Source of the DNA: Candidatus Poribacteria bacterium
GTDB taxonomy: Bacteria > Poribacteria > WGA-4E > WGA-3G
Direction of reading: 5' to 3'
Length of the DNA: 64,000 nt
NCBI GenBank assembly: GCA_028821605.1
Contig: JAPPFM010000049.1
Coordinates: 1-64,000, forward strand
Within the stretch, counting starts at the first letter, position 1. The number at the start of each line of letters is the position of its first letter. The notes under the pieces were generated by a model. It searched no databases, was not told where the DNA came from, and worked only from the letters and a program-made list of their open reading frames with translations. The position numbers were made by a program, and so were the translations under genes. This document shows positions 1-64,000 of this stretch, piece by piece.

Positions 1-486
1 CCAAAAGTCGGTGGTGTCAATCGCTGGCATCAGGATTCGCCGTTGTGGGGGATTCTCATGCCGAAAACGAGTCAGGTAAGTGCCTGGGTTGCGTTGGACG
101 ACGTTGATGAAAGCAACGGGTGTATGCGCATGGTTCGCGGCTCCTATCATTGGGGTAGCCAGATGCCGTTTCTGCGCGATATCCCGGACATCCATACAAT
201 GCCGGATCGCTTTGAAGATAACGCGTTAGAGGTGGAGTTTTGCCCTGTTCCGAAAGGTCATGTCCATTACCATCACGCCTTGACATGGCATGGGTCGCAT
301 GACAATACCAGCGAAGGTCCGCGTCGTGCAATTGCGGTGCATTACATGACAAGCGAAACTATCTATGATGAAAGTGGAAACCACATCATGAAACGATTTG
401 TTACCGTCGATGGCGGTGATAAATTGGCAGGGCACCATTTTCCGCTTGTGATGGATGAGGGAAAGCCGACGAAGCCCAATATATAA
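1..486 (+). CDS. Phytanoyl-CoA dioxygenase (PhyH) family protein, 5' truncated
   Basis: The frame is open from base 1, so this is the last 161 residues of a gene that begins before the window. The family comprises Fe(II)/2-oxoglutarate oxygenases that hydroxylate small substrates; the substrate here is unknown. The first iron-ligand pair is seen as H-Q-D at visible residues 10-12, the distal histidine in TWHGSHDN near residue 97, and the 2-oxoglutarate arginine in the following PRRA. The next gene is a close paralogue with almost identical blocks (KTSQVSAWVALDDVDESNG occurs in both), so the pair arose by tandem duplication. The 26 bp gap suggests co-transcription. The family call is secure; the substrate is not. 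Confidence 0.9.
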   Translation, partial: PKVGGVNRWHQDSPLWGILMPKTSQVSAWVALDDVDESNGCMRMVRGSYHWGSQMPFLRDIPDIHTMPDRFEDNALEVEFCPVPKGHVHYHHALTWHGSHDNTSEGPRRAIAVHYMTSETIYDESGNHIMKRFVTVDGGDKLAGHHFPLVMDEGKPTKPNI

Positions 487-512
487 ATCTTTTTAATCTA
501 TAGGAGACAGAT

Positions 513-1325
513 ATGCTCAACCAAACCCAGGTTGACACCTTTCGTAAGAAAGGATTTCTCCTCGGAAACCGTGTTTTAAGTGATGAACAGGTTGAGGAGT
601 TGCGTTCGGAATTAGCACGCGTTATTGATGACTACGAGAAAGCCGATGTAGCACAGCCAGTGCATATCGCCAACCTCGGTGGCAGAGAGGAGAGTCCCGT
701 CTGGCAAGTCGTTAATATTTGGGAGGCAAGTTCTGCCTACCACCGACTCGTTTACAACCCGATTATTGTTGAAGAAATTGGGCAGCTCATGTCAGCGACG
801 GAATTGCGCGTCTGGCACGACCAGATTCAGTATAAACCGCCACAAGTTGGTGGTGTCAACATGTGGCATCAGGATTCACCCTATTGGCCCATTCTGACCC
901 CGAAAACGAGTCAAGTAAGTGCTTGGGTAGCGTTGGATGATGTTGATGAGAGTAATGGGTGTATGCGTATGGTCCGCGGTTCTCATCATTGGGGCAATCA
1001 GATCCCATTCTTGCATTCTATTAAGGACATTCATTCTATGCCGGATCGCTTTGATGCGCATGAATTGGAGGTGGAGTTTTGTCCTGTCCCGAAAGGACAT
1101 GTCCATTACCATCACTCCTTAACGTGGCATGGGTCGCATGACAACGCCAGTGATAGTCCTCGGCGAGCGATTGCGGTGCATTATATGACAAGCGAAACCG
1201 TTTACGATGCCAGCGGGAACCATGTTATGAAACCCTTTGTCACTGTCAATGATGGCGATAAATTGGAAGGCGATAGCTTTCCGCTTGTGATGGATGCTGG
1301 GAAACCAACGAATCCCAGTGTATAA
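513..1325 (+). CDS. Phytanoyl-CoA dioxygenase (PhyH) family protein
   Basis: A complete 270-residue cytoplasmic Fe(II)/2-oxoglutarate-dependent oxygenase. The start follows a good Shine-Dalgarno, AGGAG, six bases before ATG. The metal triad is visible as H119-x-D121 (WHQDSP) and H206 (TWHGSHD), with an arginine at 217-218 placed to bind 2-oxoglutarate. There is no signal peptide. It is the second copy of a tandem pair; the first copy is cut by the window edge. A thiamine-diphosphate enzyme lies 120 bp downstream on the same strand, so the three may form a small catabolic cassette, but nothing in the sequence names the substrate. Confidence 0.92.
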   Translation: MLNQTQVDTFRKKGFLLGNRVLSDEQVEELRSELARVIDDYEKADVAQPVHIANLGGREESPVWQVVNIWEASSAYHRLVYNPIIVEEIGQLMSATELRVWHDQIQYKPPQVGGVNMWHQDSPYWPILTPKTSQVSAWVALDDVDESNGCMRMVRGSHHWGNQIPFLHSIKDIHSMPDRFDAHELEVEFCPVPKGHVHYHHSLTWHGSHDNASDSPRRAIAVHYMTSETVYDASGNHVMKPFVTVNDGDKLEGDSFPLVMDAGKPTNPSV

Positions 1326-1409
1326 GTGTTTTTTATTAGATGCAAAAACCAAAAACATAGTCCGTAATGTAATGGAGGACGGATATACGGAGAGGCACTT
1401 GAAAACACT

Positions 1410-1445
1410 AACCTGCCTCACCGAACCGCAAGGAAAATTAAAAAT
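1410..1445 (+). promoter_or_regulatory. Conserved start-codon leader, copy A
   Basis: The last 36 bases before the ATG at 1446 contain ACCGAACCGCAAGG followed by AAAATTAAAAA. The same block, with only a few changes, precedes the unrelated dehydrogenase start at 11476 on the other strand. AAGG may act as a weak ribosome-binding site. Retention before two unrelated genes suggests either a translation element or a mobile repeat that delivers a start region. Confidence 0.6.
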
Positions 1446-3080
1446 ATGAAAGTTGTTGATGCAGTTGCAAAAGTCCTTAAAGCGGAAGGCGTCGAATACC
1501 TATTTGCGTATCCCGTTAATCATATAATTGAGGCAGCGGCGAAATTAGACATCCGTCCGATTATCGTCAGACAGGAGCGTATTGGACTTCACATGGCGGA
1601 TGCGATGAGCCGAATTACCTCTGGGGAAAAGATCGGTGTGTTCTGTATGCAGAGCGGCCCCGGCTCCGAAAACGCGTTCGGTGGTGTCGCCCAAGCGTAT
1701 GGCGATTCCGCACCGATTGTGGTTTTGCCGGGCGGCTATTCCCGAAACATAACACAGATTCAACCGAACTTCAATTCCGCCTTGAACTATCGGCACGTAA
1801 CAAAGTCGTGTGAACAGGTCACAATGCCTGAAGCTGTCCCGGAAGCGATGCGCCGCGCCTTTACACAAGTCCGGAACGGTAGGCCCCGCCCTGCGCTCGT
1901 TGAATTCCCGTCGGATTTGTTTAATGAAGAGATTTCCGACGACTTTGATCCCACACCTGTCCCTACCGTGCGTTATGGACCTGATAGTGCATCGATTGAC
2001 ACCGCTGCAGCGGCACTACTTGATGCCGAGTGTCCTCTTATCTACGCAGGACAAGGCGTGCATTACGCCCAAGCATGGGATTCTTTGAAAGAATTGGCAG
2101 AGCTGCTGGCTGCACCCGTAACAACAAGCTTGGCGGGTAAAAGCGCGTTTCCTGAAGATCATCCGTTAGCACTCGGTTCTGGTGGACGCGCGATCCCGAA
2201 ACCGGTGCATCACTACCTCCAAAAAACTGACCTGATTTTCGGTATCGGATGCAGCTTCACGCGAACAGGCTTCGGTGTTAAGATTCCCGATGGAAAACGC
2301 GTTATTCACGCAACGTTAGATCCAGCGGATATCAACAAGGACGTTCCCGTTGAAACCGCCCTCGTTGGCGATGCAGGTTTAATTTTAGATGGATTGGTAG
2401 AAGCCGTCCGCGACCGTTCTAATGGTGCATCCGAAGATCGCACGGCTGCTGTCACCGGAGAAATTAGTGCTGTTAAATCGGAATGGCTCGAAGAATGGAA
2501 ACCGAAACTCACTTCTGATGAGGTACCGATGACACCGTATCGTGTTATCTGGGACCTATTACATACTGTTGATGTCAAAAATACGATTATCACGCACGAT
2601 GCAGGGAGTCCACGCGACCAAATGTCTCCCTTCTGGCAGTCTGTCGCACCGCTCACCTATATCGGTTGGGGCAAGACGACGCAGCTCGGCTACGGTCTTG
2701 GACTCGCCATGGGTGCCAAACTTGCCAGACCGGATGCCCTCTGTGTGAACGTTTGGGGTGATGCTGCCATCGGCTTTACCGGTATGGACTTTGAGACCGC
2801 TGTGCGTGAGAGGATACCGATTCTCTCTGTATTATTCAATAATTTCTCTATGGCGATTGAGATTCCGATTATGCCTGTGTCTACCGAAAAATTCCGTAGT
2901 ACAGACATCTCTGGACACTATGCTGACATGGCGAAGGCGTTCGGTGGTTATGGCGAGCGTGTCGAAACGCCTGACCAGATTATTCCGGCTATTCAGCGTG
3001 GCATCCAAAAAACACAGGAAGGCACTCCTGCGCTTCTTGAGTTTATCACAGCGAAGGAAATTCAGATTTCTTCCTTCTAA
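1446..3080 (+). CDS. Thiamine-diphosphate-dependent enzyme, acetolactate synthase large-subunit-like
   Basis: A 544-residue three-domain ThDP enzyme of the acetohydroxyacid synthase/benzoylformate decarboxylase superfamily. The activating glutamate is E44 in VRQERIGLHMAD, followed by the SGPGSENAFGG loop of the PYR domain. The C-terminal PP domain carries the Mg/ThDP motif as WGDAAIGFTGMDFETAV, where GDG has become GDA, ending in LFNN. A middle domain is present. No small regulatory ilvN-like subunit follows, so biosynthetic acetolactate synthase is less likely than a catabolic decarboxylase or lyase such as an oxalyl-CoA or sulfoacetaldehyde type. Substrate assignment is not possible from sequence reading alone. 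Confidence 0.85.
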   Translation: MKVVDAVAKVLKAEGVEYLFAYPVNHIIEAAAKLDIRPIIVRQERIGLHMADAMSRITSGEKIGVFCMQSGPGSENAFGGVAQAYGDSAPIVVLPGGYSRNITQIQPNFNSALNYRHVTKSCEQVTMPEAVPEAMRRAFTQVRNGRPRPALVEFPSDLFNEEISDDFDPTPVPTVRYGPDSASIDTAAAALLDAECPLIYAGQGVHYAQAWDSLKELAELLAAPVTTSLAGKSAFPEDHPLALGSGGRAIPKPVHHYLQKTDLIFGIGCSFTRTGFGVKIPDGKRVIHATLDPADINKDVPVETALVGDAGLILDGLVEAVRDRSNGASEDRTAAVTGEISAVKSEWLEEWKPKLTSDEVPMTPYRVIWDLLHTVDVKNTIITHDAGSPRDQMSPFWQSVAPLTYIGWGKTTQLGYGLGLAMGAKLARPDALCVNVWGDAAIGFTGMDFETAVRERIPILSVLFNNFSMAIEIPIMPVSTEKFRSTDISGHYADMAKAFGGYGERVETPDQIIPAIQRGIQKTQEGTPALLEFITAKEIQISSF

Positions 3081-3363
3081 ATAGTTTAGGACTTACACAA
3101 CCTCCTTTGCTGGCGAGGTTTGAAATCTTAAAGTGGGTATCTCATGAACCTAACTATTAGACCACTTTGCAAATTTTGCCAGCATCTCGGCGAAAGTTTT
3201 AAAAAGCGAACTTTTCTCGTATAGATTTGACTAAATAATCGGCTACGGGGCTACTTGTGGTGGACACAACTTATGTAACTGCCACACGAATGACCGACAA
3301 CTGAAAGATTTGCGGAGCAAATCGTACTGACAACTGAGAACTATCGGAAAGGAGTCCACTGTT
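3081..3363. other. Repeat-containing intergenic spacer
   Basis: No coding region is supported. It contains AGGACTTACACAA near 3088, a member of the AGGACTTACGCA-type dispersed motif seen again near 19208, 39865 and 45808, then GCTGGCGAGG. Near the 3' end is a small hairpin, GATTTGC-GGA-GCAAATC (about 3307-3323), flanked by ACTGA-type repeats. A Shine-Dalgarno AAAGGAG sits about ten bases before the next ATG. Confidence 0.6.
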
Positions 3364-4134
3364 ATGAAACCGATTATCACGGTTCTTTTCATCATTGCCT
3401 TAAGTTTTAGTGTGAGTGCGTGGGCGTTAAACGATGATGATGCGCTCATGTTGTACTTCACCTTTGACGAAGATGAGGGTGGTAAAGTTACAGACGTGAG
3501 TGGGAATAACATTGAAGGCACTTTTGAAGGTGCAGTCTGGTCGAAAGATGGCAAATTCGGGGGTGCTGTCTACCTTGAAGACCCCCAAAAATTTGTAGAA
3601 GTTGACGCAGTCCCCGAACTTGACATCACCGATGAACTCACGATTCAAGCTTGGTTTTTCCCTGAAGAATCCCAAGGTGACTCTAACCTGATGGGACGTA
3701 GGAGCGGGGCGAATGTTGGCGGCTATTGTCTCCAATGGAGCGCGCAGTTTACCGGTGCCCCACAGATTGAGACATGGATTAACATAGGTGGGTGGCAAGG
3801 TTCCCGAAATAAACAGACCATTAAGCCCGATTTAGAGGAGTGGCACCATGTCTCTTCTACCTACGATGGTGATATGATTCGCCAATATATTGATGGCAAG
3901 TTGGATGTAGAATTCGCACCACCAAAGGGTAAAATTAACAGCATTGAAGTTGTTTTTCGTATCGGTAAAGCGCAAACGGGACTGAACGGTATGATCGGCT
4001 TAGTTGATGAGGTAGCCATCTATGACCGTGCACTCACTGTTGAGGAAATTAACCAAGATATGGAAAACGGCGTTTACTTTGCTGTTTCTCCGAAAGACAA
4101 ACTTGCCACGACGTGGGGTAAGTTAAAGAGGTAA
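3364..4134 (+). CDS. Secreted LamG-domain protein with C-terminal L-x-T-x-W-G-x-L-K tail
   Basis: A 256-residue exported protein. Residues 1-21 form a signal peptide (basic start, hydrophobic IITVLFIIALSFSV, cleavage near A-W-A). The body is a concanavalin-A-like LamG jelly roll: YFTFDEDEGG, then DVSGNN, a WFFP strand, WHHVSSTYDG and IDGKLD, ending with LVDEVAIYDRALTVEEI, the usual closing strand of LamG_3 domains. After the domain comes a short linker and the tail DKLATTWGKLKR at the stop. LamG domains usually bind carbohydrate or protein ligands outside the cell; the ligand is unknown. It pairs with a second LamG gene downstream, separated by a terminator-like hairpin. Confidence 0.88.
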   Translation: MKPIITVLFIIALSFSVSAWALNDDDALMLYFTFDEDEGGKVTDVSGNNIEGTFEGAVWSKDGKFGGAVYLEDPQKFVEVDAVPELDITDELTIQAWFFPEESQGDSNLMGRRSGANVGGYCLQWSAQFTGAPQIETWINIGGWQGSRNKQTIKPDLEEWHHVSSTYDGDMIRQYIDGKLDVEFAPPKGKINSIEVVFRIGKAQTGLNGMIGLVDEVAIYDRALTVEEINQDMENGVYFAVSPKDKLATTWGKLKR

Positions 4135-4203
4135 AATAGATAATTTTTCTCTATTGTAGCAGCAGTGCCACAACGCCTGCCTGTTTCTAAGTTTTCTACC
4201 GAG

Positions 4204-4231
4204 GGGCGGGTTTTGCACCCGTCCTTCTTTT
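4204..4231 (+). terminator. Rho-independent terminator between the two LamG genes
   Basis: GGGCGGG (4204-4210) pairs with CCCGTCC (4218-4224), a seven-pair stem with one G-T pair and a TTTTGCA loop, followed directly by TTCTTTT. It lies 70 bp after the upstream stop and 24 bp before the next start. Confidence 0.7.
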
Positions 4232-4254
4232 CATTCTATGAGGAGGAATCACAG

Positions 4255-5049
4255 ATGAGAATCCGGATGCTTGTGATACTATGTGCTTTTCTAAGTCTAT
4301 CTCTCTGCTTTGCGGGTTATGCCGCGGGTGGAAAAGGAAACGTGAAACAACTCGGTAAGCAACTATATGTCTGGCATTTCGACGAGGGTAATGGGAAACA
4401 GAGTAAAGAGGATACTGCTGGTTTAGTCGGAGAATTTACTGGGAATATTAAGTGGACCGAGGGTATCCTCGGCAAAGCCGTGCAGATGGCTGGCAAAGTT
4501 GGGAAAGCCGATTTTATAGAAGTCAAGCACTCCGATGAGATTGATATAGACGAAGCGATTACGATGATGGCGTGGGTTTATCCTGATGAACTACCAGCGG
4601 GTGATCAGGCAAACAAATTCACCATCTTTTACAAGAACACCTATTATCTGCAAATTGAACCCGGTGAAGGGAAACTTGCTTACTATTTCTACGAGACCAG
4701 CAGTCCGGGATACCATATCTCTGATGGCAAGGTAAAGGCGAAAGAGTGGAGCCATGTTGCCATTGTGTGGGATGGAAAGGAAGCCGGTTTCTATATCAAT
4801 GGGGAATCCGATGGCACCGCAATCGCACAGAAGGGACCTGGTCTAAGCAGGGTAGATAAACCTTTGCGGTTCGGTGGTGAGAATAATGGATGTTGCCCGC
4901 GTTTCTTTCAGGGACGTATTGATGAGTTGATGTTAGCCAATTATGCACTTTCTGAAGTCGAACTCCAGCAGATCGTCAAGGATACGCTCGATGTTTCTGC
5001 TCGTGGTAAACTGGCAACAATGTGGAGCAATTTGAAGAGGCAGAGATAG
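4255..5049 (+). CDS. Secreted LamG-domain protein with C-terminal tail motif
   Basis: I start at the ATG at 4255 rather than an in-frame codon 90 bp earlier, because GAGGAGG lies directly upstream and the resulting protein begins with a clear signal peptide (MRIRMLVILCAFLSLSLCFAG). The 264-residue product has one LamG fold: YVWHFDEGNG near the start, TMMAWVYPDE, WSHVAIVWDGKEAGFYING, and the closing RIDELMLANYALSEVEL. It ends in GKLATMWSNLKRQR, the shared tail with S in place of G after the tryptophan. It is paralogous in architecture to the preceding gene but divergent in sequence. A role in extracellular binding is inferred from the fold only. Confidence 0.87.
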   Translation: MRIRMLVILCAFLSLSLCFAGYAAGGKGNVKQLGKQLYVWHFDEGNGKQSKEDTAGLVGEFTGNIKWTEGILGKAVQMAGKVGKADFIEVKHSDEIDIDEAITMMAWVYPDELPAGDQANKFTIFYKNTYYLQIEPGEGKLAYYFYETSSPGYHISDGKVKAKEWSHVAIVWDGKEAGFYINGESDGTAIAQKGPGLSRVDKPLRFGGENNGCCPRFFQGRIDELMLANYALSEVELQQIVKDTLDVSARGKLATMWSNLKRQR

Positions 5050-5078
5050 ATTTCTCTTGTCTATTGCTATTGTAACCC

Positions 5079-5110
5079 AAATGGGTGAGATTTATTCTCG
5101 CCCATTTTTG
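5079..5110 (+). terminator. Rho-independent terminator after LamG gene
   Basis: AAATGGGTGAGA (5079-5090) and TCTCGCCCATTT (5096-5107) form a twelve-pair stem with one G-T pair and a TTTAT loop, ending in a T-run. It lies 30 bp after the LamG stop and separates it from the ATPase gene. Confidence 0.85.
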
Positions 5111-5169
5111 TTGCAAATAGGAGGGGATAGGCGTATAATTAATTTAAAACTATCGCCGGTAGGAAAAAA

Positions 5170-6630
5170 ATGCAAAAAACTAAGAATGAACAACAATATC
5201 CAAATATCCAAATTGCAGTGGAGAATTTTGGACCAGTAGAGAAAGCGGAGATAGATCTTCGTCCGTTGACCGTATTTGTCGGTGAAAGTAATACCGGCAA
5301 GACCTATCTTTCCGCTCTCATTTATGCATTACAACTTACCTTTGATGGGATCTCACAAGTCCCTTGGTCGCCTCATCGTATTATTCAATTAGACCGTATT
5401 TCCCGATCGCGATATTCCAGACCCTCAACTCAAGTATTGCGAAAAGAAATAGAAGAAATGCTTGAAAAATTAAATGTAACTGGACAACCATTCAAATTTT
5501 CTGATTCACCTCAGTGGTTACAGGACCGGTTGCAATCTGACTTGGTGGATTCTGAAAGGTTTAAAGACGAGCTTAGGCGATGTTTTGATCTTGAGTCCGC
5601 TTCAGACCTAATAAAATTCACTGAAGGTCAGCATAATGCAATGAAGGTCTCATTGGAAGTTCGTGAGGAAAATCAGATCCTCTGGTCATTTGGTGTCTAT
5701 AACTCTGACTCTGAAGTTACTACAGATGGATTTGTAAATGAAGATACGATACTACGTCACGACGATAGAGCGGCGTTGTGGGAGATACTTGACACTGGAG
5801 ATTGGAGGCAAGAGCCCGTGCGCATTTTTAGTTGGAGTGCCCCTACGAAATCTTATTACTTACCTGCAGCTCGAAGTGGAATCATGGAAACTCATGGGGT
5901 AATTGCCAGTTCGCTTGTGGATCGTGCTACCCGTGTCGGGTTAGAACGATTTTCAGAAATTCCCGCATTTTCAGGATTGATAGCGGACTTCTTAAAGCAA
6001 ATCATAGGTTCCGAGGAACGCCATTTGCCTTCAGATGAAATGAATGGAATTGCCAAAGTTCTTGAAGATGAGGTGCTACGTGGAGAGATAGAGGTTAAGC
6101 AGCCTGCTGCAGCATATCCAGAATTCCGGTATCGTCCTCACAAATCAGAACAGGCTTTGCGTATGAGCCGATCCTCATCAATGGTGTCAGAACTCGCTCC
6201 GCTCGTGTTTTTTCTCCGCGATGTTGTTCGTCCTGGTGATACGCTCATCATTGAAGAACCCGAAGCCCACTTGCATCCCGCTGCCCAAACTAAGGTTGCG
6301 CTAACCCTCGCCCGATTGGTGCGAGTTGGTGTGCGCGTGATTATCACAACGCATAGCGACTGGCTCCTTGAGCAAATTGGTAACTTGGTTCGCGAGGGTG
6401 AGGTGATGAAACTCGGGAAAAATAAAACGGAACCGGCAACTTGGTTGACGAAGGAAGAAGTCGGTGCGTGGTGGTTCCACACAGACAAACCAGTGGAGGA
6501 AATACCGTTTGATAACATTGAAGGCATAGAACCAAAAGATTACTACGACATTGCTGAGGAACTCCATAATAACGCTGTTGAATTCCAACAACATCTCCTG
6601 AACGAGGAAGAATTCGGTGATGATGAGTGA
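5170..6630 (+). CDS. AAA-family ATPase, OLD/RecF-like (AAA_15/AAA_21 type)
   Basis: A 486-residue SMC/RecF-like ATPase. Walker A is GESNTGKT at residues 38-45, just after the typical VENFGPVEKAEIDLRPLTVFVG opening. The signature helix and Walker B lie in the C-terminal third (TLIIEEPEAHLHP, then ITTHSDWLLEQI). There is no TOPRIM nuclease domain, unlike full OLD or GajA proteins. AGGAAAAAA precedes the ATG. The small downstream gene overlaps its stop codon and carries a D...ExK nuclease-like pattern. An ATPase tightly coupled to a small nuclease-like partner is typical of anti-phage or toxin modules; that role is inferred here. Confidence 0.85.
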   Translation: MQKTKNEQQYPNIQIAVENFGPVEKAEIDLRPLTVFVGESNTGKTYLSALIYALQLTFDGISQVPWSPHRIIQLDRISRSRYSRPSTQVLRKEIEEMLEKLNVTGQPFKFSDSPQWLQDRLQSDLVDSERFKDELRRCFDLESASDLIKFTEGQHNAMKVSLEVREENQILWSFGVYNSDSEVTTDGFVNEDTILRHDDRAALWEILDTGDWRQEPVRIFSWSAPTKSYYLPAARSGIMETHGVIASSLVDRATRVGLERFSEIPAFSGLIADFLKQIIGSEERHLPSDEMNGIAKVLEDEVLRGEIEVKQPAAAYPEFRYRPHKSEQALRMSRSSSMVSELAPLVFFLRDVVRPGDTLIIEEPEAHLHPAAQTKVALTLARLVRVGVRVIITTHSDWLLEQIGNLVREGEVMKLGKNKTEPATWLTKEEVGAWWFHTDKPVEEIPFDNIEGIEPKDYYDIAEELHNNAVEFQQHLLNEEEFGDDE

Positions 6631-7114
6631 AGTTCTCAGCGAAATCCGGAAACGAGTTGGCGAAGGGAACCTTATAAGTTCGTGTGGTGACCCTAGATGT
6701 CGTGTTGATATGACAGGTGTTCCACGCGCGCGGATTGTGGTAAATGTGGACACAGCATTCCTCGCAAACCAAAGCGCGAGTAAACGATGCGACCGGATTC
6801 TGATTTATGGAGATACCCTCAAAAACAGGTTAGTTGTGGCTTTAATTGAACTCAAGAGCGGCACCTTCAGAGCAACAGAGGTATGCGAGCAGCTGCAAGG
6901 AAGCGTAGGTTTGTTTTCTGACTTAATACCGCAAGTGCTTGAAATTACCTATATCCCAATTCTGTTTCACGGTAAAGGAGTTTCCAAATTACAACGTAAA
7001 GATATCAATAGAAAGCCAGTGCGTTTTCGGAATCAAAGATTTCCTATTCGGCTAAGGAAATGTGGCGTGCCGAAAAATCTATCAAGTGTCCTGTCTCAAT
7101 CTGATAATCTCTGA
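6620..7114 (+). CDS. Small protein with possible PD-(D/E)XK nuclease pattern, partner of upstream ATPase
   Basis: 164 residues, overlapping the ATPase stop (in-frame GTG-ATG-ATG at 6617, 6620 and 6623; the ATG at 6620 has GAGGA nine bases upstream). I do not recognise a named family. The segment CDRILIYGD, then VVALIELKSG, gives D-(18 residues)-E-x-K in alternating hydrophobic strands, matching the spacing of PD-(D/E)XK endonuclease cores. Cysteines at about 22 and 27 precede it. It is basic towards the C-terminus. Translational coupling says it works with the ATPase. It could also be a non-catalytic restriction-like fold subunit. Confidence 0.65.
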   Translation: MMSEVLSEIRKRVGEGNLISSCGDPRCRVDMTGVPRARIVVNVDTAFLANQSASKRCDRILIYGDTLKNRLVVALIELKSGTFRATEVCEQLQGSVGLFSDLIPQVLEITYIPILFHGKGVSKLQRKDINRKPVRFRNQRFPIRLRKCGVPKNLSSVLSQSDNL

Positions 7115-7135
7115 GGACGACTGACAGAGTTTTCA

Positions 7136-7774
7136 TTACGGGAGTTCGGACACAATCCCTTTAAGCGCGTCCTCTTCCTGCGCAAGTGTTTTGAGTTCTG
7201 GATTGAGACGGACCGCCTGAGTGAGCGAGTCCATCGCTTTTTGTAATTCGTCCTCTAACGCGTAAGCGCACGCGAGGTTATAGTGAAGTAGAGCGGTCTT
7301 TGGGAAGGTTTGAAGAGCATCCAGACACATCTCACGTGCTTCTGTGGCTAAGTTTTGCCGGAGGTAGGCGGTCGTCAGATTGACGTGACCTTCCGCTCTA
7401 TCCGGTGCCATTTTGATCACTTTTTTGAAGTTCTCAATAGCAGGCACGTATTCTTCGGCATATAGATATGCGCGTCCAAGGTTGTTGTAAGCCAAGGGCT
7501 CTTTCGTGAAGAAAAGTGTGCGTTTTTTATTTTTTATTGCCTTCTGATACGCTTCGATTGCTTGTTTTGCTTCGCCGTTGCGCATCAGGAAAGTTGCTTT
7601 CCGATAGTGGTCGTTGAACTGGGTTTGGTGATGCCAAACCCAGATAAATAGCACCGTCACTGCAAGGCAGAATGTCATACAGACAATTCTAAAAACCTTA
7701 TTGCCAAGTGTCTGCTCAGGGTCTTGTTCTGCTGTAGGTTCCTGCTCTGGAACTTGATTTTCATTGGAAGTCAT
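7136..7774 (-). CDS. Membrane-anchored TPR protein
   Basis: 212 residues. A charged N-terminus of about 27 residues rich in Glu, Gln and Pro precedes one transmembrane segment (VFRIVCMTFCLAVTVLFIWVW, about 28-48). The remainder is tetratricopeptide repeats: YRKATFLMRNGEAKQAIEAY, PLAYNNLGRAYLYAEEYVPAIENF, AEGHVNLTTAYLRQNLATEA and LHYNLACAYALEDELQKAM, with the typical A-x-x-N-L-G and Y-x-x-A spacing. It is probably a scaffold with its repeats on the far side of the membrane; orientation is not certain. It stands alone, convergent with the ATPase module and divergent from the oxidoreductase gene. Confidence 0.8.
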   Translation of the reverse strand: MTSNENQVPEQEPTAEQDPEQTLGNKVFRIVCMTFCLAVTVLFIWVWHHQTQFNDHYRKATFLMRNGEAKQAIEAYQKAIKNKKRTLFFTKEPLAYNNLGRAYLYAEEYVPAIENFKKVIKMAPDRAEGHVNLTTAYLRQNLATEAREMCLDALQTFPKTALLHYNLACAYALEDELQKAMDSLTQAVRLNPELKTLAQEEDALKGIVSELP

Positions 7775-7921
7775 AATTTTTTATTTTTCCATGCTTGGGA
7801 TGTATGATACGTTTTGTAGTCTTTAAAGATGGCAAGCATCGTTGCTATGCTATCAACCAACACTTCATGAAAGACTTTAAATCTATACCTATTTACAGAA
7901 AGGTACGGACCTCATCAGAAG

Positions 7922-7972
7922 CCGATGATCTAACCATCGGTCAGGTCATGGCAAGAGGCCATAGTTAAAAAC
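7922..7972 (+). promoter_or_regulatory. Structured leader before the Gfo/Idh start codon
   Basis: Two small hairpins lie just upstream of the ATG: CCGATG (7922-7927) with CATCGG (7935-7940), and ATGGC (7948-7952) with GCCAT (7958-7962). The final bases, GAGGCCATAGTTAAAAA, also occur directly before the argD start on the other strand. I could not match it to a known riboswitch. No good Shine-Dalgarno is visible. Confidence 0.4.
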
Positions 7973-9022
7973 ATGAAAACTTACGGATTTGGTATTATTG
8001 GGTGCGGAATGATCTCCGATTTCCACTCCGCCGCGATTTCTGAATTAGAGCACGGGCAATTGGTCGCAGTTAGTTCACGAAATGCTGAGAACGCCAAACG
8101 CCTCACTGATCGATACAACATTGACAGCTACCCCGATTATATGGAGATGCTCAAACGAGACGACCTTGATATTGTGTCTGTCTGTACGCCGAGCGGTGCA
8201 CACTTGGAACCCGCTGTCGCCGCAGCACAAGCCGGTAAACACGTCATCGTTGAAAAACCGTTGGAAATCACTCTACAACGATGCGATCAGATTATTGAAG
8301 CGTGTGATGCATCTGGTGTTCGTCTCTGTGCTATCTTCAATTCCCGTTTCACTGAAAGTACACAGCTCGTTAAATCCACAATTGAGAGCGGGCGGTTCGG
8401 CAAGCTAACTTTAGGTGATGCTTATATCAAATGGTACCGTTCTCAAGAGTATTACGACAGTGGCGGCTGGCGAGGCACATGGGATCTTGACGGCGGTGGT
8501 GCACTCATGAACCAATCTATCCATGCCATCGATCTACTCCAGTATTTTATGGGACCTGTCAAATCTGTGCAAGCGTTTACCGATACTTTAGCACACGAGC
8601 GGATAGAGGTTGAAGATGCCGCTGTCGCCGCGCTCCGATTTGAAAACGGGGCACTTGGTGTCATCGAGGGAACAACCGCTGCTTACCCCGGCATGCTTAA
8701 GAAAACCGAAATCTCCGGTACACACGGGACTATCGTCTTGGCGGAAGAGGATATCGTGACGTGGGAATTCAACCCGGAACTTCCTGAAGATGCGGAAATC
8801 CGAGAGAAATTCGCCCAAAAGACAGATACCGGTGGCGGCGCATCCGATCCGCGTGCGATTAACCATGCAAATCACAGACGGCAGATGGAAAACCTCATTA
8901 ACGGACTTGAGAGCGATGCCTCGCACCTCGTTGATGGACGCGAAGGGCGCAAAGCCGTTGAGATTATCCTCGCCATCTACCAATCCAGCCGTGAAGGTCG
9001 TCCCGTTGAATTGCCGCTTTAA
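7973..9022 (+). CDS. Gfo/Idh/MocA family NAD(P)-dependent oxidoreductase
   Basis: 349 residues. The N-terminal Rossmann fold shows the glycine motif GIIGCGMISDFHSAAI (residues 6-21), followed by CTPSGAHLEPAVAAAQAGKHVIVEKPLEIT with the family's catalytic lysine in the EKP motif. The C-terminal domain has GGWRGTWDLDGGGALMNQSIHAIDLLQYFMG, containing the conserved histidine of the active site. Family members oxidise or reduce sugars, inositols or amino sugars. The substrate cannot be told. It is monocistronic, with heptamer repeats directly after the stop. Confidence 0.92.
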   Translation: MKTYGFGIIGCGMISDFHSAAISELEHGQLVAVSSRNAENAKRLTDRYNIDSYPDYMEMLKRDDLDIVSVCTPSGAHLEPAVAAAQAGKHVIVEKPLEITLQRCDQIIEACDASGVRLCAIFNSRFTESTQLVKSTIESGRFGKLTLGDAYIKWYRSQEYYDSGGWRGTWDLDGGGALMNQSIHAIDLLQYFMGPVKSVQAFTDTLAHERIEVEDAAVAALRFENGALGVIEGTTAAYPGMLKKTEISGTHGTIVLAEEDIVTWEFNPELPEDAEIREKFAQKTDTGGGASDPRAINHANHRRQMENLINGLESDASHLVDGREGRKAVEIILAIYQSSREGRPVELPL

Positions 9023-9299
9023 TAGTTGTCAGTTACTGGTTATTAGTCGTCAGTTAAGAGACTTTGATTGAGATTGACGCATTTCTTCTTACAGTCCCCC
9101 TGATAAGGGGGTTATAGTGGATCCTGTAATTACTTACACACTCGGACCTCGTTATGTGAATGTGTGAATGTTTGTCTCAGGGATGCACAGGAGACTAACA
9201 GCCTATGCTACAAAAGAGGGTTTCCCTGCGTAATCCTAACTGGTTTTGCTGATCTCGAGGGTTTTAGTGGGCAAGGTGGATACCCCCCTATCCACCCAT
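9023..9299. other. Intergenic repeat cluster
   Basis: No gene seen. In order: heptamer tandem repeats at 9025-9059; a reverse partial copy of the CCCCCTTATCAGGGGG element near 9083-9108; GTAATTACTTACACAC near 9126; a hairpin repeat, CAGGAGACTAACAGCCTATGC, near 9187-9212; and a hairpin GGTGGATA-CCCCCC-TATCCACC at 9275-9296, which sits just past the minus-strand stop at 9300 and may end that transcript. Confidence 0.6.
9025..9059. repeat. Heptamer tandem repeat array (STRR-like), 5 units
   Basis: Five contiguous seven-base units: GTTGTCA, GTTACTG, GTTATTA, GTCGTCA, GTTAAGA. The same period and consensus GTTRTCA recur at 56916-56950 and 58149-58176. They resemble the short tandemly repeated heptamers known from cyanobacteria. 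Confidence 0.7.
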
Positions 9300-10346
9300 T
9301 TACCCATCCGAAGCACTCTCATGAGAATTTTCTCCAATGAAGTTATAAATTTCTTCGACTTCACTCGGAGAAGTCAGAAACCATTCCGTGCCGGGGGCTT
9401 CCTCTATGTGTTTCCCGCGTAACTTCAGAACATCGTGTATGATTCGTTCTATCTTCTTCTCCTTACCAGTTTTAATATGGAGACCGATCTTGGGGACTTC
9501 TGGAAGTCCTGTGGCTTGATCTCTAATTCTTCCATCTGCTTCGCTGTGTATAGTCCTACCAATCTTGCACTCCCAAACCTTTTCACCTTTGGATTCTGCA
9601 CTCTCTCTATACTGTGGGTAATAGTAAAGGTAGACCGAACTGTTACCGGAGCCGATAGTCTTTTCAGGCTTTAAATCAGCATTCGGGATCATATTTTTAC
9701 GACGGGGTGTCAAACTGCCTTTCAGATCGCTTAAATTTATGCCATACTTCTCAGCGACAGCGTTGATTAGTTCAGCGGCAGTGTCTTCAGGTAATCGCAT
9801 ACGAGTGCCGAACCATACGAGATTATTCCCAGAATACTTTCCCTTTGTTGCCCACTTCTTGTAATCTTTGGCATCTCGTCCCTTAAACATTAGATCCTTG
9901 ACATGCTGTTTATAGATATCCCTACCGGTGACCTCTTCAATCTCATCAGTACTAAGTCCAGTTCTAAATTCCAAATCTTCAGCTTTTGGGGTGTTACTCA
10001 CCCTCCAGCACCAGCACAAGCGTGCAAGTCCATGAGCAGAAATATCACTGTTAACGTCAAGTTCAACTTGCAAAAAACCTCTTGACCAGGCAGCCGAGGC
10101 GATTACTTGGTTTATTGGTGCCTCGGGTGCTTCGGAAAACCTCTCCAGGTCTTTAGCAACTTCTTCAGCCCAGGGTTTTGGTTTTTCAAAGTCAGCCTTG
10201 AGAAGCGGAAGGGCACGAACCTTCTCTTCTGTCTTTCCTGTCTTACGCTTAAGATGCACTTCAATCCTTTTAGCTGCAGTGATCACTAATACCGATTGTA
10301 TTTCTGATACGTCGGCAGTCTCGTTTCCTCGAAATACAACTTTCAT
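9300..10346 (-). CDS. T5orf172 (GIY-YIG superfamily) domain protein
   Basis: 348 residues, started at the ATG at 10346 because AAAGGAGG lies immediately upstream; an in-frame codon 45 bp earlier lacks this. The C-terminal third matches a T5orf172/MUG113-type GIY-YIG domain: VWECKIGRT, then R in GRIRDQA, LHIKTGKEKKIERIIHDVL and GTEWF. The N-terminal two-thirds are unrecognised and start with a possible short beta domain (MKVVFRGNETADVSEIQSVLV). Such proteins are often phage- or defence-associated. It stands alone between an oxidoreductase and a dehydrogenase, so it is probably accessory. Nuclease activity is inferred, not shown. Confidence 0.7.
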   Translation of the reverse strand: MKVVFRGNETADVSEIQSVLVITAAKRIEVHLKRKTGKTEEKVRALPLLKADFEKPKPWAEEVAKDLERFSEAPEAPINQVIASAAWSRGFLQVELDVNSDISAHGLARLCWCWRVSNTPKAEDLEFRTGLSTDEIEEVTGRDIYKQHVKDLMFKGRDAKDYKKWATKGKYSGNNLVWFGTRMRLPEDTAAELINAVAEKYGINLSDLKGSLTPRRKNMIPNADLKPEKTIGSGNSSVYLYYYPQYRESAESKGEKVWECKIGRTIHSEADGRIRDQATGLPEVPKIGLHIKTGKEKKIERIIHDVLKLRGKHIEEAPGTEWFLTSPSEVEEIYNFIGENSHESASDG

Positions 10347-10391
10347 TTTTCCTCCTTTGGTATCAGAAAGACTAATCCCTTTGTTGTGCAA

Positions 10392-10510
10392 AATTGGTGG
10401 TGGCGGATGTAGGGGGTGGGTCCCCCAACCCCGCTCTGTGTTAATCGTAAATTGGGCGAGGAGACTCGCCCCTACGAATACCCAACGTGAACGTCAAATC
10501 TTCAGAACTT
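10392..10510. repeat. Intergenic GC-rich hairpin repeats
   Basis: Contains GGGGGTGGGTCCCCC near 10411 and GGGCGAG-GAGA-CTCGCCC near 10453, followed by CTACGAA. The second matches the style of GGGCACCC-ACAA-GGGGTGCCCCTAC at 30981 and looks like a REP-type element. It sits just downstream of the dehydrogenase stop at 10511. Confidence 0.5.
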
Positions 10511-11476
10511 TCACTCATAGTCAAAGACTATCTTAATCGCCTCGTCTTTCTTGTTCAATGCCATTTCAAATCCGAGTTGTGCCTCTGTAAAAGGAAGATG
10601 ATGTGTAATAATCGGGGACACGTCAATACGTCCTTGGGCAATCATATCCATCGCCAGTGGGAAATCGTTGGGTACATCCGGTCCAACCGAGCCGATGAAT
10701 TTAATATTTTTACGGAAAAAATCTGCGAAGTGGAAATCGTAAACCTGGTCGTCCGGTACGCCAAAGGCGAGGAGTGTTCCTTCACGTTTTAGTAGTTCAA
10801 GACCCTGATTGATAGTCTCTGTTTGGTGACCGACGACTTCGACAACCAGATCCGCCATTCTGCCCTCTGTAATTTCCTCGACGACAGCGACAGGATCTTC
10901 CTCAGCAACGTTAATCGTGTGTGTGGCACGCATCTTCTTGGAAACTGAGAGTCGGAAATCGACCAGATCAGTCGTAATCACCGTCCGCGCGCCAAGGTTG
11001 CTCAATATATGCGTAAAAAGGAGTCCCATCGGTCCCTGTCCGACAACAACAGTATCAAGATTAAGTAGGTTCGGCAGCTTCCGACACGCCCAAACGACGG
11101 TTCCAAGCGGTTGGGACATCAGGATGCAGTCTTTTCTTGGGAAATCCGTCAACAGCAACGTGGCGTTTTCGTCCGATAGAAAGTATTCTGAAAGTCCACC
11201 GACGTGGCGTGGCAGGGCGAGAACTTCGTCTCCTGCTTTGAATTTGTCCGATGTGCTTTCCGTAACAACGCCGATTGCCTCGTGGATCGAAAGTCCCGGT
11301 CCGAGTGGATAACTTTCCGCTGGATGTTCAAGGACAAACGACGGCATATCGGTTCCACAGATGGCACTGTGGAGCGTTTTTATCATCACTGTTCCGTCCG
11401 GATGATCGGCGAGATTCGGTCGTTCTATGTCAATAATTTCGATCTGACGGGGTGCAACAATTTGCCCAGCTTTCAT
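10511..11476 (-). CDS. Zinc-binding alcohol dehydrogenase family protein (MDR superfamily)
   Basis: 321 residues of a medium-chain dehydrogenase/reductase. The GroES-like domain has the catalytic zinc cysteine in SAICGTDM and the histidine-glutamate pair in SIHEAIGVV. The Rossmann domain shows VVGQGPMGLLFTHILSNLGARTVITTD. The four-cysteine structural zinc loop of classical alcohol or threonine dehydrogenases is absent: that region reads ALPRHVGGLSEYFL. Substrate is probably a polyol or sugar alcohol, by analogy only. It is preceded by the conserved leader also found before the ThDP enzyme at 1446. Confidence 0.87.
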   Translation of the reverse strand: MKAGQIVAPRQIEIIDIERPNLADHPDGTVMIKTLHSAICGTDMPSFVLEHPAESYPLGPGLSIHEAIGVVTESTSDKFKAGDEVLALPRHVGGLSEYFLSDENATLLLTDFPRKDCILMSQPLGTVVWACRKLPNLLNLDTVVVGQGPMGLLFTHILSNLGARTVITTDLVDFRLSVSKKMRATHTINVAEEDPVAVVEEITEGRMADLVVEVVGHQTETINQGLELLKREGTLLAFGVPDDQVYDFHFADFFRKNIKFIGSVGPDVPNDFPLAMDMIAQGRIDVSPIITHHLPFTEAQLGFEMALNKKDEAIKIVFDYE

Positions 11477-11512
11477 TTTTTTAATTTTCCTTGCGGTTCG
11501 GTAAGGTGGGTT
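11477..11512 (-). promoter_or_regulatory. Conserved start-codon leader, copy B
   Basis: Read on the minus strand, this ends with ACCGAACCGCAAGG, then AAAATTAAAAA and the ATG. It matches the 36 bases before the ThDP enzyme at 1446 with few differences, although the two genes are unrelated. The match stops just inside both coding sequences (ATGAAAG). Confidence 0.6.
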
Positions 11513-11651
11513 AGGACTTTGACGCGCTTTACCGTAGATCTAGGGAAAACGCCCAAGCAAAAACCCCTCCATTTCATTACAGGCTATGGTTTTCTAACTT
11601 ACGGAAGAGTCGGCTTCCTCTATAAGCATGATTTTCTGCCCTCTGCTACTG

Positions 11652-12659
11652 TTACAACTTCGCTAATGTTTTCAAAACGTGTTGATGGAGTGTTCCGTTA
11701 GTTGCGATAATGCCGCGATTTTCTTGCATCCGCTTTCCCGTTAAGAAATTGAGAGGTGTACCATTCGCATCTGTAACCGTGCCACCTGCTTCTTCGACTA
11801 CAATAAGCCCCGCGGCGTGATCCCAAATGCATTCACGGTAATCTGGGTATGCTGGATTCGGGAGACGGATATAGAGCGATGCTTCGCCACGGGAAACAAT
11901 GCCGTACTTCGCTTGGCTGTCCATGCGGACAGGTGATTCTGTAATTCCGAGAGCATTTGCAATGTTGCTGTGTGCATCGCTGTCACCGTGTGTAGACTCA
12001 ACACTCTCTGCGAAGCGATGTATCGTTTCTGATACGTGTACGTGCTCTATAAAATCTCCTGTTTTTGTGTAGAGCCGCGTGCCTTCACCACGGGTGGCGA
12101 CGAAAAGGCATCCGCGTTCTGCCTCTCCATCGTTCAATCGGTGTGGTAAAGTCGGACACCCTAAAACCCCGAGTTGAACAGTGCCATTGACAATATAAGC
12201 CAAGGCGACTGCGTACTGATCGCGGCGCAGAAAGCCTTTCGTGCCGTCAATTGGGTCGAGCGTCCAGAAACTCGGTCCGACCTCACCACTTCCTCGATCG
12301 ATCCATTCGCAGACAGTTTCTGTCGAAGGCGATGCCTCTTCACAAAATCGGTGCACATAATCTGCGACGCGCTCCAAAAGTGAGGCGTTCTCTTTCAGTG
12401 CTTGTGCGCTCTCTTCAGCGACAATAGGGTCGTCAGGGAAAGCGTCACCGATCGCCTTACATATCAGTGCTTGCGATCCGAAATCTGCGACGGTCACAGG
12501 ACTCCGATCTGTCTTTTGGATTGCATCTGTTGGCACCATCTCGGCTTGTACCCTTTCGCAGAGTCGCATGGCTTTTATCACAGCGTCGATGGCGGTCTGT
12601 AATTTAGTTTTCGGCTGTCGGCTGAAAGCCGTCAGCAAAGAAGATTTTTGATTTGACAT
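11652..12659 (-). CDS. cysQ: 3'(2'),5'-bisphosphate nucleotidase, inositol monophosphatase superfamily (CysQ/HAL2-like)
   Basis: 335 residues. The metal-binding core is VAEES (E82-E83), LDPIDGTKGF (D135, D138, T140) and the distal WDHAAG. The stretch around GFLRRDQYAVALAYI is typical of HAL2-type nucleotidases, which recycle 3'-phosphoadenosine 5'-phosphate from sulfation or sulfate assimilation. A plain inositol monophosphatase is the alternative. The start has AGGAAACC upstream. Residues 3-16 are encoded by bases that include heptamer units (GCTGTCG, GCTGAAA, GCCGTCA), so a repeat seems to have entered the 5' end of the coding sequence. Confidence 0.82.
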   Translation of the reverse strand: MSNQKSSLLTAFSRQPKTKLQTAIDAVIKAMRLCERVQAEMVPTDAIQKTDRSPVTVADFGSQALICKAIGDAFPDDPIVAEESAQALKENASLLERVADYVHRFCEEASPSTETVCEWIDRGSGEVGPSFWTLDPIDGTKGFLRRDQYAVALAYIVNGTVQLGVLGCPTLPHRLNDGEAERGCLFVATRGEGTRLYTKTGDFIEHVHVSETIHRFAESVESTHGDSDAHSNIANALGITESPVRMDSQAKYGIVSRGEASLYIRLPNPAYPDYRECIWDHAAGLIVVEEAGGTVTDANGTPLNFLTGKRMQENRGIIATNGTLHQHVLKTLAKL

Positions 12660-12706
12660 TGGTTTCCTGTTTGGTTTGAAAGTTTATGAAAGCTGACAGG
12701 GATCCC

Positions 12707-12741
12707 GCTGGCAGCCGAAGACTAACTGCTGACTGCTATTT
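12707..12741. repeat. Heptamer tandem repeats, GCTGACT type
   Basis: Five units of period seven: GCTGGCA, GCCGAAG, ACTAACT, GCTGACT, GCTATTT, ending at the pth stop codon. It is a variant of the GTTRTCA heptamer family. Confidence 0.55.
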
Positions 12742-13328
12742 CAGCGTCTGTTGAATTGATTCATTGCTGTAAGAATATCATCTTTGACGAAAGTTTCAAT
12801 GGCATCAACAACGTTATCAATAGTGTGTGCTATCTCGATTTCTTCGTCCTCAGAAAATTCGGTGAGGACATAATCGGTTAAATCACCGACAGGTTCGCCA
12901 ATACCGATGCGTAGGCGTGGAAATTCTGTGGTGCCTAAGTGGTGAATGATGGATTTCATTCCTTTCTGACCCCCGTCGCTTCCCTTCTGCCGCATCCGAA
13001 GCACCCCGACATCTAAGTGAACATCGTCGTAAACAATACAGAGTTCTGGGAGTGAAATCTCAAATCGTCTAACGAGTGCGGCGACAGCAGCACCGCTGTT
13101 GTTCATGTATGTCATCGGTTTGGCGAGAATAATAGGTGTGTCGTGCCAGGTCGTCTGGATAACGAGTGAATTGCAAATTGATGTGTGCGTGGGACGCGGT
13201 TGGGAGTCTCGCTGACAAAATTCTTCGTAGAGCACGTCAACCACGCGAAAACCGAGGTTATGTTTGGTGTGTTCATAGCGCAGCCCTGGATTACCGAGTC
13301 CAACAATGAGTTTTACTTTCTTATCCAT
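12741..13328 (-). CDS. pth: Peptidyl-tRNA hydrolase
   Basis: 195 residues, the usual length. The enzyme releases tRNA from peptidyl-tRNA that has dropped off ribosomes. Family hallmarks are LIVGLGNPGLRYEHTKHNLGF, with the catalytic histidine at residue 23 and asparagine at 13, KPMTYMNNSGAAV, the DDVHLDVGVLRMRQKGSDGGQKGMKSI segment and RLRIGIGEP. It lies downstream of bL25 with amidase and GerMN genes between, a variation on the common bL25-pth arrangement. Confidence 0.97.
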   Translation of the reverse strand: MDKKVKLIVGLGNPGLRYEHTKHNLGFRVVDVLYEEFCQRDSQPRPTHTSICNSLVIQTTWHDTPIILAKPMTYMNNSGAAVAALVRRFEISLPELCIVYDDVHLDVGVLRMRQKGSDGGQKGMKSIIHHLGTTEFPRLRIGIGEPVGDLTDYVLTEFSEDEEIEIAHTIDNVVDAIETFVKDDILTAMNQFNRR

Positions 13329-13385
13329 GTGTTATATCGTATAAGTGGAAGTCCGATTTCAAACCGCACCCGCGAAGCAAAGTTC

Positions 13386-13982
13386 CTATTGCAGCAAATG
13401 TAGCGGTTGTGAAAGGTTAAGATGCCCCGCGAGCGTTTTTACTTCCTCGCCGTCAATTAAAATCTGAACCTGTTTAATGTCATCAGGAAATGCGTCAAAG
13501 ACGGTTTTGAGGATTGCTGTAATCGTCAAGAGTTCCGCCGTTGTACCACCAATATGCCCCTCCGAGAGATGGCTTGAAAAATCTAAGTAAGCAGTTTGTT
13601 GCGTATCGATGTAGGATTCGTTCAGGAGTGTTCCACGCGGAATTGTGTTTCTAAAGTTAGGCGGTGTTTCTTGGATAAGTGCAGTGACGACCTGACTCAA
13701 GCGTTTAGTAAGTTCTGTTCTATGAAGGCGCCGTTCAATTTTAACCGGAACAAGCGTCAATGAAGTCGGGTCAAGAAGAAATAGATTGATCTCTTGTGGT
13801 GGGGGTGGTGTATCTGACGGGTTGGCGGCAGTAGGCAGCGGTGGTGGCGCAGTTGGGATCACTGATTGTTTTGATCGCTCAATCAGAAATAGCGTTACAG
13901 CGAGACCAATTGCGACAACCACCAAGGTTGTTCCCCATATCACTAAGAGTCTTGAGAACCCTGCACTATTGTTATGTTTCAC
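13386..13982 (-). CDS. Membrane-anchored GerMN-domain protein
   Basis: 198 residues. The N-terminal hydrophobic segment LLVIWGTTLVVVAIGLAVTLFLI (about 11-33) is a transmembrane anchor, followed by a proline-rich linker (TAPPPLPTAANPSDTPPPP). The rest matches the GerMN/sporulation-germination fold: DPTSLTLVPVKIERRL, LTKRLSQVVTALIQETP, RGTLLNESYIDTQQTAYLDFS, then LLTITAILKTVFDAFPDDIKQVQILIDG. GerMN domains occur in envelope proteins of many non-sporulating bacteria and often neighbour amidases, as here. A role in cell wall maintenance is inferred from that neighbour. Confidence 0.82.
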   Translation of the reverse strand: MKHNNSAGFSRLLVIWGTTLVVVAIGLAVTLFLIERSKQSVIPTAPPPLPTAANPSDTPPPPQEINLFLLDPTSLTLVPVKIERRLHRTELTKRLSQVVTALIQETPPNFRNTIPRGTLLNESYIDTQQTAYLDFSSHLSEGHIGGTTAELLTITAILKTVFDAFPDDIKQVQILIDGEEVKTLAGHLNLSQPLHLLQ

Positions 13983-14038
13983 CTTTTTTCCTGTGTTGCA
14001 TACCGAAGTCCCTATGCCTCAGTTGACTGCTTGAGGTG

Positions 14039-15217
14039 TTACTGTTCTGTTACTTTTGCGCGGACAGATGGGTTAGTAGAAGAAATGTATCGCTGGAAAG
14101 CGCGGGCAGTTGCTTGGGCGACGCTTGTGATATACTCAGCATTAGAAAGCTTCTCTAAATCTTCTATATTAGAGAGATAGCCGAGTTCTAAAACAACAGC
14201 CGGCATATAGATTTCGGATAACGCTACGAGTGGTAGTTCAGTGATCTGAACTGGTGTTTCTGTAAGGAAATTCAGTTCCGTTTGCAGTGCCTGTGCGAAG
14301 TCTCGGCTCTGCTTTAAAAAATTGGCTTGGGCAAGGATTTTTAACCTTTGTCCTATAGGTTCTGATTGGACATTACTTGGGAATCGAAGTTGTCCCTTCG
14401 GATTGTTGAGGTAAATCTTGATACCTTTTTCATGTGGTGAAAAAGAGGCGTTGCAGTGTAGACTGAGGAAGAGTTGCCCTTGGTTCCGTTTTGCAACCTG
14501 AATGCGTTCAAGGTGTGTCTTTTTCACATCTGTTTGGCGTGTGAGATAAATCTGCATGCCCTGCTGTTTGCTAATCCGTTGGATATGTTTTGCGAGTGTG
14601 AGTACAATATCTTTTTCAAGGAGACCCGTATTACTTTCGCATCCGCGATTGTCTGCACCACCATGCCCAGGATCAATGATGATTGCCCAATTCGTGAAAT
14701 CGCTCGTCCCTGTGGGTGTCCACGTACCCTTAGGCCTAAGCTGCACCCTTTGCAAACTTGGATTGTAGATGGCTTCAAGGTTATTAAGGTCTGGCAGGAC
14801 TCGCGTGAAGAAAGTGATAGGTAACATCGGCTCTTGAGCGATAATTATTGGAGGGGTAGGAAGAGTGTATGTCTGTCCGTCGGGATCTATGCTGATAGCG
14901 GGGTTGTCGATTTGTAAGCGGATTTGCTTGTCTTTCGTTTTCAGGGTAAGCCGTTTTCGCGGATAGTTGTATTGATCCGTCATATCAGGATCGAAAACCT
15001 CTTTCACAGCATCGACAGGGAGGTAAATCTGTTCTTCTTGCTGTTGTGCTGGGACTTCCGCAATGAGTTCTCCATCAACGTCAATAAAGCGGACAAAAGT
15101 CTCTTGTGCGATGCCGTTGAGTGCGACAACCCATGCAAGGATGCCTAAGAAAAACGCGCGAACCGTAACACGTACGACAGCGTACTTGTTGGTGCGCGCT
15201 TCCTGTGGCTTTTTCAT
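14039..15217 (-). CDS. N-acetylmuramoyl-L-alanine amidase (Amidase_3) with stalk domain
   Basis: The start chosen is the ATG at 15217, ten bases after the bL25 stop; the open frame extends further but overlaps bL25. This gives 392 residues with a membrane segment or signal (VTVRAFFLGILAWVVALNGIA), a beta-rich stalk domain related to copper-amine-oxidase-like N-domains, and the catalytic amidase: WAIIIDPGHGG with a zinc histidine, LLEKD, LSLHCNASF and the closing VVLELGYLSN with catalytic glutamate. It cleaves the bond between muramic acid and the stem peptide in the periplasm, typically during cell separation. Next to GerMN on the same transcript. Confidence 0.9.
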   Translation of the reverse strand: MKKPQEARTNKYAVVRVTVRAFFLGILAWVVALNGIAQETFVRFIDVDGELIAEVPAQQQEEQIYLPVDAVKEVFDPDMTDQYNYPRKRLTLKTKDKQIRLQIDNPAISIDPDGQTYTLPTPPIIIAQEPMLPITFFTRVLPDLNNLEAIYNPSLQRVQLRPKGTWTPTGTSDFTNWAIIIDPGHGGADNRGCESNTGLLEKDIVLTLAKHIQRISKQQGMQIYLTRQTDVKKTHLERIQVAKRNQGQLFLSLHCNASFSPHEKGIKIYLNNPKGQLRFPSNVQSEPIGQRLKILAQANFLKQSRDFAQALQTELNFLTETPVQITELPLVALSEIYMPAVVLELGYLSNIEDLEKLSNAEYITSVAQATARAFQRYISSTNPSVRAKVTEQ

Positions 15218-15227
15218 GTAGACAACG

Positions 15228-15923
15228 CTATTCGTCGCCGTCGTCATCATCGTCATCATCGCGCCTACGAGAAATAATTTCTGGTTCCGTAGGTTGTTCT
15301 TCAGCGTCTGCTTCGGCTCCTTCTCCTTCGCCATCTTCAGCCTCTGTTATTTCTTCTTCAAGTTGGACGCGCGGTTGGCTCACCGTCGCGATGGTCCGTT
15401 CCAAATCGTCTAAAATCTCAATGTCCTCATCCAAGCTTAGATCACTCACATGGATAGAGTCACCGATGTCCAATTCACCCACGTCAATAGAGATGTCAGT
15501 CGGCATTCGCGTTGGCAGGCAGTGAAGTGTTATCTGGCGGAGCGGGAATTCAAGAACACCGCCCTCCTGAATGCCCTGTGGGGTGCCTTCCAGAACCACT
15601 GGCACGGCTGATGTTACGGGTTCGTCTAAAGAAATTCGAATGAAATCTGCATGCATTAGTGTATGCTTTTTCACCGGATGACGTTGAATTTCTTTGATAA
15701 TAACAGTTTCGGTGTTGCCGTTGCCAATTTCCATGTTAATGATAACGTTTTCACCGTACGTTCGTAGGAATTGTCTGAAGGTTCGAGCGTCAATTTGAAT
15801 TGGCACGGTGTCTTGTGCGCGACCGTAAAGCACTGCGGGAACCCCACCTTCTTTCCGAAGATCACGCGCGCTCTGCTTCCCGAAAGTATTGCGCTGTTGA
15901 ACCTCTAATTTTGCTTGTAGCAT
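15228..15923 (-). CDS. rplY: Ribosomal protein bL25, CTC/TL5 type, with acidic tail
   Basis: 231 residues of the long CTC/TL5 form that binds 5S rRNA. The N-terminal domain has GKQSARDLRKEGGVPAVLYGR, then MHADFIRISLDEPVTSAVPVVLEGTPQGIQEGGVLEF, and the TL5 C-domain has LPTRMPTDISIDVGELDIGDSIHVSDL. The last 45 residues are an acidic tail ending in RRRDDDDDDDGDE. Long acidic tails occur in several CTC proteins, but the aspartate run is notable. The tRNA-Gln gene lies 54 bp upstream. Confidence 0.95.
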   Translation of the reverse strand: MLQAKLEVQQRNTFGKQSARDLRKEGGVPAVLYGRAQDTVPIQIDARTFRQFLRTYGENVIINMEIGNGNTETVIIKEIQRHPVKKHTLMHADFIRISLDEPVTSAVPVVLEGTPQGIQEGGVLEFPLRQITLHCLPTRMPTDISIDVGELDIGDSIHVSDLSLDEDIEILDDLERTIATVSQPRVQLEEEITEAEDGEGEGAEADAEEQPTEPEIISRRRDDDDDDDGDE

Positions 15924-15977
15924 TTTAAAATTCTAACCTTTTTTCTTCGTAGATTTAAGCACTGTAGAAAAAGAAGA

Positions 15978-16049
15978 CAGGGCGGGTAGGATTCGAACCT
16001 ACGCATACAGATTCCAAAGACCTGTGCCTTACCGCTTGGCCACCGCCCT
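15978..16049 (-). tRNA. tRNA-Gln (anticodon TTG)
   Basis: The minus strand folds into a complete cloverleaf: a seven-pair acceptor stem AGGGCGG/CCGCCCT, a D-loop with AAGCGGTAAGG, an anticodon loop CTTTGGA giving TTG, and a T arm GTAGG-TTCGAAT-CCTAC with discriminator G. CCA is not encoded. It lies between ispE and bL25, a placement also known from some Proteobacteria. Confidence 0.97.
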
Positions 16050-16056
16050 TCAATTG

Positions 16057-16947
16057 TCAATATACAGATACACCGACAGGACTGGTTACCGCCGTTGTGC
16101 AAAAACTAACTTTGTTTTTGAAGTATGATTCGCTCCTATCTGCTGCGTCGCTATCTTGCATCACCGCGAACAACGTAGCACCGCTCCCCGACATCAGCGC
16201 GCCGTAACATCCTGACTGCATAGACAACTCCGTTTTTAGCGCGGCGATTTCAGGATATTCGGAAAAAACTGGCACCTCAAGCAGGTTGTAAAGATTTTTC
16301 CCGATGCCGACGACATCACCCTTCTTTATATACGTTTTTATAATTATACTTTCTTTTTTATATGTTGTCAAGGAAAAGTTCAATTTCTTAAAAACGGCTG
16401 CTGTCGAAATTTCAATGCCGGGGTTTAGCAGGAAGAGCGGTACATCGGAGAGGGGTGGAAGACGGGTTAACTGGTCGCCAATGCCAAGTCCTAATGCTGC
16501 ACCACCGGACAAGCAAAACGGAACGTCCGCTCCCAACTGTGCCCCAAAACGCATCAGGGTTTCTTGCGTGAAACCCAGACCAAAAAATTCATTCACGCCG
16601 TGAAGAACAGCCGCTGCATCCGCGCTTCCACCTGCCAGTCCGGCTGCAACAGGGATCCTCTTATGGATGTCAATCGCAATTCCACCGATACCACCTACCG
16701 CATCACTGATAAGCTGCGCCGCCCGATACGCCAGATTCCGCGAATCACACGGAACCCTTGGGTGTTCACAGTGGATTGTTATGTCCTTCGTTTGTTTTTT
16801 AGAGATGATGACATCGTCGTGCAATCCAATTGAATGGAAGATCGTTTCGAGATTGTGATAGCCGTCCTCACGTTTGCCTACGACATCCAGATAAAGGTTG
16901 ATTTTCGCGTGGGCACGAACCCGTATCTTTTGCACGATTTTGTCCAC
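16057..16947 (-). CDS. ispE: 4-diphosphocytidyl-2-C-methyl-D-erythritol kinase
   Basis: 296 residues of the GHMP kinase family, which phosphorylates the 2-hydroxyl of CDP-methylerythritol in the non-mevalonate isoprenoid pathway. Hallmarks are VRAHAKINLYLDVVGKREDGYHNLETIF at the start and the ATP loop PVAAGLAGGSADAAAVLHGVN. The start codon is GTG at 16947, whose G overlaps the TAG stop of the upstream gene, indicating translational coupling. The 3' end lies seven bases before the tRNA-Gln 5' end, so the tRNA is probably processed from the same transcript. Confidence 0.95.
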   Translation of the reverse strand: MDKIVQKIRVRAHAKINLYLDVVGKREDGYHNLETIFHSIGLHDDVIISKKQTKDITIHCEHPRVPCDSRNLAYRAAQLISDAVGGIGGIAIDIHKRIPVAAGLAGGSADAAAVLHGVNEFFGLGFTQETLMRFGAQLGADVPFCLSGGAALGLGIGDQLTRLPPLSDVPLFLLNPGIEISTAAVFKKLNFSLTTYKKESIIIKTYIKKGDVVGIGKNLYNLLEVPVFSEYPEIAALKTELSMQSGCYGALMSGSGATLFAVMQDSDAADRSESYFKNKVSFCTTAVTSPVGVSVY

Positions 16948-17912
16948 TATTCCCCTAATTCCGACAACGGGACAATTTCAATATCCTCCGTTAAAAACCG
17001 TTCGGGGTCAAACTTGCTGTCTTTAATCTCGACGTTCAGTTCGACTTTAGCGATTTTCACAGTGACCCGCGTCTGTTCAAGCGGACGTTCGATTTCGACC
17101 TTGTGGGGTCGGAGGATACCGCTCACCGGACGGTAGTCGGAAAAGGCAGCGCGTTGTTGAAGCGTGCCGTTTTCGTCATGGATGAGCCACTCCATCACTC
17201 GCGGTTCGTCCTCTCGGATAAGGATCGTGATCTTTTCGACATGCCCCTTTTGAATACCTGGACGAGTCATGACAAATTTTGTCGGGACTCGATCCGATAC
17301 AGGGTGGAAACTTGTAGTAGGTTTCAATTCATCAGTGCGTCCATCGAGGAATGGATTAGCGAATATCGCACTCAAGACATCTGACACGCGTAGATCTATG
17401 CCGAAAATCTCCTGCAAAACACCGTCGGACAATGGACCGGGGTACGCTTTCTGCTCATTCACAAGAAGGAGGACGAACTGGTTTTTATCTTGATTGGCAA
17501 TTGCGATACCGCGCGTCTCATTCATCGGTCCGAGGGCTTGAATATGCAGCAATTCCCCGCCGTTCTCCGATTTTTTATACCACAACAATTCCCGGAGTTC
17601 CTCACTCCGGTCGCCTTCCTCAATCGTTACCATCATTCGGGTAATCTTCAAGGAGCCAGTGAGTTCATATCTCACTTGCAGTGTGTTGAGGATGCCATCT
17701 ACTTCCGCACGAACCTCGGGAGACAATTGAACAGTCGTGGTCGTGCTACTGATACACCCAGCGATAACTACAAAAAGGAGGCAAAACACGTAGCTTTTTG
17801 CCCACGCAGCAAAATTTGGCTTCTGAATATAACTGAGGTTCATCAACCGGAGGTGACGTTGTGAATGAGCCACACTTCTACCTGCCGAAATTGAAGGGGT
17901 TGTATATCGCAT
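16947..17912 (-). CDS. Probable outer-membrane-type lipoprotein (LolB/DUF4292-like)
   Basis: 321 residues as drawn from the ATG that abuts the argD stop; an internal ATG at 17843 is an equally plausible start. The hydrophobic stretch SYVFCLLFVVIAGC ends in a lipobox (IAGC), followed by an STTTT linker, so it is a predicted lipoprotein. The rest is beta-rich: YELTGSLKITRMMVTIEEG, LLHIQALGPMNETRGIAIAN, then a C-terminal GILRPHKVEIERPLEQTRVTVKIAKVELNVEI. This pattern resembles LolA/LolB-like lipid-binding half-barrels of the DUF4292 type; the family call is tentative. It is coupled to ispE by a one-base overlap. Confidence 0.6.
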   Translation of the reverse strand: MRYTTPSISAGRSVAHSQRHLRLMNLSYIQKPNFAAWAKSYVFCLLFVVIAGCISSTTTTVQLSPEVRAEVDGILNTLQVRYELTGSLKITRMMVTIEEGDRSEELRELLWYKKSENGGELLHIQALGPMNETRGIAIANQDKNQFVLLLVNEQKAYPGPLSDGVLQEIFGIDLRVSDVLSAIFANPFLDGRTDELKPTTSFHPVSDRVPTKFVMTRPGIQKGHVEKITILIREDEPRVMEWLIHDENGTLQQRAAFSDYRPVSGILRPHKVEIERPLEQTRVTVKIAKVELNVEIKDSKFDPERFLTEDIEIVPLSELGE

Positions 17913-19103
17913 CTAAAGAACTTCCGACATCGATTTTTCAACGATGTCAACGGCTTCCTCAACATGACCGGCATTGATGTTGAGCGGTGGTAAGAACCGG
18001 AGCACATAATCGTTGGTGCAGATGGTAACCAATCCGTTCTCAATGCACTGGGCAGCGAGCGGTTTCGCATCGACTTCCATGACCAAGCCGCGGAGCAAAC
18101 CTTTGCCACGCACCTCTTTAACCGGATACTTATCTTTTAATTCCATGAGTCCACCAGCGAGGTAATTCCCCATTTTGACAGCATTCACGGCGAGATCCTC
18201 TTCCAGAATAGTTCTGACAGTTGTTGATGCCGCCGCGGTGACTAACGGGTTTCCACCGAATGTCGCCGCGTGGGTGCCAGGGACAAAACTCTCCGCTATG
18301 TTTCGTTTTGCCAACATCGCCCCGATTGGCACACCGCTACCGAGTGCTTTCGCCATCGTGATTACATCTGGCACAACCCCGTAGCTTTGGTAACCGAAGA
18401 AGGTGCCTAATCTTCCCATTGCGGTCTGCACCTCATCGAAGATGAGCAATAGATTGTGCTTATCACAGAGTTCTCGTAAGCCTTGGGGATACCCATCACT
18501 GGGCATATTAACACCACCCTCGGACTGAATTGGCTCAACTAAAATAGCGCAGGTCTTTTCACTGATGGCGGCTTCAGTTGCTTCCAGATCGTCGAACGGC
18601 ACGTATTTGAAACCATCAAGCATCGGTTCAAACCCAACGTGGTATTTCGTCTGTGCGGTGGCAGTAATGGTCGCCATTGTCCGTCCGTGGAAAGAATTGT
18701 CCATTGTGATGATTTCATAAGCATCCGTATTACCGCTGTCTTTGGCGTATTTTCGCGCCAGTTTGATTGCGGCTTCGTTTGCTTCAGCACCGCTATTACA
18801 GAAGAAGCACTGATCCATGTCGGAGTTGTCAATAAGCAGTTTCGCGAGTTCTGCCTGCGGCTGAATATAGTAAAGATTGGACGTGTGCAAGAGTTTGCCT
18901 GCCTGCTCACGGATAGCGGCGACGACCTTCGGGTGGCAATGTCCTAAGCCGTTAACAGCGAGTCCGCCAAGGAAATCGAGGTACTTTTTACCGTCGGCAT
19001 CCCACAGATAGGGACCCTCGCCTTTGACGAACGCGAGACTTCTGTCCCCGTAAGTATTAATAATATATTCAGTCGCCATCGCTTTAATTTCAGCGGTTGT
19101 CAT
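17913..19103 (-). CDS. argD: Acetylornithine aminotransferase or class III aminotransferase
   Basis: 396 residues. A PLP-dependent class III aminotransferase that converts N-acetylglutamate semialdehyde to acetylornithine in arginine synthesis, and often succinyldiaminopimelate in lysine synthesis. Hallmarks are FFCNSGAEANEAAIKLARKY, DNSFHGRTMATITAT, LLIFDEVQTAMGRLGTFF with the PLP aspartate, and the Schiff-base lysine K252 in TMAKALGSGVPIGAM, then ATFGGNPL. GGAGG lies 14 bases before the ATG, separated by CCATAGTTAAAAAA, a leader shared with the gene at 7973. No other arginine genes are near. Confidence 0.92.
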   Translation of the reverse strand: MTTAEIKAMATEYIINTYGDRSLAFVKGEGPYLWDADGKKYLDFLGGLAVNGLGHCHPKVVAAIREQAGKLLHTSNLYYIQPQAELAKLLIDNSDMDQCFFCNSGAEANEAAIKLARKYAKDSGNTDAYEIITMDNSFHGRTMATITATAQTKYHVGFEPMLDGFKYVPFDDLEATEAAISEKTCAILVEPIQSEGGVNMPSDGYPQGLRELCDKHNLLLIFDEVQTAMGRLGTFFGYQSYGVVPDVITMAKALGSGVPIGAMLAKRNIAESFVPGTHAATFGGNPLVTAAASTTVRTILEEDLAVNAVKMGNYLAGGLMELKDKYPVKEVRGKGLLRGLVMEVDAKPLAAQCIENGLVTICTNDYVLRFLPPLNINAGHVEEAVDIVEKSMSEVL

Positions 19104-19207
19104 TTTTTTAACTATGGCCTCCTGTTCTGCTCTCCATTACATTACGAGCAGGTTTCTGGTTAATTCGTAATTCTTCTGGGGATTTGTGCGTTTCTGGACC
19201 TTTAAAA

Positions 19208-19311
19208 CAGGACTTACGTAAATTGCGTGAAAAAGCAATATATTTTCCCCAAAAAAGTTGTTTCAGTGATTTAACCTCCTAAGCCCTCTTATCAGGGAAA
19301 CTTTAAGAGAA
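19208..19311. repeat. Dispersed ~105 bp non-coding element, copy 2
   Basis: Aligns along its length with 39863-39976: AGGACTTACGTAAATTG, then ATATATTTTCC, GTTGTTTCAGTGATTTAACC, CCTCTTATCAGGGAAACTTTAAGAG. It lies 3' to the enolase-superfamily gene and upstream of the argD start. No open reading frame is present. Confidence 0.65.
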
Positions 19312-19331
19312 GATGGGTAAGTTCTATAAAA

Positions 19332-20468
19332 TTACCAATTCGTGTAGGCACCGTCATCGCGTTGATAGCCGTGAGGCGGTCCGTATTCTTGTGTTGAGAT
19401 GTCAGGAAGCGCGTCTTCGTTGAATTCGATGCCGAGTCCGGGACCTTCAGGCGGTAGGAGATAGCCTGATTCCCAGGGCATCTGCACCGGGAAAACATCC
19501 GTCATTGAGGACATCGGTGCACGCGGAAGTTCCTGTACACCAAGGAGCGCTGATGACAAAGAGAGATGCAGGCACGCGGCAGCGGATACAGGTCCTAACG
19601 GATTGTGCGGTGCTATGTAGATATAATGTGTTTCACACCATCCCGCGATTTTACGTGCTTCCGTTAACCCGCCAGCAATACAGAGATCAACGCGGCAGTA
19701 ATCCATGAGATCTTCTTCGATGACTTCTCGGAATGTCCATTTGCTGTCGAATTGTTCGCCAACGGCAATGGGTACCGAGGTCTGCTGCCGAAGCCGTCTG
19801 AGACTGGCGGGGTTTTCTGCGCGAAGTGGGTCCTCGATGAAAAATGGATTGTACTGTGCGACCTTGTTACAGAAATCAAGGCTGTCTGCTGGATCAAGGC
19901 GGGTATGCACGTCAATCAGTATTTCGAGATCATCGCCTAATGCGTGACGAACGGCTTCCACCTGTTTAACACAGTTTCGGACCGCGCGTCTGGGTTCAAA
20001 CCGCCCCCCACTGTCAGAATGATCAACCACGCTCCATCGAACGAACTTCCAACCGGCTTCGTAGGTTTGCCGACAGCTCTCGACGATTGCATCAATTGAG
20101 CCCCCACCGTTATGCGGATAACAAACGACTTTGTCTCTTGTACGTCCGCCTAAAAGTTCATAAACAGGAACATTCAGTGCTTTCCCCTTGATGTCCCAGA
20201 GCGCGATATCTACGGCACTCACTGCTGCGGATTGAACGACTCCTCCGGGGAAAAAGCCGCCACGAAACATCACCTGCCACAAGTATTCAATTCGGAACGG
20301 ATCTGCGCCGATGAGGAACGGTTCAAATGAGCGAACGACTTCGGCTAAAGCGAGCGCACGGCGGCGGAGTCCGCCCTCACCGACACCATAGATACCAGCA
20401 TCGGTTTCGACTTTCACAAAAAAATAGCCGTCCGCTGAAGCAAAAGATTTAACTTTGGTAATCTTCAT
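19332..20468 (-). CDS. Enolase-superfamily enzyme, mandelate racemase/galactonate dehydratase type
   Basis: 378 residues. The barrel shows the three metal ligands in order: aspartate in ILIDVHTR, glutamate in FIEDPLRAENP and glutamate in PIAVGEQFDSKW; the catalytic histidine follows in IYIAPHNPLGPVSAAACLHLS. This arrangement fits acid-sugar dehydratases such as D-galactonate dehydratase. AAGGA precedes the ATG. Its downstream neighbour is argD (divergent function); upstream on the same strand are a PhyH dioxygenase and a Gfo/Idh enzyme, so a sugar-acid catabolic cluster is plausible. Exact substrate unknown. Confidence 0.87.
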   Translation of the reverse strand: MKITKVKSFASADGYFFVKVETDAGIYGVGEGGLRRRALALAEVVRSFEPFLIGADPFRIEYLWQVMFRGGFFPGGVVQSAAVSAVDIALWDIKGKALNVPVYELLGGRTRDKVVCYPHNGGGSIDAIVESCRQTYEAGWKFVRWSVVDHSDSGGRFEPRRAVRNCVKQVEAVRHALGDDLEILIDVHTRLDPADSLDFCNKVAQYNPFFIEDPLRAENPASLRRLRQQTSVPIAVGEQFDSKWTFREVIEEDLMDYCRVDLCIAGGLTEARKIAGWCETHYIYIAPHNPLGPVSAAACLHLSLSSALLGVQELPRAPMSSMTDVFPVQMPWESGYLLPPEGPGLGIEFNEDALPDISTQEYGPPHGYQRDDGAYTNW

Positions 20469-20658
20469 TCTCTATCCTTAATTTGTAGTTTCTGATGAGC
20501 AGCACTTTTCTTTTCTGTAAAAAGGACAGGTTTGAAAAGCTGCCTCATAACTTTTTCGTTAATCACACGGGCTATTGCGCCTGTAGGGGAAAAATTACGC
20601 ATAGTAGTTCGTGAAAACTACGTGAACCCTGAATTTCCCGATCTGTTTATCAATAGGT

Positions 20659-20739
20659 TTAATCTTTGGTGGCGGTTCGTGCAACTATACCAAGCGTAAG
20701 GAGAAACGCCACAAACACACTCACTACGAACCATTCCAT
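20659..20739 (-). CDS. Small single-pass membrane protein, 26 residues
   Basis: An ATG two bases after the PhyH stop opens a 26-residue frame, beginning MEWFVVSVFVAFLL and ending RTATKD. It is one hydrophobic helix with a positively charged end. GAGG lies nine bases upstream of the ATG, within the end of the PhyH gene, so translational coupling is likely. No family recognised. The alternative is a chance frame in spacer, but the hydrophobic pattern, Shine-Dalgarno and position argue for a real small gene. Confidence 0.45.
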   Translation of the reverse strand: MEWFVVSVFVAFLLTLGIVARTATKD

Positions 20740-20741
20740 TA

Positions 20742-21548
20742 CTATACCGCCTCTAACGTTGGCGTATTGTCCTGACAGTGGACGGGACGGAAGAGCGTTT
20801 GGCGTTTGAACGGCATCTCTTCAAGGTGCTTTGGGTGTGGGTCCCACTTGTGCCACTTGTTGCCAACAGTATTGTAGCATTGGAAAATCGCGACTCGATC
20901 AGCTTCTTCGTCTGTCCACTTCGCTCCTGTGTGTGTGATTGCTTCTGTGAAAACTAGCATGGAGCCAGCAGGACAGGTGTAATCCTCCCACAGCGGTGAA
21001 TTGCGATCCGTCGTTGACTTCGGAGCAGGAAATGCCCCTTTATGGCTGCCGGTGAGGAACATCGTACCACCGCCGCCTTCCTTGACCGGATTGAGTTCCC
21101 AGACGACGCGCGTCAAGCCGCTATGTGCCTTGTCGTGGTGCAAATGGTACGTATGTGAGTTGCCGGGGAAGTTGAGCATCCCGCGCCCACCGTGCGGTTG
21201 GAAGTTGTCGTGTCCATTTGCTCGGATAGTTAGGAATGTGCTTTCCAATCGGAAGCCGTAGCAATTTTCGTTGGCATAGCCCGATGTCAGAAATTCGTCC
21301 ATGAATCCGAGCACAACTGGATGGTCGGTGAGTGTCTCAAGGGGCCCGCCAATAGAAGAACGGTGATGTTCAGAGATTGATTCGGGTTCCTGTTTGAGTT
21401 GATAGCAGAACTCGCGCATCTCTTTAACTTCGGTTTCGCCGAGTACGCCTGGAAACAGGAGCCATCCACGGGTATCAAAAAGAAAACGTTGTTCTTCCGT
21501 GAGTGGAATCGGTAGTAGGTTGTCAGCATTCGTCGTAGGATTCGGCAT
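20742..21548 (-). CDS. Phytanoyl-CoA dioxygenase (PhyH) family protein
   Basis: 268 residues, started at the ATG at 21548 because AAGGATAAA lies just upstream; an in-frame codon nine residues earlier has no such site. The iron-ligand pair is the H-x-D in TYHLHHDKAHSG; the distal histidine is in EAITHTGAKWT, and the arginine in ADRVAIFQ binds 2-oxoglutarate. It is more divergent from the pair at 1-1325 and belongs to a different PhyH subgroup. It lies 59 bp after a Gfo/Idh gene on the same strand, forming a likely operon with the enolase-type enzyme downstream. Confidence 0.87.
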   Translation of the reverse strand: MPNPTTNADNLLPIPLTEEQRFLFDTRGWLLFPGVLGETEVKEMREFCYQLKQEPESISEHHRSSIGGPLETLTDHPVVLGFMDEFLTSGYANENCYGFRLESTFLTIRANGHDNFQPHGGRGMLNFPGNSHTYHLHHDKAHSGLTRVVWELNPVKEGGGGTMFLTGSHKGAFPAPKSTTDRNSPLWEDYTCPAGSMLVFTEAITHTGAKWTDEEADRVAIFQCYNTVGNKWHKWDPHPKHLEEMPFKRQTLFRPVHCQDNTPTLEAV

Positions 21549-21607
21549 AGTTTTATCCTTAAAAGTAGTAGGCACGCTCCGACGTGCCGTAACAAGTGGA
21601 CCGATAA

Positions 21608-22765
21608 CTATTCATACAAACGTTCGTCTTCCAGTGACAGCCAATTGCCGTAGTCACGAGGCATATCCTTGATTTCGCCTAAACCGGCTTCGGTACGCCA
21701 CCGCAGCAACGGATGCTCGCGGTTTTTCTGAGGCAGCTCGACACGTGTACCGTAAGCAGCAGACTCGAAGATTGCCATCAAAATCTCAATGACATGGCGA
21801 CCCTCTTCGCCGTTAGATTCGTGTTCTCGGTTTTCGTCGAGTGCGTTCACATATTCGTCAACGAAGCAGTAATCGTCAGCGTCTGCGCCCTTTTCCCGGT
21901 CAAAATGTTCTGGATAGATAGATGGGAGTGCTTCCCACTGGTCGTGTATTCCATCGGGAACGAAATGCGGCGTAGGTAACCACCAGGAACCTTTCAATTC
22001 CGACCAGATGAGTCTACCTTCAGTGCCGTAGAGTTCCATCATGTAAGCATCGGTATCTACCTTCGGAAATCTGTGCTGAATGAGCGTGCCTGTGACATTT
22101 CCGTCGAATTGAAGTGTCGCCGTCGCATATTCGCCTGCGACTGTGCCCATGCCAGCCGGTGAGGGGAGGACATCGTCGTGTATAAGCGCGCGTCCACCTG
22201 TCGTCGCTTGTGCTACGACGCTTCGGCACTTTCCACCGAAACGGAGCATGTTGTTGACGACGTGCGTTCCGATGTTCATTAACCCGTAACCTGCGTAGTA
22301 GCCCTTGCCACTGGCGTAGATGTAGCGTAGGTCGCCGATTTTTCCTTCGTCTAAGGCTTTCGCAACTGCCTGTATTGATGGACTCGTGCGGCGTTGATGA
22401 TGTACGGCGACGCGAGCGTTTTTCTCTTTCGCCTTTGCCAGTACTTCGTCTGCTTGAACGAGATCAATACAGAGCGGTTTCTCTACCTCAATGTTCACGC
22501 CGTGTTCAAGGACACGCATGCAGAGCGGATAGTGCGCCTCTGTTGCTGTCGGAATTGCGACGATATCGGGAGTTGTCTGCCGAATCATCTCGTCTAAATC
22601 GGTGAAATGTGTTGAGACATTCACGATGTTACCGAGCGTCTCTAACCGCTCTTGGACGAGGTCACAGAGTGCCACGATTTCGGTACGCGGATGCGCGTGA
22701 TACGCTTTTGCTGCCGAGGTGCCGCGACTCCGACACCCTAATATGGCAACGCGATAAGTCTTCAT
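21608..22765 (-). CDS. Gfo/Idh/MocA family oxidoreductase
   Basis: 385 residues. The Rossmann motif is VAILGCRSRGTSAAKAYHAHP at the N-terminus, with the cofactor acidic residue in ALCDL. The family EKP motif is GVNIEVEKPLCIDLVQAD, and the conserved histidine lies in MNIGTHVVNNMLRFGGK. A C-terminal extension (HPLLRWRTEAGLGEIKDMPRDY) follows the core fold. The start is preceded by GTTAAAAAT with no clear Shine-Dalgarno. It heads the operon Gfo/Idh, PhyH, small membrane ORF and probably the enolase-type gene, suggesting degradation of a modified sugar or polyol. Confidence 0.9.
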   Translation of the reverse strand: MKTYRVAILGCRSRGTSAAKAYHAHPRTEIVALCDLVQERLETLGNIVNVSTHFTDLDEMIRQTTPDIVAIPTATEAHYPLCMRVLEHGVNIEVEKPLCIDLVQADEVLAKAKEKNARVAVHHQRRTSPSIQAVAKALDEGKIGDLRYIYASGKGYYAGYGLMNIGTHVVNNMLRFGGKCRSVVAQATTGGRALIHDDVLPSPAGMGTVAGEYATATLQFDGNVTGTLIQHRFPKVDTDAYMMELYGTEGRLIWSELKGSWWLPTPHFVPDGIHDQWEALPSIYPEHFDREKGADADDYCFVDEYVNALDENREHESNGEEGRHVIEILMAIFESAAYGTRVELPQKNREHPLLRWRTEAGLGEIKDMPRDYGNWLSLEDERLYE

Positions 22766-23224
22766 ATTTTTAACAGTTGGGTTCCTACTCGACTTTTTCA
22801 GCCCACACGCTGACCGCTATGGGGCCTCTGTCAAAAGTCTGCGGACGATGAACCTCAACTGTCCTCGTAACAATTAAGTTTCTTTAAAATCTCGTACTGG
22901 TTCTGATAATATTAACCTGTTTGGATTTTGCTGTCAAGGCAATTATCTGTCAGAATCAGGATTTGCAACGAAACATCAGCTACCACAGAAAATAACAGAA
23001 TTTTGGGATCTGTCAAAATTGGTCGAAAACCCAAGCTGCGAAAGGGTTGGGAAGCGATTTTGAAAAATTTCATGGCGGTTAAATTTGTCAAATTTCTGTG
23101 GTGAATTTGATAGGGTGTTTTATCTGTGAATTATGGATATACTGTAAGTTAACTTACACAACGCTTATAGTTATGAAAGTTATTCAATTAGATATGATAT
23201 TACGAGGCATCTTTCAATGCAAAA
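22766..23224. other. 459 bp non-coding spacer
   Basis: No convincing gene on either strand. It separates the divergent-function Gfo/Idh operon from the defence-like operon end. It holds a perfect 16-base palindrome, TGTAAGTTAACTTACA (23143-23158), followed by CAACGC, which resembles the AGGACTTACACAA repeat. The rest is A/T-rich, with repeated TGTCAAA-type words (22991-23100). Confidence 0.6.
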
Positions 23225-23602
23225 TTAAGATTCTCTGGGATTCATTTTCAGGTTGGTCTTGGGTTTCCACTCGCGGATGAGTTCGGTCTCTAATAACACC
23301 GTCTCTTCCGCGTCTTCTGTGAATTCTACCGAGAATTGGATGATCGGTCTAAACATCCGAAGTTGTGAATGGAGCCCGTCATTTTGTGCATTTGAATAGT
23401 GCTGGAGCAACCGCCTTCGGACACAGGTTGTGGATTCCCCGACGTAAAGGCACTCGTTTCGTCCCTCGGTGCCAGTTTTTCGCCATAGGACATATACGCC
23501 ACTCTGTCCAGTCGGCAATTGCAATATCTCTTCGCGCGTAAACGGACGTAGGTTACGTTTGAGTTGATACTGTAAGACATAGGGGGTAACTGTATCACGC
23601 AT
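23225..23602 (-). CDS. GIY-YIG nuclease-domain protein
   Basis: 125 residues, essentially one GIY-YIG domain: GQSGVYVLWRKTG, then ECLYVGESTTCVRRRLLQHY with the catalytic arginine, the conserved glutamate in VLLETELIREWKPKTN and the asparagine nearby. GGAAAG lies seven bases upstream of the ATG. It is the last gene of an operon with a DUF1156 methyltransferase (47 bp upstream) and a DUF499 ATPase. It is the only nuclease-like fold in that operon, so it may act as the cutting component. Stand-alone GIY-YIG proteins also do repair, so the role is not fixed. Confidence 0.82.
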   Translation of the reverse strand: MRDTVTPYVLQYQLKRNLRPFTREEILQLPTGQSGVYVLWRKTGTEGRNECLYVGESTTCVRRRLLQHYSNAQNDGLHSQLRMFRPIIQFSVEFTEDAEETVLLETELIREWKPKTNLKMNPRES

Positions 23603-23649
23603 GAGATACTTTCCATTGATGGGCGATACACAGAGTGCGCCTACTACTT

Positions 23650-26448
23650 TTAAACTGCAAACTCTGTCTGTTCTGCTTCACCCATTGACTGTGAGATGTA
23701 CTGCCACTGGGTTACGAGGTTGTTATAGCGTGATGCGCTTTCCGCATCCCCGCGAGCATCATAGTAAGCGTATAAGACGCGCGCCAAACGCTTTGCGGAT
23801 TCGTAATCGCGCATGGCGCGTGCAACGGCGGTACATCCGGAAATACCGCCGCTTCTCTCTACACTGGACAGATGCCATACCATCCGCAGGCACCCCTCCC
23901 ACGCGGTCATCTCTTCACTGTTATCGCGCTCGGCGTATTCTTCGGGTTTCAGCAGCCGAACTTTACCGCGTGCCGAAAGCAGGACCTTGTCGTGCATAGC
24001 AGCAATGTCCACATCCTTTGCTTTTGAAAGCCCCTCTGCATCACCGTAATTGCCCTCCATGTAGCCGTGCTGCTGGAACCAGGTCAAACAGAACTGACTC
24101 TCTGGATCTAACTCGCCTGTTTCTTTTTCGTGGTAATCGGTGATTTCGTTGTTGATGTGCATGAGGACTTCGCGTATTGGAACAACTTCACCACTGATTC
24201 GTGTTATCTTGCGATAGCGGGAGTAGACCTCCATTCCCGGTCCAATAGCGGCTTGTGCGAGATCAACGGGTCTGATGTTTGCAATGCGCGTGAGTCTATC
24301 AAGTGCGGGCGGCATCTCTTTTTTCAATTCTTGTAGAAATTCATTGCGGGTTATAGCAGGGGCATCTTCGCTGCGTGGACGGCAAACCAAAACAATGGAG
24401 GATGCTAATGCGTTAATACCTGTTTTGAGTGCCTTTGGTTGTTCTGTCCGCATAGGCCAAGTGCCGATTATTTTAAAACCTGCGTTTACGATTGCTATAA
24501 GCATTGTTTCCCATCCTGTGGAGGTTCGCCCATCGCGTTCCTCTTTCTGCTGTTTATAAGCATAGAAAATAGAAGTGGGAAATGTGTCGGAGCAGTGGTT
24601 TCGGATTTTCAGAATTGCCATGCCCAAAAGTTCTTCAAAATGAGCGTTATGGTTTTCAAATCTATATCTGTTGGCAACTATCTCTTCATCTTTAGGAGTC
24701 AGCATACCGGCAAACAGCTCCGGATAGACATTGCGAAGCATGTGCCTCAACCAGACGTAGAAAAAGTCGGATGAATCAGCATAGTGTATGTTATCGTAGT
24801 ACGGTGGATCGGTGACAATAATGGGTCGATCAATAGCATGAACTGTGGTAGTTGCATCTGCTTGATAGACTTCACCTCTGGTTGCGGGGGCTGGTAAATT
24901 TTCAATAACTTTAGCTATCCACTCTACTTGTCCCATCCAGTTTTGTGTTGAAAAAGAAAACGGGTTTGCTTCAACAAAGTCCCATGTCATCGGAATTCCT
25001 TGGCGTGCAAAAACTCCCTCAATTTTCATCCCTGAGTTGTTCCAAACTGTGAAACTGGAATTACCATCGGCGGCCCTACCAATAGCAAGAACAAAATAGT
25101 TTTGCAGTACTTCAGCATATTTCGCTTCTGCCCCATCTTTTATAATCTGATTGTGAACTTCAGGTAACAAACTTTCAAATATGTTCAGGGCATTGATCTG
25201 TCGATCTGTGAAAAGTCTATGCCACTCTGTGAACCCGTAGAGTTGAACGCTGATGCTTCTCGCTTGTTCGGGTAGTTTTCCTCTCGGTCGCCACGCGGGT
25301 TCAGCATCCTCGGCGGCTTGGATATGTGCTTCAGTGGGGGACAAGAACAATTTCCTATGTTCACCATCAGCAACTATAGTTGTCATTATCTTATCTATGT
25401 TACCTGCTTTTCCCTGTTCCCGGATATAAGGTAATTTAACTGCACTACCGCAAACGATGCAGAAAGCACCGTTTTTGTTTACGGTACCGTCTTGTGGTAC
25501 TCCACCACTATGATCCTGAACAACAAATGAAATTGTGTTTGATTCTCTGTCAACAACGGATTTAATCCAATGTTCATTGCCTTTCTTTTTTGATAACTGA
25601 AATGTCTTTACCAAAGGCATTTGGAGTCCACAAGCTGGATTGATACACGGCACGGTGCGTGCCCATAACCATGCGACTGCGGTTGCAGTAGTGCCGTCTG
25701 GTAACTGAACGTCCGGATATAGATGTCCAATGCGTTTGTGTGCCTCTTCGCGCATCCATGCACCGTAGTAGCGGATGTCAGCTGCCAAACCTGCAGTGCC
25801 TTTCCACGGTATGCGCCTTCTCTTTCTACCTGTGCCGGTGAACATTCCCAACGGATCGGCATCGGGATTGACAGGATTCTGGTCATGGAACTTCGGCGGC
25901 AGTTCAATCATTGCCTTGTTGAGTAGGACAGCCAGCGGATTCAGATCGGAAGCGCGGGCGCGTAATCCGAGGCGTTGTGCCTCAAGCGGGATGGAACCAC
26001 CGCCACAAAACGGGTCATAGACAGCGGGACAGTGGTCATGAAGATATTGTAGGACAGTCTTTGGATCATTCTTAAATCTGTTATGAAACGAAACTAAATT
26101 TTCTCCATTATTGCGCGCGACAGAGAAAGCGATTTCATAACGTGCCTCCGCTAACAGGTTTTCGTCGTTGCTATTTTGCCAGATCACGAGTCGCTTAATG
26201 ATATTGTGAAGACGGTTACGTTCGGCGTTCTGCTCGGATTCGGTTGGGAATTCGTCTTTGCATTCGGAGGGATCGTCTACCATACTGGCGAAGATGACTG
26301 CGCGACATGCCGCCAGAGGACGACGTGCCCAATAGCGGTGCAGGGTTGAGGGGTGTCCATGTGTGAGTGATGCGTCTTTTGCTGACTCTACATTGATGGC
26401 TTGGAGGGGTATATTGACCTCAATGAGTTTTTTTCGGTAATTGGGCAT
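23650..26448 (-). CDS. DUF1156/COG1743 zinc-ribbon DNA adenine methyltransferase
   Basis: 932 residues. It opens with the DUF1156 signature (IEVNIPLQAINVESAKDAS, then HPSTLHRYWARRPLAACRA). The SAM motif I is AVYDPFCGGGSIPLEA (residues 143-156) and catalytic motif IV is VTDPPYYDNIHYADS (DPPY at 547-550), about 400 residues apart. A zinc ribbon lies between: C268-x4-C273 and C330-x2-C333. The family is predicted to modify adenine in DNA and is known to co-occur with DUF499 ATPases in defence islands, as here. The 13 bp gap to the upstream unknown gene supports one operon. Confidence 0.88.
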   Translation of the reverse strand: MPNYRKKLIEVNIPLQAINVESAKDASLTHGHPSTLHRYWARRPLAACRAVIFASMVDDPSECKDEFPTESEQNAERNRLHNIIKRLVIWQNSNDENLLAEARYEIAFSVARNNGENLVSFHNRFKNDPKTVLQYLHDHCPAVYDPFCGGGSIPLEAQRLGLRARASDLNPLAVLLNKAMIELPPKFHDQNPVNPDADPLGMFTGTGRKRRRIPWKGTAGLAADIRYYGAWMREEAHKRIGHLYPDVQLPDGTTATAVAWLWARTVPCINPACGLQMPLVKTFQLSKKKGNEHWIKSVVDRESNTISFVVQDHSGGVPQDGTVNKNGAFCIVCGSAVKLPYIREQGKAGNIDKIMTTIVADGEHRKLFLSPTEAHIQAAEDAEPAWRPRGKLPEQARSISVQLYGFTEWHRLFTDRQINALNIFESLLPEVHNQIIKDGAEAKYAEVLQNYFVLAIGRAADGNSSFTVWNNSGMKIEGVFARQGIPMTWDFVEANPFSFSTQNWMGQVEWIAKVIENLPAPATRGEVYQADATTTVHAIDRPIIVTDPPYYDNIHYADSSDFFYVWLRHMLRNVYPELFAGMLTPKDEEIVANRYRFENHNAHFEELLGMAILKIRNHCSDTFPTSIFYAYKQQKEERDGRTSTGWETMLIAIVNAGFKIIGTWPMRTEQPKALKTGINALASSIVLVCRPRSEDAPAITRNEFLQELKKEMPPALDRLTRIANIRPVDLAQAAIGPGMEVYSRYRKITRISGEVVPIREVLMHINNEITDYHEKETGELDPESQFCLTWFQQHGYMEGNYGDAEGLSKAKDVDIAAMHDKVLLSARGKVRLLKPEEYAERDNSEEMTAWEGCLRMVWHLSSVERSGGISGCTAVARAMRDYESAKRLARVLYAYYDARGDAESASRYNNLVTQWQYISQSMGEAEQTEFAV

Positions 26449-26461
26449 ATTTAGGCTGTTC

Positions 26462-27142
26462 TCACTGCTGTGCAGGCGAAGACCTTTCTACTTTTTCAGT
26501 GTTTTGAAGTTCTGGGTGTGCTTGCCTGAGCGTTCCAAGGTTGGGTGCTCTGGCAGCGGCGATGAACACTTGTTTGAGTTCTTGCAAATCCTCTATCCTT
26601 TGAATGGCGGGGGTTAACTCTTCTATTATGTCGTTACCGAGTTGTAGGTAGATTAATGCTCGGATATCCCCGATGATGCGTTCTCTGGTATGTTCTTCAC
26701 TATTGAGGACCCGTTCAATGAGTGCGGTATATGCAGCAAAAATCCAATCCTGCATGAAGGCGGCAAGTCCCATCAACTTTTTGATGATTTGCCAATCAGC
26801 AATATTTTGGAGAGATGTTTTTAGGGCTTGCTCGTCCCGAAGTTGGTATCGGTCTTTGAGCATTTCAAGGATGATACCAATAGCGAAATCTCTTTTCCCG
26901 CCTTCGTGATTCCACTTTTGAATGAGATCTTTACATGTTCGCTCAAGCAATTCGTCAAAGGCAGTATTGAAGTAGTTATCAATGGTGATCATGAAAAACC
27001 CGCGGTCGTTCTCTGATGGCCGGTTGAGTGTCATCCGTTGCATCTCTTCTTGTGTTCTTCCACGCTGTTGGAGGTCTTGTTCAAGCCATCGCTCCATTCC
27101 TTTTTGCAGGTTTTTGTTCAATATCTCCATTTCTTCAAACAT
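26462..27142 (-). CDS. Unknown helical protein between DUF499 ATPase and DUF1156 methyltransferase
   Basis: 226 residues; AGGAG lies directly before the ATG. The N-terminal half is helical and charged (NLQKGMERWLEQDLQQRG, DRGFFMITIDNYFNTAFDELLER). Of note, the C-terminus IIEELTPAIQRIEDLQELKQ, then VFIAAARAPNLGTLRQ, resembles the tail of Rpn-type PD-(D/E)XK proteins and the tail of the adjacent remnant (27208-27468), which has LTPALQNINDLERLQQ. No catalytic motif is visible. By position it may be a third component of the putative defence operon. I do not recognise a named family. Confidence 0.65.
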   Translation of the reverse strand: MFEEMEILNKNLQKGMERWLEQDLQQRGRTQEEMQRMTLNRPSENDRGFFMITIDNYFNTAFDELLERTCKDLIQKWNHEGGKRDFAIGIILEMLKDRYQLRDEQALKTSLQNIADWQIIKKLMGLAAFMQDWIFAAYTALIERVLNSEEHTRERIIGDIRALIYLQLGNDIIEELTPAIQRIEDLQELKQVFIAAARAPNLGTLRQAHPELQNTEKVERSSPAQQ

Positions 27143-27207
27143 GATGTTCTCCTGTACTGTTAGGGTGTTAATAGGCGCGGCCCCTGTTTCTAACGCCTTC
27201 CTAACTG

Positions 27208-27468
27208 CTATTCGTGCAGCATTTGCGCGAAGTCTTCAAGGTTTTGCATCTCGGGTACTGCGACTAGCAACTGTTGAAGACGTTCCAAATCATTAATGTT
27301 CTGAAGGGCAGGTGTCAAGGCACTTACCTGCTCTGTATGGAAGCGCTTTTTAAGCAAAGCCAGAGTATTTTCGATGGTATTTTCTCTGAGAATTCTTTCG
27401 CGTTGGCGTTGTTAACCTTCAGATTCTCGCATAAGTTCCTCCGGTATGAGTCGGTCAAACAACTCAGT
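27208..27468 (-). pseudogene. C-terminal remnant of an Rpn-family (PD-(D/E)XK) transposase-like nuclease
   Basis: On the minus strand one frame reads ELFDRLIPEELMRESEG, a stop (TAA at 27412-27414), then QRQRERILRENTIENT, LALLKKRFHTEQVS, LTPALQNINDLERLQQLLVA and ends at a TAG at 27208. This is the typical end of recombination-promoting nuclease/putative transposase proteins. The catalytic N-terminal part is missing and the frame is broken by an in-frame stop that a single base change from CAA could create. It lies between the DUF499 and middle genes of the defence-like operon. Confidence 0.6.
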
Positions 27469-27483
27469 GCTACAAGTGATACG

Positions 27484-27546
27484 TGCTACAGACTGACAGT
27501 CTATGCTATAAAGAGGATACACAGACTGACAGTCTATGCTACAAAA
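27484..27546. repeat. Two direct copies of a hairpin repeat
   Basis: ACAGACTGACAGTCTATGCT occurs twice about 40 bp apart, each containing the inverted pair AGACT/AGTCT around GAC. Related hairpin repeats (CAGGCTAACAGCCT, then GCTACAA) occur near 9187 and 61905. The repeat sits between the DUF499 stop and the Rpn remnant. Confidence 0.6.
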
Positions 27547-27557
27547 ACTACAGACTT

Positions 27558-30500
27558 TTAGTCGCTCTTGAATTCGGCGTTGAGGTGTTCGCTGTTTTGC
27601 TTGACGGCGCGGGTGGTATTTTCGGAAAAGCCGTCTGATTTGTTGGCAGTAATGGTAATTTCAATTTTCACATTTCCGCCATCTGCTTGTAGGGTTCGGG
27701 CAATCTCGTCTTGAATGATGTCAATCTCATCGCCGAAAGGCAGTTCTAACTGCAGTGCCTTGGTAACAATAACGTGCGTAGGTCCTTTTGCTTGTGGCGG
27801 TTCGACCACAACGCCGGTTGAGTCGTCTCCTGTTTGTTTCTCTGGGTCTGGTGCTGATTCGGGAGCATCAGGTTTCTTCTGTTTATTTTTTTCCTCCTTG
27901 AGTAACTTTGCCAACTCAGGGGTTATGAGGACTGCGGGGGTACCTTTATCTATTCGGGGTCCACCGATCTGTTCTTCAAAACGGAAGTTGGGGTAGTCGC
28001 CATCGTGATACGCACTGGCGTATCCGAAGCTGCCTGCTTCTATTCCGTCTCTAATGCACGTTGCTAAGACGTTCTGGTCTTTCAGTCGTGGCATGTAGAC
28101 GTTTTGCGCCATCAGTTCCCAGAGCGCGTCTATTTCAATGTGATCTTGGTAGGTATCACTACTCCAAATGTATTGCTGCAATTTTCCTGCGAAGATTTCA
28201 GGGGCTATTTTCGTGACAATTGTGTCGTCGTCAATGAATTTGTCCCTTAGGCGTTTCATAATCCTGCCATCTTCGGGTTTTGTCTCAGCGATAGAGAAAT
28301 CATAGACATTATTTCGCGGGTCCGCTTGGGAGGGTGCAAGCGCCCACCGATATGCTTTGAAGATCGTGGCTGTTACCGCATCTTCAGCGGATTCGAGATT
28401 TCCCTTTGTCTGATCCAATCTTTCACCTTCAAGGTTACTGAGTGCCCCGTGCAGGTCGTCTCCGGTCATGATGGAATTCCATGCGAGATAGTTTTTGACA
28501 AGATTTCTAAGGTCCCGGATGTCGTCTCGCCGCGCTGCGATGAAGAGAAGCGTGTTCCTGAAAGTGCGCTGTATCCCATCGTTGATATATCTGAGAATTT
28601 TGAGTGCGTTCTCGTGTGCTTTATCGTCTTCCTTTTCGCGGCTCGGTAGGGATTCTTTCGGATGAAGAATGACGTACTGAAGGGTTTCCGAATCTTTTAC
28701 GAGGCCTGGAGATGTCGGGCAGACCTGCACGCTCGGATCGCGTCCGATTGCCCTTTCCAACCGTGAAACAATCTCACTGTAAATATCTTCTTCGGTGTAC
28801 TCTGTAGCCCGATCTATAGCAACCTTGTTAAGATTTTCTTGGGTATGGAAGTAATATCTATCGTCAAGATTATAGAGAAAATAGAGGTTACCGGTCATTC
28901 TGCTAAGAGCATCGTTGTAAACTGAAACACCTTGTCCGGGTTCAACCACCCCGAGGTGAATCTGACGGGTTGTGATCCCTTTGACCGCGCGCCCGGTTGC
29001 ACTCCCAAGGAACACGGTGCGGGCTATTCGTCTCGCCCCGCTGCCCACTTCAATGAAACTTTGAGATTTCTGATCGATCTGGTCGGTGCGGGAACCGTGG
29101 CTGTCCACCTCTTTTACGACTGGATCCCAATTCCCACCGGACTTCGCAAGCAGTCTTGTGAATTCATCAGCGAGTGCGGGATCATCCAAGGTGAGGTTTG
29201 CTGGCATTATCAAGAGGGACGGGTCCTGTTCTTGGTAAAGGCGAGAAATGCAGGTTGCCATGATGCGCAGTACGCCCCGGGTACGCTGAAATCCAGGAAT
29301 TACAGCCCAGTCTTCAAAGAGTCGATCAAATACTTCTGGGTGGATTGGATAGCAGTCTTTCATGCGCTGCAAGTAGTGCTGATCACTGACATTGTCAGGG
29401 TATTCACCGCGCGAGTTCTGATACATCTTTCGGAACGCTTCGCAGGTCAGATCTCGTTCAGTCTCGTCAATTACACTACCGAACAACCGTCTGCGCACCA
29501 CCTCAAATGCATTGTCAACTTCTAAGGGAATGGAGACAGCATCAATCCGTTCAAGGATAGACTCAAGGGTGTCAAGAACAGTTATCCCACCTTCTCCACC
29601 TGCTTGCACCTGTCCCTCTGGCAACGTAGCGACAAGCGTAACATTTTGAGATCTGTTTACGGACTCTGTGAGGGTCTGAAAGAAGGTATAGATACTCTCT
29701 TGTGTGACACCTTGTACATTACGGACATAAGCGACCAGTTCATCTATTAAGATGACAGAGGGGCCGACGTATTCAAAAAGTTCGTCCAACTGCTTTCCAC
29801 CGGGCGCACTCCCTTCCCGGGCAGCTTTACCGATTATGTTATAGGCATCTTGTCCGCCGAGTTGATCCGCCATCATCCCCCAAAGTGTATTGAGCGGGTC
29901 TCCCTGTTTGGTTTCATCTGCATCGGTCGTCGAAAGATAGGTGCCGACGAGAACAGAAACATTGGCATCAAGCGGCGTGTCAGGATCCCATTCTGCTTCC
30001 TCCAGGATATCATCTATTTCTTCCCGGAGCCGCGCGGACTTACCCTCCGTTGGAAGTTCTCTTAGGATATTTATCCCAGTAACGAGATGATAGAGAGCAA
30101 TAAGACTATGCGTTTTTCCACCGCCGAAACCGGTTTTGAGTTGGATAACAGGGTCACTACTTTTGCCACCGAGCCGCTTTAAAGTATTGACTAATAATTC
30201 TCGAAGTCCAGGGGTGATATAGGTTTGATCGAAAAAGGTGTCGGTTTCACCGTATTCTGGAGTCTTCGCTCTTCCCTCAAAAACCTCTTGGAGGTCCGCG
30301 GCGAATTCTGACTTCCGGAAAGTGCCTTCAATAACGTCGGTGTTGGGACGTATGACCTCGCGCCACGGAGTGAGGTCCGTTACCTTTCTGCGTGGTAGTA
30401 TCGGTTTTACCTTTGCAGTTGGTGCTGCATTGGCTAACAACTTGTCGCGGATGGCTTCGACTTTTTGTTTTTGTTCAGGGACATTGATTTGTCCCAGTAT

Positions 30501-30860
30501 ATCGGCAATTTCGTGAAGCCGAGCCAAGGCGTACCCTGAAGTGAGGTCTTCTGTTTCGGTGTGAAAAGTGTTATTTCTCGCCTCAGTTATTATGCCGACA
30601 GCACTGCGAACATCCCGATCTGGATCGAAGCGTTGTTTAAAGGCATCGTGCCAGTACTTTCTGAAGATATGTGGGAAGTCACCAAAGTCTATATCCGCTT
30701 CATTTTGAAATTGATCTTCTGGTGATAAGCCTTGCACCGTTTTTAGGTTTCTAAGAATAAACGGGCGCATGGCATCGCAATAGATGTTGAGTGCTTGGTA
30801 AAGTGCGTCTTGGTTTGGGCGTTTGGGCGAATTCACGTGCTTGAAGTTCCTTTTCACCAA
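27558..30860 (-). CDS. DUF499/COG1483 AAA+ ATPase with N-terminal HEPN-like domain
   Basis: 1100 residues. The N-terminal 130 residues look like a Swt1-type HEPN domain, with the RNase motif R-x4-H in EARNNTFH (R95, H100). The ATPase core has Walker A TGFGGGKTHS (244-253) and Walker B VILIDELVAYV, with SVNRSQNVTLVATLPEG after it. A proline-rich linker near residue 1000 leads to a small C-terminal beta domain. The start is TTG at 30860 or GTG one codon later. It heads the operon with a DUF1156 methyltransferase. This pairing is known from defence islands; action on foreign DNA or RNA is inferred. Confidence 0.87.
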   Translation of the reverse strand: MVKRNFKHVNSPKRPNQDALYQALNIYCDAMRPFILRNLKTVQGLSPEDQFQNEADIDFGDFPHIFRKYWHDAFKQRFDPDRDVRSAVGIITEARNNTFHTETEDLTSGYALARLHEIADILGQINVPEQKQKVEAIRDKLLANAAPTAKVKPILPRRKVTDLTPWREVIRPNTDVIEGTFRKSEFAADLQEVFEGRAKTPEYGETDTFFDQTYITPGLRELLVNTLKRLGGKSSDPVIQLKTGFGGGKTHSLIALYHLVTGINILRELPTEGKSARLREEIDDILEEAEWDPDTPLDANVSVLVGTYLSTTDADETKQGDPLNTLWGMMADQLGGQDAYNIIGKAAREGSAPGGKQLDELFEYVGPSVILIDELVAYVRNVQGVTQESIYTFFQTLTESVNRSQNVTLVATLPEGQVQAGGEGGITVLDTLESILERIDAVSIPLEVDNAFEVVRRRLFGSVIDETERDLTCEAFRKMYQNSRGEYPDNVSDQHYLQRMKDCYPIHPEVFDRLFEDWAVIPGFQRTRGVLRIMATCISRLYQEQDPSLLIMPANLTLDDPALADEFTRLLAKSGGNWDPVVKEVDSHGSRTDQIDQKSQSFIEVGSGARRIARTVFLGSATGRAVKGITTRQIHLGVVEPGQGVSVYNDALSRMTGNLYFLYNLDDRYYFHTQENLNKVAIDRATEYTEEDIYSEIVSRLERAIGRDPSVQVCPTSPGLVKDSETLQYVILHPKESLPSREKEDDKAHENALKILRYINDGIQRTFRNTLLFIAARRDDIRDLRNLVKNYLAWNSIMTGDDLHGALSNLEGERLDQTKGNLESAEDAVTATIFKAYRWALAPSQADPRNNVYDFSIAETKPEDGRIMKRLRDKFIDDDTIVTKIAPEIFAGKLQQYIWSSDTYQDHIEIDALWELMAQNVYMPRLKDQNVLATCIRDGIEAGSFGYASAYHDGDYPNFRFEEQIGGPRIDKGTPAVLITPELAKLLKEEKNKQKKPDAPESAPDPEKQTGDDSTGVVVEPPQAKGPTHVIVTKALQLELPFGDEIDIIQDEIARTLQADGGNVKIEITITANKSDGFSENTTRAVKQNSEHLNAEFKSD

Positions 30861-31323
30861 TTTTCTGATTTGGAAGTATAACAGGTTTTCAGTTTTAAGT
30901 CAAACGTGATAATTAATTCATCCAGGGCTATTTATGGTAGACTTTAGAATTACTTTGACATTGTGATTAGCACATTTGTGGGCACCCACAAGGGGTGCCC
31001 CTACAAGATATAAACTGAAAAAAAATTACACTGGTGGAAATTTCGCGATTTTTTCCCGATGCTGCACCTTTTCAGCCTTAAAATTCGTCTTTAATAATAG
31101 AGGGTATAAAGTGTATCGCATTGCTTAATTTTACAAGACTTGATATTAGATTCAGTCTTTTGTGTGGTAAAGTCCACAACTAACTGTACACTGGAGAGGT
31201 GGCGAGGTTACCGGTTTCCTTCTCCAGTAACGGGCGGGGATGCCCCTGCGCCTATAGAATTACCGACATATTTATTGAAACTTGATATCTGGTTGGTTGA
31301 ATATAAGGAGGTTAAACTCAAAA
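30861..31323. other. 463 bp spacer at operon divergence, with repeats
   Basis: Holds the start regions of two divergent operons. It contains the REP-like hairpin GGGCACCC-ACAA-GGGGTGCCC with CTAC after it (30981-31005), a G/C hairpin near 31232-31246 (GGGCGGGGATGCCCC) and the first copy of a 23-base direct repeat at 31259-31281. AAGGAGG sits 12 bases before the ATG at 31324. No gene is supported here. Confidence 0.6.
31259..31281 (+). repeat. 23-base direct repeat, copy 1, upstream of secreted protein
   Basis: ATTACCGACATATTT plus ATTGAAAC, identical to 32086-32108. Both copies precede genes of the surface-protein island, 42 and 144 bases before their starts. Possible shared control element or repeat remnant. 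Confidence 0.6.
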
Positions 31324-32016
31324 ATGAAAAGCAGATATGTACTTTTGGCAGTGTGCGCTATCGGATTCCTTCTTACGGCACAATTTGCCACTGCCGTAGA
31401 TAAAATCGAAGGTCCTTGGTATTGGATGATCACCGAAAGTCCCGCCGGTGGAGGTGGTGCTGCCGTAACGGATGTTGACGGCATCAAGGACGCAACGAAG
31501 GGTAAACTGACCGAGGAAGACGTTGCCAAAGAAGGCATTACAAAGAATATCCTGAAGGTCAAGTTTGCCGAAAATTACAAATGGACCGAGGGAGAAATCA
31601 CGCCAGTCGGGGGCAACAACATCAATGACACGCTCGTAAAGATTAAGTTGGGTCCCGGTGGCGATGTCAATGACCACTGCTCCTACGCCGTAATTAACGC
31701 TGTATCAAAGGTTACGAAAAAAGGCGTTGAAGCTAAGGTCGGTAGTGATGATTCTGTCAAGGTCTGGATGAACGGCAAAGAGGTCTGGAAAAACCCTGTC
31801 AATCGCGGTGCTGGTGATTTTCAGGACACATTTGAGGTGGACTTGAAAAAAGGCGATAACGTTTTCATGGTTAAAGTCTGTGAGCGCGGTGGCGGTTGGA
31901 GCATGTTCGCCGGTATTGACGCAGATTTGGACTACAACCTGAAGTTCAAAGGACTTCCCGTTGAACCTGCTGGCAAATTAGCGACGCAGTGGGCAGCAGT
32001 TAAAAGTTCTTACTAA
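31324..32016 (+). CDS. Secreted carbohydrate-binding-like protein with C-terminal tail motif
   Basis: 230 residues from the ATG at 31324, chosen for the AAGGAGG upstream. Signal peptide: MKSRYVLLAVCAIGFLLTAQFATA. The C-terminal half has GSDDSVKVWMNGKEVWKNPVNRG, VDLKKGDNVFMVKVCERGG and WSMFAGI. This is the pattern of a beta-sandwich sugar-binding module (GBD-like/PA14-like) found attached to glycosidases, but no catalytic domain is present. The N-terminal 90 residues are unrecognised. It ends in GKLATQWAAVKSSY, the shared tail with A after the tryptophan. It is the first gene of the island that leads to the sigma-factor operon. Confidence 0.75.
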   Translation: MKSRYVLLAVCAIGFLLTAQFATAVDKIEGPWYWMITESPAGGGGAAVTDVDGIKDATKGKLTEEDVAKEGITKNILKVKFAENYKWTEGEITPVGGNNINDTLVKIKLGPGGDVNDHCSYAVINAVSKVTKKGVEAKVGSDDSVKVWMNGKEVWKNPVNRGAGDFQDTFEVDLKKGDNVFMVKVCERGGGWSMFAGIDADLDYNLKFKGLPVEPAGKLATQWAAVKSSY

Positions 32017-32022
32017 GTTGGT

Positions 32023-32082
32023 GTTTTAACCGGTATTACCGTTCCGGTATTTGTGACTCGGAATTGTTTTATCGGTTAAAAC
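32023..32082. repeat. Inverted repeat (10 bp arms)
   Basis: GTTTTAACCG (32023-32032) and CGGTTAAAAC (32073-32082) are perfect inverted arms around 40 bases that contain CCGGTATTACCGTTCCGGTA. They follow the stop of the gene at 31324 and may end its transcript, though no T-run follows. Confidence 0.5.
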
Positions 32083-32085
32083 CGC

Positions 32086-32108
32086 ATTACCGACATATTT
32101 ATTGAAAC
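32086..32108 (+). repeat. 23-base direct repeat, copy 2
   Basis: Identical to 31259-31281 over ATTACCGACATATTT plus ATTGAAAC. It lies 144 bases before the thioredoxin-fold gene. Confidence 0.6.
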
Positions 32109-32252
32109 GGCATGAAGCCGCGCTTACCATGGTTAGAGGCTAACGAAAAAATGGTAGATTTTCTTGATGATGTGCTGTACTATCTCTTAAACTGAGGGGA
32201 AATGTCCAATATAACTGTTTGACGAACATTAAAAAAAGAAGAGGACAATCAA

Positions 32253-33596
32253 ATGAAAGTGATCTTGGCATTAGGAATCGTGTTGGGGCTGCTAATAACA
32301 TCTGCGAATTTAGAAGTGGCAGCACAAGGAGAAGCCCAAGCTCTCAATGTAGAGCGGTATGAGAAAAACATTGAGATTTGCAGACAAAATTTGATCGCAA
32401 TAGGCAAAGCGATTGATGCCTATCAGAAAGAACATGACGATTTTCCCGTCTGGCTTTCAGATTTACATCCGAAACACTTGGCAGATGGAAATCCGCTCAT
32501 TTGTCCTGCAGATAAAAAGAACGGCAAACCGATTTTTACGCCGAACACGGATCCAGAAATGCCCGTGAGTTATAGTTATGAGTTTAACCCAAGGTATATT
32601 GTCAACCGCGACCGCACCGGTCGCCTCCAACTTAGAGCGTCGAAAACTGAACAACGCAAATTGTATGGTGATGCCATGCCGCTCGTCCGGTGTCGACATC
32701 ATGCAAATAAAGAACTTGTGGTTCTAAACTTGAGTTTTTCCTCAAGAATTTACTGGTCATCCAATACTTGGGAAAACAGACCGGAAGAGATATACGAAAG
32801 CCTTGAAGAAACCATTGCCACCTTGGCTGCTGGAATTCAGGAGCACCCGGACAACGAACATCTTTCTTCTGTATATTCGGCACTTGTGCGTCTCTACATG
32901 AAAGTCGAACGAGCGGAAGATGCCGAGAATCTCATCAACCGTTATAAAAAAACGCTGAAACCTGACAACCTTCGAGATCATTTTGCCCTTGGCACTATGC
33001 TGGAGGCAATGAATCGGGATGAAGAGCTGCTGCAGCTTTTTGCGAAACTTGAGGAGCAGTTCCCGGAAAACCGTAGTGTTTTCAGCAGGCTTTCCAGGAT
33101 TCATGAAAGATTAGGCAACGCCGAACTGGCAAATCAATACCACCTAAAAGCTAATCCTATACTGGCGTTAATTGGTAACACTGTGCCTGATTTTTCCACC
33201 ACAGACCTTGATGGCAATCCGATTTCGCTTGCGCAATACCGTGGTAAAGTGGTCCTCCTCGATTTTTGGGCAGTCTGGTGCGGTCCGTGTGTTGCAGAAA
33301 TGCCGAATGTCAAGAAAGTCTATGACACCTATAAAGACGAAGGATTTGACGTTATTGGTATTAGTCTTGATACTGATGAAGGTAGGCTGCGGGATTACCT
33401 CAAAGAGAATGAGATCCCTTGGCGGCAGGTGTTTAGTGAGAAAGGCGGGGATAGTCCCATCGTACGACAGTACCACATTAGCTCGATCCCGGCACCGTGG
33501 CTTATTGACAGAGATGGCACGTTAATTACCCATCGAGCGAGAGGGGATGCGTTAGAACGTCTGGTAGCAGAGGCGCTGAAGGATAAATCGGACTAA
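32253..33596 (+). CDS. Exported TPR and thioredoxin-fold (TlpA/ResA-like) protein
   Basis: 447 residues. Signal peptide MKVILALGIVLGLLITSANLEVAAQ. Residues about 35-150 resemble the pseudopilin-like/DUF1559-type module (CRQNLIAIGKAIDAYQKEHDDFP, then CPADKKNGKP). TPR-like helices follow (EDAENLINRYKKTLKP, RLSRIHERLGNAELANQYHLKA). The C-terminal 140 residues are a thioredoxin fold with the redox motif WCGPC in DFWAVWCGPCVAEMPNVKKVY and the cis-proline SSIPAPWLIDRDG. It probably reduces or oxidises periplasmic disulfides. It precedes the sigma-propeller gene by 82 bp, so the two may be co-transcribed. It lacks the shared C-terminal tail. Confidence 0.85.
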   Translation: MKVILALGIVLGLLITSANLEVAAQGEAQALNVERYEKNIEICRQNLIAIGKAIDAYQKEHDDFPVWLSDLHPKHLADGNPLICPADKKNGKPIFTPNTDPEMPVSYSYEFNPRYIVNRDRTGRLQLRASKTEQRKLYGDAMPLVRCRHHANKELVVLNLSFSSRIYWSSNTWENRPEEIYESLEETIATLAAGIQEHPDNEHLSSVYSALVRLYMKVERAEDAENLINRYKKTLKPDNLRDHFALGTMLEAMNRDEELLQLFAKLEEQFPENRSVFSRLSRIHERLGNAELANQYHLKANPILALIGNTVPDFSTTDLDGNPISLAQYRGKVVLLDFWAVWCGPCVAEMPNVKKVYDTYKDEGFDVIGISLDTDEGRLRDYLKENEIPWRQVFSEKGGDSPIVRQYHISSIPAPWLIDRDGTLITHRARGDALERLVAEALKDKSD

Positions 33597-33678
33597 TTAT
33601 CAGATGAAAAGAAGTCCACTATAGGTTTTACCGTCGTAAATAGAACGCAACGCCATCTTTTCATCAGGAGGGAATCTC

Positions 33679-36639
33679 GTGGAGAGAGAAGAAGATGTTC
33701 AACTGATTCAGAGAACCTTATCGGGAGACGATACGGCATTTGGTATCTTACTCCAAAGACACCAGAAAAGCGTGCACGCGCTCGTATGGCGAAAGATCGG
33801 GGATTTTCACACTGCTGAAGATATTACCCAAGATACCTTCCTTCAAGCATATAAAAAACTCTCAACGCTCAAGAATCACAATCAGTTTGCTGGATGGCTG
33901 TATGTCATCGCAGATCGGCTTTGCATTGATTGGAGTCGGAAGAGAAGGCTCATAACGCAATCGCTGGAGGACACTCCTGTGGAAGAAATCGAAAGAACTT
34001 CCTATACACATCACGTATCAGAAGCGCGAGAAACAGAGTGCACGGAGCATCGCCGTGAACTCGTCAAAAAACTACTCGCAAAACTGCCAGAGAGTGAACG
34101 CACGGTGGTTACCCTCTACTATCTCGGTGAAATGACGACCAGAGAGATTGGGAAATTTTTAGGGGTGTCGGTGGATACAATTAAAAGTCGGCTTCGTCGC
34201 GGACGAAAGCGTTTGCAAGAGGATGAGGAACTGATGATCCAGGAAGTTTTTGGGGGCGTGCAAATACCGGCGAGTTTAGGCGAAAACGTCATGCGACAAG
34301 TCGCTGATATGGTCCCTACACCGTCTCCTGCTGCTAAACCGTTTCTCCCATGGATGGCTTTAGGTACAGTTGCGGTTTTGATCGCTTTACTCCTCGGTGC
34401 GAGCGACCGATACCTTACCCGTTTCCAGAAACCGTATAGTTTTGAGGCACAATCTGAACCGACGATTGAAATCGTTGACGCACCTATCATCCTTGATATA
34501 GCAACGAAACCGGCTGTGCAAAATCGGGTCGGACGGGATACCAGTCCCGGCAAAACCAGCCGTGCTGGCACCCAAGTTTCTAATGTAACCTCAACATCTG
34601 TTCCATCGGAGAATGCCACCAAGTTTTCTACAGCACAGTGGATGCACGGAAACGGACCGCCAGCGGGTCCTGTCCGCAATATCTTCGCTGCGTCTGACGG
34701 GACCGTCTATGCTGTTATACAAACGGGGATATACAGGTTAACGGCAGATGCAACCGCGTGGATACGCGTTAACGCGAGTGTCCCAATTGTCGAATCTTGG
34801 ATGCCAATCGGCGAATCTTGGATGCCAATGGCGGAGTATAGTGGTAGGCTTTATATTATTTCTACTGACGAGATATTTGCTTCGGATAACAGGGGTGAGA
34901 TATGGAAGACACTGGGTCCCCGACCCAAGGGAAATGCCGTTGGATTCGTCATCACAGATGCCGAAGAAGCGTCCAGTTCACAAGTGCCTATTACGATGTA
35001 TCTTGCACTTAGAGATAAAGGGATTTTCCGGTCCACAGATGGTGGCGCGCAATGGACTCCTCTTAACGACGGGTTGACAGGCGAAAACATTTCCGCAGTG
35101 GCTGCTGTTGGACTTCTGTCAAAGGGGGCAGTGTTTGCTGCTACAGAGAACGGTCTCTACCGTCTCGATTCAGACATCTGGGAAAAATTGCCATTGGATA
35201 CATCAGGAGCCGTCTGTTCCTTGGCAGTTTCAGGGAATAATCTCTATGCTGGAATAGCGCACGAGTTTTTGGTGAGATTAACGCGAAGTGAAATAAAAGA
35301 GATAATGTGGAATAATAGGTCAGATTTTGTCAAAATTTTCCATTCAGCTGACTTGGGCGCGTCGTGGACTGAGATATGGCGTGAAAATCAAGATCTTCCC
35401 ACCGGAGTACTGGCGGGTATAACGGTTTTAGCAGCTGGTAAGACGCTCGTGGCATTGAGTCTCACGCAATCTCGTTCAACAGATGGTGGACAAACTTGGA
35501 CAAAACTTACAAAACTTAGAGATGACTGGAATTTTTTGAACAATATCCGCCTTCCAGCTGTGATAGTAAACGAGAAAACGTGTTACAAAGCCAACCTATA
35601 CGGCATTCATCGCACGACTGACGGTGGTGAGTCATGGCACCTATTTATGAACGGGATGATGGGAACTGTTATAGTTGATCTCGTCGCGTTTGACAATAGA
35701 TTATACGCCCATAATGGCTATGAAGTTTATCAATCAACGGATGCGGGCGTGTCATGGAAAATAGTTCCGGTTGATAGACAAAGAGCTGGATTGAGGTCCT
35801 CCCCTACCAGCGTGATCGCTGATTTAAAACTGATGGTTGTTGGCAACATTCTTTATTCTCTTTACAGTGGCGGACCTACAGGAGACAGTGTAAGAATTTT
35901 CCGTTTATCTACCGATGGTGATAGGCTCATTCCCATTCAAGGTATCCCACTTTTTGATCGCAAAAAACTTGCTTTTGAAAAATATGAGTCAAAAGAGCGA
36001 GACCATCGTCTCGTATCTCGTATGAAAACTGAGACTGCTGCGGCGAGTCGTGATGTGTTCTATATAGAATACATAGGGGAACTTTTCAAATGGAAACTTG
36101 GTGATCCAGAGTGGACAAGCACTGGATTAATAGAGGATAGTCCTCTATATATTGACACATCCGTCCAGGTATTCACATTAGCTGTTTCAGGAGAAACCGT
36201 CTACGCTGGCAAATGGGATGGTAAACTATTTCAATCGCTTGATGAAGGGGAGAGTTGGAGAGATGTCACACCAACCCTACCGCTCCGCTTCACTCACTTC
36301 AAAGATATAGTCTTTGCAGGATCATCGGTTTACGTGGCAACGGACACTGGTGTGGTGGCTTCGCAAACTGGGGAAAACTGGCGCGTGCTTACGGATGGAA
36401 TAGGGACACGCATCGTCATAGACAAATTTGCTGTGGATGGCACAACAGTTTATGGTGCTGGCGCTGCTGGAAGTTATCGTTTGAATACGCAGTGGGAACA
36501 GATTTCTTCAGAAGTGCCAAATACGATCAGTGATCTCGTCATCGCTAACGATAAACTTTATAGTGCTAACGATCTGCTCAGTGGTACTAAAGGGAAGGGA
36601 CTGTTTTACATTTCGCTTGAAGACAATGAAGAGAAATAG
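33679..36639 (+). CDS. Transmembrane ECF sigma factor fused to Asp-box beta-propeller
   Basis: 986 residues with a GTG start preceded by AGGAGGG. Residues 7-90 are sigma-70 region 2 (AEDITQDTFLQAYKKL, then FAGWLYVIADRLCIDW); 126-180 are region 4 with helix-turn-helix (LPESERTVVTLYYLGEMTTREIGKFLGVSVDTIKSRLRRGRKRL). A single transmembrane helix, about 223-241 (LPWMALGTVAVLIALLLGA), follows. The rest is extracytoplasmic: a Ser/Thr-rich linker and a beta-propeller with at least seven Asp boxes (STDGGAQW, SADLGASW, STDGGQTW, TTDGGESW, STDAGVSW, SLDEGESW). No anti-sigma gene lies next to it. A membrane-tethered sigma that senses an outside signal is inferred. The next gene, a tail-bearing LamG protein, starts 19 bp later. 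Confidence 0.87.
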   Translation: MEREEDVQLIQRTLSGDDTAFGILLQRHQKSVHALVWRKIGDFHTAEDITQDTFLQAYKKLSTLKNHNQFAGWLYVIADRLCIDWSRKRRLITQSLEDTPVEEIERTSYTHHVSEARETECTEHRRELVKKLLAKLPESERTVVTLYYLGEMTTREIGKFLGVSVDTIKSRLRRGRKRLQEDEELMIQEVFGGVQIPASLGENVMRQVADMVPTPSPAAKPFLPWMALGTVAVLIALLLGASDRYLTRFQKPYSFEAQSEPTIEIVDAPIILDIATKPAVQNRVGRDTSPGKTSRAGTQVSNVTSTSVPSENATKFSTAQWMHGNGPPAGPVRNIFAASDGTVYAVIQTGIYRLTADATAWIRVNASVPIVESWMPIGESWMPMAEYSGRLYIISTDEIFASDNRGEIWKTLGPRPKGNAVGFVITDAEEASSSQVPITMYLALRDKGIFRSTDGGAQWTPLNDGLTGENISAVAAVGLLSKGAVFAATENGLYRLDSDIWEKLPLDTSGAVCSLAVSGNNLYAGIAHEFLVRLTRSEIKEIMWNNRSDFVKIFHSADLGASWTEIWRENQDLPTGVLAGITVLAAGKTLVALSLTQSRSTDGGQTWTKLTKLRDDWNFLNNIRLPAVIVNEKTCYKANLYGIHRTTDGGESWHLFMNGMMGTVIVDLVAFDNRLYAHNGYEVYQSTDAGVSWKIVPVDRQRAGLRSSPTSVIADLKLMVVGNILYSLYSGGPTGDSVRIFRLSTDGDRLIPIQGIPLFDRKKLAFEKYESKERDHRLVSRMKTETAAASRDVFYIEYIGELFKWKLGDPEWTSTGLIEDSPLYIDTSVQVFTLAVSGETVYAGKWDGKLFQSLDEGESWRDVTPTLPLRFTHFKDIVFAGSSVYVATDTGVVASQTGENWRVLTDGIGTRIVIDKFAVDGTTVYGAGAAGSYRLNTQWEQISSEVPNTISDLVIANDKLYSANDLLSGTKGKGLFYISLEDNEEK

Positions 36640-36658
36640 ATCAAAAGGAGCAATTACG

Positions 36659-37516
36659 ATGAAAAGCGGAATTCACTTCATTATATTTATGGTAATAATC
36701 GGTACATTCTCACTAAATGTAGCGACTGCATCAGTTGTAACGGATGGACTTGTCAACTATTGGACCTTTGATAAAGAACACGTTATTAATGAAACAGTAA
36801 AAGATGTTTGGGGTGACAACAACGGTGCAATCAGCGGAAATCCTAAAGTTGTTCCTGGACACGTAGGAGAGGCACTTAAGTTTGATGGTGATAGTGATTT
36901 TGTAAATTTAACCACACTTGGAGATTTTGGCAAACAAATGGGCGCATTTACGTTTGAAGCATGGATTAAAACCAGTAACGAGACTGATTGGATGACCCTC
37001 ATCAATACCCATGGCGGGGAATGTCCGTATTGGGGAATTCAACTCAATGGAATGAAAGGTAGAAATGGATTTCTGCCTGGAACGGGCAGGATATTTTTTA
37101 CCAATAGTTTATTAAACCGAAAAAGAGGATGTCAGACCTTTTTTGTAGGTAGTGTGAGACTCAATATCTATGATAGGGAATGGCATCACATTGTTTATGT
37201 TAATGAACATATGGCAGAAGAGGGAAAACGTAAAGAATTTATCTATGTAGACACTTTTCCCCATGGTGTGAGTGTAACTTCATTTGGAAATGAATGGACA
37301 TCTTTCCCATTTACAGAACCTGTCCATCTCGGTGCAACGAATTTTCGTGGAAAATCAGAAGGGCACTTCAAGGGTATGATCGATGAAGTCCGATTCTATG
37401 ATCGTCCTCTCACAGTAGAAGAAGTTATCCAGAACTTTGAATCCACCGAACCTTATGACATTGCGCCTAAAGGAAAATTGTCAACAGTCTGGGGGGCATT
37501 GAAGACAAAATTATAG
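36659..37516 (+). CDS. Secreted LamG-domain protein with tail, downstream of fused sigma factor
   Basis: 285 residues from the ATG at 36659 (AAAAGGAG upstream), 19 bp after the sigma-propeller stop. Signal peptide: HFIIFMVIIGTFSLNVATA. LamG domain: VNYWTFDKEHVINETVKDVWGDNNGAISG, FTFEAWIKTSNETDWMTL, REWHHIVYVNEH, and MIDEVRFYDRPLTVEEVIQNF. It ends in GKLSTVWGALKTKL. The tight spacing makes it the best candidate for a target, or ligand-associated partner, of the sigma factor. The earlier in-frame start overlaps the sigma gene and is less likely. Confidence 0.87.
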   Translation: MKSGIHFIIFMVIIGTFSLNVATASVVTDGLVNYWTFDKEHVINETVKDVWGDNNGAISGNPKVVPGHVGEALKFDGDSDFVNLTTLGDFGKQMGAFTFEAWIKTSNETDWMTLINTHGGECPYWGIQLNGMKGRNGFLPGTGRIFFTNSLLNRKRGCQTFFVGSVRLNIYDREWHHIVYVNEHMAEEGKRKEFIYVDTFPHGVSVTSFGNEWTSFPFTEPVHLGATNFRGKSEGHFKGMIDEVRFYDRPLTVEEVIQNFESTEPYDIAPKGKLSTVWGALKTKL

Positions 37517-37518
37517 TG

Positions 37519-37782
37519 TTATCCTTGCCTTAAAAGATCGGCTAAAGGGGTATACTCGCTGTTTTGAGGTAACTCCACAATGTGGACGTTTCCGCTACGC
37601 TTGAAGAGTTTGTATGCTTTTCCATCAGGGGCGGAAGTGAGGAGACAGTAGTGTTCCCCAACGATCTCAATCGCTGCGTTATTATCACAGTCGATGCCAA
37701 CGTTGGCGAGGTTTGTACCCTCGCCAACTTTTAATGTCCATTTAATTGTAAGCTTTACTATAACGTGCGAAAAATGCCCAAC
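37519..37782 (-). pseudogene. Minus-strand open stretch, possible gene remnant
   Basis: A frame open for about 87 codons on the minus strand ends with a TAA at 37519, three bases past the LamG stop. It reads, in part, KWTLKVGEGTNLANVGIDCD, then IEIVGEHYCLLTSAPDGKAY and KLFKRSGNVHIVELP. The composition looks protein-like, but no ATG opens it, so it is more likely a 3' gene fragment than a live gene. It contains the perfect hairpin GTTGGCGAGG-TTTGTAC-CCTCGCCAAC, a repeat-like element. No family recognised. Confidence 0.3.
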
Positions 37783-37801
37783 CTAAGAAAAAGGATTTCT
37801 G

Positions 37802-38707
37802 ATGTATATTAACTTTAAGTTCCTACTCAGTGTGATGTTATTGCTGAGTTTAGTTATGCCCGTGTTTTCTTTCGAGCCTTCCGGCGGGGTTTTGGTCCTG
37901 GATGGTGAGGATGACTATGCGATCCTCCCGCTTGCCGAGCACGGCTATATTTTTCCAAAAAATACCGATGAATTTACTGTTGAGGTATGGTTCTACCCGA
38001 TGTCTCGACCGGCGCCAGTACAGCAGGACATCATTCTGAGTCAGCAAGTTGTCTTCGGATTGAGCGGACATGAGGGTAGCTGTAGGGGTTGGATCGGTAA
38101 CAAGGGTGAAGTTTGTTCCTATGGCAGGGCACACCTTGAAGGCGGAGCGAGAGGTGTGAGGGGGACTAATGTCGTCATCAAGAAGGATCAATGGAACTAT
38201 CTGGCAGTCATTTTTAAGGACAGCACGTTTCATTTGGCATCCAACGATCAAATTGTTCGAGGACAGAAACGTGCCTTTATGAACGTAGTGGCGGCGGAAC
38301 TCTTTTTCGTTGAGCAGTTTAAGGATTTCTTCGTTGGCGGATATGCTGAAGATAAGGTAATAATCAATCAGTTTGGGGCACTTATAACTCGCGAGACATA
38401 CTTTCATGGTGCGATTGATACGATAAGGTTTTCAAATATCGCTCGGTATGATTTACCTGCCAAGTTAGGAATTTCGCCGTTTGATCCGCCGCATCGTTTT
38501 TTTACGGATGCGCACACGTTGGCACTCTGGGATTTTAATGAGAAGGAAGGTGCAGATCGCTTTGAAGATACGTCTGGGAATGGGAAAACGCTAATTGGCA
38601 TGAATGGTGCCGTTGTGATGAGTGGTGGAGATGTTGGTAATCTCGAAATTCGTCCGGACAATTCTTTGGCGACGACATGGGGACAAGTCAAGTCGGAATC
38701 GTTTTGA
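37802..38707 (+). CDS. Secreted LamG-like protein with tail, first gene of LamG/Kelch array
   Basis: 301 residues; AAGGA lies seven bases before the ATG. Signal peptide MYINFKFLLSVMLLLSLVMPVFSF. LamG core: GVLVLDGEDDYAILPLAEHG, EFTVEVWFYPMSRPAP, QWNYLAVIFKDSTFHLASND, then AIDTIRFSNIARYDLP and HTLALWDFNEKEGADRFEDTSGNGKTL. It resembles the later array members (DGVDDHAILDF, IDEVRISK, VALWHFDE) but is the most divergent. It ends in NSLATTWGQVKSESF, with V in place of L after the tryptophan. The Kelch gene follows after 76 bp. Confidence 0.85.
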   Translation: MYINFKFLLSVMLLLSLVMPVFSFEPSGGVLVLDGEDDYAILPLAEHGYIFPKNTDEFTVEVWFYPMSRPAPVQQDIILSQQVVFGLSGHEGSCRGWIGNKGEVCSYGRAHLEGGARGVRGTNVVIKKDQWNYLAVIFKDSTFHLASNDQIVRGQKRAFMNVVAAELFFVEQFKDFFVGGYAEDKVIINQFGALITRETYFHGAIDTIRFSNIARYDLPAKLGISPFDPPHRFFTDAHTLALWDFNEKEGADRFEDTSGNGKTLIGMNGAVVMSGGDVGNLEIRPDNSLATTWGQVKSESF

Positions 38708-38783
38708 ATTTGAGATTCAAGGATTCTCTTTCTGAACGCTTTTATGTTGAATATCCATTCGATAAACACCTAAGGAGAACGCT

Positions 38784-39860
38784 ATGCTCGTAAAATACAG
38801 GTATTTGCAATGGTTTTTTATCGTCTTATTTGTTGTTGCTTCTAACAGTTTTGCTGGCGGTTGGGAACAGGTAACCGAACTCCCAATATGGAGATATGGT
38901 AATACTGCCGCTGCTGTCTACGGTAAGATTTATATTATTGGGGGTTACGACCTCCATAAAAATTTAGGTGGGCGCGCTCCCGCACTTTCAATAGTAGATG
39001 TCTATGACACACAGACGAATACATGGCACAAAGTCGCAAACATGCCGACACCGCGGGTTGCGCCGCAAACTGCGGTTTTTTCCAATGAAATCTACGTGTT
39101 TGGAGGCTATGACCGAAAAGGTCGCCGCGGTGCGAGGAGAAACAAAAAAACCGTTGAGATGTATGACACGCAAACCGACACATGGATCAAGAAACGAGAT
39201 ATGCCAAGTCTCCGTATGGACTTTACCACCGCAGTCGTTGATGGAAAGATATATGTCATTGGTGGGAGGGTTGAGCACCAACCTTTCAAACCTATGCCGA
39301 CAAATCTGGTTGAAGTCTACGATCCATTGATTAATAAATGGGAGAAGCGGGCAGATATGCCGACCGCACGAGCGGGAGCCGATGCTGTCGTTGTAGACGG
39401 CAAAGTTTATGTTCTCGGCGGTCAAAATACATGGGTAGCACCGGGGCTTGCGGAACGTTTTATTACACGTATTGAAGAATATAATCCGAAAACCAACAAG
39501 TGGCAACAATTCCCTGACATGCCCATGTTCAAATTTTGGTTTGCCTCCGTCGTCGTTAATAATGAGATCTATACAATAGGGGGTGCTAATAATAAGCGAG
39601 AACGCATTGATGCTGTAGATGTTTATAATCCAACAGTTGACAAATGGCGTAAGATAGAGTCGCTACCGACCCCAAAAGATATATTCGCAGCTGTTGTTGT
39701 TAATGGTACAATCTATACTTTAGGTAGTTTTATAGGTGGTGTAGGTGGTGGTAAATTTTCGCCAATTGTTGAGGCGTTCGACACTGATTTTCGTGCGGTC
39801 ACAGCGAAGGGCAAACTCTCCACAAATTGGGGTGAACTCAAAGCAGAAAACCAGAAATAA
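38784..39860 (+). CDS. Secreted Kelch-repeat beta-propeller protein with tail (array copy 1)
   Basis: 358 residues. Signal peptide MLVKYRYLQWFFIVLFVVASNSFA, preceded by AAGGAGAA. Six Kelch repeats follow, each with the pattern of double glycine, then Y and W: YIIGGYD, DVYDTQTNTWHKVANMPTPR, YVFGGYDRKG, MYDTQTDTWIKKRDMPSLR, VYDPLINKWEKRADMPTAR, YNPKTNKWQQFPDMP and VYNPTVDKWRKIESLPTPK. This makes one beta-propeller, probably for ligand or protein binding outside the cell. It ends in GKLSTNWGELKAENQK. It alternates with LamG genes in the array. Confidence 0.92.
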   Translation: MLVKYRYLQWFFIVLFVVASNSFAGGWEQVTELPIWRYGNTAAAVYGKIYIIGGYDLHKNLGGRAPALSIVDVYDTQTNTWHKVANMPTPRVAPQTAVFSNEIYVFGGYDRKGRRGARRNKKTVEMYDTQTDTWIKKRDMPSLRMDFTTAVVDGKIYVIGGRVEHQPFKPMPTNLVEVYDPLINKWEKRADMPTARAGADAVVVDGKVYVLGGQNTWVAPGLAERFITRIEEYNPKTNKWQQFPDMPMFKFWFASVVVNNEIYTIGGANNKRERIDAVDVYNPTVDKWRKIESLPTPKDIFAAVVVNGTIYTLGSFIGGVGGGKFSPIVEAFDTDFRAVTAKGKLSTNWGELKAENQK

Positions 39861-39862
39861 CC

Positions 39863-39976
39863 TCACGACTTATGCAAATTGAAGAAAGAACGTGTATATT
39901 TTCCTTAAAAATCGGTATCTCGTTGCATTTAACCCCCTAAATCCCCCTTATCAGGGGGACTTTAAGAGGCAATGCG
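39863..39976. mobile_element. Dispersed non-coding element, copy 1, with empty-site evidence
   Basis: 114 bases beginning ACGACTTATGCAAATTG and ending with CCCCCTTATCAGGGGGACTTTAAGAGGCAATGCG in two blocks. At the equivalent junction after the Kelch gene at 42928, ATAACC joins TTTAAAATCAAGG directly, so the element sits exactly inside an otherwise conserved junction. A related copy is at 19208-19311. No coding capacity; a non-autonomous element or a loss at the other site are both possible. Confidence 0.55.
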
Positions 39977-40001
39977 TTTAAAATCAAGGAAACCTATGAA
40001 G

Positions 40002-40910
40002 ATGAAAACTCTACGAAATCAGTCAATTTTTGTGTGCCTTTTTCTGCTGGTTTTCATTCCGCTGGGTGCTGAATCGCTTCCGCCGCCATCACCTGCGGGT
40101 GGTAACTATTTAGTGCTTGATGGGGTGGACGATCACGCCATTTTGGACTTTGAAACGTTCGGTCTCCTCATACCAAAAGACGCAGATGAATTCACCTTTG
40201 AAGCGTGGGTATATCCAACCACGCTGCCTAACAGGGATGTACACACACTGGTTCTCAGCCAACAGGTGATGATGGATGTCACGGGCCATGATCACCAGGG
40301 ATTTGGGGGTGTAAAGGCGGTTCTAAATCTGTCGAAGGGAGATTTCATGATACAAGGTTTAGCGCACCTTGCTCGTGACGTAGGGCACACTATAATGTCG
40401 CTCGCCCCGTTAAAGTTTCCCGCGAATCAATGGAATCACATTGCCTTTCAGGGAGGAAAGGGACGGAAGACGACCGTCATTGTTAATGATTTCGCGCGCA
40501 TCTCAGGGGGAGAAAAAGGAATAACTCTCGCACACGACGCAGACAAGATCACCTCATTGGGAGGGCATCCACAGGATTTTAGACTTGGAGGGTGTGACGG
40601 AAAACTTCCGTTTCACAACAAACTGCATTCTTGGGGTTATTTTGCTGGCTATATTGATGAGGTCCGCATCTCAAAGGTTATACGTTACAATGCGGTCAAA
40701 CGCGGTTTCACGCCGCAGAAAAAGTTCAAAAATGACGCAAAGACGGTTGCGTTGTGGCATTTTGATGAAGCGAGGGGAACACGGGTGTTCTCAGATACAT
40801 CAGGCAACGCCTATCATCTGGTCGGTAAAAATGGTGCGCAGACCGATGGCAAACTCTCAGTTGAAGCAGCAGGAAAACTTGCGACGATATGGGGACGACT
40901 GAAGCAATGA
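40002..40910 (+). CDS. Secreted LamG-domain protein with tail (array)
   Basis: 302 residues from the ATG at 40002, chosen because it aligns with the conserved start MK-x-LRNQS/P of the other four copies; an ATG six bases earlier is possible. Signal peptide LRNQSIFVCLFLLVFIPLGAES. The mature start is PPPSPAGGNYLVLDGVDDHA, followed by one LamG fold: EFTFEAWVYPTTLP, NQWNHIAFQGGKGRKTTVIVNDF, YIDEVRISKVIRY and VALWHFDEARGT. It ends in EAAGKLATIWGRLKQ. It is about as close to the other array copies as expected of recent duplication. Confidence 0.9.
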   Translation: MKTLRNQSIFVCLFLLVFIPLGAESLPPPSPAGGNYLVLDGVDDHAILDFETFGLLIPKDADEFTFEAWVYPTTLPNRDVHTLVLSQQVMMDVTGHDHQGFGGVKAVLNLSKGDFMIQGLAHLARDVGHTIMSLAPLKFPANQWNHIAFQGGKGRKTTVIVNDFARISGGEKGITLAHDADKITSLGGHPQDFRLGGCDGKLPFHNKLHSWGYFAGYIDEVRISKVIRYNAVKRGFTPQKKFKNDAKTVALWHFDEARGTRVFSDTSGNAYHLVGKNGAQTDGKLSVEAAGKLATIWGRLKQ

Positions 40911-40954
40911 AAAAGGAACTGATTTACGACAAAAAATCAAGGAAACCTACGAAG

Positions 40955-41806
40955 ATGAAGAATCTACGAAATCAGTCAATTTTCACTTGTCTTTTTCTGC
41001 TGGTTTTCGTTCCGCTGGGTGCTGAATCGCTTCCACCGCCATCACCCGCGGGTGGTAACTATTTAGTGCTTGATGGGGTGGACGATCACGCCATTTTGGA
41101 CTTTGAAACGTTCGGTCTTCTCATGCCAAAAGGCACAGATGAATTCACCTTTGAGGCGTGGATATATCCAACCGAGCTGCCTGACCAGAATGTACATGCA
41201 ATAATTCTCAGTCAACAGGTGCGGATACATGCCCGGGGCCTTGAGCACGCCGGAAATTTAAGCCTAATGGGCGGAGCGCAGGTTGCTCTTGGCGAAGCAC
41301 ACATTCTAATAGCGTTCGGTTGGATAAAATTCCCCCCGAATCAATGGTATCACGTCGCCTTTCAGGGAGGAAAGGGACAGGGGACCACAGTAATGGTTAA
41401 CGATGAAGTGCTCAGAATACTGCAAGAAATAACTCTCGCACCCGATATCTCGCACGCCGGGCATCCACAGGCTTTTACAATCGGCGGGTTTGGAGAGAAC
41501 ATTGAGTTTCAGGCTGGTCATTTTTGGGGTCATTTTGTGGGCTATATCGATGAGGTCCGTATCTCAAAGGTTGCGCGTTACGATACCGCCAAACGCGATT
41601 TCACGCCGCGCACAAAGTTCAAGAATGACGCAAAGACGGTTGCGTTGTGGCATTTTGATGAAGCAAAGGGAGCACGCGAGTTCTCAGATACATCAGGCAA
41701 CGCCTATCATCTAATAGGTAAAAATGGTGCACAGACCGATGGCGAATTTGCAGCAATTGAACCAGAAGGAAAACTTGCGACGATATGGGGACGACTGAAG
41801 CAATAA
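40955..41806 (+). CDS. Secreted LamG-domain protein with tail (array)
   Basis: 283 residues from the ATG at 40955. The open frame runs upstream over the previous stop, but the conserved start and AAGGAAACC just upstream favour this codon. Signal peptide LRNQSIFTCLFLLVFVPLGAES. The mature start PPPSPAGGNYLVLDGVDDHA is identical to the previous copy; the middle differs (AHILIAFGWIKFPPNQWYHVAFQGG). The closing part is YIDEVRISKVARYDTAKRDF. It ends in EPEGKLATIWGRLKQ. The gap of 44 bp to the copy before it and 45 bp to the Kelch gene suggests co-transcription. Confidence 0.9.
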   Translation: MKNLRNQSIFTCLFLLVFVPLGAESLPPPSPAGGNYLVLDGVDDHAILDFETFGLLMPKGTDEFTFEAWIYPTELPDQNVHAIILSQQVRIHARGLEHAGNLSLMGGAQVALGEAHILIAFGWIKFPPNQWYHVAFQGGKGQGTTVMVNDEVLRILQEITLAPDISHAGHPQAFTIGGFGENIEFQAGHFWGHFVGYIDEVRISKVARYDTAKRDFTPRTKFKNDAKTVALWHFDEAKGAREFSDTSGNAYHLIGKNGAQTDGEFAAIEPEGKLATIWGRLKQ

Positions 41807-41851
41807 AAGAATGGCATTTCTCTGGAATTGTTAAAAGAGAGGGAGAAAGTT

Positions 41852-42928
41852 ATGCTCGGAAAATATAGATGTTTGCAATGGGTCTTTACTTTTTTCTTTG
41901 TTGTTGCTTCCAGTAGTTTTGCGGGGGGTTGGAAAAAGGTAACTACGCTACCAACATGGAGACTTGCTGGGCCTGCCGCTGCTGTGGATGGTAAAATTTA
42001 TCTCTTCGGTGGTTTCGACCACAAGAAACATGTAGGCGGACGTGGTGCCGCACTCTCAACGGTAGATGTCTACGACACACAGACGAACACATGGCACGCA
42101 GCCGCAGAGATGCCGACCCCGCGGATTGCGCCGCGAACCGCAGTCTTTTCCAACCAAATCTATGTCTTTGGGGGTTATGACTACAAAGGTCGCTGGGGTG
42201 TAAAAAGATACCACACAACTGTCGAGGCGTATGACACACAAACCGATACATGGGTCAAGAAGCCAGATATGCCAACACTCCGTGTTCCTTTTGCCACTGC
42301 GGTTGTTGATGGAAAGATATACCTCATTGGTGGAACACGTATTGAAGTTAATAAAAACGGAGTATTTGCTGGGAAGGCTATTACGGATCTGGTTGAGGTC
42401 TACGATCCGTTGACCGATAGATGGGAAAAACGCGCAGACATGCCGACAGCACGAAGTGTGAGTGAGGCTGTCGTTGTAGATGGTAAGATTTATGTTCTCG
42501 GTGGTAAGACGCGATTCGACGGCGACCTTGCCGGACGTTTTGTCACACATATTGAAGAATATAATCCGAAAACCGACCAGTGGCATCAGCTCCCTGACAT
42601 GCCAATGTTCAAATTTGGTTTTCTAACCGTTGCCGTTGATAATGAGATTTATACATTGGGTGGTACTAATAATGAGATTAGAGACACTAACGCTGTAGAC
42701 GTTTATAATCCAACAACCGGCAAATGGCGTCAAATAGAACCTCTAACGATCCCAAATTTGATAATGGCAGCAGTTGCTAATGGTAAAATCTATACCTTAG
42801 GGGGTATTATAGGTGATTTTAAATTTTCGCCAATCGTTGAGGCGTTTGACACCGGATTTCGTGCTGTCACAGCGAAGGGCAAACTTCTGACATACTGGGG
42901 TGAACTCAAAGCAGAAAACCAGAAATAA
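41852..42928 (+). CDS. Secreted Kelch-repeat protein with tail (array copy 2)
   Basis: 358 residues from the ATG at 41852 (GAGGGAGAAAG upstream); an in-frame ATG 24 bases earlier lies before that site. Signal peptide MLGKYRCLQWVFTFFFVVASSSFA. Kelch repeats: YLFGGFDHKK, VYDTQTNTWHAAAEMPTPR, YVFGGYDYKG, AYDTQTDTWVKKPDMPTLR, VYDPLTDRWEKRADMPTAR, YNPKTDQWHQLPDMP and VYNPTTGKWRQIEPL. It ends in GKLLTYWGELKAENQK, with L in the A/S position. Closest relatives in the window are the Kelch genes at 38784 and 44743. Confidence 0.92.
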   Translation: MLGKYRCLQWVFTFFFVVASSSFAGGWKKVTTLPTWRLAGPAAAVDGKIYLFGGFDHKKHVGGRGAALSTVDVYDTQTNTWHAAAEMPTPRIAPRTAVFSNQIYVFGGYDYKGRWGVKRYHTTVEAYDTQTDTWVKKPDMPTLRVPFATAVVDGKIYLIGGTRIEVNKNGVFAGKAITDLVEVYDPLTDRWEKRADMPTARSVSEAVVVDGKIYVLGGKTRFDGDLAGRFVTHIEEYNPKTDQWHQLPDMPMFKFGFLTVAVDNEIYTLGGTNNEIRDTNAVDVYNPTTGKWRQIEPLTIPNLIMAAVANGKIYTLGGIIGDFKFSPIVEAFDTGFRAVTAKGKLLTYWGELKAENQK

Positions 42929-42955
42929 CCTTTAAAATCAAGGAGACCTACGCAG

Positions 42956-43801
42956 ATGAAAAATCTACGAAATCCGTCAATTTTTGCTTGCCTTTTTCTG
43001 CTGGTTTTGGTTCCGCTGAGTGCTGAAGCGGTACCACCACCATCCCCCGCAGGTGGTAACTATTTAGTGCTTGATGGAGTAGACGACCACGCTATCTTGG
43101 ACTTTGAAACCTTCGGGCTCCTCATGCCAAAAGGCACAGATTTCACCTTTGAAGCGTGGATATATCCAACCACACTGCCTGACAAAAATGTAAACGCGAT
43201 AATTCTCAGCCAACAGGTGCGGATGCATGTCTGGGACCATGATCACGATAATTTAAAATTAATGGGCGGAGCGCACGTTGCTCTTGGCGCAGCGCACGTT
43301 CTAATAGCGTTCGGTCACATAAAATTTCCCCCGAATCAATGGCATCACATCGCTTTTCAGGGAGGAAAGGAACAGAACACAACACTCATCGTTAACGATG
43401 ACGTGCGCGCCTTAGGGCGGCAAAAAATAATTCTTGCAGACGATATCTCACACGCCGGGCATCCGCAGGCTTTTACAATCGGTGGGTTTGGAGAGGACAT
43501 TGAGTTTCATGCTGGTCATTTTTGGGGTCATTTTGCTGGCTATATTGATGAGGTCCGCATTTCAAAGGTTGCGCGTTACGATACCACCAAACGCGGTTTC
43601 ACGCCGCAGAGGAAGTTCAAGAATGACGCAAAGACGGTTGCGTTGTGGCATTTTGATGAGTCGAGGGGAACACGGAAGTTCTTAGATACATCAGGCAACG
43701 CCCACCATCTAATAGGTAAAAATGGTGCACAGACCGATGGCGAACTTGCAGTTGAAGCAGAAGGAAAACTTGCGACGATATGGGGGCGACTGAAGCGATG
43801 A
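42956..43801 (+). CDS. Secreted LamG-domain protein with tail (array)
   Basis: 281 residues, ATG at 42956 after AAGGAGACC, only 27 bp past the Kelch stop. Signal peptide MKNLRNPSIFACLFLLVLVP, cleaved around AEA. The mature part is PPPSPAGGNYLVLDGVDDHA, FTFEAWIYPTTLPDKNVNAI, NQWHHIAFQGGKEQNTTLIVND, then AGYIDEVRISKVARYDTTKR and VALWHFDESRGTRKF. It ends in EAEGKLATIWGRLKR. This junction is the empty site compared with the element at 39863. Confidence 0.9.
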   Translation: MKNLRNPSIFACLFLLVLVPLSAEAVPPPSPAGGNYLVLDGVDDHAILDFETFGLLMPKGTDFTFEAWIYPTTLPDKNVNAIILSQQVRMHVWDHDHDNLKLMGGAHVALGAAHVLIAFGHIKFPPNQWHHIAFQGGKEQNTTLIVNDDVRALGRQKIILADDISHAGHPQAFTIGGFGEDIEFHAGHFWGHFAGYIDEVRISKVARYDTTKRGFTPQRKFKNDAKTVALWHFDESRGTRKFLDTSGNAHHLIGKNGAQTDGELAVEAEGKLATIWGRLKR

Positions 43802-43845
43802 AACAGACACTGATTTACTACGAAAAATTAAGGAGACCTACGCAG

Positions 43846-44697
43846 ATGAAAAATCTACGAAATCAGTCAATTTTTACGTGCCTTTTTCTGTTCGTTTTAA
43901 TTTCGTTGAATGCTGCAGCGGTACCACCGCCATCACCCGCGGGTGGTAACTATTTAGCCCTTGACGGAGTGAACGATCACGCCATTTTGGACTTTGAAAC
44001 CTTCGGTTTCCTCATGCCAAAAGGCACAGATGAATGGACCTTTGAAGCGTGGATATATCCAACCAAGCTGCCTGACGAGAATCTACCAATAATTCTCAGC
44101 CAACAGGTGCGGATGTATGCCTGGACCCCTCATCAGCGCGGAGATTTCAGATTAATGGGTGCAGTGCACCTTGATCGTGCCATAGCGCACGCTACAGTAG
44201 CGTTCCCCATGCTAACTAAAGTCCCGCCGAATCAATGGTATCATATCGTCCTTCAAGCAGAAGGGAGAGAGAGGACACTCATCGTTAACGATTTCGTGCG
44301 CATCTCACGAGGAGGAACAATTCTTACAGATGATCTCTCACACGCCGAGTATCCACAGGATTTTACAATCGGAGGGTTTGGAGAGGAAATTAGGTCTCGT
44401 ATGCACGGCGGTTTTTGGGGTCATTTTTCGGGCTATATTGATGAGGTCCGTATCTCAAAGGTTGCGCGCTACAATACCACCAAACGCCGTTTCACGCCGC
44501 GCACAAAGTTCAGGAATGACGCAAAAACGGTTGCATTGTGGCATTTTGATGAAGCGAAGGGAACGCGGGAGTTCTCAGATACATCAGGCAACGCCTATCA
44601 TCTGGTCGGTAAAAATGGTGCCCAAACCGATGGCGAATTCGCAGCAGTTGAAGCAGAAGGAAAACTTGCGACGATATGGGGGCGACTGAAGCGATAA
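43846..44697 (+). CDS. Secreted LamG-domain protein with tail (array)
   Basis: 283 residues from the ATG at 43846, with AAGGAGACC upstream; an upstream in-frame ATG overlaps the previous stop. Signal peptide LRNQSIFTCLFLFVLISLNAAA, then PPPSPAGGNYLALDGVNDHA, where D and V of other copies have changed to N and A. Middle region AHATVAFPMLTKVPPNQWYHIVLQAEG, then SGYIDEVRISKVARYNTTKR. It ends in EAEGKLATIWGRLKR. Closest to the copy at 46010 (shared LNAAA, RTLIVNDF/RTLIINDF and EEI segments). Confidence 0.9.
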   Translation: MKNLRNQSIFTCLFLFVLISLNAAAVPPPSPAGGNYLALDGVNDHAILDFETFGFLMPKGTDEWTFEAWIYPTKLPDENLPIILSQQVRMYAWTPHQRGDFRLMGAVHLDRAIAHATVAFPMLTKVPPNQWYHIVLQAEGRERTLIVNDFVRISRGGTILTDDLSHAEYPQDFTIGGFGEEIRSRMHGGFWGHFSGYIDEVRISKVARYNTTKRRFTPRTKFRNDAKTVALWHFDEAKGTREFSDTSGNAYHLVGKNGAQTDGEFAAVEAEGKLATIWGRLKR

Positions 44698-44742
44698 AAG
44701 AATGGGATTTTTCTGGAATTGTGTTAAGAAAAGGAGAACATT

Positions 44743-45804
44743 ATGCTCGCAAAGTATAGGTATTTGCAATCGGTTTTTATCCTCTTATCTGTTGTTGCCT
44801 CTAACAGTTTTGCTGGGGGTTGGGAACAGGTAACTGAACTACCAATATCGAGATTTGGTAATGCCGCCGCTGCTGTAGATGGTAGAATCTATATCATCGG
44901 CGGTTATGATCGCCAGAAAAATTTAGGGGGACGTGCCCCTGCACTTTCAATAGTAGATGTCTACGACACGCAGACGAACACGTGGCATACAGTCGCAAAT
45001 ATGCCGACCCCTCGGGTTGATGTGCGAACTGCGGTTTTTTCCAACGAAATCTACGTATTTGGGGGCTATGATCGAAAGGGACCTCGGGGCACAAGAAGAA
45101 ACAAAAAAACTGTCGAAATGTATGACACGCGCACCGACGCATGGGTCAAGAAACGAGATATGCCAAGCTTCCGTATATACTTTACCACTGTGGTCGTTGA
45201 TGGAAAAATATACGTCATCGGTGGGAAGGTTGAGGGACCTTTCAACCCTAAGTCGATAAATCTGGTTGAGATCTACGATCCGTTAACTAATACATGGGAG
45301 AAGCGGGCAGATATGCCTACAGCACGAGCGTTGACCGATGCCGTTGTTGTAGACGATAAAGTTTATGTTCTCGGTGGTCAAAAGACATGGATGGCACTCA
45401 ATATTCCTGGACTTTTTGTTAGAAGTATTGAGGAATATAATCCAAAAACTGACACGTGGCGTCAACTCCCTGAGATGTCAATGTTCAAAGGTTGGTTTTC
45501 AACCGTTGCCGTTGATAATGAGATTTATACAATAGGGGGTATTAATAATGAAATTAAACACACTGGCGATGTAGATGTTTATAATCCAATAACCAACAAA
45601 TGGCGCAAAGTAGAGCCAATGACGTTCGTAAGAACGACAATGCCAGTTGTTGTTAAGGGTACAATCTATGTCTTAGGTGGTATCCAAGCAGGTCCCAAAT
45701 TTTCGCCAATCGTTGAGGCTTATGACACTGGATTTCGTGCTGTCACGGCAAAGGGCAAACTCTCCACAAATTGGGGTAAACTCAAAGCAGAAAACCAGAA
45801 ATAA
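44743..45804 (+). CDS. Secreted Kelch-repeat protein with tail (array copy 3)
   Basis: 353 residues; AAAGGAGAAC lies upstream of the ATG. Signal peptide MLAKYRYLQSVFILLSVVASNSFA. Kelch repeats: YIIGGYDRQKN, VYDTQTNTWHTVANMPTPR, YVFGGYDRKGPRGTRRNKKT, MYDTRTDAWVKKRDMPSFR, IYDPLTNTWEKRADMPTAR, YNPKTDTWRQLPEMSMFK and VYNPITNKWRKVEPM. It ends in GKLSTNWGKLKAENQK. It is closest to the copy at 38784, sharing the ARRNKKTVEMYD/TRRNKKTVEMYD segment, although 41852 lies between them. Confidence 0.92.
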   Translation: MLAKYRYLQSVFILLSVVASNSFAGGWEQVTELPISRFGNAAAAVDGRIYIIGGYDRQKNLGGRAPALSIVDVYDTQTNTWHTVANMPTPRVDVRTAVFSNEIYVFGGYDRKGPRGTRRNKKTVEMYDTRTDAWVKKRDMPSFRIYFTTVVVDGKIYVIGGKVEGPFNPKSINLVEIYDPLTNTWEKRADMPTARALTDAVVVDDKVYVLGGQKTWMALNIPGLFVRSIEEYNPKTDTWRQLPEMSMFKGWFSTVAVDNEIYTIGGINNEIKHTGDVDVYNPITNKWRKVEPMTFVRTTMPVVVKGTIYVLGGIQAGPKFSPIVEAYDTGFRAVTAKGKLSTNWGKLKAENQK

Positions 45805-45806
45805 CC

Positions 45807-45984
45807 CCACGACTTATGCAAGAAAAAATGCGTAAGTCCTATTATAGTAAAGCCCGTAATTATTTATACACCAGCACAAGGGCGAGGATACTAAGGGAAA
45901 TACCCAAGCAAAAACTCCCTCGCCAGCGGCAGTGGGGGTTTGTTCCCTGACGAACTGTAAACATATTTTCGGATTCTACTATAA
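45807..45984. repeat. Second insertion-like spacer in the array, with long hairpin
   Basis: Begins CCACGACTTATGCA and continues AGAAAAAATGCGTAAGTCCT: the arms GACTTATGCA and TGCGTAAGTC pair over ten bases with one G-T. It replaces the short ATAACC-TTAAAATCAAGG junction seen at 42928. Further in are TATAGTAAAGCCCGTAATTA and CCCAAGCAAAAACTCCCTCG, both resembling other spacer repeats (37740, 9115, 11550). Confidence 0.5.
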
Positions 45985-46009
45985 ATTAAAATCAAGGAGA
46001 CCGACGAAG

Positions 46010-46873
46010 ATGAAAAATCTACGAAATCCGTCAATTTTCACGTGCCTTTTTCTGCTGGTTTTCATTCCGTTGAATGCTGCAGCGGTTCCACCGCCATCAC
46101 CTGCGGGTGGTAACTATTTAGCCCTTGATGGCGTGAACGACCACGCCATTTTGGACTTTGAAACCTTCGGGCTTCTCTTGCCAAAAGGCACAGATGAATT
46201 CACTTTTGAAGCGTGGATATATCCAACCAAGCTGCCTGACGAGGATATACTCCCAATGATTCTCAGCCAACAGGTGCGGATGTATGTCTGGACCCGTGGT
46301 CAGCACGGAGATTTCAGACTAAAAAGTGCAGTGCTCCTTTCTCGTGCCGTAGCGCACGGTGAAGTATCGTTCGGCATCGTAAATAAAGTTCCCCCGAATC
46401 AATGGTATCATGTCGCCCTTCAAGGAGAAGGGAGACGGAGGACACTTATCATTAACGATTTCATGCGCATCTCAGAGGGTGGAACAACTCTTGCAGATGA
46501 TATCTCACACGCCGAGCATCCACAGGCTTTTACAATCGGTGGGTTTGGAGAGGAAATTGTGTCTGGTATGCACGGTGGTCTTTTTTGGGGTCATTTTTCG
46601 GGCTATATTGATGAGGTCCGCATCTCAAAGGTTGCGCGTTACAGTATCGCCAAAGGCGGTCTCAGGCCCCCTGAAAAGCGTACAAAGTTCAAGAATGACG
46701 CAGAAACGGTTGCGTTGTGGCATTTTGATGAACCGAGGGGAACACAGAAGTTCTCAGATACATCAGGCAATGCCTACCATCTGGTCGGTAAAAATGGTGC
46801 GCAGACAGATGGCACACTCGCAGTTGAAGCAGAAGGAAAACTTGCGACGATATGGGGACGACTGAAGCAATGA
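46010..46873 (+). CDS. Secreted LamG-domain protein with tail (last array member)
   Basis: 287 residues from the ATG at 46010, matching the conserved start of its paralogues and with AAGGAGACC upstream. Signal peptide LRNPSIFTCLFLLVFIPLNAAA, then PPPSPAGGNYLALDGVNDHA. Middle region AHGEVSFGIVNKVPPNQWYHVALQGEG and SGYIDEVRISKVARYSIAKG, with a small insertion (RPPEKRTKF). It ends in EAEGKLATIWGRLKQ. The convergent gene at 46884 ends ten bases later; their stop regions form an inverted repeat. Confidence 0.9.
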   Translation: MKNLRNPSIFTCLFLLVFIPLNAAAVPPPSPAGGNYLALDGVNDHAILDFETFGLLLPKGTDEFTFEAWIYPTKLPDEDILPMILSQQVRMYVWTRGQHGDFRLKSAVLLSRAVAHGEVSFGIVNKVPPNQWYHVALQGEGRRRTLIINDFMRISEGGTTLADDISHAEHPQAFTIGGFGEEIVSGMHGGLFWGHFSGYIDEVRISKVARYSIAKGGLRPPEKRTKFKNDAETVALWHFDEPRGTQKFSDTSGNAYHLVGKNGAQTDGTLAVEAEGKLATIWGRLKQ

Positions 46874-46918
46874 AAAAGAAACTTCAGTCTTGTGTTTTGA
46901 GTTTCCCCCATATCGTCG
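46845..46918. terminator. Convergent inverted repeat, possible bidirectional terminator
   Basis: Outer arms CGACGATATGGGG (46845-46857) and CCCCATATCGTCG (46906-46918) are perfect, and inner arms GACTGAAG (46860-46867) and CTTCAGTC (46882-46889) are perfect too. The outer arms encode the ATIWG/TTIWG part of the two convergent proteins' tails. A transcription-ending role is inferred. Confidence 0.5.
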
Positions 46919-47858
46919 TTAAGAGGGATGACTGAGGCGAGACCGGCAAAGCAAACGCCGGATCGAACCAATCCGGCTTGAAGTTATCTCCCTGCCGGTG
47001 TGTGAGTCGTTCTGGAGCACCGCCGTCCACAGCGACTTTGAAGAGATCTCTGACACCACCGATCCCCTTGTTGTAAATGAGTTCATCCCCGTCCGGAGAC
47101 CAGGAAGGGTTAAACGCTGCCATGCCCTCTCCAGCATCAATAATCTTCCTCAGTCCGCTACCATCTCGGTTCGCGACATGGATACCCATACTCCCGCCTA
47201 CCCCTCTACCTCTCCAAGAAAAGGCTATCTGAGCACTATCGGGTGCCCAGGCAGGGTCAAACATCGAGGTCTCCCCCGGAAGAAGTTCCTCTTCTACATG
47301 CGTTTGTAGATTGACAATCTGGACCCTGACCTTCGGAAGTTGGAGATTTCCGTTTTCACCCCAAACGAACTTACTTGCCATAAAGGCTATCTCAGAACCG
47401 TTGGAAGACCACGCAGGCCATAAGCCATCCGCAACTTCTGTCTCATCTTTTCCATCACTTGAAGCGGTATAGATAGAGAATGTGTGAAACCGGTGATAAG
47501 CAAGTGCTTTTCCATCAGGGGACCACGTTGGGAACTCTCTGCCTATCAATTTTTTGAAGACCTGACGTACATTCGTTCCATCTGGATCCATAAGGTAGAG
47601 ATCCTCTATTCCACCTCGATCCGAGGTAAAAAGAATCTGTTCACCTGTCGGCGACCAGACAGGTGAGGTATCCTTGGCACGGTGCTGGGTTAAGTTTTTC
47701 TGATCAGAGCCATCCAGATTCATGATATAAATCTCAAAATTGCCATCACGCCTTGATGTAAATACAATTTTGGCAGTTTCCGGGGCTTTTGCTGGAACAG
47801 AAACCGATAGGGAAGCAAAGATAAGGAATATGCTAAGCACATAACATAAGCGTTTCAT
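46884..47858 (-). CDS. Secreted TolB/PD40-type beta-propeller protein with tail
   Basis: 324 residues from the ATG at 47858, where GGAGGAAAACACC lies directly upstream. Signal peptide MKRLCYVLSIFLIFASLSVS. PD40/TolB-like repeats: KIVFTSRRDGNFEIYIMNLDG, SPVWSPTGEQILFTSDRGG, YLMDPDGTNVRQVF, FPTWSPDGKALAYHRF, PAWSSNGSEIAFMAS, PAWAPDSAQIAFSW and PSWSPDGDELIYNKG. It ends in SLLTTIWGKLKTQD, the shared tail. TolB itself works with Pal at the outer membrane; this protein has only the propeller and tail, so it is a separate surface protein. Confidence 0.88.
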   Translation of the reverse strand: MKRLCYVLSIFLIFASLSVSVPAKAPETAKIVFTSRRDGNFEIYIMNLDGSDQKNLTQHRAKDTSPVWSPTGEQILFTSDRGGIEDLYLMDPDGTNVRQVFKKLIGREFPTWSPDGKALAYHRFHTFSIYTASSDGKDETEVADGLWPAWSSNGSEIAFMASKFVWGENGNLQLPKVRVQIVNLQTHVEEELLPGETSMFDPAWAPDSAQIAFSWRGRGVGGSMGIHVANRDGSGLRKIIDAGEGMAAFNPSWSPDGDELIYNKGIGGVRDLFKVAVDGGAPERLTHRQGDNFKPDWFDPAFALPVSPQSSLLTTIWGKLKTQD

Positions 47859-47898
47859 GGTGTTTTCCTCCACGGAGTTTTCTGAAACCTGAAATCGG

Positions 47899-48984
47899 CT
47901 ATTCCGTCTCGATATTCCATTGCTCGGCACGTTTTATGAATACCAACGGATCCTGTAACCACTCTCCATAACCAATGCTTTTGTTGTTTGTCAGATAATT
48001 AAGTTTTTTATCAATACAGGCGGCAAGAGCAGTATCTTCAAGAGCGAGCGTAAATCCTCCATATTCTACCTGTTCATCAAATGCGGTGATAACAAACGCC
48101 CCATTTGAGGCATGCACAGTGTTCTGGTTTCCAATCTCACCCCTCGCGATTGCGTCAATACTGCCCGCAGCAAGCGCATCAAGCAACTCCGACTCCCCCA
48201 ATTCGTCGCCAAGATAGATGACTTGCGGCATGTTTGCCGTAGGTGGATAGAGATGTCGCCTCCCTATCAGATTTGGAGATGACCTCGCGGCTGTAATCGT
48301 ATAAGCTGCTGTGCCGTCGGAAACCACCAGAGTGCCGTCATCCATTTCAATCCGGGTTCCGGACATGAGGATGCCGTCTTCATCCACAAGTTTTGTGAGT
48401 TGAAGTAAACGCGCTTCTCCTGTTGTGCCAGAAAGTGCCCCAACACGGACTCCGCTATTGAGAGCAGCATGCGAAGAGAGACGTTCCGCATCCGCAGCGC
48501 GAACCAGAAGTGTTTGCCGAAACTTGATATGTCCGGACGTAAAAGTGATAAGCGGTGTCCCTGTCACGTCCTGTGTCCGAGATTCCAGAATCGTGATGCC
48601 GCCGCCGATAATATCATACGTCGGTTCAGCAGACTTCAGCCAGATGCCATCCCATTCAGCGATAGCCCTGCGAGAAAACGTCAAACCTGTTCCTTTCATC
48701 GCTTCAAGGGCACTCAATAAATCTGCTTCGTATCCAAGATGCGTATTGAACGCAGTCGAAGCGGGGTCTTCTTCGGCACTGTAACTAATAGGCGCGAAAT
48801 AGGCATAAAAGCCGACCTTCAGCACGCGGGTTCCGTCTGTGCAAGTTTCAATCGCGGATACTTTTTGTGGTGCGACAATTTGTTGAACCCGCTCACACCC
48901 TGAAAGCATCGCTGTTAAAAACATAAATAAGGCAAAGATTTGAAATTGTATTGAAATCCTCTTATTGGAACGTGAGTTTGACAT
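47899..48984 (-). CDS. Solute-binding lipoprotein, SBP_bac_3-like
   Basis: 361 residues from the ATG at 48984. A longer frame overlaps the upstream gene; this start lies 34 bp after that stop, though no strong Shine-Dalgarno is seen. The hydrophobic FQIFALFMFLTAMLSGC ends in a lipobox. The body fits an amino-acid-type periplasmic binding protein: VLKVGFYAYFAPISYS, LGYEADLLSALEAMKGTGL, WDGIWLKSAEPTYDIIGGGITI, then VRVGALSGTTGEARLLQL and YGGFTLALED. No permease or ATPase is adjacent, so it may act as a sensor or lone receptor. Confidence 0.78.
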   Translation of the reverse strand: MSNSRSNKRISIQFQIFALFMFLTAMLSGCERVQQIVAPQKVSAIETCTDGTRVLKVGFYAYFAPISYSAEEDPASTAFNTHLGYEADLLSALEAMKGTGLTFSRRAIAEWDGIWLKSAEPTYDIIGGGITILESRTQDVTGTPLITFTSGHIKFRQTLLVRAADAERLSSHAALNSGVRVGALSGTTGEARLLQLTKLVDEDGILMSGTRIEMDDGTLVVSDGTAAYTITAARSSPNLIGRRHLYPPTANMPQVIYLGDELGESELLDALAAGSIDAIARGEIGNQNTVHASNGAFVITAFDEQVEYGGFTLALEDTALAACIDKKLNYLTNNKSIGYGEWLQDPLVFIKRAEQWNIETE

Positions 48985-49018
48985 AGTGATGAATTTAATG
49001 TCGTTTGTGGAAACGTCT

Positions 49019-50752
49019 CTATTGAGCATCTTCCTCAATACGAATGTGTTGATTCGGTTTGACGTTCTTGCGCGTGCTGATAGCACCGCTGGGCCACTTC
49101 ACTTCAATGGTTTCGATAATAGTATCATCGTTTATGCCGAAGATGGCTGTGAGTTCACTCTGTGAGCAGTAGCTGGAGCCGCTCTTAACGGTTCGTGTTT
49201 GTGTTCCGAGTGTGGAAGTTACGCGGATCTCCGCGCCAATTCCGTCGCGATTGCTTGCTTGTCCGACGAGTTGTACCTTAATCCACGCGTTAAGATTTCC
49301 TCCGTCGTTTCGGAAGAGATGTGCGGGTCCGTTGGAAGTCGTAACGAGCAGGTCCCAGTCGCCGTCGTTGTCGATATCGCCATAAGCTGCGCCTCTCCCG
49401 ACCATCGGCTTTGCCAAATCCGCACCAACTTTGTGGACTGCCTCGGTGAATTTGCCGTGAGAGTCGTTATGAAATAGATGCGGCGGTTGCGCATAGGTAA
49501 CTTGGCTCTGGATGGCGTTGATGTCGTTTTCAACGTGTCCGTTGGCGGTGAAGATGTCGAGGTTTCCGTCGAGATCGAAGTCGAAGAAGAAGCATGCGAA
49601 AGTGAGCGTCAATAAGGTTGCATTTCCGATATGTGCGGCAGGCGCGTCATCAATGAAAAAATCGCCTTCGTTGTGATAGAGGTTGAGCATTTCGTTGGAG
49701 AAGTTGCCGATCACGAGGCTTTCTTTGCCGGTGCGATCATAGTCTGCGGCATCAATGCCCATTGCACCGGTTGCGACACCGCTTTCGTTATAGGCAATTC
49801 CCGTGAGCATTCCAGCTTCAATAAAGGTGCCGTCGCCGTTGTTCTGATAGAGTTTGTTGGGTTGTGTGTCGTTTGCCTCAAAGATATCCAGTAAGCCATC
49901 GGCATTGTAATCGAAGATGCAAACACCGAGTGATTTACTCGTGTTATCCTCAATGCGTGCGATACGAGAGACATCGGTGAATGTGCCGTTGCCTCGATTT
50001 CTGAAGAGTTTGCTGGACTGGCCTGTGTAGGATTCAGGGGTGCAGTAGGATTTATTGATGCCATCGAGGGTACAGAACAGGTCGTTTTCTATGCTCCATT
50101 CAACGTAGTTCGCGACGTAGAGGTCAAGATGTCCATCCTTATTGTAGTCGAACCATGCGCAACTTGTACCGAAGCCCGGGTTATTGATACCGGCGACTTC
50201 TGTGACATCAACAAAGGTGCCATCGCCGTTGTTTTGGAAGAGTCGGTCAGTTTCAAGGGTGCTGATATAGATATCCGAATCGCCATCGTTATCATAATCG
50301 GCGACAGCGACACCCATGCCATAGAGGGGTGTGGTGAGACCCGCGGTTTCGGTGACATCGGTGAAGGTGTTGTCTCGGTTGTTGCGATAGAGTGCCATCG
50401 TTTGCCGCTTCTGGGTTGACTTGCCTTCCCAATCCTTTCCATTGACGAGTAGGATGTCCTGCCATCCGTCGTTGTCGTAATCTATGAAGGCGCATCCTGA
50501 ACCCATTGTTTCAGGGAGGTATTTCTTGCCGAAGGCACCGGTGTTATGGATGAAGTCGATGCCTGCTGCTTGTGTGATGTTGGTAAATTTTATATTACCA
50601 GGGGGCGGCAAGTTTTGTGCAGCAGCATTGAGGGAAATGAGTAGGCAGCAAAATATTATATTGGCTATTAGTTTGGGAATGGAAGGTAGGAAGAAGGGTA
50701 GGATGAGACCCCGAGTCTCCAAATCGAAGAACCTTCCAATCTTCTTTTCCAT
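49019..50752 (-). CDS. Exported CRTAC1-like FG-GAP/VCBS repeat protein with ASPIC/UnbV domain
   Basis: 577 residues from the ATG at 50752; upstream heptamer repeats argue that the longer frame is spacer. N-terminal hydrophobic segment LIANIIFCCLLISLNAAAQ is a signal. FG-GAP/VCBS repeats with Ca-binding D-x-D-x-D-G loops follow: FIDYDNDGWQDILLVNG, VADYDNDGDSDIYIS, WFDYNKDGHLDLYVANY, IFDYNADGLLDIFEAND, DFDLDGNLDIFTANG and DIDNDGDWDLLVTTSNG. The C-terminus is an ASPIC/UnbV domain (GIGAEIRVTSTLGTQTRTVKSGSSYCSQSE, ending WPSGAISTRKNV). It lacks the L-x-T-x-W tail. Likely a surface propeller protein. Confidence 0.9.
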   Translation of the reverse strand: MEKKIGRFFDLETRGLILPFFLPSIPKLIANIIFCCLLISLNAAAQNLPPPGNIKFTNITQAAGIDFIHNTGAFGKKYLPETMGSGCAFIDYDNDGWQDILLVNGKDWEGKSTQKRQTMALYRNNRDNTFTDVTETAGLTTPLYGMGVAVADYDNDGDSDIYISTLETDRLFQNNGDGTFVDVTEVAGINNPGFGTSCAWFDYNKDGHLDLYVANYVEWSIENDLFCTLDGINKSYCTPESYTGQSSKLFRNRGNGTFTDVSRIARIEDNTSKSLGVCIFDYNADGLLDIFEANDTQPNKLYQNNGDGTFIEAGMLTGIAYNESGVATGAMGIDAADYDRTGKESLVIGNFSNEMLNLYHNEGDFFIDDAPAAHIGNATLLTLTFACFFFDFDLDGNLDIFTANGHVENDINAIQSQVTYAQPPHLFHNDSHGKFTEAVHKVGADLAKPMVGRGAAYGDIDNDGDWDLLVTTSNGPAHLFRNDGGNLNAWIKVQLVGQASNRDGIGAEIRVTSTLGTQTRTVKSGSSYCSQSELTAIFGINDDTIIETIEVKWPSGAISTRKNVKPNQHIRIEEDAQ

Positions 50753-50777
50753 CCTTCTATCCACATTTCCTCTGATC

Positions 50778-50805
50778 GCTGATGGCTGAAAGCCGATGGC
50801 TGATT
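50778..50805. repeat. Heptamer tandem repeats, GCTGATG type
   Basis: Four contiguous units: GCTGATG, GCTGAAA, GCCGATG, GCTGATT. They lie just downstream of the Gfo/Idh stop and before the chosen CRTAC1 start. Confidence 0.6.
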
Positions 50806-50808
50806 GCT

Positions 50809-51972
50809 TTATACCGAAATCCACTGATCCTCCTCCCATGAGGTTTGGATAGCAGTCTGTACATCGGCGACAGCGGCGGCTTCTCGGAAACTCGGATTTC
50901 CCTGTTTTCCTGTGTGGATGGCTTGTAAAAACTGGTACGCTTCAATTGTCTTTAGGTCATCGTAGCCTAATCCAACGCCGGGACCGGGATTGAAATAACT
51001 GTGGAATGGATGGTCGGGACCGCTTAAGACGCGTGTGTACCCATCAGGAAAACCGTCCTCGGCGGGTAGGTAGACCTCAAGTTCGTTCATTTGCTCAAAG
51101 TTCCAGCGCAACGCTCCGTCTGTACCGTTCACTTCAAACGCCATTTCACACTTTGGTCCAGTAATGACTCTGCAAGCCTCCAAGGTGCCGCGGACCCCAT
51201 TTTCAAACCGGACTAATGCCCCAACGTAATCTTCATTCGTGACCGCTTCCATTTTGCCATCACCACCGAGGGTAAAGTGTGTGCCGGTCCCCGCTGTCGC
51301 TATCGGACGTTCTGGGATGAACGTTTCCTGTTGTGAGACGACGCTGTCGATACCGCCGACGATAAAGTGCGCCATGTCAATGACGTGGGAGAGCAGATCG
51401 CCCAGCGTTCCCAATCCTGCTATCTCTTTCTGAAACCGCCATGAAAGGACTGCGCGCGGGTGACTCGCATAACCAGCGAAAAACCTACCGCGGTAGTGGG
51501 TGAGTTTGCCGAGTTTTCCCTCTGAAATCAGTTGATGCGCGTATTGGACGACGGGTGCCCATCTGTAGTTATAACCAACATAGGTTAGGATACCTGCGCG
51601 CTGTGCGGCGGCATAGATAGCCTTCGTTTCAGCCGGATTCCGTCCGACAGGCTTCTCACAGAAGACGTGTTTTCCAGCGGCAGCTGCTGTCTCAACAATC
51701 TCAAGGTGCATGCTATTCGGCGCGGCGATGTTAACGACCTGTACCTCTTTGCCATCTATCACGTGTCGGAAATCGGTGGTTGTGCGTTCAAATCCGAAAC
51801 GTGTTTTTGCCTCGGTTGTACGCTCGGCAACGTCATCAGCACAAATGACAAGCCTGGGGTGGAGGGGACTGTCGTGGAACCGATCACTAATTTGGCGGTA
51901 TGCGCGGGCGTGCGTCATGCCCATCCATCCCATCCCGATAATGCCGATGCCAACTGTCTGTTTGGTCTCCAT
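50809..51972 (-). CDS. Gfo/Idh/MocA family oxidoreductase
   Basis: 387 residues. Rossmann motif [20 protein letters not shown] near the start; EKP motif in [21 protein letters not shown]; the catalytic region [20 protein letters not shown] holds the conserved histidine. The C-terminal part includes [22 protein letters not shown], typical of myo-inositol or sugar dehydrogenase-like members. No other genes of a sugar pathway are adjacent, so the substrate is unknown. It is the third Gfo/Idh enzyme in the window. Confidence 0.9.
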
Positions 51973-51993
51973 TTCTCGTATGTGTACCTTTCG

Positions 51994-52716
51994 TCAATTA
52001 TTTTTCAGGTGTCCCCATGTAGTTGCAAGTTTAGCTTGTGGCTCGACGGGGAGTGTGTTTTCCGGACCCCCATCGCCAATGTTCTGACCTGTGATTTCAA
52101 CGTCATCGAAGCGGACTTCTGCATTTGAGACACCCAACCCAGCTTGCCCTGCTTCCAGAGGGTTGGCATCGAACACGGTGAACAACTTCTTATCAATATG
52201 GAATTCAATTTCACCGTTTCTATGAATAGTAGCAGTGAGTTGGTACCATCTGTCCGTTTTTACTTCAAAATCGAATTCTCCGAGTGTGACCGGTCCGGCT
52301 GGAAATGGACGGAATTTCCTAATACTGATAAAGTCAAAGTCCCCAATGATACGGAAATAATAATGTGCATCAAGTAGTCCATCAAGTAGTTCATTAGTGT
52401 TAGCATGCATTACGATCCCAAAAGTCGCGGGTTCCTTTTTACTTTTCACTAATTTTGCTCGACAGGATACAGCATAGTATTCCCATGTGGATTCACCTGT
52501 CAGCCACATAGCAAAACCTGATTCGTCCAATGATTCCGCGACAGCTTCACCCTTATCCGACCACCACTTTCCTGCTCCATTTTCCCAATCATCAACGATT
52601 TTCCATTCGGACATGTCGTTGTCTTCAAAACTATCTTTCCAAGTGCCTGCAAAAGCAAATTGGTTCAAAGCAACGCTGCAAATAACGAGTCCGAAAATGA
52701 GACATTTTTTGATCAT
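51994..52716 (-). CDS. Secreted DUF1080-like beta-sandwich protein with tail
   Basis: 240 residues; AAAGGAGAAAACG lies before the ATG. Signal peptide MIKKCLIFGLVICSVALNQF. The mature protein, starting GTWKDSFEDNDMSEWKIVDDW, is a concanavalin-A-like sandwich of the DUF1080/laminin-type group: WEYYAVSCRAKLVKSKKEPATFG, WYQLTATIHRNGEIEFHIDKKLF, QAGLGVSNAEVRFDDVEITGQN. No glycosidase catalytic residues can be assigned. It ends in AKLATTWGHLKNN. It is a paralogue of the next gene upstream. Confidence 0.83.
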   Translation of the reverse strand: MIKKCLIFGLVICSVALNQFAFAGTWKDSFEDNDMSEWKIVDDWENGAGKWWSDKGEAVAESLDESGFAMWLTGESTWEYYAVSCRAKLVKSKKEPATFGIVMHANTNELLDGLLDAHYYFRIIGDFDFISIRKFRPFPAGPVTLGEFDFEVKTDRWYQLTATIHRNGEIEFHIDKKLFTVFDANPLEAGQAGLGVSNAEVRFDDVEITGQNIGDGGPENTLPVEPQAKLATTWGHLKNN

Positions 52717-52764
52717 CGTTTTCTCCTTTGCGAGAGAGACGAGTCTCTCGCTGCTGTTGCGGAC

Positions 52765-53466
52765 TTAGTTTTTCTTAAGTTTTCCCCATGTGGTTGCGAG
52801 TTTGGTTCGTGGCTCGACAGGAAATGCTTTTCCTGGACCTCCATTGTCAACGTTCGGACCCGTAATTTCAACATTGTCAAAGCGAGCCTGTCCATCTGCG
52901 ACAACGAGTCCGGCTTGGCCGCCTTTCAAGGGCTCATCGTCAATGACAGTGAAGACCTCGTCGTCAACCTTGAATTCAAGGGTGCCGTCTTCATGAATCG
53001 TGGCAGTCAGTTCATACCACGTATCAATTTCAGCATCAAATGGAAAGATAACGGGAAACCAACGGTCTCGGAGTGCTTTGACAATTCGGACGGTGTTGAA
53101 AACATAGTCGATAAAAAAGAGGTAACGGGTGTCTTCATCGCCTCTGTCGTGGAGTGTTAGCCCGATGCTTGGCGGTTCATTCTTGTCTTCCACTAATTTT
53201 GCGCGACACGAGAGCGAATAGTTCTTCCATGTGAGTTCACCTGTAATCCAGAGACTCATGAAGCCGGGTAGAAAGATTTCGCCAACGGCTTCGCCGTCAC
53301 TAATCCACCATTTTTCAACCTTGCGGTCGAGATTAAAAATTTTCCATTCACGGGTGTCTTTGTCTTCAAAGTCGTCGCGCCATGTGCCCGCGAAACTCGG
53401 TTGCCATGCCCATAATGAAAAGCAGATGAGCATAATGATTGCGGTTATTGATGTAAGCTTTTTCAT
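52765..53466 (-). CDS. Secreted DUF1080-like beta-sandwich protein with tail (paralogue)
   Basis: 233 residues; AAGGAGAAAACG lies before the ATG, inside the 3' end of the AddA-like gene, with a ten-base gap to that stop. Signal peptide MKKLTSITAIIMLICFSLWAW. Starts GTWRDDFEDKDTREWKIFNL; then WKNYSLSCRAKLVEDKNEPPSIG, WYELTATIHEDGTLEFKVDDEVF and QAGLVVADGQARFDNVEITGPN. It ends in TKLATTWGKLKKN. The two paralogues share identical Shine-Dalgarno blocks, so duplication included the start region. Confidence 0.83.
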   Translation of the reverse strand: MKKLTSITAIIMLICFSLWAWQPSFAGTWRDDFEDKDTREWKIFNLDRKVEKWWISDGEAVGEIFLPGFMSLWITGELTWKNYSLSCRAKLVEDKNEPPSIGLTLHDRGDEDTRYLFFIDYVFNTVRIVKALRDRWFPVIFPFDAEIDTWYELTATIHEDGTLEFKVDDEVFTVIDDEPLKGGQAGLVVADGQARFDNVEITGPNVDNGGPGKAFPVEPRTKLATTWGKLKKN

Positions 53467-53476
53467 CGTTTTCTCC

Positions 53477-56400
53477 TTAGGGTTCGGTTATTATACACGC
53501 GCCATCCGAATCTGCATACGGGCAGGAACAGCAATGTTTAAGGTTTTTCTCGTAAACCCCGCGCTGCAGGGCGGATATTCTTTTCTGCCACTGTTCCTGA
53601 ACGTCCTGCAATTGTGTCATGTCGAAGTGTATCTGTTCACACCGATTTTCTTCGGTAAAGAAGAGATTAATTATCACAGTTGATTGATTTGGATAACGCC
53701 GATGTGCAAGTAAACTGTAAAGTTCCATTTCTGGACGGTATGTATCTAAGTTCTGAAGTTTATCGGTTTCGTAATTGATTATCTGCCAATTTCCTGTTTC
53801 ATCTTTAAAAATCCTGTCCAATCTGCCATCAATAATGTGTCCGTTGATATCTGCGTGGATTTGCTGATTGGTGTGAATTGTGGATGCAGAGAACGCATTT
53901 TGTCCAAGTTCAGAGTTAATAAAATTATTAACATAAGTGCGAAGTGCCACTGTAGATTCAGGCGTTGCTTCGGGATAATTCTCAAGTGCGTGATCAATCA
54001 GCATATCAAGGTTTTCTAAGTCTGATGATTGTCTTATTCGAGCGAGGACGTAGCGAACCTCAGCCTTCATTTCATTTTCATCTGGATCCGATTCTCCTTG
54101 CCCGTTCGTTGGAATTCGTAGGACATTTTCCAACTGATACCGCAGCGGACAGCGCGCATAGTTAGCGAGTTCGGGGACAGAGAAGGACGCAGAGACATCG
54201 GTTGGTGCCAGATTCGGTAACGGATACTCCGGAAAATCGACGGGTGTTGTTTCATCAAAAGTTTTGTCTGCTGGCATAGGGGCTTCAGATTGTTGACTGC
54301 TATCGGGAAAGACCTTTAGGCTAAAGGGTAAGTTCAGTAAATTGTCTTCTTCACCGATGCCGAGATGCTTATAAAGCCATTCAAGTATGTTCCGCGGTTT
54401 ACCGGTGCCAGAGAGACTCCCTGATAAAATAAGTCGGTCCTGGGCGCGTGTCGTCCCAACATAGAACAATCGCTTCTTTTCGGCATACTCTTTTTGGTTC
54501 GCCCGATTTTTCATATAGTCAACAATGCGTGGTTCGGTTTTCTTGTAATTGTTGTCCGGATTAAGTGGACTGAAACCGATACCAAGTGTTTCATCAATAA
54601 AGGGTTCTCTCGTCGTTTCCGCACCTCGGTCAAGGCATGGAAGTATCACAACGGGGAATTGAAGCCCCTTGGCGGCATGAATCGTCATGATTTGGATTGC
54701 GTCTCTGCTTAGTTCCACTGGAGCCTGTCCTTCCCGAGGCTCTTCTGTAATAAGGATGTCCAGAAATTCGATGAAATCTGTAAGGGTTTGCTTGCTCTCG
54801 TCTCCGTCAAAATTTCTTGCGAGTTCCAAGAGTTTTTGGTAATTTGCCCATCGCTGCTGCCCCTGTTTTCCTGTTTTCAGCGTTCCAATCATTCCTGTTT
54901 CATTAACGATGGTTACAATGAGTTGGTTTACAAGCATGCGATGTGCAATCTGGATATGCCTTCTTAAAGTGTCTATTGCGCGTCCGAGGTTATCAGAACC
55001 CGCTTGGTAATTCTGTGCTTTGTTCCAGAAACTTGTTCCATCTTGCTGTGAAATTTCATAGAGTTCAGTGTCGGAGACACCGAAAGCAGGACCGCGAAGA
55101 ACACCAGCAAGGGACGCGTGATGTTCTGTAGGTGTATTGAGGAAATGGAGGTAGTTCCAGATATCGTAGATTTCTTGGCGTTGATAGAAACCGATGCCAC
55201 CGGTGGTGAGGTAGGGGATGCCTGCTTCAAGTAAAGCATGCTCAATATCAGGAAGGTGCGTTCTGCTACGGATGAGTATAGCGATGTCGCCGTATTCAAT
55301 CGGACGTTCTGATTCTCCGCCGTTCTCGCTACGCACCCATACCGTTTCGCCGTTCCTGTTCATATTTTTGATGTGCTGCGCGATCAGCGTGTATTCGTTT
55401 GCTGCCGCGTCACCCTTCTCTCCGAGGATGATATCAATAGCACCGTTTGCGTCAACAGATCGCGCTTTAATAAGGGATTCAAAAGGCACCTCAAATTCGG
55501 CTCCGGTTTCGTTGCCCATCAGGTGCTGGAAAAAGTGATTGACAAACCCGACGGTATCTTGCAGGGAACGGAAATTCTCTTTGAGGGGGATGTCTTCACC
55601 TTCCTCGTCTTTGATTTTTTGGTTTGTCTTTTTAAACACACGGACATCCGCACCGCGAAACGCGTAAATGCTCTGTTTCGGATCACCTACGATAAAGAGA
55701 TTCGCTTCTTTGAGTTCGTTTGTGAGCAGCATCACCAATTCGTGCTGTAGTTCATTTGTATCCTGATATTCGTCCACCATGTAGTATGTGTGGCGTTCAA
55801 CCAATGCTTGCTGGATTTCTTTGTTGTCGCGGAGAAGGTCGCGGGTTTTCAGCTGCAGGTCATTGAAGTCGAGGGTGCCTTGAGAGAGTTTGGCAGTTTG
55901 GTAATTATTGAGGATTCGGGTATATAGGGTGAGCAGATCATGGGTTGTGCTGAGTAGAAAATCGTCATCAGTTTCGCCATCCTCCTCAATGATAGGAGCG
56001 TTTTGAATCTTTTCCGCGGCCGATACCAGAAAGTTGATTTCGGTTTCAATGTCCGATGTTTTGACCCCTCTGCCCAGAAAAGCGGTTTTCGCGATGTCAC
56101 CACTTTTAATTGTAATTAGATCTGCGATTTCTTTCAGTAGACGCATCACTTCAGGTGCGTCTGAGTTTTTCTCAGGCAACATTTCCAATTTTTGGACGAA
56201 AGGTATAACCAATGTAACATTTTTCCCTTTCGCACGCTGCAAGGCAGCATTTAGGCACCGGATGAATTCGATAACATCGTCTTCCGACATCGATTTTGCA
56301 CGAATGGCGTGTTCCCAAACATCTGGTAGCTGTTCGGAATTTTGATTGCCGTAAACCTCTTTTATGAGATGATCAATTACGTCACGCTGGTTTACCATCC

Positions 56401-56905
56401 CTGAAAAGAGTTCTTCCAAATCTTGCCGTCTGCCATAGCGTTGTAGCAGGCGTGTCAGTTCCGCACGGTGTTTATCTTCTTCGTTTGTGGCAATCTCCTT
56501 GAGGGTTTCCCGAAGGATTTGCTGTAGCAGGAGTTTCTGATCGATGCCTTGTAAGATGCTAAAATTGGCTGGCACACCGGCTTGGAATGGGAATTCTCTC
56601 AGGATACGTGAACAGAATGCATGGATGGTCGAGATGGGTGCCGTGTTCATCTGTTCAAGGATTGTTCCGCGATCAACAATGCTTTCTTCGGCATTAAGTT
56701 TTTCAATAACGCGTTCCTTCATCTCAGCGGCGGCTTTATCTGTGAAGGTGATAGCGACGATTTCTCGCGGGTTTGCTTTCTCGCTTCGCAAGATTTCAAG
56801 GTAACGTTCGACCAATACAGTCGTTTTTCCTGAACCGGCACCGGCGGTTACACAGATATGTTTGTCTATATTAAGGGCTTTTTGTTGGCTTGGTGTCAAT
56901 TGCAT
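53477..56905 (-). CDS. UvrD/REP helicase, AddA/RecB-like, with Fe-S type nuclease domain
   Basis: 1142 residues. Superfamily 1A helicase: Walker A AGAGSGKTTV (21-30), motif II YMVDEYQDTN, motif III GDPKQSIYAFRGAD, motif V IMTIHAAKGLQFPVVILP and motif VI YVGTTRAQDRLIL. The C-terminal 200 residues form a PD-(D/E)XK-like domain, with GRLDRIF and cysteines in NYARCPLRY and CCSCPYADSDGAC that suggest a 4Fe-4S clamp as in AddB. Odd: the catalytic IVDYKT motif reads IINYETDK, so D and K are replaced. No AddB partner is adjacent. The ATG is preceded by ATTAAAAAA and no Shine-Dalgarno. Confidence 0.88.
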   Translation of the reverse strand: MQLTPSQQKALNIDKHICVTAGAGSGKTTVLVERYLEILRSEKANPREIVAITFTDKAAAEMKERVIEKLNAEESIVDRGTILEQMNTAPISTIHAFCSRILREFPFQAGVPANFSILQGIDQKLLLQQILRETLKEIATNEEDKHRAELTRLLQRYGRRQDLEELFSGMVNQRDVIDHLIKEVYGNQNSEQLPDVWEHAIRAKSMSEDDVIEFIRCLNAALQRAKGKNVTLVIPFVQKLEMLPEKNSDAPEVMRLLKEIADLITIKSGDIAKTAFLGRGVKTSDIETEINFLVSAAEKIQNAPIIEEDGETDDDFLLSTTHDLLTLYTRILNNYQTAKLSQGTLDFNDLQLKTRDLLRDNKEIQQALVERHTYYMVDEYQDTNELQHELVMLLTNELKEANLFIVGDPKQSIYAFRGADVRVFKKTNQKIKDEEGEDIPLKENFRSLQDTVGFVNHFFQHLMGNETGAEFEVPFESLIKARSVDANGAIDIILGEKGDAAANEYTLIAQHIKNMNRNGETVWVRSENGGESERPIEYGDIAILIRSRTHLPDIEHALLEAGIPYLTTGGIGFYQRQEIYDIWNYLHFLNTPTEHHASLAGVLRGPAFGVSDTELYEISQQDGTSFWNKAQNYQAGSDNLGRAIDTLRRHIQIAHRMLVNQLIVTIVNETGMIGTLKTGKQGQQRWANYQKLLELARNFDGDESKQTLTDFIEFLDILITEEPREGQAPVELSRDAIQIMTIHAAKGLQFPVVILPCLDRGAETTREPFIDETLGIGFSPLNPDNNYKKTEPRIVDYMKNRANQKEYAEKKRLFYVGTTRAQDRLILSGSLSGTGKPRNILEWLYKHLGIGEEDNLLNLPFSLKVFPDSSQQSEAPMPADKTFDETTPVDFPEYPLPNLAPTDVSASFSVPELANYARCPLRYQLENVLRIPTNGQGESDPDENEMKAEVRYVLARIRQSSDLENLDMLIDHALENYPEATPESTVALRTYVNNFINSELGQNAFSASTIHTNQQIHADINGHIIDGRLDRIFKDETGNWQIINYETDKLQNLDTYRPEMELYSLLAHRRYPNQSTVIINLFFTEENRCEQIHFDMTQLQDVQEQWQKRISALQRGVYEKNLKHCCSCPYADSDGACIITEP

Positions 56906-57064
56906 TTTTTTAATAGTTATCAGTTGTCAGTCGTCAGTTATCAGTTAAGAGTCACCTTGTGGTGGTTGCTTTTGTTGTACCTGCCACAGCAAACCTCTTT
57001 ATGTACCTGCCACAGCAAACCCTTTAACTGACCACTCCTCCTCTGGCTGCTGATTGCTATTTTC
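56906..57064. repeat. Spacer with heptamer array and 20-base direct repeats
   Basis: Five heptamers (GTTATCA, GTTGTCA, GTCGTCA, GTTATCA, GTTAAGA) lie at 56916-56950. TGTACCTGCCACAGCAAACC occurs twice, at 56976-56995 and 57002-57021, a period of 26. Then GCTGATTGCTATTTT precedes the ABC ATPase stop. Confidence 0.65.
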
Positions 57065-58144
57065 CTAATCTGGCAGTGGAAGGACTGCTGCTGCTGATAT
57101 CGCGAGTTGAACGGTGTCTCCCGGCTTTTTCGTTTCTGTGCCGGGGTTATAGTGAACGGCTTTGAGCGGGATGTCTGCAGCTATCAGTTGGTATTCTTCT
57201 ATCCGTCCCAAATAATTGACTGCTGTCACTTTGGCAGTTATCCGGTTTTCAGGTTGGCTACTGCTATCCTGAGTGCTATCAATAATAAGTGCTTCTGGTC
57301 GAATTGAACACTGCACGGGTGTTCCCTGCGTTAGTTCATGGTAAACGGTTTCCGAGCGAAGCGTCCCGATAGGAGTGTCGATTGTAGCACTGCCGTTCGA
57401 TGCCTGCTCAACCTTGCCGGAAATGAAGTTGGTTTCCCCAACAAAGCTCGCGACAAAAGCGTTCTTTGGAAACTGATAGATTTCACGCGGTGTGCCGACT
57501 TGGATGATAACGCCATCCTGCATAATCGCCATCCGATCTGCCATAGAGAGTGCATCGACCTGATCGTGTGTGACATAGAACATTGTAATATTAGTGCGAT
57601 CGTGAATCTGCTTTATTTCGTCGCGCATCTGTTGTCGGAGTGCAGCGTCGAGGTTACTGATCGGTTCGTCGAGGAGTAGGACACTCGGCTCAATAACGAG
57701 CGCACGCGCAAGTGCGATGCGTTGTTGCTGTCCACCGGAGAGCGTGTTGACTGCGCGATCGTGATAGTCTTCCATCTGTACCATCTCTAACGCTCGTATA
57801 ATTTTTTCGTTGCGTTCTGCCTTGTCGAATTTCCGAAGCGTCAGTCCGTATTCAATGTTTTCGGCGACGGACATGTGGGGCCATAGGGCATAGTTTTGGA
57901 ACACCATCCCTGTATTGCGTTGATGCGGCGGCACGTTGTTCATCACGGTATCGTCGAACCGCAATTCGCCGGTGTCGGGTTTGTAGAATCCTGCTACAAT
58001 ACGGAGGAAGGTTGATTTACCACACCCTGACGGACCGAGGAGGAAGAAGAACTCTCCCGTCTCAATTTTCAGACTCACGTCGTTGACAGCGAGCGTTGTA
58101 TCGAAGGCTTTTGTGACGTGGGTTAATTCAACAGAAACTGCCAT
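57065..58144 (-). CDS. ABC transporter ATP-binding protein, MalK/UgpC-like with TOBE domain
   Basis: 359 residues. Walker A LLGPSGCGKST, Q-loop VFQNYALWPHMSVAENI, signature LSGGQQQRIALARAL, Walker B VLLLDEPISNLDAALR, H-loop YVTHDQ. After residue 240 comes a TOBE domain (NFISGKVEQASNGSATIDTPIGT, then QCSIRPEALII), the mark of carbohydrate or di/tricarboxylate importers such as MalK, UgpC and FbpC. No permease or binding protein is next to it, so it may serve transporters elsewhere, like MsmX. Heptamer repeats directly follow its ATG on the upstream side. Confidence 0.92.
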   Translation of the reverse strand: MAVSVELTHVTKAFDTTLAVNDVSLKIETGEFFFLLGPSGCGKSTFLRIVAGFYKPDTGELRFDDTVMNNVPPHQRNTGMVFQNYALWPHMSVAENIEYGLTLRKFDKAERNEKIIRALEMVQMEDYHDRAVNTLSGGQQQRIALARALVIEPSVLLLDEPISNLDAALRQQMRDEIKQIHDRTNITMFYVTHDQVDALSMADRMAIMQDGVIIQVGTPREIYQFPKNAFVASFVGETNFISGKVEQASNGSATIDTPIGTLRSETVYHELTQGTPVQCSIRPEALIIDSTQDSSSQPENRITAKVTAVNYLGRIEEYQLIAADIPLKAVHYNPGTETKKPGDTVQLAISAAAVLPLPD

Positions 58145-58322
58145 AATGGTTATTGGTTGTTAGTTGTCGGTTGTAGGTAAAGCATTTCTTGTAAAAAATG
58201 ATGACTGGCGAAGGAAAAATTTAGCCAATGATGGTAGGTAGCCTGTAGCCGAAGGCGAAGGCGGATTCTTGAACGCATCCTTCACTGCACAAGGTAGCCT
58301 GACTACTCCCGTTAGGGCAAAA
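58145..58322. repeat. Spacer with heptamer array and GTAGCCT repeats
   Basis: Heptamers GTTATTG, GTTGTTA, GTTGTCG and GTTGTAG at 58149-58176. Then GGTAGCCTGTAGCCGAAGGCGAAGG near 58237 (in two parts) and a second GGTAGCCTG near 58294. No gene. The spacer lies between the ABC gene start and the FGE-like stop. Confidence 0.55.
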
Positions 58323-59132
58323 TTAAAAATTTTTCACGCAGCGGAAGCCGATTGTGCTGCCAGATGAGAGGTGATACCATCGGTCTGCAACGCGAAGGTC
58401 TTCAGGACTTCCGCCCCAACCACCGCCGCGTAGGATACGGAAATTTTCATTATCCGGTGCAATTTCTCTGCCGAAGCGCGGGTTGTTCTGTGGACTCATG
58501 CTATAGAATTCAGCGTTGTATTCATCGAAACACCATTCCCAAGCGTTTCCCGCCATATCATATAGATTATAACCGTTCGGTGGGAAGCTGCCGACAGGTG
58601 CTGTCCACTTCCATCTGTCCGTTCCACCCGTACCCCCAAAATTGGCATCTGCATAAGTTATTATATCACCATTCGGGTATCGTTTACCAGTAAGATTTCC
58701 ACGTGCGGCGTATTCCCACTCCGCTTCGGTCGGTAAACGTTTGTTTGCCCACGCCGCGTATGCAGCGGCATCTCGCCAACTCACATGGACGACAGGAGCA
58801 TCAGGGGCATTGAATTTCGGGTCGTGCGATAGGGGTGGCTGAGGATAGCCAGTGCTTTGAACGAATTTCTGATAGCGGGCATTGGTTACCTCATACATAT
58901 CCATATAAAATGCGTCAAGGGTAACGGTATGCACGGGTTGTTCGTCGCTATCCCCGATGGTGGAGCCCATCTGAAATGTCCCCGCAGGAATCAGCACCAT
59001 TGTCGCACCATCAACTTCCGAGACAATTTCTATGGCTGATTCAATGCCAGTGGTAGAGCCGTCCTCGCTTTGTCCGCACGCGTAAACACTAAGAGTGACG
59101 ATGGTAATGAGAAAGATTCCTGCAATCCTCAT
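58323..59132 (-). CDS. FGE-sulfatase-domain (SUMF1-like) lipoprotein
   Basis: 269 residues from the ATG at 59132, which overlaps the selA stop as ATGA; the longer frame is unlikely. The signal MRIAGIFLITIVTLSVYACG is a lipobox (C at about 19). The domain is FGE/SUMF1-like: MVLIPAGTFQMGSTIGDSDEQPVH, DAFYMDMYEVTNARYQKFV, RLPTEAEWEYAARG, YDMAGNAWEWCFDEY and ILRGGGWGGSPEDLRVADRW, ending TIGFRCVKNF. The active-site cysteine pair of true formylglycine-generating enzymes is not seen in the closing segment, so it may have another role. Coupled with selA. Confidence 0.82.
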   Translation of the reverse strand: MRIAGIFLITIVTLSVYACGQSEDGSTTGIESAIEIVSEVDGATMVLIPAGTFQMGSTIGDSDEQPVHTVTLDAFYMDMYEVTNARYQKFVQSTGYPQPPLSHDPKFNAPDAPVVHVSWRDAAAYAAWANKRLPTEAEWEYAARGNLTGKRYPNGDIITYADANFGGTGGTDRWKWTAPVGSFPPNGYNLYDMAGNAWEWCFDEYNAEFYSMSPQNNPRFGREIAPDNENFRILRGGGWGGSPEDLRVADRWYHLSSGSTIGFRCVKNF

Positions 59133-60553
59133 AAACCTTCTGCGACTTGTGTAGCGGTTTCGACGATCCAAGCGTGTTCTCTCTCATAAACCGTCCGTAG
59201 ATCCAGCCAAAAAAGACCGTCCTTGATTCTGCCGATGACGGGGATTGTGGCGTTTCGGAACTGTGCTGCGAGCATTTCAGCGGAAATTTCGGAAGGTTCA
59301 AGGACGAGAGCGACGCTCGGCAAGGTCTCAACGGGAAGGGCACCGCTCCCGATTTGTCCGTAGGTTTCCGAAACCTGAATGTTAACCTTCTCCCCGAAGA
59401 ACGTTTCCAGTTGCATCTTAAGTTCTTTTGCAAGGGCGTGGAGATCTTCTATCGGTCGCGTATAGCGATTGAGCATCGGAAACTGTTCAGCCATGGTGGT
59501 GCTATCGGTGAGGTAGAGTTGGAGTGTCGCTGACAAACCGGCAATAATGAGTTTATCAACCCGAAGTGCGCGCATCATCGGATTTTTACGCATCTTTTCG
59601 ATCCATTCCGCTTTACCGACGATGATGCCTGCCTGTGGTCCACCGAGCAGTTTGTCACCGCTGAAAGTGACAACATCCACGCCACTGGCGATGCGTTCTC
59701 CGACAAGGGGTTCGTGCGGAAGTCCATATAGTGTCATATCAACGAGTGCACCGCTGCCAAGATCCTCCATTGTAGGGACACCGTGCTTGGCACCGAGTTC
59801 CGTCAATTCTTCCATCGAGGGCGTTGACGTGAAACCGAGGATTTTGTAATTGCTCGGATGCACCTTGAGCAGCAGTCCCGTATTTTCATTGATAGACTCG
59901 GCGTAATCTCGGAGATGAGTTCGGTTGGTGGTCCCTACCTCTCGAAGGATTGCACCGCTTGCTGCCATTACGTCAGGAACTCGGAACGCGCCACCGATTT
60001 CGATGAGTTCTCCGCGTGAGACGATCACCTCTTTGCCGCGTGCCATGGTTTGCAGCGCGAGCAAAACCGCGGCGGCATTATTGTTAACGACTGTAGATGC
60101 CTCACAACCTGTCAGCTGCTGTAAGAGCGGTTCGGTTATTCTATCCCGATGGCCTCGCTCACCTGTTGCAATGTCGTATTCGAGGTTGACATAGTTTTGC
60201 GCGGCTTGCTGGATCGCTTCACACGCAACGTCGCTTAACAACGATCTGCCTAAGTTGGTATGTGTAACCGTGCCTGTTGCATTGACGACGGGACGCATGC
60301 GAGGGGCTGTTTTCGCCGCAAGTTTCTGGAGTGTCCGTTCGGCGTATTCCGTGTGTTCTGGGAGTTGTGTCTGGTTTCCGCTTAGAATATCGGCTCGGAT
60401 GTCAGCGACAACGGCGCGCAGTGCGTCTGTCACGAGATCGCGCGTGTAGATGGCTTGCAAGTCAAGCATCTCCTGGGTGTTCAGGAGCTTTTCGATGGCG
60501 GGTAATTGCTGTAGGAGGTTTTTTGTGTTATTGGTTGTCAAGATGGTTTCCAA
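59129..60553 (-). CDS. selA: L-seryl-tRNA(Sec) selenium transferase
   Basis: 474 residues. A PLP enzyme that turns Ser-tRNA(Sec) into Sec-tRNA(Sec) with selenophosphate. The family N-domain LLQQLPAIEKLLNTQEM is followed by RPVVNATGTVTHTNLGRSLLS, VVNNNAAAVLLAL, EDLGSGALVDM and the Schiff-base lysine K301 in FSGDKLLGGPQAG. It implies a selenocysteine pathway, but selB, selD and tRNA-Sec are not in the window and no in-frame TGA selenoprotein was spotted. The short overlap (ATGA) with the FGE-like gene indicates coupling. Confidence 0.93.
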   Translation of the reverse strand: METILTTNNTKNLLQQLPAIEKLLNTQEMLDLQAIYTRDLVTDALRAVVADIRADILSGNQTQLPEHTEYAERTLQKLAAKTAPRMRPVVNATGTVTHTNLGRSLLSDVACEAIQQAAQNYVNLEYDIATGERGHRDRITEPLLQQLTGCEASTVVNNNAAAVLLALQTMARGKEVIVSRGELIEIGGAFRVPDVMAASGAILREVGTTNRTHLRDYAESINENTGLLLKVHPSNYKILGFTSTPSMEELTELGAKHGVPTMEDLGSGALVDMTLYGLPHEPLVGERIASGVDVVTFSGDKLLGGPQAGIIVGKAEWIEKMRKNPMMRALRVDKLIIAGLSATLQLYLTDSTTMAEQFPMLNRYTRPIEDLHALAKELKMQLETFFGEKVNIQVSETYGQIGSGALPVETLPSVALVLEPSEISAEMLAAQFRNATIPVIGRIKDGLFWLDLRTVYEREHAWIVETATQVAEGL

Positions 60554-60626
60554 GGGTAGCGTTTTGTTTTACAGTATTGAATATATTAATTGAGTGCCAT
60601 TGATTTATAACACAATAGAAACCCTC

Positions 60627-60845
60627 TTACCGCGGGTATGATCGGATTGTTTGGGCCAAAGCAAATTCCAAAAAGGCGATTGCCTGCTCGCGGGAAACAG
60701 AAGGGAATCCTTCAAGAAAATAGTCAAGACTTTCTCCGGCTTTTAGATGATCGATGAGTGCTTTTACCGGAACACGGGTGCCCGTAAATACGGGTGTCCC
60801 GCCGTGAATCTCGGGGTCTTGGTTTATCACTTGCTCGGGTTTCAT
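60627..60845 (-). CDS. DUF433 antitoxin-like protein, no partner nearby
   Basis: 72 residues from the ATG at 60845. The DUF433 signature is INQDPEIHGGTPVFTGTRVPVKALIDHLKAG, with SREQAIAFLEFA at the end. DUF433 proteins are usually antitoxins of DUF5615 PIN-like toxins encoded just downstream. Here the next 70 bp hold no such gene, so the partner is missing. It may be a remnant, or may act as a DNA-binding regulator. The longer frame from 60869 lacks a Shine-Dalgarno. Confidence 0.75.
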   Translation of the reverse strand: MKPEQVINQDPEIHGGTPVFTGTRVPVKALIDHLKAGESLDYFLEGFPSVSREQAIAFLEFALAQTIRSYPR

Positions 60846-61126
60846 CAATCTTCGGGCAGGAGACCCCACCCTTTAGGTTGAGGAGGAATGCCCGCTCCTT
60901 TTTGTAAAATAAACTTTTTGTCTTACACAATGCCTAATATAGCGTAGTGTAAGGTTGCGAGTTAGGCTGCTGTTTCGCTCTCCCCGTGTGCGACTCGTGT
61001 AAAGCTACGGCACAATAGGATTTTATCTATATCTGCGTTCAACCTTGTCTCCATAAACATGTCTCTGAATTTCGTTTTTTTCACTGTGTGATTATAACAA
61101 TATGACTTCTTGCCTACAAGATTCTT
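60846..61126. other. Spacer with possible pseudoknot
   Basis: No gene is supported. CTTACAC (60922-60928) pairs with GTGTAAG (60947-60953), and GCCTAA (60932-60937) pairs with TTAGGC (60962-60967). The two stems interleave, which could fold as an H-type pseudoknot or simply be an inverted-repeat relic. Confidence 0.35.
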
Positions 61127-61402
61127 CTATCGATCATAAACATTCCTACGATGTTTGATTCGATAAACATTAACATGGGCCTGCTGATCGTTTATTTCAT
61201 AAAGAATTCGGTACGCCCCGACCCGTATTCGCCACTTTGAACCTGTCTGTCCTGTTAGTTTAACAACGCCTTGAGGTCGGGGTTCATGGATCAATCTCTC
61301 AAGGGCAGCATTAATACGTTGGACAACGTCTCTGGGCAATTTCCGTAATTCTCGTTCTGCTTGACGTTCTAAACGGATGGTGTAAAGCGTCGGTGAGTTC
61401 AA
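61127..61402 (-). CDS. RelE/ParE-family toxin
   Basis: 91 residues with a TTG start overlapping the antitoxin TGA (TTGA), so the two are translationally coupled. The fold is typical: YTIRLERQAERELRKLPRDVVQRINAALERL, then WRIRVGAYRILYEINDQQAHVNVYRIKHRR. The C-terminal arginine-rich end and internal R/Y residues are those of ribosome-dependent RelE mRNases, though ParE gyrase poisons share the fold. Its upstream partner is a Phd/YefM-type antitoxin. Confidence 0.92.
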   Translation of the reverse strand: MNSPTLYTIRLERQAERELRKLPRDVVQRINAALERLIHEPRPQGVVKLTGQTGSKWRIRVGAYRILYEINDQQAHVNVYRIKHRRNVYDR

Positions 61403-61605
61403 AGTTTGCCTTCTTTTTTCAACTCGGCTTGAATCTCCCGATAGTCCCGAAAGTGGGTCTCGCCTTTTGCTGCAGTGTCCATGTCTAAAATGTCTTCTAA
61501 ATCTTCAAGGTGCTGCATGAGAAGGCGGTACTCCGGCATCGACAGGACAGCAGCGGTTTTTTCACCTTTATGGTTGACAAGATATTGCGGATTGATATTA
61601 AGCAT
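61399..61605 (-). CDS. Phd/YefM-type antitoxin
   Basis: 68 residues from the ATG at 61605, with TAGGAGAAC directly upstream; an in-frame codon six residues earlier is not preceded by one. The N-terminal half has the Phd/YefM DNA-binding form NPQYLVNHKGEKTAAVLSMPEYRLLMQHLEDLEDIL, and the acidic C-terminal half (ETHFRDYREIQAELKKEG) would bind the toxin. It overlaps the toxin start by a few bases. Autoregulation of the pair is expected from the family. Confidence 0.9.
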   Translation of the reverse strand: MLNINPQYLVNHKGEKTAAVLSMPEYRLLMQHLEDLEDILDMDTAAKGETHFRDYREIQAELKKEGKL

Positions 61606-62029
61606 AAATGTTCTCCTATCCAAGTCTTTAGGTTTCTGGATTTCCTATGTTAGTATAGCATATTGTCGGAACGTTGTCAAAGGCATTTTGGGAGAACACT
61701 CTGACGAAATTCAAGGCCTTCTTTAAGTACTAAACTTTGGACAATTTTTTTTAGATACACATTTCGCCCCGCTGGGGCTTAGGTCTTGTGGATGCACGGC
61801 TTCTACAGACATCTCGCCCTGCTGGGGCTGCCCTTAGGACATCCAAGTTTATTTTTCTGTAAGTTGGGTTTTCAGAGGAACTTTGGAAAAATTACGGATA
61901 CGGATGCGCAGGCTAACAGCCTACGCTACAATTGTCCAAACTTTAGTAAGTGTAAAAGGAACAAAGTTGATGGCAATTATGGAGAAATATGACAGATCTA
62001 TAGGTTTAATCCAACTTACGCGCTGATAC
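61606..62029. other. 424 bp spacer holding the MITE-like element
   Basis: No gene seen. It contains the inverted-repeat element at 61729-61947 and, downstream of it, a T/A-rich stretch before the cytochrome stop at 62030. Confidence 0.6.
61729..61947. mobile_element. 219 bp MITE-like element with 18-base terminal inverted repeats
   Basis: ACTAAACTTTGGACAATT (61729-61746) matches the reverse complement of 61930-61947 at 17 of 18 positions. AAGT flanks both sides (61725-61728 and 61948-61951), a likely 4 bp target duplication. It encodes no protein. Inside are two copies of a GCCC(C/T)GCTGGGGCT hairpin (about 61770 and 61825) and the hairpin repeat GCAGGCTAACAGCCTACGC (about 61907-61926). Confidence 0.7.
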
Positions 62030-64000
62030 TCAGGGGTTGAGTAGTGGTTCATAACTGTTGGTGTGTTCATGAATCCGTTGGCGTTCGCGATTGACATCGG
62101 GATCTGCACGGCGGGGAATACCGGTGATTGCATCGACGGACTCGTCCGCCTTGAAACGTAGATAGAGTTTTTGCGATTGGGCGGCGAGTGACGGGTTCTT
62201 GAGCGCACGGTAACAGCGCATCATGTTGTAGTGTGCGTCCAAATCTTCTGGATCCACAGTGAGCGTCTTCTGGAATTCAGCCAGCGCGGTTTCGTAGTTG
62301 CGTTTCAGGAAGTGCATACGTCCAAGTTTATTCCGAACACGCGTGTCGCGTGGGAATTGCGCAGCGGCGTGCTGGAGATGTTCGATCGCTGCATCATAAT
62401 TGCCATCCGTTTCTTGAACGAGGGCATAAAAGTAGTGGACTTTTGCGCGATGTGGATTTTCAGGGGGTAGCGTCTTCTGAATCTCAAATGCTTTTTCGAG
62501 CATTACTTCTGCACCTTGCATGTCTCCTTCCTCAATTCGGGCTCTTGCTACATTTACCCACCCATCGAGGTATGTTGGCTCTATCTCAGTTACCTTCAGG
62601 AATGCAGTCTCTGCGGCTTTCAGGTCGCCTTGCAGGAGAAGCCCGATGCCGTAGTCGTTCCACCTTTCGCGAGCGTTTTCAAGCTCTGATGGGGGCGGTA
62701 CAGGGTTGATGCCTACTACCTTTAAAGTTGTTTTGGCGGATGCCATTTCGATAATTGGCAGGTTCGGGATCGCCTTGACTTTCCCCGCGACATCTGAGGT
62801 ATCACCCGTCCAGACCCATTTACCGTCATCGTAACCTTTATCTACCTGAAAATCTGTGTCCTCTGGGTCGCGCACACCGGCGTAAGCCCACTGTGTGTGC
62901 CACCAATTGAATTTACGGTAGTTGAGTTTCGCCTCCACTATGAGACGGTCCCCACAATCGGGTGGGATTTCGAGCCGATAGCGGACAGTATCGGCGGCAC
63001 CGGGTGGGATTGTGTTTGAATAGAGCACAGTTCGCATTGCCCAGGCGTTTCGTTTATTAATTAGGTTGCCGTGTGCATCAAGCATATAGGCGCGGTAAAA
63101 ATGCGCGCTCGGATCGACCGGTCCGTTTCCATCGGGCGCAGCGATTCTGCCGTTCCAGAAAACGACTTTTCCGTTTTCATCGGTGGCTTTTACCTCCAGC
63201 CAGATGTCGAAGGCATCGATCGTGCCAGTGGGGAAACGGTGTCCAACACCTCGTGTGCGGACTACGACATCAATCCGCGTGTCTTTACCTCGTGCGATTT
63301 CAGTCCCACTGCTTGGAATCGGTGTGCCGTCTTTGAAGAGATCCAACGTTACTACTTTATTCTGCAAAAACTCTGTTACAATTTTGAGTTGCTCTGGATG
63401 TTGATTCACAAAGGGTAATGCCGTGTTTGCTGCCGGAAAACGGTGGTTATGAACCTTGCCATTGATATTCCCCGCATCTGTAGAGGCGACAAGTGGCATG
63501 TGACAATCGACGCACTTTTTCGCCGTTTCGGGATAATAGAAGGACAACGCGCCTTGGTGAGAGACACCGCTTTTCTGCCACTGATCATAGTCGTTGAAGC
63601 CGCGTACCCATCGAAAATTGTTGACCGGTTCGTCCAGATGCACTTTATGGCAGGTTGAACAGAACTCAGCCGTGTTTTCACGATGGAAGGGTTTGAGGAA
63701 ACTCTTTTTGTGGGGTTCCGGGTCAAGTCGGATGAGGTAGTTATGCAGATTGCGGATGATGGGATTCTCACTGGCAGCAATGTCGTGCAGTGGTGGATAT
63801 TTAATCACGTATCCACTGTTCCCCATTGTGTCTTTGACTTTTTCGATGGAGTGGCACGCCGTGCAGGCGAGTCCTGCTTGCGCTGCAGGGGTGTGGAGGT
63901 TTTCACGAATAGGTCTGTCCATCACGCCGTTAAGTAGGATTGCTGGATCATGGCACCCGCCGCACCACTTAGAGGGTTGAATGCCGTTGACCTCCTGCAT
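62030..64000 (-). CDS. Multihaem cytochrome c and TPR protein, N-terminus cut off
   Basis: 656 residues in the window; an ATG codon sits at the window edge, but no signal peptide precedes the first haem motif, so the true start is probably further upstream. Haem-binding CxxCH motifs: WCGGCHDP, ACTACHSIE, FCSTCHKV and CVDCHMP. A beta-rich middle region follows (RIDVVVRTRGVGHRFPTG, then RYRLEIPPDCGDRLIVEAKL). The C-terminal 200 residues are TPRs: DYGIGLLLQGDLKAAETAF, YLDGWVNVARARIEEGDMQGAEVM and RVRNKLGRMHFLKRNYETAL. It is probably a periplasmic electron-transfer protein related to cytochrome c554-type scaffolds; substrate unknown. Confidence 0.87.
   Translation of the reverse strand: MQEVNGIQPSKWCGGCHDPAILLNGVMDRPIRENLHTPAAQAGLACTACHSIEKVKDTMGNSGYVIKYPPLHDIAASENPIIRNLHNYLIRLDPEPHKKSFLKPFHRENTAEFCSTCHKVHLDEPVNNFRWVRGFNDYDQWQKSGVSHQGALSFYYPETAKKCVDCHMPLVASTDAGNINGKVHNHRFPAANTALPFVNQHPEQLKIVTEFLQNKVVTLDLFKDGTPIPSSGTEIARGKDTRIDVVVRTRGVGHRFPTGTIDAFDIWLEVKATDENGKVVFWNGRIAAPDGNGPVDPSAHFYRAYMLDAHGNLINKRNAWAMRTVLYSNTIPPGAADTVRYRLEIPPDCGDRLIVEAKLNYRKFNWWHTQWAYAGVRDPEDTDFQVDKGYDDGKWVWTGDTSDVAGKVKAIPNLPIIEMASAKTTLKVVGINPVPPPSELENARERWNDYGIGLLLQGDLKAAETAFLKVTEIEPTYLDGWVNVARARIEEGDMQGAEVMLEKAFEIQKTLPPENPHRAKVHYFYALVQETDGNYDAAIEHLQHAAAQFPRDTRVRNKLGRMHFLKRNYETALAEFQKTLTVDPEDLDAHYNMMRCYRALKNPSLAAQSQKLYLRFKADESVDAITGIPRRADPDVNRERQRIHEHTNSYEPLLNP

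Follow-up and report, generated by a model that had tools for sequence, protein, structure and literature searches.

An ECF sigma factor fused to a transmembrane helix and a double Asp-box propeller, and its expanded paralogue family with exchangeable C-terminal domains in Candidatus Poribacteria

Membrane-fused and WD40-extended ECF sigma factors are already known and little understood. IutY (ECF243) is a membrane-fused ECF released by Prc/RseP, members of ECF52 carry a carbohydrate-binding domain outside the membrane, and in ECF57 two conserved cysteines have been proposed to connect sigma 2 with sigma 4 (PMC8999054). In the sigma-I/RsgI systems, RsgI has a transmembrane (TM) segment between its modules and undergoes RseP cleavage (PMC6056542, PMC12203970). 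Among the papers searched, we found none that describes sigma fusions in Poribacteria. The gene described here lies in a stretch of 64,000 nucleotides (contig JAPPFM010000049.1, assembly GCA_028821605.1), hereafter the window, and its product is organized as follows:

33679..36639, plus strand: ECF sigma-TM-juxtamembrane-stalk-double Asp-box propeller fusion, 986 aa
33748..33948, plus strand: sigma-70 region 2, residues 24-90 (PF04542, Sigma70_r2, E 1.2e-13)
34057..34215, plus strand: sigma-70 region 4, residues 127-179 (PF08281, Sigma70_r4_2, E 1.4e-15)
34342..34401, plus strand: TM helix, residues 222-241 (hydropathy; helix 224-238 in the model)
34402..34542, plus strand: juxtamembrane segment, residues 242-288, with a RFQKPYSFEAQSEPT core, kept with any C-terminal domain
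34543..34641, plus strand: variable stalk, residues 289-321, holding the swap point (sequence shared with Kelch alleles stops at 34622)
34642..36636, plus strand: two predicted tandem Asp-box beta-propellers, residues 322-986 (all-beta model; Foldseek match to GH74; seven Asp boxes)

The open reading frame starts with a GTG codon directly preceded by AGGAGG. Regions 2 and 4 are present and region 3 is absent, as in ECF (group 4) sigma-70 factors; the protein also scored above the cut-off of TIGR02937 (sigma70-ECF), and the best-ranking solved relative was SigW (E 1.2e-32). A first-pass annotation, made from the letters of the window, had described sigma-70 regions 2 and 4 followed by a hydrophobic helix at residues 223-241 and then by more than 700 residues with at least seven Asp boxes, and had named the lack of such a helix as fatal to its reading. 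Each of these points was borne out: Pfam recovered both regions, hydropathy analysis revealed a single strong TM segment at residues 222-240 (mean KD 2.2), and 745 residues lie C-terminal to it, about 665 of which belong to the propellers. Strict Asp boxes ([ST]x[DN]xGxxW) start at residues 402, 452, 556, 600, 646, 686, and 853, seven in all, compared with 0.026 on average and at most 1 among 2000 shuffled sequences. Beyond residue 400 Pfam returned Asp-box/BNR and sortilin-type matches, and between the sigma part and the TM helix (residues 185-222) it returned no match.

In the AlphaFold2 model (29 sequences, mean pLDDT 70.7), the sigma helices and the TM helix are accompanied by a disordered linker (residues 190-317), and the remainder is all-beta. 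The top Foldseek matches of the C-terminal part were GH74 xyloglucanases (E 5.7e-23), with TM-scores of 0.3-0.4 by query and 0.40-0.55 by target; the same family was weakly matched by profile comparison. Identity to these enzymes is about 15%, a level at which the alignment is unreliable. Foldseek also matched the double-propeller sensors that Bacteroides hybrid two-component systems carry in the periplasm. A short helix predicted within the linker (residues 198-210), whose packing is given by neither of two models, could act as an inhibitor or be the remnant of an anti-sigma domain.

A frameshift or an assembly join of two genes, which the earlier annotation had raised against itself, is ruled out by intact orthologues in independent genomes, since many Poribacteria MAGs of independent origin, and the complete chromosome OX639992.1, encode full-length copies (970-987 aa). 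The fusion gene is under purifying selection, with dN/dS values of 0.06-0.15 for the sigma part and 0.29-0.43 for the propellers; all parts remain well below 1, the exception being noisy values in the 18-codon TM segment.

Sigma factors of this type were encoded by 57 genes in the genome from which the window derives (tBLASTn, 5.99 Mb), at approximately 45-67% identity, and were clearly separate from its roughly 20 ordinary ECFs (24-36% identity). Sequence was inspected directly over 772 kb around the paralogues, i.e. 13% of the genome, and copies elsewhere were located by tBLASTn. The expectation that membrane fusions are rare thus did not hold here: in 43 of the 57 paralogues the TM module occupies the corresponding position, the other 14 have none, and at least a dozen kinds of C-terminal domain are joined to the sigma part. 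Asp-box propellers predominate (23 members, two of them TM-less), followed by WD40 (nine), redoxin (three), M16 (two) and an HTH domain (two), together with single cases of Kelch, Reg_prop propeller, GHL15, C-type lectin, M61 and DnaN; the C-terminal parts of the remaining 12 are unassigned. On the sigma tree the C-terminal class changes at least 24 times, with 'other' counted as one class. Reading frames are intact in nearly all family copies, one sigma remnant carrying a stop. The expansion of the sigma-TM module is confined to two genera of one family, the copy number per genome ranging from 8 to at least 59 in the genus of the window and from 18 to at least 28 in the sister genus g13. Two further genera of that family have 1-2 copies, other members of the order 0-3, and the remaining phylum almost none. 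The rare copies from other families of the order are likewise embedded, for the most part, in long open frames, so that fusion probably came before the expansion.

Several members depart from this plan. In G000:C59:22347-25106 and C59:17447-20254 (L029), Asp-box propellers directly follow the sigma part and the TM is missing, so that the propeller may also work in the cytoplasm. Beside a sigma-WD40 fusion, G000:C2:64263-65405 (L045) encodes a WD40 protein whose N-terminal segment resembles the family TM and which lacks the sigma part; it is perhaps a sigma-less derivative. Another member is a fusion to the DNA sliding clamp:

L041:7827-9545, i.e. G000:C55:109724-111445, minus strand: sigma-DnaN fusion with a family promoter of its own

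Here the reading frame of the sigma part continues into a complete DNA polymerase III beta clamp (DnaN; TIGR00663, E 5e-63). At least 12 genomes of the genus, two of them complete chromosomes, have such an open frame (576-582 aa) alongside a normal dnaN, and an internal ATG with GGAG 5' of it means that free DnaN could also be made. The arrangement brings to mind late transcription in phage T4, where a sigma factor is paired with the clamp.

Comparison of 88 sequences showed where the constant part of these proteins ends. The juxtamembrane segment 242-266 is conserved like the sigma domains, whichever C-terminal domain follows: its majority frequency is 0.80, compared with 0.77 for sigma 2 and 0.81 for sigma 4, and with the less conserved TM (0.64) and stalk (residues 289-316; 0.39). 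Alleles of the window locus locate the boundary more closely. In six loci (L073, L077-L079, L081, L082) with gene neighbourhoods matching that of the window, a sigma-TM module 86-92% identical to the window's is followed by a Kelch domain, and nucleotide homology ends at window position 34622 every time, as it does for the shortened allele L111. Both the Kelch and the Asp-box allele are present in the genome jk18xAbins.24, so that one domain may have replaced the other directly or, just as possibly, the gene was duplicated and one copy later lost. Between the window and the alleles L087/L088, dS is about 1.1 for the sigma part and 0.27 for the propellers, again a sign of recombination between modules.

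From the 57 upstream regions, expectation maximisation derived a 36-bp ECF-type motif, atTatGCaaCctTTT....t.tAA.tcgCGTCACTA. This common promoter (TGCAACCTTTT...CGCGTCACTA) lies directly 5' of 42 of the 57 family genes and, for a further 12, heads a co-directional gene run leading into them (54/57 in total; 3/57 have none). Among other genes of at least 150 aa, 22 of 419 have a direct match, and many of these are the heads of family-gene runs. At 20 bits or more, the matrix matched 74 times in the 772 kb, compared with once for the reversed matrix. Since the matrix derives from sequence upstream of the family genes themselves, independent evidence carries particular weight. A match was found within 2.6 kb upstream in 51 of 75 related loci, several of which have truncated flanks; of the 39 genomes examined from the taxonomic family f1, 38 contain a strict form of the pattern, which all 16 genomes from outside f1 lack and whose reverse has almost no matches; and 13 of the 16 strict-pattern sites in the window's genome fell inside the 13% of sequence around family genes. 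The strict pattern was absent from G063, a genome with 26 sigma copies. The promoter was also found in sister genera of the same family, and its use as the mark of a single genus was dropped. The short pattern GCAMCY-N13-19-GCGTCAY proved too loose genome-wide (26 sites compared with 9 in the reversed control), and the trained matrix and the longer pattern were used for this reason. A general sigma-70 promoter scan of the window cluster rose barely above shuffles. The association between motif and family suggests that the family sigmas recognize this shared promoter.

Within the window, the promoter heads a run of genes that includes the fusion gene:

31058..31093, plus strand: family ECF-type promoter (GATGCTGCACCTTTTCAGCCTTAAAATTCGTCTTTA), head of the 31282-32253-33679 run, 21.6 bits
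31282..32016, plus strand: exported protein of about 244 aa, first after the promoter, with an N-terminal hydrophobic signal and the C-terminal tag GKLATQWAAVK
32253..33596, plus strand: exported TPR and ResA/TlpA-like redoxin protein (AhpC-TSA E 9e-23; signal peptide)
36659..37516, plus strand: LamG-type exported protein with the tag GKLSTVWGALK (Laminin_G_3 E 6e-16; ATG, AAAAGGAG 5')
37702..37728, plus strand: terminator-like hairpin 3' of the LamG gene, GGCGAGGTTT...AACCTCGCC inverted repeat (10 pairs, 7 G-C, then T-rich; consensus match only)

The site at 31058-31093 is the only match of 16 bits or more in the window. The first-pass annotation had proposed testing for promoter use upstream of the LamG genes; this single family promoter heads the run of the sigma gene and is not repeated before each LamG gene. 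In seven related loci (L074, L077, L078, L080, L082, L084, L086) the promoter directly precedes the sigma gene, and because orthologues such as L084 have the promoter and the same leader in that position, the two genes lying between promoter and sigma gene in the window appear to have been inserted. The first of them (31282..32016) gave no confident Pfam or NCBIfam match; the second is of a domain type that forms the C-terminal part of other sigma paralogues, with a homologous stretch in the fusion C51:3792-5738. Downstream, 20 bp separate the sigma gene from the LamG gene at 36659, and the hairpin at 37702-37728 is a possible operon end. The same inverted repeat also occurs between genes upstream of G000:C48:54594 and C59:298118, and may be a dispersed repeat that perhaps serves as a terminator.

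Further features of the neighbourhood were recorded. A C-terminal tag like GKLATIWGRLK is shared by ten LamG, Kelch and other exported proteins in window 31282-46873; such tags end 12 proteins in the 772 kb and none in the reversed sequence, in L073 the Kelch-bearing sigma fusion closes with the related GKLVQTWKTIK, and the tag may be a sorting or anchoring signal. A tandem array of LamG and Kelch genes, near-identical to one another, fills window positions 38764-46993; orthologous loci differ in how many such genes they have and in how these are ordered, which suggests rapid turnover of exported proteins downstream of the sigma gene. On the other side of the cluster (27558-30860, minus strand), and adjoining it also in L077 and L081, lies a gene for a 1100-aa protein with the P-loop GGGKTHS, which looks like a large ATPase.

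The C-terminal domains are related to proteins encoded around them more often than their positions alone would give. In 16 of the 57 members a homologue of the C-terminal domain is encoded within 8 kb, compared with a mean of 2.5 and a maximum of 7 when C-terminal domains were shuffled among positions (2000 trials). Clear pairs of fusion and neighbour include M61 (68% identity, adjacent), two of M16 (60 and 72%), Reg_prop (50%), redoxin (69%), one lectin array, and a 712-aa Asp-box protein located between two sigma-Asp-box genes (56%). The Asp-box domain of the window gene itself has no homologue within 8 kb and is outside the 16, though the domain of its Kelch alleles is of the same type as the cluster's Kelch proteins. 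These neighbours also bear on topology. The propeller had been placed outside the cell in the first-pass annotation, a location to which flanking charges contribute little (2.65 compared with 2.02 K/R, so that the positive-inside rule hardly favours one topology). Of 13 stand-alone proteins that are encoded nearby and resemble TM-type C-terminal domains, 11 begin with a signal peptide, and these are therefore the main, indirect, support for a propeller outside the cytoplasm. For the TM-less M61 fusion, both neighbour homologues lack a signal peptide; the TM-less redoxin fusion is an exception.

Read together, the conserved architecture, the paralogue family, the swapping of domains, the shared promoter and the neighbour homology, all evident at the sequence level, make it probable that the gene encodes a self-regulating receptor-sigma in one polypeptide, with a sensor drawn from the products of its own cluster. 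In such a receptor, the N-terminal ECF sigma would be held at the membrane, on its cytoplasmic side, through the TM helix, while the double propeller outside would sense a ligand, a polymer or a partner protein. The conserved juxtamembrane segment would relay the signal, the most likely step being regulated proteolysis of the S2P/RseP type in that segment and the TM helix. The freed sigma would then bind RNA polymerase and fire the family promoter, including the site at 31058-31093 that heads its own operon, which would give more receptor and more of the co-encoded exported proteins. On this view the sigma-TM module forms a fixed output cassette across the family, and what is exchanged is the sensor, often for a duplicate of an exported protein of the cluster.

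Control by a nearby separate anti-sigma factor was rejected for the zf-HC2 class. A search of the genome gave seven zf-HC2 matches in six genes, all adjoining ordinary ECF genes, and none beside any of the 57 family genes; the check for an anti-sigma gene elsewhere, proposed with the first-pass annotation, has therefore been made and shows that the fusion has no zf-HC2 gene of its own. An M50 protease gene is present, which says little because every control genome also has one. Proteolytic release is plausible by analogy with IutY and RsgI and, taken on its own, we would put it slightly short of an even chance.

Alternatively, the sigma factor might never be released, and a ligand or clustering of the ectodomain might alter it at the membrane, which may couple transcription to export. 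The single TM, the long flexible linker (residues 190-317, disordered in the model) and the strong conservation of the juxtamembrane segment would all suit such a protein, and ToxR/CadC-type regulators are a precedent for working while membrane-tethered. A sigma factor has to travel with RNA polymerase, however, and the known membrane-fused ECFs are freed by proteolysis (IutY; PMC8999054), so that we regard permanent tethering as unlikely. Less likely still, and to our minds a long shot, is that the C-terminal domains are effectors, the sigma being fused to a product of its own regulon, which would couple synthesis of that product to continued activity of the operon irrespective of any outside signal. 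Enzymes and housekeeping proteins do occur among the domains (M61, M16, GHL15, redoxin, DnaN), neighbours are homologous to them, and the internal start in the DnaN fusion could yield the free protein; but propeller, lectin and Kelch domains predominate, the conserved TM and juxtamembrane segment would be superfluous, and an unchecked positive loop on 57 operons is hardly to be expected. That the family is a decaying or freely recombining repeat with no regulatory role, its fusions being by-products of duplication and recombination, is very improbable: the many paralogues, the recombinant alleles L087/L088, the truncated allele L111 and the one sigma remnant with a stop are set against intact frames in nearly all copies and in complete chromosomes, purifying selection and a promoter retained on 54/57.

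Returning to the self-regulating receptor, the larger finding is a modular sigma family that apparently regulates itself through swappable sensors often related to cluster products. The output module is constant, and the sensor has been swapped dozens of times within a genome and between alleles of one locus; the TM-less form of the sigma has even acquired cytoplasmic partners, the DNA sliding clamp among them. We tentatively suggest that the sigma-TM cassette is an evolutionary converter, by which a neighbouring product, once its duplicate is joined to the cassette, becomes the sensor of its own cluster. If so, each genome would hold dozens of one-protein sense-and-respond circuits that regulate themselves under one promoter code. 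With a constant module and a common promoter that can be used as a reporter, two questions become testable, namely how a fused ECF switches independently of an anti-sigma factor and whether sensors originate by duplication of a controlled product. The family also offers a first handle on gene regulation in the uncultured, sponge-symbiont Poribacteria, and interchangeable parts for synthetic receptors.

Among known systems, IutY and ECF48/52/53 are similar in that an ECF sigma carries a membrane-crossing C-terminal extension and no separate anti-sigma factor is involved (PMC8999054); here too a TM follows the sigma part and precedes a C-terminal domain whose outside location has indirect support. 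Their extensions contain an anti-sigma domain of the zinc finger or FecR type, whereas the present fusion protein gave no zf-HC2 match, and the family differs further in its massive expansion and in the variety of domains that take the outside position. ECF57 and the planctomycete ECF-WD40 proteins likewise combine an ECF with a big beta-propeller extension and are expanded in uncommon phyla (PMC8999054, PMC8567305); with only Cys82 conserved among the 88 sequences, the present family is, on this point, set apart from ECF57 as described. Nor does it conform to the canonical ECF with an adjoining zf-HC2 anti-sigma gene. The GH74 xyloglucanases, the best fold match to the C-terminal part, are built of two tandem Asp-box propellers, as that part appears to be, but they are enzymes that have neither sigma nor TM, and no enzymatic activity is claimed for the fusion. 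The Bacteroides hybrid two-component proteins BT4673, BT3049 and BT4663 unite a periplasmic double-propeller sensor and a transcription output in one membrane protein, the output being a histidine kinase with a DNA-binding response regulator and here a sigma factor. Finally, the sigma-I/RsgI systems of Clostridium thermocellum are also paralogous, autoregulating sigmas steered by outside modules that resemble those of the proteins under their control (PMC6056542, PMC12203970); sigma-I is not a typical ECF and its sensor sits on a separate anti-sigma, whereas in the family described here sigma and sensor form one chain.
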